Shown here in pieces: positions 1-21,531 of a stretch of DNA of 21,531 nucleotides. The notes beneath the pieces were generated by a model, which was not told the DNA's origin, did no database searches, and worked only from the letters and a program-made list of their open reading frames with translations. Numbering within the stretch: the stretch's first letter is position 1; the number at the start of each line of letters is the position of its first letter. Source of the stretch: a virus. The translations under genes were made by a program, and so were the position numbers. The stretch lies in IMG/VR virus record IMGVR_UViG_3300035670_001391, positions 1 through 21,531 of that record; one strand, written 5' to 3'.

Positions 1-1
1 G

Positions 2-508
2 CTTAGGGTTGATGCATCGATAGATGAAAAAATATTCAATCTTGTTAAGAAGTATGAAGAAAGAGCGCGGGCTGTTATTGAATATACATTTGGATTTCCC
101 GTAATCCCGTTTGGGGGAAGTTGCGATTTGAGGAAGTGGCATCCAGGTGAGTATCAGGAACCGCATGCAGACTCTGAGGGAAATTACGATGGAACAGATG
201 ATTATTTTGTTGATCAATTTTTAGTTGATAATTTTTCATCACTATTTATAGATGTCGGCTGCATCATGTACCTAAATGATGAATACTCTGGTGGGGAAAT
301 ATATTTTCCCGCTTATGAAATTGAGATAAAGCCAAAACCTGGCGACCTAATTTTCTTCCCTGGAAGCCACCTGTACATGCATGGCGTCAAGGAGTTGGCG
401 TCTGGCAATAGATACACATTGACAACATTTTATACAACTCCAAAAATGCAGTTCATTAAAAATTTCTTTGAGAAACATATAAACATATATCCAGATCAAG
501 ATATTTAG
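2..508 (+). CDS. 2OG-Fe(II) oxygenase (prolyl-4-hydroxylase-like), 5' end cut by window
   Basis: The reading frame is open from base 2 to the TAG at 506-508, so the gene begins upstream of the window. An apparent TTG start at 128 falls inside the conserved core and is not credible as the start. The visible 168 residues hold the catalytic half of a double-stranded beta-helix oxygenase. The iron-binding HxD is in EPHADSEG (His and Asp at visible residues 55 and 57), the distal His is in MHGV (127), and a candidate 2-oxoglutarate-binding Arg is in GNRYTL (137). The GGEIYFP and KPGDLIFFP strands are typical of the family. Such enzymes couple 2-oxoglutarate decarboxylation to hydroxylation of a protein or small molecule; the substrate here is unknown. 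It resembles the next gene most closely, including the MYLND...GGE block. Family assignment is firm; the function beyond it is not. Confidence 0.85.
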   Translation, partial: LRVDASIDEKIFNLVKKYEERARAVIEYTFGFPVIPFGGSCDLRKWHPGEYQEPHADSEGNYDGTDDYFVDQFLVDNFSSLFIDVGCIMYLNDEYSGGEIYFPAYEIEIKPKPGDLIFFPGSHLYMHGVKELASGNRYTLTTFYTTPKMQFIKNFFEKHINIYPDQDI

Positions 509-563
509 CCCACGGGAGTCGCTGGACAGAAGTTAATTTATGCTCTAGTGTTTCTCATTGGAA

Positions 564-570
564 AAGGAGA
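564..570 (+). promoter_or_regulatory. Ribosome binding site fixing the start at 575
   Basis: AAGGAGA lies four bases before the ATG at 575. It decides between this ATG and an in-frame GTG at 548, which has no such site and would add nine residues (MFLIGKGDF) not seen in the related genes downstream. Confidence 0.7.
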
Positions 571-574
571 CTTT

Positions 575-1285
575 ATGGAAATTCAGTATGTTGGCGATCC
601 AAAACTTGGAATAATTCTGTACAAAGGCGTTTTACCAAAAGAGCTTGGTCTTGTTGAGAGGCTGGAAACGACAATTGGGGAAAGCTCAACCCCTCCATTT
701 ATGTGGGCTGAAGCAATGGTTGGGGATCAGGTGAAAATGCCTGAATATAGAGATTGCGTTGACTGCAAAATCAGCCCAAAACACCTGGAAAATATTCCTC
801 AAGGGTTTTCAGAAATGAAGAAAATATACGAAGATACCGAGGTTCGTCTTCGTGAGTGCCTGAATGATTACGAACGCCGTTACAACATAAAGATGGACTT
901 TATGGAGGCAATTAACTATGTTAAATATGAACCAGGGCAGCACTTCAATATTCACTCGGATCATGGTTTCTCCTATACGTGCACACTCTCCTCGATCATG
1001 TATCTCAATGATGGATACGAAGGTGGGGAGCTATGGTTCCCGTATTTCTCGTTTAAATTCATACCAGAATGTGGCGATGTTTTGTTTTTCCCATCTACAT
1101 TCATATATGCACACGCCTCGATGAAGGTAACAAGTGGCGTAAAGTATTCAGCAGTGACAATGTTCGACTGGAATGACAGAGCTCATAAGTACGGTGGATA
1201 TGGTTTAAATTCCGACGGTTCACAAGTTATTTCAGCCGACGGGATTGGAACAAGAGATAATCCAGGGACGCTGACGCAATACTGA
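575..1285 (+). CDS. 2OG-Fe(II) oxygenase (prolyl-4-hydroxylase-like)
   Basis: A 236-residue protein with a complete iron triad: His127 and Asp129 in NIHSDHG and His180 in IYAHASM. The position that normally carries the 2-oxoglutarate-anchoring Arg (TSGxRY in the paralogues) is Lys190 here (TSGVKY), a conservative change compatible with carboxylate binding. The ATG at 575 has a good ribosome binding site, and the N-terminus (MEIQYVG...LGIILYKGVL) matches the starts of the later paralogues (MEIKHLGSGVVVFDGAI). A 66-base gap separates it from the preceding oxygenase; I see no clear promoter or terminator in it. Its TGA overlaps the next gene's ATG at 1285, so the two are probably translationally coupled. 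The reaction is likely hydroxylation of an unknown substrate. Confidence 0.88.
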   Translation: MEIQYVGDPKLGIILYKGVLPKELGLVERLETTIGESSTPPFMWAEAMVGDQVKMPEYRDCVDCKISPKHLENIPQGFSEMKKIYEDTEVRLRECLNDYERRYNIKMDFMEAINYVKYEPGQHFNIHSDHGFSYTCTLSSIMYLNDGYEGGELWFPYFSFKFIPECGDVLFFPSTFIYAHASMKVTSGVKYSAVTMFDWNDRAHKYGGYGLNSDGSQVISADGIGTRDNPGTLTQY

Positions 1286-1998
1286 TGGTAAATCTTGAGT
1301 TACTGAAAACAAGCCAGTACCCGCCACTAGTCACGCAATCAAAAGTTAGGCGTGATTGGATGGATAATACTTATGCGCGTCACGCCTATCAGTGCTACCC
1401 AATGACTATGGCAAATGTTATGGGATGGGAAGTGCAGTTAGAAAATGATGTTACTGTCATATGGGATGGCGGCAATTCTGTTCCAAGAATATTGTCAGGA
1501 GCAGAAAGCAGCAGCGGCAGGCAGGTTTGCTCGGCCAGCATTATCGGACAAATCTCTTTTCATATCGGTTATGTATTCAGAACACAAAAACCATATGAGG
1601 TAGCGATATCGGGTAGTCCAAATTTTGACTTTAATGGAGCAATCCCATTGACTGCATACATACCTTCAAGTTGGTGGCCAGATGAGGTATTTATGAACTG
1701 GAGGATCGAAAAAGCGAATGAGGAAATAACATTTAAATCCGGATTTCCTTTTGTTTTTCTAACAGTCATTGACAGCTCTTTGCTTGAAAATGTGAATATC
1801 TCTATTGGTGACTACTGGAAAGAGATGTCTCAGGAAAAAATAGAATCTAGAGTTAGGTATAGTGAAATGAAGTCAAAATTACACCAGGAGAGCCCGTGGA
1901 AGGGCTGGGCAAAGGGAATTAAGAGTGGAATTGATGCTGATGGGAATAGGCTAAATTCACCATTTACAGGTTTGCCAAAACTGCATGAACCAAAATAA
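1285..1998 (+). CDS. DUF6065-like protein
   Basis: A 237-residue protein starting on the ATG that overlaps the previous oxygenase stop (TGATG). The segment around residues 26-65 (YARHAYQCYPMTMANVMGWE, then a VTVIWDGG block) resembles what I recall of DUF6065, whose members share a C(Y/L)P...AN..GWE...WDG signature; this is memory, not a search. The rest looks like a compact alpha/beta or beta-rich cytosolic domain with a PSSWWPDEVFMNW block near residue 128 and a charged C-terminal helix. No signal peptide or membrane segment is visible. No reaction is established for the family as far as I know. Coupling to an oxygenase suggests it works in the same modification pathway, but that is inference from position only. 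Confidence 0.6.
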   Translation: MVNLELLKTSQYPPLVTQSKVRRDWMDNTYARHAYQCYPMTMANVMGWEVQLENDVTVIWDGGNSVPRILSGAESSSGRQVCSASIIGQISFHIGYVFRTQKPYEVAISGSPNFDFNGAIPLTAYIPSSWWPDEVFMNWRIEKANEEITFKSGFPFVFLTVIDSSLLENVNISIGDYWKEMSQEKIESRVRYSEMKSKLHQESPWKGWAKGIKSGIDADGNRLNSPFTGLPKLHEPK

Positions 1999-2006
1999 TA
2001 ACTTGA

Positions 2007-2025
2007 TGTTTGTGATGTATAATTT
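2007..2025 (+). promoter_or_regulatory. Promoter-like box, TGTTTGTGATGTATAATTT
   Basis: Contains a perfect TATAAT at 2018-2023, seven bases before the ATG at 2031. A -10 element there would place the transcript start on or next to the A of the start codon, giving a leaderless mRNA. That fits the absence of any ribosome binding site before that ATG. The 19-base box recurs with two differences at 3532-3550. I see no convincing -35 element. Confidence 0.45.
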
Positions 2026-2030
2026 CAGTT

Positions 2031-2243
2031 ATGAATACACTGACTGAAGAACAAATAGCTTTTGCTAAAAACAGGGCTAAGGTCCATCTAGAGAGGTCAA
2101 TACTTTCTTTATCTGTAATCCTCGGAATCGACCCTGACAGCATTGGCGATGACTTTGTTATACCTGTCGAAAGTGACAACCCATCATATTACGGATATGT
2201 TTCAATAATAAGTCAAATTTCTGCACTATCGAAACTGTCTTAA
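2031..2243 (+). CDS. Small hypothetical protein
   Basis: A 70-residue protein that I do not recognise. It has a basic helical N-terminal half (residues 5-32), followed by an acidic segment and a short hydrophobic C-terminal stretch (YYGYVSIISQISALSKLS) that is too polar and short for a clear membrane helix. There is no ribosome binding site upstream; instead a TATAAT box ends seven bases before the ATG, pointing to a possible leaderless start. Four bases separate it from the next small gene, so it probably heads a short operon running through to 3509. Confidence 0.55.
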   Translation: MNTLTEEQIAFAKNRAKVHLERSILSLSVILGIDPDSIGDDFVIPVESDNPSYYGYVSIISQISALSKLS

Positions 2244-2247
2244 AACC

Positions 2248-2436
2248 ATGTCACAAGATTCAGACAATAAAGTATCAGATGTTCAGTATGGAGATATGCC
2301 GACAGATACTGCACTGAATGCTAATGAGATACCAAAGTTTGATAAGAACTCAGATTCCTGGGTGACGCAAAATGGCAGTTCTTTTAAATGCATGACAATA
2401 AGTAGCGGTGCATACAATATAGCGATGGAGTCATAA
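2248..2436 (+). CDS. Small hypothetical protein
   Basis: A 62-residue acidic, Ser/Asn/Asp-rich protein that I do not recognise. No Shine-Dalgarno sequence is visible before its ATG. The composition (SDSWVTQNGSSFKCMTISSG) suggests a small beta-rich or partly disordered protein. It lies four bases after the previous gene and five bases before the next, consistent with one transcript. Being short, it could be spurious, but the tight, ordered packing supports it. Confidence 0.45.
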   Translation: MSQDSDNKVSDVQYGDMPTDTALNANEIPKFDKNSDSWVTQNGSSFKCMTISSGAYNIAMES

Positions 2437-2440
2437 TCAA

Positions 2441-2776
2441 ATGGCCGCAGAATCACTGAACTCTGAAAACATTTTTGATTCTCATAGCTTGCACTCTGAT
2501 GCAACATGCGACATAGCAACATTAATGATGATATGTGGCATGGACATTTCTGGAATATCTTTAATAACAATAGACGAGATAATAGAAAAAATTAGAGATA
2601 GCTATCCATATGCCTTATCTGAGTCAATAACTTTAGCGGTATCCGACGATGAGTTAACACTATATTCGCCATACTCCAGATGGCTAAGGGTGGAGAATTT
2701 ATCGCTTGTGCGCAGATTGAGGAGAGCATGGTTCAATATGGAGTTTGCTAGGGAGGTTGAGTTAAATGGAGAATAA
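2441..2776 (+). CDS. Hypothetical protein
   Basis: A 111-residue, mostly helical protein of unknown function. GGAGT lies about ten bases upstream of the ATG. The C-terminal half carries a charged helix rich in Arg and Glu (LVRRLRRAWFNMEFAREVE). A middle segment (ISLITIDEIIEKIRDSYPYA) looks like an amphipathic helix. It overlaps the next gene by 11 bases, suggesting translational coupling. No motif that I can tie to a function. Confidence 0.55.
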   Translation: MAAESLNSENIFDSHSLHSDATCDIATLMMICGMDISGISLITIDEIIEKIRDSYPYALSESITLAVSDDELTLYSPYSRWLRVENLSLVRRLRRAWFNMEFAREVELNGE

Positions 2777-3509
2777 TCCGCTCCTGACATCAATATATGC
2801 CGCTACCAATCTAAGCAAGCAATGTGGTTTTGACGGATATGAAAATCAAAAAATATATCCAAATACTGAAATAAAATCTATATCAGAGTATGTGATGTCA
2901 ATGCGCACTGATAAGCGCGCTGTAGCAACCGGAGTAGATGCAACAAATTATGCACCATTCCAAACACTCACAGCTGGATCTGATAATCATAAGGTTTTTG
3001 CCAGATCTGTTGGGCTATATGTAAATATGATTTCACATTTAGTAAAACCGTCTTCTGTCCTGGTTGACCAAAGTGTCTCCAATCCGGATGTTATTGTGAT
3101 GATGCATAGGATGTTTTCATCAAAGATCACAATACTGAATGGACCATACCTTCACCTGTACGAGAAATTTATTAAACATATATCTGACTCAATTAATGAA
3201 ATCCCATATTTCTCTAGGTCAAAATACGAAATAATCAACGATCAAACAGAGAAGTATGATTTAGTGATTCTTTATTCTGATGACCTAGAAGGCGAATATG
3301 ACTATACTGAGGCAGTATTAAATTCACTTTCCGATAGCGGCACGCTGCTGATTGTAAACTCAGCAAATCAAGGAATGTTGTACCATTCCGCTGACTACAC
3401 AATGACTCCGCAGGCAGAATTGCATGAATTCATAAATTCAAATACAGGATTTGCTACGTATCACATTCCAAACCTAATAGGGTTTACCGTAGTAAAAAAG
3501 ATTAGTTAG
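2766..3509 (+). CDS. Uncharacterised alpha/beta protein, possibly a degenerate class I methyltransferase fold
   Basis: A 247-residue protein that starts inside the end of the preceding gene, with GAGG upstream. The order of hydrophobic strands resembles a Rossmann-type methyltransferase. A first strand, SSVLVDQS, spans about residues 96-103. YDLVILYSDDL (164-174) sits where the substrate-side strand would be. SDSGTLLIVNS (189-199) resembles the strand after the usual 'pGG' turn. The glycine-rich SAM-binding motif expected after strand one is missing (it reads DQSVSNPDV), so catalysis is doubtful. It could be an inactive methyltransferase-fold scaffold, or unrelated. It is the last gene before a 76-base gap with a promoter-like box. 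Confidence 0.5.
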   Translation: MENNPLLTSIYAATNLSKQCGFDGYENQKIYPNTEIKSISEYVMSMRTDKRAVATGVDATNYAPFQTLTAGSDNHKVFARSVGLYVNMISHLVKPSSVLVDQSVSNPDVIVMMHRMFSSKITILNGPYLHLYEKFIKHISDSINEIPYFSRSKYEIINDQTEKYDLVILYSDDLEGEYDYTEAVLNSLSDSGTLLIVNSANQGMLYHSADYTMTPQAELHEFINSNTGFATYHIPNLIGFTVVKKIS

Positions 3510-3531
3510 AAAACAATAATAATTATAGCAG

Positions 3532-3550
3532 TGTTTATAATGTATAATTT
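3532..3550 (+). promoter_or_regulatory. Promoter-like box, second copy
   Basis: TGTTTATAATGTATAATTT matches the box at 2007-2025 at 17 of 19 positions and holds two overlapping -10-like TATAAT hexamers (3536-3541 and 3543-3548). It lies in the 76-base gap before the gene at 3586. A start about seven bases after the second hexamer would leave a leader of roughly 30 bases that includes a GGACGGA ribosome-binding-like sequence. No clear -35 element. Confidence 0.5.
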
Positions 3551-3585
3551 ATCCCAAGAAACAAGACTAAGAACTGGACGGAATA

Positions 3586-3843
3586 ATGAAATTCTCATCT
3601 AACATTCCAACAGAAGAACTGAAAACCATATATACAGATTCTCTTGCGCAGCTGGAGAAAAAATTGATGCTCCGCACGCTCGAGCTGGGCCAGGACCCAG
3701 AAACATTCGATTATGAGAATCTGGATACGTTCGAATCTTCGCTGCAGGAAGATGATGCGGAGAGCAAGGATAAAGTTAAAGTTATCCGTCAGATATTTCC
3801 AGCCATAGAGATGATAAATAAAAAACTAGAAGAGCTTGGCTAG
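3586..3843 (+). CDS. Small helical hypothetical protein
   Basis: An 85-residue acidic, all-helical protein of unknown function. Residues 8-36 and 62-84 look like two amphipathic helices flanking an acidic linker (DAESKDK), so a helical hairpin or coiled-coil dimer is plausible. GGACGGA precedes the ATG. It appears to be preceded by its own promoter-like box and is followed by a 40-base gap before the next oxygenase. Part of its coding sequence (about 3650-3720) is noticeably more GC-rich than its neighbours. Confidence 0.55.
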   Translation: MKFSSNIPTEELKTIYTDSLAQLEKKLMLRTLELGQDPETFDYENLDTFESSLQEDDAESKDKVKVIRQIFPAIEMINKKLEELG

Positions 3844-3883
3844 TAGATCCCACTTAGGGGAAATTTGATAATATTTTGCCACC

Positions 3884-4564
3884 ATGTTGGTAAAAGACAA
3901 TTTTTTATCTCAGAAACTTTGCGACTTAATATCGGATGATGAATTATTTTTCCCAGAATCGATGGGCGATTCTGATCGTATTGCTACGGAAATAAATTCA
4001 TACCATACTGAGCAGTCTTCATGCTTTGCACCATACATGTTTTGGGATGGCTGGCTTAATTCCCCACCTAATACAATAAAAAAAATTGTTATACAGAAGA
4101 TATGGGAAGACAACCTCCCTTTTCCAGTATCGGAAGTTTGTGGTTTTGAGTACTGGACCAGGACATTCAAGGCTGGTCAATACCTTGCACCGCACGTAGA
4201 TGAGGACACTTTTCTTTACTCTGACTCGAAAGTGCTTAGTGGTCCTGCTATTGGCAGCATCTACTATGGGCCTGATACTGATGCATCAAATGGTGGATTT
4301 CTGGAAATATATCCTGGAGTTCTTGCTGATGGAACGCATATGGCGCTCGAGTATCAAAATATAAAACCATTAATTGAGGATGAAAAACTAAGAGAACGAA
4401 TATTATGCAAGCCAAATAGATTAATAGTATTTGATGCTGGTCATGTTTTGCATGGGACCGTTCCGGCAACTAGCGGAACTAGGTATGTTATGGTTATCAA
4501 CGTGTGGCACAAAGATAATCCACCTACAGCATTGAAGGATGGGAAATTTTTCTATGAAACATAA
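3884..4564 (+). CDS. 2OG-Fe(II) oxygenase
   Basis: A 226-residue oxygenase of a branch different from the tandem set downstream. The active site is intact: His104 and Asp106 in LAPHVDEDTF, distal His190 in HVLHGTV, and Arg200 in SGTRYVMVINVW. It lacks the WW(R/K)xxGH signature. A charged insert (about 155-176) separates the two halves of the beta-helix core. No ribosome binding site lies close to the ATG; an AGGGG is about 20 bases upstream, and a GATAAT 12 bases before the ATG could be a -10 element giving a very short leader. The next gene begins inside its last codons. A hydroxylase role is likely; the substrate is unknown. Confidence 0.85.
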   Translation: MLVKDNFLSQKLCDLISDDELFFPESMGDSDRIATEINSYHTEQSSCFAPYMFWDGWLNSPPNTIKKIVIQKIWEDNLPFPVSEVCGFEYWTRTFKAGQYLAPHVDEDTFLYSDSKVLSGPAIGSIYYGPDTDASNGGFLEIYPGVLADGTHMALEYQNIKPLIEDEKLRERILCKPNRLIVFDAGHVLHGTVPATSGTRYVMVINVWHKDNPPTALKDGKFFYET

Positions 4565-4844
4565 AGGTGACTGGGTGCTTGCAATAAAAACACCACTCGG
4601 TAGTGAAGACTATTCACTACTTATAAGAGATGACATGTCTGGATCAATATCCCACCAAAAAGGCACTGTGCATTTTGAACATGCAGTTGTAAAGAACGAC
4701 GGATTTCTGCAAATAATTGGCGAAACAAATGTACCGATGACAACAAAATACAAGATAGAAATTCTATTTTCTGAATCAACTGGCATAGGTGTTGCTTCTA
4801 TTGGTGATTTTGCTTCAGCTCCAGTAACAGCGAAAAGAGCCTGA
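4554..4844 (+). CDS. Small beta-rich protein of a widespread uncharacterised family
   Basis: A 96-residue protein. I chose the ATG at 4554 because the region GGATGGG precedes it by about ten bases and the protein then begins MKHKGDWVLAIKTPLGSEDY. An ATG at 4539 would add five residues. The pattern GxWxLxIxTPxG near the N-terminus, a central Gly plus alternating strands, a PM motif (residues 61-62), and a terminal FxxxPxxxxRA resembles a family of about 100-residue proteins I recall from many bacteria, with no known function. The fold is probably a small beta-barrel of lipocalin-like strands. It overlaps the previous oxygenase by 11 bases and is one base from the peroxidase-like gene, so it belongs to the same operon and may bind a hydrophobic or small ligand there (inference). 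Confidence 0.6.
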   Translation: MKHKGDWVLAIKTPLGSEDYSLLIRDDMSGSISHQKGTVHFEHAVVKNDGFLQIIGETNVPMTTKYKIEILFSESTGIGVASIGDFASAPVTAKRA

Positions 4845-4845
4845 T

Positions 4846-5460
4846 ATGGATTCTATATATGACATAGAAATTCGTTCTCTCGATGGGACAAGCAACGTCA
4901 TGGAGGATGTTAAGGGCAAGATATGCCTAATGGTTAATATCGCGTCAAAATGTGGGTATGAGCCAAAATGCAGCCCATTATGGTCATTTGCTAGAACTGC
5001 TAGACAGTTGTGGGAACTGCAGGTTGTCCATGAACAATTTAATGATCGAGGATTTAGTGTAGTTGGTTTCCCATGTAACCAGTTTGGGAAAATGGAACCA
5101 AGTAGTAATGAGGAGATATCGAAGTTCATAAAGGAAAATTATGGTTTCGTAACATTTCCAATTACAGAGAAAATAGAAGTTAACGGCGAAAATGAGCACA
5201 GGATATATAAGTTGCTAAAAGGCCCATTGCTAAGGCGCAGCGATGACAATATGGCCGATATGTCAGATGAGGCAGCTGCTGGCCAAAATAAAGCCATGCA
5301 GGCGATGTCGAGAGTTCCTCATAACTGGGAGAAATTCCTTGTCAGCAGAGATGGTATCCAGGTCGGAAGATTCAACTGGGCAGAATCACCACTCGCTGAC
5401 GAGCCGATTGCGATGGGTGCTGGTTGGACGATTAGAGAGGCAATAGCTGAACTTCTATGA
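4846..5460 (+). CDS. Glutathione peroxidase-family thioredoxin-fold protein
   Basis: A 204-residue protein with the family landmarks. Cys36 in NIASKCG is at the peroxidatic position (Cys form, not selenocysteine). FPCNQFG and a following EP carry the active-site Gln, and EKFLVSRDG matches the C-terminal KFLxxxxG strand. Usual members read W-N-F before xKFL; here it is H-N-W, so the Asn is kept but the catalytic Trp position is His. There is also an insert of about 15 residues after Cys42 and another (about 127-150) before the KFL strand. Family members reduce hydroperoxides using thiols, mostly thioredoxin for Cys forms. The changes leave real peroxidase activity uncertain. Its ATGA overlap with the next oxygenase suggests coupled translation. 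Confidence 0.85.
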   Translation: MDSIYDIEIRSLDGTSNVMEDVKGKICLMVNIASKCGYEPKCSPLWSFARTARQLWELQVVHEQFNDRGFSVVGFPCNQFGKMEPSSNEEISKFIKENYGFVTFPITEKIEVNGENEHRIYKLLKGPLLRRSDDNMADMSDEAAAGQNKAMQAMSRVPHNWEKFLVSRDGIQVGRFNWAESPLADEPIAMGAGWTIREAIAELL

Positions 5461-6512
5461 GCTTGACAGAAGATATAACGCCTGATGATCCAAGATTTCA
5501 TGAGTTGCCGCCATTCCCGTCAACTCCCATAATTGATGATGATGCCATAAAAGAAATAGCCTCGTACGAATATGAGGAACTTGCACCAGGAATAGTTGTT
5601 TTTAGAAATGTGTTGCAGTTTGATCAAGAATCAGTTCTCAAATACATAGATGAAAACGCTGCACCGGCACATGCAACTAGATGGACCTATATCATTGCCG
5701 AAGACGGAGAAGAGTACGGTATTAACGAAGATGGTTTTAGATATAGGCCAGAGGATATTCCGTCAACTCCCGTAAGACTTCTGAAGCCAGTCGTACACTC
5801 CACTCCAGAAAATATAAAGAACTTTTTCTATGGCATGGAAGACACTATTTATAAGTGCCTAATGCGGTATATAGATATGTATCCATTACTTGTCGGTTGC
5901 ATATGGTGGAGAAATCGCGGGCATATACTTCGCTATGAAGACCAGGGCGTTCTTGGGGCACACTGTGATAACGACACAAACTATAAAGTTACCGAAGGTG
6001 TCCGCTACATGCCACGTGGGCAAGTTGCTGCTAGACAAACAATGGGGGCACTTACCTACTTGAATGACTGCGTTGATTCAGAGGATCAGATAGATAAAGA
6101 AGGTGGCACAAATTTCCTTGGTGGACATTTAGAGTTCTTCCATCTGGGTGTTGAATACAAGCCTCGCAAGGGAGACATAATTATGTTTCCGACCAACTAC
6201 ATCGCATCGCATCAAGTAAGCCGAATGACAGCGGGAAGACGCTATAGCTATTTGTCATTTTTTGGACAGGGTAGCGAAGATGTAAAAGCTGGAGTTTCAA
6301 TTATCTCCTCAGACGAGAGCCGCCAATGGTGTCCGCCGGTATGGCTAGACAATATCTATGATGACTACGAAAGATTTTGTAAGTCACCATATTCCATATT
6401 TACGCCCGATAACACAGAAATAAACATAGGTATTAATCCCGTCTATCAGGGCAGATGCGTTGCCCAGTATGGAACTACGCACGATGCGATAGATCTCGAG
6501 GCTGAAGAGTAG
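5457..6512 (+). CDS. 2OG-Fe(II) oxygenase, first of four tandem paralogues
   Basis: A 351-residue protein, the longest of the set. It has about 40 extra N-terminal residues rich in Asp and Pro before the block EELAPGIVVFRNVL that starts the shared domain. The WWRNRGH signature is at 150-156. The iron triad is His169 and Asp171 (GAHCDND) and His252 (ASHQVS), with Arg262 in AGRRYSY for 2-oxoglutarate. Strand motifs KGDIIMFPTNYIASH and GGHLEFF match its neighbours. A C-terminal tail of about 80 residues follows the core. It overlaps the preceding peroxidase-like gene by ATGA. It may hydroxylate a protein or small molecule; nothing in the sequence names the substrate. Confidence 0.88.
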   Translation: MSLTEDITPDDPRFHELPPFPSTPIIDDDAIKEIASYEYEELAPGIVVFRNVLQFDQESVLKYIDENAAPAHATRWTYIIAEDGEEYGINEDGFRYRPEDIPSTPVRLLKPVVHSTPENIKNFFYGMEDTIYKCLMRYIDMYPLLVGCIWWRNRGHILRYEDQGVLGAHCDNDTNYKVTEGVRYMPRGQVAARQTMGALTYLNDCVDSEDQIDKEGGTNFLGGHLEFFHLGVEYKPRKGDIIMFPTNYIASHQVSRMTAGRRYSYLSFFGQGSEDVKAGVSIISSDESRQWCPPVWLDNIYDDYERFCKSPYSIFTPDNTEINIGINPVYQGRCVAQYGTTHDAIDLEAEE

Positions 6513-6519
6513 GTCATCC

Positions 6520-7383
6520 ATGGAGCCAATTCACCTAGGTGGCGGCACTGTAGTTTTTAAAAATGCAATAGATGTTCCACAGGACGTTGTAATCCCACAT
6601 CTTGAATCATTAAAAGAGCAAGCAAGAAGTGAAATGTTTGATTATGTGTATGACGATAGCGGTGAGCCAATACATGTGATTAATCAGGGAGGCTTCATAT
6701 ATGAGCTAGATGACATAATGAAGTCTCCAGTAAGAATACAAAATGGACTAACTATTCCATTCTTTGAAGAATGTGAAGAAGCTATATATAAAGCTTTACT
6801 AATGTACGTCGAAATGTTCCCGGCAATTTTGCATTGTCTATGGTGGCGCAGTGTCGGCCACATACTCGCCTATGACAAAGGGGCAAAGCTTGGTTTCCAC
6901 TCAGATAATGATGTTAATTACAGGTATGGCGCAGAACCACAAATGCAGCATGCAACACGAAATGTTTTGAGTGCCCTTATTTATCTAAATGACTGCATAG
7001 ACGAAGGTGAAGAGGAAAAACCATATTCGTTTTCTGGCGGACATATGTCTATACCTTATTTTGGTATTGACATAAAGCCAGAAAAAGGAATGATATGCCT
7101 GATGCCAGCCAACTATTTAGGTGCACACGAAATATTTGAAGTTACACGAGGAACCAGGTATTCATATCTTGGATGGTTTGCGCAGGGTTCTGCAGATCCA
7201 GATAGAGGTGTGCGTCCGTTTAATACAAAAGAAGAGATGGCTATGGGCAACCAGCTATGGCTTAAAACAATTATTGAAGATTATGGGTCTTATATAGATT
7301 CAAAATATGAAAATGGGCATATGCCAGAACAATTAAAATTGTTCAGCAGCAGAAAAATGGATCATACGCATGCATCTCAATGA
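6520..7383 (+). CDS. 2OG-Fe(II) oxygenase, tandem paralogue 2
   Basis: A 287-residue protein seven bases after the previous gene. It starts directly with the shared domain (MEPIHLGGGTVVFKNAI), supporting the chosen ATG. WWRSVGH is at 108-114. The iron ligands are His127 and Asp129 in GFHSDND and His203 in GAHEIF, with Arg213 in GTRYSYLGWF. The segment between HxD and the GGH strand is longer than in minimal prolyl hydroxylase-like enzymes and contains a YLNDC block shared with paralogue 1, its closest relative here by eye. The next gene begins 14 bases before its stop. Confidence 0.88.
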   Translation: MEPIHLGGGTVVFKNAIDVPQDVVIPHLESLKEQARSEMFDYVYDDSGEPIHVINQGGFIYELDDIMKSPVRIQNGLTIPFFEECEEAIYKALLMYVEMFPAILHCLWWRSVGHILAYDKGAKLGFHSDNDVNYRYGAEPQMQHATRNVLSALIYLNDCIDEGEEEKPYSFSGGHMSIPYFGIDIKPEKGMICLMPANYLGAHEIFEVTRGTRYSYLGWFAQGSADPDRGVRPFNTKEEMAMGNQLWLKTIIEDYGSYIDSKYENGHMPEQLKLFSSRKMDHTHASQ

Positions 7384-8251
7384 AATAAAAGCCAACCATC
7401 TGGGCAGCGGTGTTGTCCTGTTCGAAAATGTTCTTGATCTTGATTTTGAAAAATTTTATGATATAGCAAAAGAAGTAGTTATTAGAGAAAAAAACGAAAT
7501 GTATGACCTGACTACTCATCCAGAAACTGGAGAACAGGTATACGTAAACAAAAGTGGCTACTATTTTGACATCAAGAATGTTGATGAAATGCCGATGCGT
7601 GGATCAATGATTCATCTGGACAATAGAAAAGAAGTTAGAAAAATTCTTGCATTTGTAGAGGATGCAAAATACCAGTGCCTTCTTAGATATATGGAAATAT
7701 TTCCAATTTCCTATAAAAACATATGGTGGAAAGTAAAGGGACATATTGTTGGCTATGGGCCAGGCGTTTATCTTGGCGTCCACTCGGACACGAGTGCAGA
7801 TTATGTTTATGGCCTCCCACACCCTCCCGACCAGTTGGCAACTAGAAATACTGTCTCGTGCATTGTTTATATAAATGATTCAGTTGAGTCTTCTGATCAA
7901 ATTGGCCCTCGTGAATTTTCCGGTGGAGAACATCATTTCGACTTTTTAAATATTACGTATAAGCCAAAAAAGGGCGACATATTGATGTTCCCATCAAACT
8001 TCATAGCATCGCATGAGGTTAAGCCAACAACTGCTGGACTAAGGCTTTCATATCTTGGATGGTATGCGCACGGAACACCAAATAATGCAGTTAGCGAGTA
8101 TGTAAACGACCCAAATAACGAAAATGATGGGGCGATTACTTCAACAAATGTTTATATGCCTAATCTAAGGTCTGATTTTCAAGAATACCTCCTTAGCGTT
8201 GGGCACGACAAAAACACACTTCCTTATTCAATAACGACTGTGGGTAGCTAA
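7370..8251 (+). CDS. 2OG-Fe(II) oxygenase, tandem paralogue 3
   Basis: A 293-residue protein. The ATG at 7370 lies inside the preceding gene and is the only in-frame start before the shared LGSGVVLFENVLDL block; no strong ribosome binding site is visible, consistent with coupled translation. WWKVKGH is at 119-125 (Lys in place of Arg). The iron triad is His138, Asp140 (GVHSDTS) and His215 (ASHEVK), with Arg225 in AGLRLSYLGWY. The HPPDQLATRNTVS loop resembles the equivalent loop in paralogue 4. The stop TAA shares its last base with the next ATG. Confidence 0.88.
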   Translation: MHLNEIKANHLGSGVVLFENVLDLDFEKFYDIAKEVVIREKNEMYDLTTHPETGEQVYVNKSGYYFDIKNVDEMPMRGSMIHLDNRKEVRKILAFVEDAKYQCLLRYMEIFPISYKNIWWKVKGHIVGYGPGVYLGVHSDTSADYVYGLPHPPDQLATRNTVSCIVYINDSVESSDQIGPREFSGGEHHFDFLNITYKPKKGDILMFPSNFIASHEVKPTTAGLRLSYLGWYAHGTPNNAVSEYVNDPNNENDGAITSTNVYMPNLRSDFQEYLLSVGHDKNTLPYSITTVGS

Positions 8252-9039
8252 TGGAAATAAAACATCTTGGTTCTGGTGTGGTTGTTTTTGACGGGGCAAT
8301 CAATATCGACAAAGAATTGATAGATGGGTATATTGCTCACTTAAGGGAAACTGGCGCAACAGAGGTATTCACAGAGCAAAAAGATGATGATGGAAATGTC
8401 ACTCACGCTCTAAATCCAACCGGTTACGAGTTTGACCTCGAGGCGGTGAGCATGGCCCCAGAGAGATATGTCCAGATATACAACGAAAGAACCCCACAGA
8501 AATATAAAGATTTCCTACAAGAATGTGAAGATGTCTTCTATAAGTGCATGGTTGAGTACTGCAAAATATTCCCAGTAGCACTTGAATCGATATGGTGGAG
8601 AACGAGGGGGCATGTAGCTACTTACAGAAATGGGCAAAATATAGGCCCCCATTCAGATACGGCAATACCTCATGTCTTTGGCGAGAAGCCAGTAAATCAG
8701 TTCCCTCTTCACAATACGGTGACCGCAACTCTTGGCTTCAACGAAGAATTTGAAGGTGGAGAAGTTCACTTTAGGGCATGGGATATAACGGTTCCGGCGA
8801 AAACTGGCAGGATAATTATGTACCCATCAAACTACATGGGTACTCATGAGGTATTCCCAGTTACCTCTGGGGAGCGTTATGTATACTTGTCATGGTTCTG
8901 TTTTGGTGACACAGGAATGCCCTTGCCGCCAATATCGGAACAGGGACTAGAGCAAATGTGGAAATGGCTACCAAATCTAAAAAATGATGTCGGTAGTGAA
9001 AACATGTTCGCCAAAAAGGCAGAGGTTCAAAAACTTTAA
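8251..9039 (+). CDS. 2OG-Fe(II) oxygenase, tandem paralogue 4
   Basis: A 262-residue protein, the shortest of the tandem set. It begins MEIKHLGSGVVVFDGAI on an ATG overlapping the previous stop (TAATG). WWRTRGH is at 115-121. The iron triad is His134, Asp136 (GPHSDTA) and His199 (GTHEVF), with Arg209 in SGERYVYLSWF. It lacks the longer acidic loop seen in paralogues 1-3 before the GGEVHF strand and replaces the usual (I/V)YxND by LGFNEEF, so its substrate pocket probably differs. A 25-base gap follows, with a weak TAGGG ribosome binding site for the next gene. Confidence 0.88.
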   Translation: MEIKHLGSGVVVFDGAINIDKELIDGYIAHLRETGATEVFTEQKDDDGNVTHALNPTGYEFDLEAVSMAPERYVQIYNERTPQKYKDFLQECEDVFYKCMVEYCKIFPVALESIWWRTRGHVATYRNGQNIGPHSDTAIPHVFGEKPVNQFPLHNTVTATLGFNEEFEGGEVHFRAWDITVPAKTGRIIMYPSNYMGTHEVFPVTSGERYVYLSWFCFGDTGMPLPPISEQGLEQMWKWLPNLKNDVGSENMFAKKAEVQKL

Positions 9040-9064
9040 TTTTCGCTTATGGTAGGGTTTATCT

Positions 9065-9688
9065 ATGAGTACAAAATCTGTATATGAAATCAACATAAAT
9101 AGTGTTGATGGTGAAGATAACTTTCTATCCCAGTTTATGGGCAAAGTAACGTTATTCATTAACGTTACTGGGCATTGTGGGAATGCGCCGCAATTCGACA
9201 TAGTACAGAAGCTCTATGACAAGTACAATGATCGCGGCTTTCAGGTAATAGCAATTCCAACAAATGACTACTGCGGCCCTGGCGTTACATATGGAATATA
9301 TGAAGATGGAATATGTGACGGTAATATGGCGAGGGAATACGCGACAAAAGAGTGGGGCGTAACTTATCCATTTACTGAATTAGTTGTCTCTAGGGAAGAT
9401 CGTGATGGTGAAGACCCGAAGGGTAGATCTGTCCACGATATATATAAATTCCTGAATCCAGGAGGAGAAGAATCTCCCATCAACGGGAATTTTGAAAAGT
9501 TCTTAGTTGATAAGACTGGCCATGTTGCATTGCGCCTAGCAAATGGAGTTTTGTTAGATTTTGCCTACAAGGACGGATACTGTAGGCCACCAGAAGTTGA
9601 ATTCGAAAAACTGTGTTCAGCAATTGAGTTTCTACTAGATTCACCTGATGGTGTTGAGGTGGAAATAGGAAAAGAATACTTCGAGTAA
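9065..9688 (+). CDS. Divergent glutathione peroxidase-family protein
   Basis: A 207-residue thioredoxin-fold protein. Cys38 in NVTGHCG is at the peroxidatic position. The usual FPCNQFG reads IPTNDYCG here, so the active-site Gln is replaced by Asp, and a Cys follows two residues later. The WNFxKFL motif is GNFEKFLVDKTG, keeping Asn but losing Trp. It therefore keeps Cys and Asn but lacks Gln and Trp of the family's active-site tetrad. Peroxidase activity is doubtful; a thiol-disulphide or binding role is possible. The N-terminus (VYEININSVDGEDN) lines up with the other family member (IYDIEIRSLDGTSN), so the two genes on either side of the oxygenase array look like old paralogues. Confidence 0.78.
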   Translation: MSTKSVYEININSVDGEDNFLSQFMGKVTLFINVTGHCGNAPQFDIVQKLYDKYNDRGFQVIAIPTNDYCGPGVTYGIYEDGICDGNMAREYATKEWGVTYPFTELVVSREDRDGEDPKGRSVHDIYKFLNPGGEESPINGNFEKFLVDKTGHVALRLANGVLLDFAYKDGYCRPPEVEFEKLCSAIEFLLDSPDGVEVEIGKEYFE

Positions 9689-9696
9689 GGAAAAAA

Positions 9697-9936
9697 ATGG
9701 AAGTTAGCCCACAGGTTATAATTGACGAGCTGCTGAAAAAGGTAAATGCACTCACAGCAGAGAACATCATTCTCTCAGCACAGGTCAGAACATTGACAGA
9801 CAAGATTGCTGGCTATGCAGCAGTTTCGCCAGGAAATGTAATGTCTTCAACGATCAACAGTGAAGGCAAGTACGATGAGCAAATAGCAAGAAATGGATTT
9901 GGCTCACCATCTGTTGACTCAGAATCGGAAGACTGA
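9697..9936 (+). CDS. Small coiled-coil protein
   Basis: A 79-residue protein of unknown function. A strong TAAGGA ribosome binding site precedes the ATG. Residues 6-38 form a heptad-like helix (LLKKVNALTAENIILSAQV), probably a dimeric or trimeric coiled coil, followed by a Ser/Gly-rich disordered tail ending in acidic residues. It is the last gene of the plus-strand block, and its TGA abuts the stop of the opposing tail operon. Confidence 0.6.
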   Translation: MEVSPQVIIDELLKKVNALTAENIILSAQVRTLTDKIAGYAAVSPGNVMSSTINSEGKYDEQIARNGFGSPSVDSESED

Positions 9937-9939
9937 TCA
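9934..9939. other. Abutting convergent stop codons (TGATCA)
   Basis: The plus-strand TGA (9934-9936) and the minus-strand TGA (read from 9939 to 9937) form one palindromic hexamer, so the two opposing operons meet with no spacer. A 5-bp inverted repeat with a 5-base loop (9940-9944 and 9950-9954) follows inside the minus-strand gene, but no U-rich tract accompanies it. Any terminator must lie inside coding sequence. Confidence 0.75.
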
Positions 9940-10149
9940 CCACTTACCTAGTGGGCAGACTGCTTCTGCAAGTTTTACCTTTAGCTTCATAAAGCAACCG
10001 CATTCACGGCACTGCCTTGTTATGTTTGTTAACCTATCGCAGTCTTCGCATATTGAGTAGCGTTCGTCCTGCATTGACTTAGTTGCAAACTCCGTATCTG
10101 ACTTTAGGAAGTCAGTTGGTGACACATTTCTTCCAGTAGTTCTTTTCAT
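9937..10149 (-). CDS. Six-cysteine zinc-ribbon-like protein
   Basis: A 70-residue protein with Cys34, Cys37, Cys47, Cys50, Cys52 and Cys65. The arrangement CxxC...CxxCGC...CPLGKW is typical of a treble-clef or zinc-ribbon metal site. The C-terminal CGCFM...CP..KW pattern resembles DUF6171 and small proteins I recall from other phages; this is memory and not a search. The basic N-terminal half may bind nucleic acid or a partner protein. It overlaps the upstream gene by ATGA and is the last gene of the tail operon. Confidence 0.65.
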   Translation of the reverse strand: MKRTTGRNVSPTDFLKSDTEFATKSMQDERYSICEDCDRLTNITRQCRECGCFMKLKVKLAEAVCPLGKW

Positions 10150-10583
10150 TCAGGTTCTGGCTGTTCTCTTGGGGCAAATAAATCCCACGAAACGTTTTCT
10201 TCATTCCATAGAAATGTGTGGTGCTCAGTGAATGGTCTATCCGTAAGTGGCCATGTTTCTTGCGTATATTGCTCTGGTCGTGGAATGGGTGGCGTCCATT
10301 TCCCATCTACAAGTATGAATGAATCTACGCCTATTGGCTTTGGATCTATAAATACATCATTTATCGGGTCATATATCCCACCAACAGATGCGTACTGACG
10401 CCGAATATTTGAATTAATTGATGTCTGAATCCATCTGCTATCTTCTTCGCCGGTAAGACGTTTACATAAAGCAATGCCAATTTCTTCTGACTCATTACCA
10501 TCTTCATCAAGAATATCGTCGTTACTGATTACGATAACTCGTACAACAATATTTTCATCATCTAACTGTGCAAAGTGCGCCAT
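10146..10583 (-). CDS. Conserved phage protein near tail fibre genes
   Basis: A 145-residue protein. The opening MAHFAQLDDENIVVRVIVIS, an acidic ESEEIGIALC block, the RWIQTSINSNIRRQYASVGG stretch and a YDPINDVFIDPKP strand match a family I recall from phages of aquatic bacteria, often beside tail or fibre genes and usually unnamed. It is probably a small beta-rich protein, either a virion component or a fibre accessory; the sequence does not tell. AAGG lies about eight bases before the ATG, and the gene sits 15 bases after the fibre gene, in the same operon. Confidence 0.6.
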   Translation of the reverse strand: MAHFAQLDDENIVVRVIVISNDDILDEDGNESEEIGIALCKRLTGEEDSRWIQTSINSNIRRQYASVGGIYDPINDVFIDPKPIGVDSFILVDGKWTPPIPRPEQYTQETWPLTDRPFTEHHTFLWNEENVSWDLFAPREQPEPE

Positions 10584-10598
10584 GATAAAACCTTAATG

Positions 10599-12422
10599 TT
10601 AAGCTGGTCCTATATAAGTGACTATATAGTAACCGCCGTAGTTTGGGTTGCCTGGGCCAATATAGCCAGGTGCAGGTTGACCAGAGCTATCTCCAGTGAA
10701 GAACCCACCTCGTCCACCGCCAGCTACTCCGCCTCCGGATCCAGCCCCTTCACCTAGCGCTACAGACCAATAAGTTCCAGGTCCGCCCTGTCCGCGCGAG
10801 CCACTTCCAGCGCCAGCACCACCGTTTTCTCCATAAAATCCACCGCCACCAGCTCCGCCAGCACCGCCACCTCCACCGCTCCAGACATAGAACCCACCTG
10901 AATCCTCGCCGCCAACGTTTCCGTAGTTGTATGTTCCGTCATATTTTTCGCATGCTCCGCCCTGCCTATATGCGCCAGGGGTTCCGCGTCCAGAATAGAA
11001 TGTTCCACCTGAATCTCGATATGAAGAATTATTACCGTATCCATTTGCTGCGCCAGCAGCGCCTATAACTACAGCGATGAAATCGCTGCTAGACCTTCCG
11101 CTTGCGGTTCTATAGCCACCGCCACCACCGCCGCCGCCAGGAGCGTATGTTGCACCTCCAGCTCCAGCCCCCCATATTTCATATGAAATACTTGAAATAT
11201 CTACTCCATATGGAGGTTTAGTGGCAATAGTTGCACTGCTGTTTCCATATTTTGTATGCGTTGTGTATGTAGTAAAACTACCAGTTGAACTTCCATTGTA
11301 GATACTCACGGCTCTTGCTATTGAACCGGTAGTTTGAACTGTCGCACCACCACGATATGTTGCCGTAGCCCGCCAATATATTGTTCCAGAAGTGCTTGAT
11401 CCAAGGTTCCATGAAGATGCTACTTCCGTATTCACACTTCCGATACTTACAGAGCCAGCACTTGTTCCATAACTTGTTGACGTTCCATACTCAACAGAAA
11501 CTGTTGTGGCGCTTCCGTTCGGAGTAAACCTAGTAGTTAATGAGAATGTAGATGATGAGTTTGTAACCCTCACGCGCCATTCATGTGCGGTATTTTCAGC
11601 AAGACCGCTTAGTGAATTTCCACTTGGTGTTACTGCTGTACCACTTATTCTTTCGTAATCATAGAATGTTCCACCAGATCCAACGCTTGGAACAAGTGTT
11701 GCAGTTGTTGTACTTACGCTAGAAACCCCAGTTGTTGAAGTAGAAGGCGCAGTTGCCGTAGAAGAACCAGACTGAGTTCCAATAGATGGCGGAGCATATG
11801 GATAATCATTTGCAGACGACGAGTTTGCGCTTTGCCCAGCAGCATTTTCAGCACGAACCCTAAAGTAATAAGTAGTGCCATTTGTTAAACTACTAACAGT
11901 TCTTGACGTACTTGTGCTTCCAGTATTTATTGTCGTAACACCGCTAGCAAATGTTGAAGATGTTGAGTAATCAACATAGTAATTTGTTATTGCGCTTCCA
12001 CCATTATTCGGGGCAGTCCAAGAAACAACTATCTGCCCAGATGTTGCATTTGCTGAAGCAGAAACGCTGGTTGGTGCTGCTGGAACTGTAAATGGAGTTA
12101 CTGAGCCAGTAGTCGCCGCATCAGAAGTAATTCCAGAACCAGACTGCTTGACTATAGAAAACGTATAAGCCGTTCCGGCAGTTAAAGTTCCAGCTGAAAA
12201 TGTTATTGGAGAACTGGCTGCAGATGCAGTAACACTTCCAGGGCTTGATGTTGCAACGTAGTTTCCAGAAGGCTTCCCAGGGTTAGTGGATGCAGTAAAT
12301 GAAACTGTTACTGCTCCAGCAGTTCCATTGACAGTCCCAGCAGATGCAGAAGCAGACACCGATGTCGGTGGAGTAGGCAATCTTGCACTAGATCCTGGCT
12401 GAGATATTGGGAATGCTGGCAT
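10599..12422 (-). CDS. Tail fibre with fibronectin type III-like and glycine-rich domains
   Basis: A 607-residue Ser/Thr/Gly-rich protein. After a short N-terminal segment, fibronectin type III-like domains are recognisable at about 16-110 and, most clearly, 114-206 (PAAPTSVSASA, then VVVSW-type and TYYFRVRAEN strands). Less regular beta repeats of the same kind run from 212 to 370. The C-terminal 200 residues form a glycine-rich domain with the opening SISYEIWGAGAGGA and a run of eight Gly near residue 430, and include YGNVGGEDSGG and GGAGGGGFYG. Such glycine-rich ends occur in phage and bacterial surface adhesins. It is probably the distal, receptor-binding fibre, and follows the beta-repeat fibre by two bases. 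It carries one cysteine (491). Which tail appendage it forms cannot be told. Confidence 0.75.
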   Translation of the reverse strand: MPAFPISQPGSSARLPTPPTSVSASASAGTVNGTAGAVTVSFTASTNPGKPSGNYVATSSPGSVTASAASSPITFSAGTLTAGTAYTFSIVKQSGSGITSDAATTGSVTPFTVPAAPTSVSASANATSGQIVVSWTAPNNGGSAITNYYVDYSTSSTFASGVTTINTGSTSTSRTVSSLTNGTTYYFRVRAENAAGQSANSSSANDYPYAPPSIGTQSGSSTATAPSTSTTGVSSVSTTTATLVPSVGSGGTFYDYERISGTAVTPSGNSLSGLAENTAHEWRVRVTNSSSTFSLTTRFTPNGSATTVSVEYGTSTSYGTSAGSVSIGSVNTEVASSWNLGSSTSGTIYWRATATYRGGATVQTTGSIARAVSIYNGSSTGSFTTYTTHTKYGNSSATIATKPPYGVDISSISYEIWGAGAGGATYAPGGGGGGGGYRTASGRSSSDFIAVVIGAAGAANGYGNNSSYRDSGGTFYSGRGTPGAYRQGGACEKYDGTYNYGNVGGEDSGGFYVWSGGGGGAGGAGGGGFYGENGGAGAGSGSRGQGGPGTYWSVALGEGAGSGGGVAGGGRGGFFTGDSSGQPAPGYIGPGNPNYGGYYIVTYIGPA

Positions 12423-12424
12423 GG

Positions 12425-13555
12425 TTAAGCTTTCAGGTCACCGATAACGTACCAGTCGTTTTCGCCTTTATTTATCAGCGTGACGCTTGAGTATTGCGTT
12501 CTGAGTACGGCAACGGTAGGTGAAGCGAGTGGAAGTGGAGTACCCCTAAGGGTCTGCCCGGGAAATGATATGGATGCCGAGCTTGTGCTTGCACTCATTT
12601 GCATGATTGTTACCTGTGAACCAACAGTCCATCCACTTCCAGTTACATATATAGTTCCAGCAGTAGATGAATCAGTTTCTATAAACCTTCCATCACTTGC
12701 TGCAGTTATTGATGCGCTGTTTGCGACGCTTGCTGTGGTTATATGGCTGATTACATTTCCAGTAGCTGTTATAGTTCCACCAACTGTTATTGCTCCAGTT
12801 ACAGCTGCACTTCCAGATACGGTTAAGTTTGTTGCAACAGATGCGGATCCGGCTATAGCTGCGCTGCCACTCACTGAAAGTATGTCATCGATTGTTACTG
12901 TGCCGCCAGCTGAATCAAGAGTTAGATTTCCGCTTGACGTATCTATCTCTCCAGCTGCGGTTACTCCAATCTGAACTGCATCTAGTGTTGCGCCAGCAAA
13001 TGTTGGGTTAGCTGATGTATGGATGTCCTGCGGAAGCGATAGTGTTACTGCTGCAGTTTCGGTTCCAGAGCCAGAAACTGTAATTTGATTTGTTGTCCCA
13101 GCGACTGTAGCAACATAGTTTCCAGTTGTATCAGTGCCTAGGGCAATTCCGTTGCTGCTTACTGTTATTACTCCAGTATCACTGATTGTTGCGTCACCGG
13201 AAAGTGTTACGTATGTCGGAACGCCAGATGAGTTACATACAATTATCTGGCCAGATGTCCCATCTATGAGCCTATCTAGTTGGAGTATTCCTTCAGAAAC
13301 TTGAGAGTTTTGCGAAACTGAGAATTGCGATGAGGAGACCCATTGTGTTCCGTCATAAAACTGTATAATATTGTCTGATTTTATATAGCAAACACGTCCT
13401 TCAGATAAGACTGGTTCACCTGATCCACCGAAAGCATTATCTCGCGCAGTTGTAGTTTCGAACACACATACAGCTTGATCCATGAGGTAGCCATTGACCT
13501 CATCTGCTGTAAGCGTTTCGCCGCTTAAAAATTTCTTTATTCCTAGTCCAGCCAT
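12425..13555 (-). CDS. Beta-repeat tail fibre
   Basis: A 376-residue protein. I chose the ATG at 13555 because AGGAG lies six bases upstream; an in-frame GTG at 13585 would start inside a hairpin. Residues 14-28 (LTADEVNGYLMDQAV) and a module ending FYDGTQWV (about 36-73) are typical of fibre N-termini. Long alternating stretches of SGSAAITG-like repeats (about 100-270) suggest a trimeric beta-helical shaft. The last hundred residues (FIETDSSTAGTIYVTGSGW to NDWYVIGDLKA) look like a globular beta knob. It follows the gpI-like gene, the place of the fibre gene in P2-type tails, and precedes the glycine-rich fibre. Confidence 0.75.
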   Translation of the reverse strand: MAGLGIKKFLSGETLTADEVNGYLMDQAVCVFETTTARDNAFGGSGEPVLSEGRVCYIKSDNIIQFYDGTQWVSSSQFSVSQNSQVSEGILQLDRLIDGTSGQIIVCNSSGVPTYVTLSGDATISDTGVITVSSNGIALGTDTTGNYVATVAGTTNQITVSGSGTETAAVTLSLPQDIHTSANPTFAGATLDAVQIGVTAAGEIDTSSGNLTLDSAGGTVTIDDILSVSGSAAIAGSASVATNLTVSGSAAVTGAITVGGTITATGNVISHITTASVANSASITAASDGRFIETDSSTAGTIYVTGSGWTVGSQVTIMQMSASTSSASISFPGQTLRGTPLPLASPTVAVLRTQYSSVTLINKGENDWYVIGDLKA

Positions 13556-13572
13556 TGCTACTCCTGCTCTAT

Positions 13573-13597
13573 CTAATTTTATCACTCATAAAATTAG
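13573..13597. repeat. Perfect inverted repeat in the intergenic gap before the fibre genes
   Basis: CTAATTTTAT, five-base loop, ATAAAATTAG: two perfect ten-base arms. It lies between the gpI-like stop (13620) and the fibre start (13555). No U-tract follows the hairpin on the minus strand, so it is not a classic intrinsic terminator. It could be a weak terminator or attenuator, an RNA-processing hairpin, or a protein site that adjusts fibre expression. Confidence 0.6.
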
Positions 13598-13619
13598 TCA
13601 AAATACCAAACATTCTTTT

Positions 13620-15143
13620 TTACCCAAGAGGAAACTCATCCAAAATTCCCAGCGTGTCGTTATCGAGCGTGAACTCAAATTCGTCAACAGTTGTGTGATA
13701 AATGACGTAACCGAGTGGGCGCGCTGGTTCAACTGCATCAATGACCATTGCGCTGCTTTCTCCAGCTGAATCAACATCTGGAGTTTCTGCGACAAGTGTA
13801 ATTATTTGTATTTTAAACGGATCGCTCAAGTATCTTCTTGATATTGCTACCGAGAATGATGAATTATCTAATTTATATAAAACTCTTTGCGCTGCAGACG
13901 AGATTGCATCTCTGCTTCCTGACATATTTCCGTAATAGCCAGTTAATAACTGCCAGCGGCTATATTCATCTTCTAGCGATGTTGAGTCATACAATTTCGA
14001 CCCATCGCTACCGATTATGTTTCTTTTTAATTTGCCGCCATTAAATTGTGCCAGCCATGTCATGTATTGGGGCTCAACATAGTTTGGATTTACTAATGTT
14101 GAATTTGTTATTTTCTCTAGCTGTTCGTTTAATTTACCTATTTCGCTAATTTCATAAGGGAAATAATCCTTATATGCGTCATAGGTTTCCCCGGCCATGT
14201 TGAACAAGCAGTCTATTAATCTATGAAAAGGGGCAACCGGATCAGATTGTTCATAGTCTATATCCCAATAAAAGTCAGGCATATAAAGGCGCGTTTGATT
14301 CACAAATGTATTTTCGTAATACATTTGGTCGTCAATGAGGTGTGGGAGTGTCATATATATTGGTTGACCCTGATGCCCAGATATATTTATTGATGCAGAA
14401 ACGCTATATGTAGCAGAACTGGAAGATGGTATTGTTGTTGTATTAGATCTTATTGATCCATACCTTCCGCCGAATAATTCTGTTGATACGCCAGCTGGAG
14501 TTGATTGACCATCAACCTTTAACGTTGTTGTTATTGTTGATTTTATGGTTGGATGAACTTTTGCATTAAAGCTAAACCTACGACCATTGTCTGCAAGTAC
14601 TAAATCTGTTGAATTTAAATATACAACTACATCATCTGATGTATTCGGAGATATTTTCAATGCATATACATCTAAAAGATTCTGACCTTCTGATGTTACA
14701 GATATCGTTGCATTATCGTTTGATCCCCATTCATCTGAATATAAAGGAGTTACTATTCCAGATGAGGTATTAAACGAAACGGATCCGCTAGCAGTAGATA
14801 TTGAACTTAATGAATCTTCAGTTGTAAAATATACAGAAGATGTATTACCTGAAGATACAACAGATGCAGCTACATAAATACCGTTAACATTTGATGATAG
14901 ATGTGGTGATGCGGTAAGAACATTATTAACATAAACACTTGATGAATTAAGGCCAGAAATTTGTATTTTTTCGCCAGTTTTTATTTTTGTCAATCCAGAA
15001 ATAGTCAGTATTGAAGAATCTGCATAATAGAGAACGGTAGAGATATTTTCGTTAAATCCAATAAGTGGCAATGCCAGACCGCTACTCGTCGAGTAGCTTA
15101 AAAGTGCATTATTGTCAGAAAGTCTGTTTATTGTTTTTGACAT
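13620..15143 (-). CDS. gpI-like baseplate/tail protein with beta-rich N-terminal extension
   Basis: A 507-residue protein. Residues about 285-485 match the P2 gpI type: FYWDIDYEQSDPVAPFHRLI, then YMTWLAQFNGG, the helix YSRWQLLTGYYGNMSGSRDA and, near the end, AVEPARPLGYVIYH. Such proteins link the baseplate wedge to fibres. The first 280 residues are an added beta-rich region. A small domain at about 42-122 (TGEKIQISGLNSSS...NGIYVAASVV) resembles inserts in two other baseplate proteins here. A second domain at about 128-280 looks like a jelly-roll, carbohydrate-binding-type module (GQNLLDVYALKIS...RRFSFNAKV...GHQGQPIYMTLPHLID). It lies seven bases after the J-like gene. The gpI assignment is good; the domain readings are by eye. 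Confidence 0.75.
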   Translation of the reverse strand: MSKTINRLSDNNALLSYSTSSGLALPLIGFNENISTVLYYADSSILTISGLTKIKTGEKIQISGLNSSSVYVNNVLTASPHLSSNVNGIYVAASVVSSGNTSSVYFTTEDSLSSISTASGSVSFNTSSGIVTPLYSDEWGSNDNATISVTSEGQNLLDVYALKISPNTSDDVVVYLNSTDLVLADNGRRFSFNAKVHPTIKSTITTTLKVDGQSTPAGVSTELFGGRYGSIRSNTTTIPSSSSATYSVSASINISGHQGQPIYMTLPHLIDDQMYYENTFVNQTRLYMPDFYWDIDYEQSDPVAPFHRLIDCLFNMAGETYDAYKDYFPYEISEIGKLNEQLEKITNSTLVNPNYVEPQYMTWLAQFNGGKLKRNIIGSDGSKLYDSTSLEDEYSRWQLLTGYYGNMSGSRDAISSAAQRVLYKLDNSSFSVAISRRYLSDPFKIQIITLVAETPDVDSAGESSAMVIDAVEPARPLGYVIYHTTVDEFEFTLDNDTLGILDEFPLG

Positions 15144-15150
15144 TAGAGTC

Positions 15151-16614
15151 TCACTGACTTGTAAAAGTTATAGAGATATCATCTACTGATATCGATGGGA
15201 GACTTCCTTTATTTGCAAAAACTAGGTCAGCATCTACTTGCGGGAGCCAACCTTCTCCGCTAGAAGTTAGAGTTACTGATTTAACATACAGAACACCTGG
15301 AACTGATGAAATTAGCGAAATTATGGACGTTTCACGAATTCTGTCATCTTTGTATGGGAAACCTATTGGACTTAAATAGTCAACCAATGCATACTTTACT
15401 GTTTCCTGCAATGGCTCCTGGTCGTATTCCTCGCTAAGAACAACCTCGGCAACTATCGAAAGATTTACTATTTCTGGATCTCTAATCTTGTATGAAAGAC
15501 CGGCCACAGATTTATTTGTTACATCAATAAGAATTTCTGTTTTGTCTTGACTGGAAACATTTTCGTTATTGCCATAGACGAATACAGTTGCGTATCCAGG
15601 CTGATCATCTCCGGCAATTATTGCTGCAGAAGATGATGTAACGGCTGCTGATGCTGAGTACCCCAAGAAAAATTTTATAGATGTAGATGTTGTTTCAGAT
15701 ACCGTATAGAGGGATGTCAATGCAGTAGAAGTTGAGTTTAATGTTGAATTAAGCCCTTGTACATATATTTTATCCCCTTCTACAAATTGGTGTTCTTCTG
15801 CAAAATCAATTTGCACATTAGTTCCATTGCCGCCATAGTAAATTGGTGATGCGCTTCTATAAACACTTATGTCGCCAAGTGTCTCATCTCCATTTGTTAA
15901 GTCATATGTTTTTACTTTGTAAACAACGCCTGGATATCTAGATGAAATATGTGAGTCAACTTGTGTTGACTTAGCTAAAGTTGCGCTCAGTGAATTCAAA
16001 TAAGACACACATCTAGCCAGGTACTCAGAATCAGTATCTGGGTCAACGCCATTGACAAAATTAGAGCCAACTTCTGCGGAAAGTAAAGATGTTCCAGATG
16101 TAAGTATGGTTAGTTGATCACCAGCTGAAACTATTGGTATCAGTCCAGGATTGACGCATTGAGCCGATACCTCAATTGATGGAAATGGATCTCCAGCCCC
16201 AGGGCTTGGATCCTCGGCTATTACTCCAAGTTCTGTAGTTACAAATACATACTCTTGAACTTCATCTTCAAAGGTCGCTTCGAAACTTACAGTAGTACCT
16301 ATTGGAACAGTTGCCCCACTGTAGCTATCAGCAGTAAATACGACAGATATTTCAGAAGGAATTCCATCCTGTCGTTGGACGCCCATCATTAGCAGTATTC
16401 CCGCCATTAGTCGGTCTGGGAGTCTGTTTATTGCCGCGACATTGAGGGAACTAATGTAGGCAGCAGCCTGAAAAATAGCGTCTTCCGGAGTGCCTATACG
16501 CAGATTAAATTCTGGCAGCGTAAGTCTCGCCATGGCTATAGCGTCTCTGTAGATATCCCCTGGGGATAAATCAAATGGCTTTAAATCTACGTATTCCGAA
16601 AAATCAGCTGGCAT
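15151..16614 (-). CDS. Baseplate wedge protein J (gpJ/gp6-like)
   Basis: A 487-residue protein. Baseplate J hallmarks are present: the helical N-terminus with PEDAIFQAAAYISSLN (43-58), the strand ATVPIGTTVSFEATFED (101-117), NGVDPDTDSEYLARCVSYL (188-206) and a late PFK-like region YLSPIGFPYKDDRIRETSI (413-431). In contractile tails this protein forms the wedge ring that rearranges during contraction. An insert at about 251-334 (EGDKIYVQGLNSTLNSTS and following) is not part of the usual core and resembles inserts in the gpI-like and hub proteins. It starts next to the gp25-like stop, with one base between. Confidence 0.88.
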   Translation of the reverse strand: MPADFSEYVDLKPFDLSPGDIYRDAIAMARLTLPEFNLRIGTPEDAIFQAAAYISSLNVAAINRLPDRLMAGILLMMGVQRQDGIPSEISVVFTADSYSGATVPIGTTVSFEATFEDEVQEYVFVTTELGVIAEDPSPGAGDPFPSIEVSAQCVNPGLIPIVSAGDQLTILTSGTSLLSAEVGSNFVNGVDPDTDSEYLARCVSYLNSLSATLAKSTQVDSHISSRYPGVVYKVKTYDLTNGDETLGDISVYRSASPIYYGGNGTNVQIDFAEEHQFVEGDKIYVQGLNSTLNSTSTALTSLYTVSETTSTSIKFFLGYSASAAVTSSSAAIIAGDDQPGYATVFVYGNNENVSSQDKTEILIDVTNKSVAGLSYKIRDPEIVNLSIVAEVVLSEEYDQEPLQETVKYALVDYLSPIGFPYKDDRIRETSIISLISSVPGVLYVKSVTLTSSGEGWLPQVDADLVFANKGSLPSISVDDISITFTSQ

Positions 16615-16615
16615 T

Positions 16616-16918
16616 TTAATCTGTTTCCTTTATGCGAAATGAAAATGTAGCATTAATTTTGCCATTAGTATCGAAACTAGTTTCAAGCTCAAGTATTTGA
16701 ACTTCAGGGACAAATCTCGCTGCATTAAGTATAAATAAACCTCTGTCTATGCCCTGGAAGGTCGGGTCATAAACTCCAAATCTTGGAGAGAATGGATGAG
16801 TTTGTGGCTCAGTCTGTATGGCGATAGAAAGCAGTTGAGCATAATAATCGTCAGTGCCCTCAGTCAGCTTTTGAACGCCGCTGCTGTCAAACTTTAATGG
16901 AAATTTTATTGAGTCCAT
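16616..16918 (-). CDS. Baseplate wedge protein, gp25/gpW family
   Basis: A 100-residue protein of the usual family length. It contains the N-terminal FPLKFDSSGVQKLTEG segment, the loop PQTHPFSPRFGVYDPTFQG where the family carries its conserved Pro-Phe-Gly motif, and the C-terminal strands EVQILELETSFDTNGKINAT. gp25 sits in the wedge core and triggers sheath assembly. Its ATG overlaps the stop of the spike gene by one base, and the J-like gene follows directly, as in P2-type tails. Confidence 0.88.
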   Translation of the reverse strand: MDSIKFPLKFDSSGVQKLTEGTDDYYAQLLSIAIQTEPQTHPFSPRFGVYDPTFQGIDRGLFILNAARFVPEVQILELETSFDTNGKINATFSFRIKETD

Positions 16919-19269
16919 TAGCTATCTCCTAGTGATTCCAAGTATTCAACTCTCGACATAAGATTCTGAACAGTCCTAACAAGCAATGCAATAACACCGT
17001 TTTGCTGCCACATCATGGGGGTTGGCGTTTTATCTTCATTATCATCCAGGTAAGTGACTAATTCAGGGCTTGACTGGGCCACGTCTTCGACTATAAAACC
17101 GTATTCCTTGTGTTGCTGCCTGATTTCCTGCATAAGCGGATTCTCATGTTCTGGCCCATCAAATTCATCTTTCCAGTTGAATTTAACTGGATTTAGCGAC
17201 ATCAATATTTCAGCAGCAGAAGTGGTATCAAGTTGTTCAATATCTCGTTTATATTCTCCTCGCGAGCCTTCAATTAAGAAATATCCATCAGCTGAGCGCC
17301 TACGGAGTGCATTGCTATTGCCTGCCGCAACTCCAACCGTTCCATACCCAACGAAGTAGTTACTATCTAGACGAGCATCTCCGCTATAGCGAACAGCGAG
17401 ACCACCATTAAAACCGCTTGTTTGTGGAGTATTTCCGCCAACGCTAGCAACATTAAACTCACTAGGATTCCAAACATAGTAGTCATACCCATTATTTGAA
17501 CCCCAAAGCCATGTTGGTTGTCCAGATTGGCCGCTCCAATGGAAGCGGGCATTGAATGCATCATTTGCAACATATGCTGCATAAGTTGCGTTAGTTGCGT
17601 TAGTTGCGTTAGTTGCAGTGCCAACACTAAGAGCGCTTGTTCTATATGCCCTTAGATAAGAGTCTCCACCAGCATTTGAACCCCATACCCTATCCGGGCT
17701 TGAGTTATTATTTTCATTATATCCACTGTCTGAGTTTATATAGCCAGTTTGTAGATATCCGTTACCGTCTGTGCGAACAATTTGATTTGCTTGATTATTT
17801 CTGCCGCTATGTACGGATAGGCCGCCAGCCGTATTTGCGTTAGATGCTGTACCAGATAGTGTTGCAGTTATTGTTCCAGCAGAGAAGTTTCCTGATGCAT
17901 CTCGAGCGACAATTGTGCCGCCAGTATTTGCGTTAGTTGCATTACTTGTTACCGTAAATGTGGCGGCAGCGGAGCCGTTATATGTGGTATTGCCGGATAA
18001 ACCAGTGCCAGATACATTTAATGTAAGCGTATTTAAGTTGCTTCCAAGTGATATTCCAGAAATGGTTGAGTTATCAAGTTTATTATTTGCGATTGAACCA
18101 GCAAGCATCGTATTTGTAACTGTTCCAGAGTCGCCAGTTGTAATCACTGTGCCCGTTGTGTCTGGGAACGTTAGTGTTCTATTGCCTGAGAGAGTTGTTG
18201 GTGAAACTGTCACAGCATAAGATGATGTTCCACCAGACCGCCCTGCAATAACTATGCCATCCTGGGTAGCCGATGCTCGTACCGTTGTTGCGCCAACCTC
18301 TAGAGTTCCACGGGTTCCAGAGAAAACTTCAGATGAATTAGTAGCACCAGTTAGAAATGTAAAACTTCCAGTTGAATCGTCATATCCAAAGAATCCAACT
18401 GAAGCTGCCGCCCCAGAGTGATATCTAAACTCAATGCCGCGATCTTTATTGTCATCTGAAGCAGGTGCAGTGTCGCCGCCCAATGTAATTATGGGGTCAT
18501 CGACTGTAGTTGTTGTTGAGTTAACTGTTGTTGTAGTGCCATTAACAGTTAGGTTTCCCGTAACTGTGGCATTTCCAGAAACTGACAAAGTTGGAATAGT
18601 TGCAGTTCCAGTAAATGTTGGATTTGATATTGGCGCCTTTGTGTCGATTTGTGTCTGTATTGCGCTAGTAACACCATTTAGGTAGCCAAGCTCCATTGAT
18701 GAAACAAGTCCTATTGTTGTGCTTGCAGTTAGATTTGTAGAACCAAGAACATTTAGAGTTGATGGTCCAGTAACGGTAAGTGTTCCAATACTTGCAGATG
18801 TTGCGGTAATCGTTGAAGCAGTTATGTTCTCGGAATCGCCAGTATCAATTACTGTAATCCACTCTGTGCCGTTGTAAATTTGTAGCTCATCGCTATCAAG
18901 TAGATATATAACGTGACCCTCTGATGGAGACGTGATATCCGCATCCCTTGCTGCTGGTGATGCATATCTTGATATTCCATAGTCAGTTGGCGTAAATACG
19001 TCATATTTTGTAGACAATGAACCAAAAACAACTATTTGAGAATTATTATCATCAGTAAATCCACATAAGACAATGTCATCTTTTGAATATCTGCTTGTAT
19101 TTGTAGTGTTCAGTGGCATTACAGGGCCATAATTTACATTTAGTGTCGGTATTCGAACATTTATGCGGCCATCATCTCTTACAGATGTGACTATGCCGTT
19201 GTACAGTCTCCCCTTTTCACGTGGGTGGCTAGATGCTTTATCTCTTCTTACAATATTGGGCTGAGCCAT
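16918..19269 (-). CDS. Spike-fibre fusion: gpV-like OB domain, fibre repeats and S74 chaperone
   Basis: A 783-residue protein. Residues 18-88 form a gpV/gp5-type OB domain (KGRLYNGIVTSVRDDGRINV, then DIVLCGFTDDNNSQIVVFGS). A fibre-linker module (about 100-142) ends IYNGTEWITV. Long Ser/Thr/Asn/Gly repeats (about 145-660) include VDDPIITLGGDTAP and ANNKLDNSTI-type motifs. Residues 668-783 match the S74 intramolecular chaperone of endosialidases: Ser669 and Lys674 (SRGEYKRDI) have the five-residue spacing of the known Ser-Lys self-cleavage dyad, followed by SLNPVKFNWKD, KEYGFIVEDVAQSSPEL and a terminal coiled coil. The chaperone probably cuts itself off at Ser669 after trimerisation. Position after the hub fits a spike; the fibre part is unusual for one. 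GGGAG precedes the ATG. Confidence 0.8.
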   Translation of the reverse strand: MAQPNIVRRDKASSHPREKGRLYNGIVTSVRDDGRINVRIPTLNVNYGPVMPLNTTNTSRYSKDDIVLCGFTDDNNSQIVVFGSLSTKYDVFTPTDYGISRYASPAARDADITSPSEGHVIYLLDSDELQIYNGTEWITVIDTGDSENITASTITATSASIGTLTVTGPSTLNVLGSTNLTASTTIGLVSSMELGYLNGVTSAIQTQIDTKAPISNPTFTGTATIPTLSVSGNATVTGNLTVNGTTTTVNSTTTTVDDPIITLGGDTAPASDDNKDRGIEFRYHSGAAASVGFFGYDDSTGSFTFLTGATNSSEVFSGTRGTLEVGATTVRASATQDGIVIAGRSGGTSSYAVTVSPTTLSGNRTLTFPDTTGTVITTGDSGTVTNTMLAGSIANNKLDNSTISGISLGSNLNTLTLNVSGTGLSGNTTYNGSAAATFTVTSNATNANTGGTIVARDASGNFSAGTITATLSGTASNANTAGGLSVHSGRNNQANQIVRTDGNGYLQTGYINSDSGYNENNNSSPDRVWGSNAGGDSYLRAYRTSALSVGTATNATNATNATYAAYVANDAFNARFHWSGQSGQPTWLWGSNNGYDYYVWNPSEFNVASVGGNTPQTSGFNGGLAVRYSGDARLDSNYFVGYGTVGVAAGNSNALRRRSADGYFLIEGSRGEYKRDIEQLDTTSAAEILMSLNPVKFNWKDEFDGPEHENPLMQEIRQQHKEYGFIVEDVAQSSPELVTYLDDNEDKTPTPMMWQQNGVIALLVRTVQNLMSRVEYLESLGDS
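17584..17616. repeat. Nine-base tandem repeat inside the spike-fibre gene
   Basis: AGTTGCGTT is repeated in tandem about 3.7 times (units at 17584, 17593, 17602 and a partial unit at 17611). On the coding (minus) strand it encodes an Asn-Ala-Thr repeat at about residues 553-561. It keeps the frame when copy number changes, so it may vary in length. Confidence 0.85.
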
Positions 19270-19271
19270 AA

Positions 19272-21530
19272 CTACACTCCCTCAGTAAAGTTTCTGTCAG
19301 GGAATCTGCTGTCTAAAACAACATATGCCTGCTCCTCGAGTAGTGCAGCGTAGTTTGCTGCTGCAACCTGTGTTGAGCACTTTGCTAAAAACTCGCCAGT
19401 ATCTAGATATCTCTGTAGGGCTTCCTTCTCGGTTAGCTCAACAGGAGACCCTCCAGACACAGCTATTCTCGGAATAATTAAAGAGAATGTGCTGCCGCCA
19501 TTTACAAGTGGCTCTGGAACGCCAGCAATATCAAAATACTTATTCGGTCCACCATAATTATGGATCACAAGAACTTTAAGCGTTTCTATTTTCCCATCAA
19601 CAAGCTTGCGTGGGCGTGAATATAAATTTATGTTTCCCGCATCTATTAACCCAAGTTCCATATATGGGTAAAGAGTTGGTGACGCTGATGTTGGTATTGG
19701 GTAAATTGAACTCTTTATAAGTGTTTCAGTTGGAAATCTTTTTCCAAGAATCTGTACTTGCTGTTGCCTAAGCAGCTGCATATACTCATACGGACCTTTA
19801 TTTTTGTCATATTGATATGCTTGTGAAGCATGAAGATTCTGAGCAAAAAGATTTGCGTCTTTTATAGTTTTAAATTTTCCGAGATGTTCGCCAGTTGATT
19901 TATAGTAATCAAAAGCTTCAGCATCAGAATATAGTGAAGCAGAATTTCCACTGTACACACCTGTTCCAATAATTGTTGGTATTACAACATGTACTGTTTC
20001 ATCATCAACAAGTTCGCTTATTGTTATGCTTCTAACAGTGCTTATGCTTCCATTTGGATTTACGTACACTGGTCTATTATTTAGATCAATATTTCCTATT
20101 TCTATTTGGTTTGGATAGAAAGTTGTTTGCGGTAACAAGCTTGCATACTTTCTAACTTTTCCAAGATGCATTCCGTCTGTATCGTATTTTGCACTTGCGG
20201 AGGCTGCATCTAGAGTTATTGGTTCTCCATTTTCCTGATACCAGACAGTTGCTAATATGACTGAAAATGTATTTCCATCATTTATTCCGGCTTCTGATAT
20301 GTCAAATGAAACTGGAAATAAAGAATCAAATCTATTATCAACATTATCTATCGGACGGGAGAAAATATTAGTATTTCCTTGTACTAACAAGTAGTTTTTA
20401 TAGGTTGGATAATTTAGGGAAGCAGACACTGTTGGCAACGGAAAAATATTTCCACTAGGGCCAGTTGCTGGAGCTGTCCCAATTTCGCCAGGTGTGTATT
20501 TAACCTGAGAATTTATTATTGATGCAGTTGTCCTTTGACGTGCAATTTTTGAAGCTTTACCAGTAGCCGTAGGGTCTGGCTGGTTGTACAGGTCTGTCTG
20601 TTTTACCCTTTTGCCTATCGGAAGTTGCTTTATATCTTTTTCTTCTTTTTGCGGTTTTCTAAAAGAGACACTGACTGGATTTGGCGATAGGTCATCAAAT
20701 GTGACGCTTGTTATTAGATACGATCCATCAAAGTTATTAACACCAGAGAATCTAATAGTCATTCCAGGTCTTAGGCTTGTTGCATTTTGACGAGTTAAAA
20801 TTATTGATCCGTCACCGTCATATGGGTTATTATCACTAACCCGCAATGTTGGAAATTGGACAAGTTCAAAGCCTTTATACAATGGTTCTTTGGGGTTATC
20901 CTTTATGGCCCACGGTCTTTGGATTCCTGGTTGTGCATATTGAATTGGTATAAAACGTTTTGTAACTGGTTCAAGTTTCTTAGTTTTTGAATTGACTACG
21001 TTAGTACTTTGTTTCTTTATGCCCCATTTATTTAATAACCACTTTTCAGATGCAAATATCAAACATCCATCAACTTCAAAAACTACAAACTTTGCATCAG
21101 AGGCAAGACTGTTTATTACGTCCCATAATGATTCTGCTTGCTTATCACCACTTGCTTTATTTATAGTCTTCGATTTGGATGTTTTCTCTCCAAAAAATCT
21201 CAATCCATATTTTCTTGCGGCTCGATTAACAAAGTCGCTACCATTGCCCTGTACGGATCCTGGCTTTCTATCGCGCTTCATTTGCTGTATTGCCTTTGTG
21301 TAACAAATTACTTGCACAACTGGGTTATTTCCAGGGCCCTGATTTATTGTTACGTCCGCTATTTCGAATATTTGAGTTACATTCCGTGGGGTTGGGTTCT
21401 CATCAGGGTAGTAGATGTCATCAATTAGGCCGAATGTGTTGGTTTTGTAGAATACATCTCTTCCAACCATAAAGTAGTTTCTATTGATCATTTCTAGACC
21501 AATATCAATAACATTAAAAGTCAACTTGGA
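19272..21530 (-). CDS. Tail hub protein (late control D-like) with three accessory domains, 5' end cut by window
   Basis: The frame is open to the window end. A TTG at 21524 is the first start-like codon, but the true start probably lies beyond, so the gene is treated as partial. Numbering is from that TTG. Residues 1-295 resemble phage late control D/hub proteins by position and general style: beta strands, then AESLWDVINSLASDAKFVVF (130-149) and VDGCLIFASE. A small beta insert is at about 229-290 (PGMTIRFSGVNNFDGSYLIT). Three copies of a recurring phage-protein domain follow at about 378-463, 474-570 and 622-735. Copy B carries the hallmark GNIDLNNRPVYVNPNGSIST and ends YKSTGEHLGKFKTIKDANLFAQ. 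The spike gene follows after two bases. It likely connects tail tube and spike; hub assignment is moderate. Confidence 0.65.
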   Translation of the reverse strand, partial: SKLTFNVIDIGLEMINRNYFMVGRDVFYKTNTFGLIDDIYYPDENPTPRNVTQIFEIADVTINQGPGNNPVVQVICYTKAIQQMKRDRKPGSVQGNGSDFVNRAARKYGLRFFGEKTSKSKTINKASGDKQAESLWDVINSLASDAKFVVFEVDGCLIFASEKWLLNKWGIKKQSTNVVNSKTKKLEPVTKRFIPIQYAQPGIQRPWAIKDNPKEPLYKGFELVQFPTLRVSDNNPYDGDGSIILTRQNATSLRPGMTIRFSGVNNFDGSYLITSVTFDDLSPNPVSVSFRKPQKEEKDIKQLPIGKRVKQTDLYNQPDPTATGKASKIARQRTTASIINSQVKYTPGEIGTAPATGPSGNIFPLPTVSASLNYPTYKNYLLVQGNTNIFSRPIDNVDNRFDSLFPVSFDISEAGINDGNTFSVILATVWYQENGEPITLDAASASAKYDTDGMHLGKVRKYASLLPQTTFYPNQIEIGNIDLNNRPVYVNPNGSISTVRSITISELVDDETVHVVIPTIIGTGVYSGNSASLYSDAEAFDYYKSTGEHLGKFKTIKDANLFAQNLHASQAYQYDKNKGPYEYMQLLRQQQVQILGKRFPTETLIKSSIYPIPTSASPTLYPYMELGLIDAGNINLYSRPRKLVDGKIETLKVLVIHNYGGPNKYFDIAGVPEPLVNGGSTFSLIIPRIAVSGGSPVELTEKEALQRYLDTGEFLAKCSTQVAAANYAALLEEQAYVVLDSRFPDRNFTEGV

Positions 21531-21531
21531 G

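Follow-up and report, generated by a model that had tools for sequence, protein, structure and literature searches.

Few puzzling genes are as common in aquatic phages as those for 2OG-Fe(II) oxygenases, and we know of no substrate for any of these phage enzymes. In a virus of eukaryotes, Mimivirus L230 is reportedly a collagen hydroxylase (prolyl/lysyl) that modifies a structural protein rich in repeats. T4-like cyanophages and pelagiphages (PHROG 61) encode members of the same 2OG-Fe(II) superfamily as the locus described here; cyanophages carry up to five such genes per genome, for which a role in host 2-oxoglutarate/nitrogen signalling or oxygen stress has been proposed (PMC3037559), and in S-CAM7 and S-MbCM7 some of them likewise adjoin tail or tail-fibre genes. 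The cyanophage and pelagiphage enzymes, however, share less than 30% identity with those of our locus and occur without DUF6065, and the proline-aromatic repeat that characterizes the latter was absent from two tail-adjacent cyanophage stretches examined.

The DNA considered here (the window, 21,531 nucleotides of an IMG/VR virus record) carries an array of genes (Table 1), the first 9 kb of which had been predicted from the letters alone to encode seven 2OG-Fe(II) oxygenases. All seven ORFs were found at or near the predicted coordinates (2-9039), all on the plus strand, with the HxD...H iron triad intact in each and Arg as the cosubstrate residue in all but the gene at 575, which has Lys. 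Profile searches could have denied this identity, but both profile and fold searches return oxygenases: six ORFs pass the PF13640 cut-off of 27 bits (37-44 bits), and the gene at 3884, which falls just under it, still has the motif as well as matches to phrog_61 and phrog_274. The invariant columns of a seven-way alignment include H55, D57 and H127 (numbering of the first protein), and H, D and H are essentially invariant within each ortholog group, the Arg column of the P0003 group being partly misaligned in this residue count. The Lys of P0002, whose ATG at 575 is preceded by an additional in-frame GTG at 548, is retained in 34/34 orthologs. As for the predicted subtypes, the gene at 3884 does represent a third one, but the genes at 2-508 and 575-1285 do not form a single subtype: in a 319-sequence tree the latter clusters with the four tandem genes (support 82), while the former belongs to a separate, lineage-expanded group with up to seven copies in one relative (L016).

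Table 1. Features of the window, with the evidence for each
Feature	Coordinates	Strand	Evidence
P0001, 2OG-Fe(II) oxygenase, 5' end cut by record edge	2..508	+	PF13640 40.4 bits; HxD...H...R
P0002, 2OG-Fe(II) oxygenase, Lys at 2OG site, mostly immediately before DUF6065 in relatives	575..1285	+	PF13640 39.7 bits
DUF6065 (PF19541) gene	1285..1998	+	134 bits
Small ORF; similar small ORFs at equivalent place in relatives	2031..2243	+	phmmer
Small acidic ORF	2248..2436	+	42% identical counterparts in nearest relatives
Small ORF, family s11	2441..2776	+	clustering, blastp
c2, methyltransferase-like (Rossmann), island core	2766..3509	+	weak PDB profile match to methyltransferases
Small ORF, family s17	3586..3843	+	
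P0003, 2OG-Fe(II) oxygenase, third subtype	3884..4564	+	PF13640 24.5 bits, under cut-off; ortholog group keeps H, D, H
c19, small beta-rich protein, mostly immediately before GPx gene	4539..4844	+	
P0008, glutathione-peroxidase-like, Cys type	4846..5460	+	PF00255 109 bits
P0004, 2OG-Fe(II) oxygenase	5457..6512	+	PF13640 37.3 bits; L107 counterpart 85.5% identical
P0005, 2OG-Fe(II) oxygenase	6520..7383	+	PF13640 38 bits; L107 counterpart 80.8% identical
P0006, 2OG-Fe(II) oxygenase, prolyl-hydroxylase-like predicted fold	7370..8251	+	PF13640 44.4 bits; AlphaFold pLDDT 95; PDB matches
P0007, 2OG-Fe(II) oxygenase	8251..9039	+	PF13640 41.5 bits; L007 counterpart 86% identical
P0009, second glutathione-peroxidase-like protein, diverged	9065..9688	+	PF00255 51 bits
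Small ORF, last of array	9697..9936	+	L007 counterpart 58% identical
Right-flank fibre protein, TF6 family, fn3 domain, Gly-rich C-terminus, without FFPP repeat	10599..12422	-	
Right-flank tail-fibre-like protein, TF3 family	12425..13585	-	family clustering; related TF3 proteins match tail-fibre PHROGs

Besides the oxygenases, the array contains two GPx-like genes, a DUF6065 gene and a methyltransferase-like gene, none of which had been part of the original prediction. Both GPx-like proteins match the PF00255 profile, with the peroxidatic Cys in SKCG and GHCG motifs as read from the sequences, and the methyltransferase-like gene is present in 85/92 loci of at least 13 kb. DUF6065 serves as the marker gene of the island: it occurs in at least 488 IMG/VR viral contigs, directly behind a 2OG gene in 109/136 cases, and we propose that its product is a partner or adaptor within the island. 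Foldseek assigns a dUTPase-like beta fold to the predicted DUF6065 structure (AlphaFold pLDDT 79), a likeness that would suit oxygenases hypermodifying phage DNA bases; yet the TET/JBP profile (PF12851) exceeds its cut-off in 0/11 large contigs, a thymidylate-synthase-family gene is found in just one of these 11, and the island sits in the tail region, so that we consider DNA the least probable target of all.

Loci with DUF6065 that span at least 14 kb hold 5-12 oxygenases each (median 9), and four large relatives each concentrate 7-10 PF13640 genes in 12-19 kb of their 134-170 kb, which is far above chance (crude probability 1e-6 to 1e-8). The copies could have turned out to be scattered, unlinked and decaying; instead, those of the relatives are linked, ordered and catalytically intact, and dN/dS values, mostly 0.02-0.2, indicate purifying selection, decay thus being ruled out by catalytic residues and dN/dS together. 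On this comparative evidence the block is conserved as an island, most of it within the window; the suggestion that it might extend upstream is borne out by the closest relatives, which add two PF13640 genes and a PhyH-type dioxygenase there. The notion that the block serves oxidative modification as a dedicated system, with more than one substrate or step, is likewise supported by the profile searches and the related genomes. Among 50,697 catalogued phages there was no match to DUF6065, to the GlcNAc-transferase, to a repeat-fibre protein or, in a distant blastn search, to positions 3884-10583; the system marks hundreds of uncultured virus contigs and has zero representatives among catalogued phages. 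Bacterial genomes gave no match to DUF6065 when scanned with a single sequence, and with the profile only two MAG contigs (L103 and L104), which carry the island and are thus probably mis-binned viral sequence. No publication on DUF6065 was found in the open-licence literature, subscription papers being outside the scope of this search.

We take the island to belong to a large tailed phage. WhiB genes, present in 13/30 related contigs, and a baseplate protein nearest to those of Gordonia phages favour Actinobacteria as its probable hosts. This bears on the signalling and oxygen-stress role proposed for cyanophages. The multiplicity of 2OG genes in those phages speaks for such a role, and the GPx genes would suit redox stress, an idea put forward for freshwater phages (PMC6802176). 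A drawdown of 2OG needs one enzyme, however, as opposed to the several distinct old ortholog groups seen here, and NtcA is a cyanobacterial regulator whereas WhiB points to actinobacterial hosts; we thus regard this explanation as very unlikely for the island.

A clue to function comes from the left flank of the island, where tail-fibre genes lie in 39/42 loci. A tail-fibre-like gene whose product ends in a C-terminal tract of 4-20 (F/Y)FPP units, or an FxPPxF variant, stands immediately upstream of the first 2OG gene in 48/48 relatives with enough upstream sequence (related contigs, hence not independent samples), 44 of them with the tetrapeptide and four with the hexapeptide variant. The gap between repeat gene and island is mostly 5-80 bp, and the gene is found in 15/15 clusters (DUF6065 at 80% identity). 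When the repeat alone was used as query, a 2OG gene lay within 3 kb downstream in 35/46 cases and upstream in 1/37, and 11 repeat-bearing contigs with sufficient room had no 2OG gene; in 80 random viral stretches, taken as control, a 2OG gene occurred in three and the repeat in none. The hydroxylase island is thus linked to the repeat gene in one direction. Since 71% of the DNA units are distinct and differ synonymously, it is the peptide itself that is conserved. The right-hand flank was rejected as the main repeat site (repeat in only 5/44), as was collagen as a general substrate, with collagen-like tracts in two loci only (L010 and L130). To judge from L107 and from L108, which encodes its repeat protein at 3595-4047, the repeat gene of this phage would lie to the left of the window's cut upstream edge.

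An island directly behind a proline-rich repeat gene offers a concrete candidate substrate, with which the predicted fold of P0006 agrees. The model shows a double-stranded beta-helix, and its top 50 PDB matches are nearly all peptidyl prolyl hydroxylases, including PBCV-1 vCPH, an algal P4H with (Ser-Pro)5, a Pseudomonas P4H with EF-Tu, and PHD2 (TM about 0.5-0.67 by target, 10-20% identity); the fold was modelled for P0006 alone, one of seven, and does not thereby prove the substrate class of the others. PiuC-type hydroxylases are also among the near relatives of the oxygenases. As the closest folds of P0006 include the P4H-EF-Tu complexes 4iw3 and 5v7y, and EF-Tu is hydroxylated by Pseudomonas and Bacillus P4Hs, one or more paralogs might hydroxylate host proteins such as EF-Tu and redirect translation, but this improbable scenario fails to explain 5-12 ordered paralogs beside a fibre repeat gene. 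Less improbable, though still unlikely, the oxygenases could act on glycan, teichoic acid or lipid of the host envelope, or make a small compound that is hydroxylated, leading to a superinfection block or altered host metabolism, with the position in the tail operon being incidental. CMAS cyclopropane synthase, fatty acid desaturase, PhyH, TauD and AurF-like genes do occur in subsets of relatives, and a sulfotransferase-like family in some; these genes are nevertheless confined to such subsets, and the strict directional link and the peptidyl-hydroxylase fold would be left unexplained.

The position of the island directly behind the repeat-fibre gene suggests instead that such viruses alter the chemistry of the fibre by which they attach, and we infer, as the probable reading, a dedicated hydroxylation island whose catalysis is directed at the phage's own fibre proteins, chiefly the (F/Y)FPP-repeat protein. 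Against it stands the conservation between the window and L007, which is higher for the oxygenases (78-86%) than for the tail fibres (about 50%). A whole set of 2OG-Fe(II) oxygenases resembling prolyl hydroxylases would modify the fibre, with the repeat protein encoded directly upstream as main candidate substrate, and separate paralogs would serve separate positions: prolines first, and other fibre residues by the AspH, PhyH, TauD and Oxy_5 relatives. As pure speculation, some paralogs might hydroxylate Phe or Tyr, giving DOPA-like adhesive residues. A gene of the hydroxyproline-GlcNAc-transferase family (PF11397) is present in 11/34 related contigs, about a third, always within 1.5 kb of a 2OG gene in the loci examined, and was not seen within the window; in some phages its product may then add GlcNAc onto the new hydroxyl. 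The GPx-like proteins could protect from peroxide or aid oxidative maturation, and DUF6065, the methyltransferase-like protein and the small ORFs may have accessory or substrate-presenting roles. The end product would be a stiff, adhesive, hydroxylated fibre tip resembling extensin or collagen, its modified residue, timing and adhesive role being presumed from the above.

Through the strict directional link between hydroxylases and repeat, what would count as an "auxiliary metabolic gene of unknown role" becomes an enzyme and a candidate substrate that can be tested as a pair. If true, phages build fibre tips by oxygen-dependent protein hydroxylation, with a bearing on host recognition, O2-dependent infection and new prolyl-hydroxylase tools. 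No earlier report of hydroxylated phage tails or of fibre remodelling in a bacterial virus was found in the open-licence literature (subscription papers outside scope). We tentatively suggest that this may be the first bacteriophage system to produce a fibre tip of aromatic-proline repeats with many hydroxylations and, in some lineages, glycosylation, a viral analogue of extensin or collagen in which 5-12 hydroxylases and their repeat substrate travel together.

Plant extensins and mussel adhesive proteins contain tandem Pro-rich aromatic motifs that are hydroxylated and, in extensins, also glycosylated. The phage repeat, known from genes alone, is alike in its tandem Pro-rich aromatic motifs and differs in sequence. 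The Skp1 pathway (PhyA and Gnt1) pairs a P4H-type enzyme with a PF11397 glycosyltransferase, as do some relatives, although here the latter enzyme is restricted to a subset. The bacterial EF-Tu prolyl hydroxylases (PPHD and B. anthracis P4H) share the predicted fold of P0006, but each is a single housekeeping enzyme in contrast to a multi-gene island. Finally, the top fold match of P0006, PBCV-1 vCPH (PDB 5c5t), is a virus-encoded hydroxylase for a repeat-rich structural protein, much like the role proposed for the island; viral collagen hydroxylases, however, belong to eukaryote-infecting viruses and comprise one enzyme for Gly-X-Y collagen, whereas the island belongs to bacteriophages and combines its 5-12 paralogs with (F/Y)FPP repeats.

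The window, the entire deposited contig of a 21,531-base virus fragment, is divided into a single compact array on the plus strand, whose genes abut or overlap (at 1285/1285, 2766/2776, 4539/4564, 5457/5460, 7370/7383 and 8251/8251), and tail-fibre and baseplate genes convergent to it on the minus strand. The seven 2OG-Fe(II) oxygenases of the original prediction are real: six of them pass the PF13640 cut-off, P0003 falling slightly under it, and the iron triad H, D, H is among the invariant columns of their alignment. The array also comprises two GPx-like genes, DUF6065, several small ORFs and, with weak profile support, a methyltransferase-like gene. Small helical ORFs and the methyltransferase-like gene form a cassette after DUF6065, duplicated as a unit in one relative (L018), and a DUF6171 gene occupies the convergent junction, as in many relatives.

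Coordinates of the island genes and associated features
Feature	Location	Position (strand)
Oxygenase array	window	2-9936 (+)
P0001, oxygenase	window	2-508
P0002, oxygenase	window	575-1285
DUF6065 (PF19541)	window	1285-1998
Post-DUF6065 cassette	window	2031-2776
Post-DUF6065 cassette copies	L018	9000-10416; 14287-15700
P0003, oxygenase	window	3884-4564
P0008, GPx-like	window	4846-5460
P0004-P0007, tandem oxygenases	window	5457-9039
P0009, GPx-like	window	9065-9688
Tail-fibre and baseplate genes	window	9937-21531 (-)
DUF6171	window	9937-10149 (-)
Second DUF6065	L105	419-1189
Oxy_5-type paralogs with HSHKSN	L110; L122; L011	7407-8330; 6905-7825; 5537-6202
Right-flank fibre gene with FFPP repeat	L033; L038; L024	14720-15367 (-); 15844-16527 (-); 6130-6753 (-)
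CMAS and desaturase genes	L055; L022	4774-5904 (-); 15109-16041 (-)
Sulfotransferase-like genes	L044; L025	788-1576; 1752-3279

With one of the tandem four as query, 76 distinct viral loci were matched, and the DUF6065 profile matched at least 488 viral contig stretches; DUF6065 was found in none of 50,697 catalogued phages. The shared gene order runs from 2OG genes through P0002, DUF6065, small ORFs, the methyltransferase-like gene, P0003 and GPx to the P0004-P0007 group. DUF6065 loci spanning 14 kb or more hold 5-12 oxygenases (median 9), and, in keeping with the block originally proposed, copies in large relatives are clustered rather than scattered (one 170 kb contig, for instance, has 10 of them within 19 kb). 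The nearest relative (L105) carries a further DUF6065 gene upstream, which is diverged (29% identical) and again adjoins a 2OG gene. The whole island also occurs in two bacterial MAG contigs, L103 and L104 (labelled Verrucomicrobiales and Gammaproteobacteria), both of them probably phage sequence assigned to the wrong bin. Of 30 related records, two of which are complete MAGs, 13 encode WhiB, which marks Actinobacteria and their phages (PMC10202952), and Gordonia phages have the closest match to the window's baseplate-J protein. On such sequence markers the virus group likely has an actinobacterial host, and the window, by extension from the group, may have one too.

In a tree of 319 non-redundant paralogs, the window oxygenases fall in separate ortholog groups, with about one copy per locus for P0002, P0003, P0005 and P0006, nearly so for P0004 and P0007, and expansion of the P0001 group in some lineages. 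P0004-P0007 form one clade (support 99), with which P0002 groups, leaving its proposed pairing with P0001 as a subtype unsupported. The triad is essentially invariant across groups; Lys is found in 34/34 P0002 orthologs, and Arg almost throughout the P0001 and P0004-P0007 groups, the P0003 group's Arg position being partly misaligned in this count. Pairwise dN/dS between related loci with unsaturated dS is mostly 0.02-0.2. Judged from these sequences, each island oxygenase gene is kept for itself. Some Oxy_5-type (PF13759) paralogs have HSHKSN in place of HxD, and their iron ligands may differ.

The left border of the island consists of tail-fibre genes in 39/42 loci. One left-flank family (14% Pro, 15% Thr) ends in tandem (F/Y)FPP units, such as PYFPPFFPPYFPPYFPPFFPP, and the tracts often finish in -FK (63 of 73 distinct tracts with short tails); N-terminal parts of the repeat proteins consist of fn3 domains or, in L108, show a weak PASTA match. 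The repeat gene directly precedes the island in all 48 loci with enough upstream sequence (tetrapeptide in 44, FxPPxF hexapeptide variant in 4); these loci are redundant, and when they are clustered by DUF6065 identity it is present in 31/31 clusters at 95%, 15/15 at 80% and 7/7 at 70%. The first 2OG gene usually follows within 5-80 bp (maximum about 1.6 kb). Since repeat units differ synonymously, they probably reflect selection on the peptide and not a recent duplication. An FFPP repeat with a Cys-rich tail also occurs in the right-flank fibre gene of some relatives, among them L033, L038 and L024. Because the window begins within its first oxygenase, the repeat gene of this phage would lie beyond the record; by analogy with the nearest relatives, L107 and L108 (L107 identity: P0002 83%, P0004 85.5%, GPx 79%), another two 2OG genes, one PhyH gene and then the repeat gene are predicted upstream.

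IMG/VR was also scanned, blind to oxygenases, for DNA encoding FPP[FY]FPP[FY]FPP, giving a set that shares a few contigs with the DUF6065 loci. A 2OG gene lies at most 5 kb downstream of the repeat in 43/56 contigs with room; within 3 kb, it is found downstream in 35/46 and upstream in 1/37. Among 80 control stretches picked by an arbitrary 14-mer, three had a 2OG gene and none the repeat. Fisher tests on these counts gave p = 4e-20 and 1e-12, kinship among contigs ignored. It is highly probable that island and repeat gene constitute one functional unit, a claim more certain than that of the repeat prolines being the substrate.

The P0006 model (pLDDT 95) has peptidyl prolyl hydroxylases as its best structural matches, and at the sequence level profile matches extend to PiuC as well as to prolyl hydroxylases. 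PF11397, the Pfam family to which the Skp1 hydroxyproline GlcNAc-transferase belongs, is present in 11/34 related contigs, at most 1.5 kb from a 2OG gene in every locus examined. The best-supported reading, which we hold to be moderately probable, is a dedicated system in which the island enzymes would hydroxylate, and in part glycosylate, the proline-rich fibre tip of the same phage. Ranked as rivals are modification of the host surface or of small molecules, hydroxylation of host proteins, 2OG drawdown and DNA modification. Relatives also encode Asp/Asn hydroxylase, Oxy_5, TauD, PhyH, radical SAM/SPASM, CMAS (cyclopropane-fatty-acid/mycolate synthase), desaturase and AurF-like proteins, the CMAS and fatty acid desaturase genes lying within some islands. 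Many islands include, among their first 2OG genes, a member of a sulfotransferase-like family with a profile match to heparan sulfate 6-O-sulfotransferase. The DUF6065 fold is predicted to be dUTPase-like; dUTPase motifs were not seen in its conserved columns.

Hydroxylases with viral structural substrates are already known from eukaryotic viruses. For bacteriophages, the searchable literature and phage records gave no island of several paralogs linked to a proline repeat other than collagen. In cyanophages, 2OG genes are common, with up to five (PMC3037559), and sometimes lie beside tail genes, as they do in the island.
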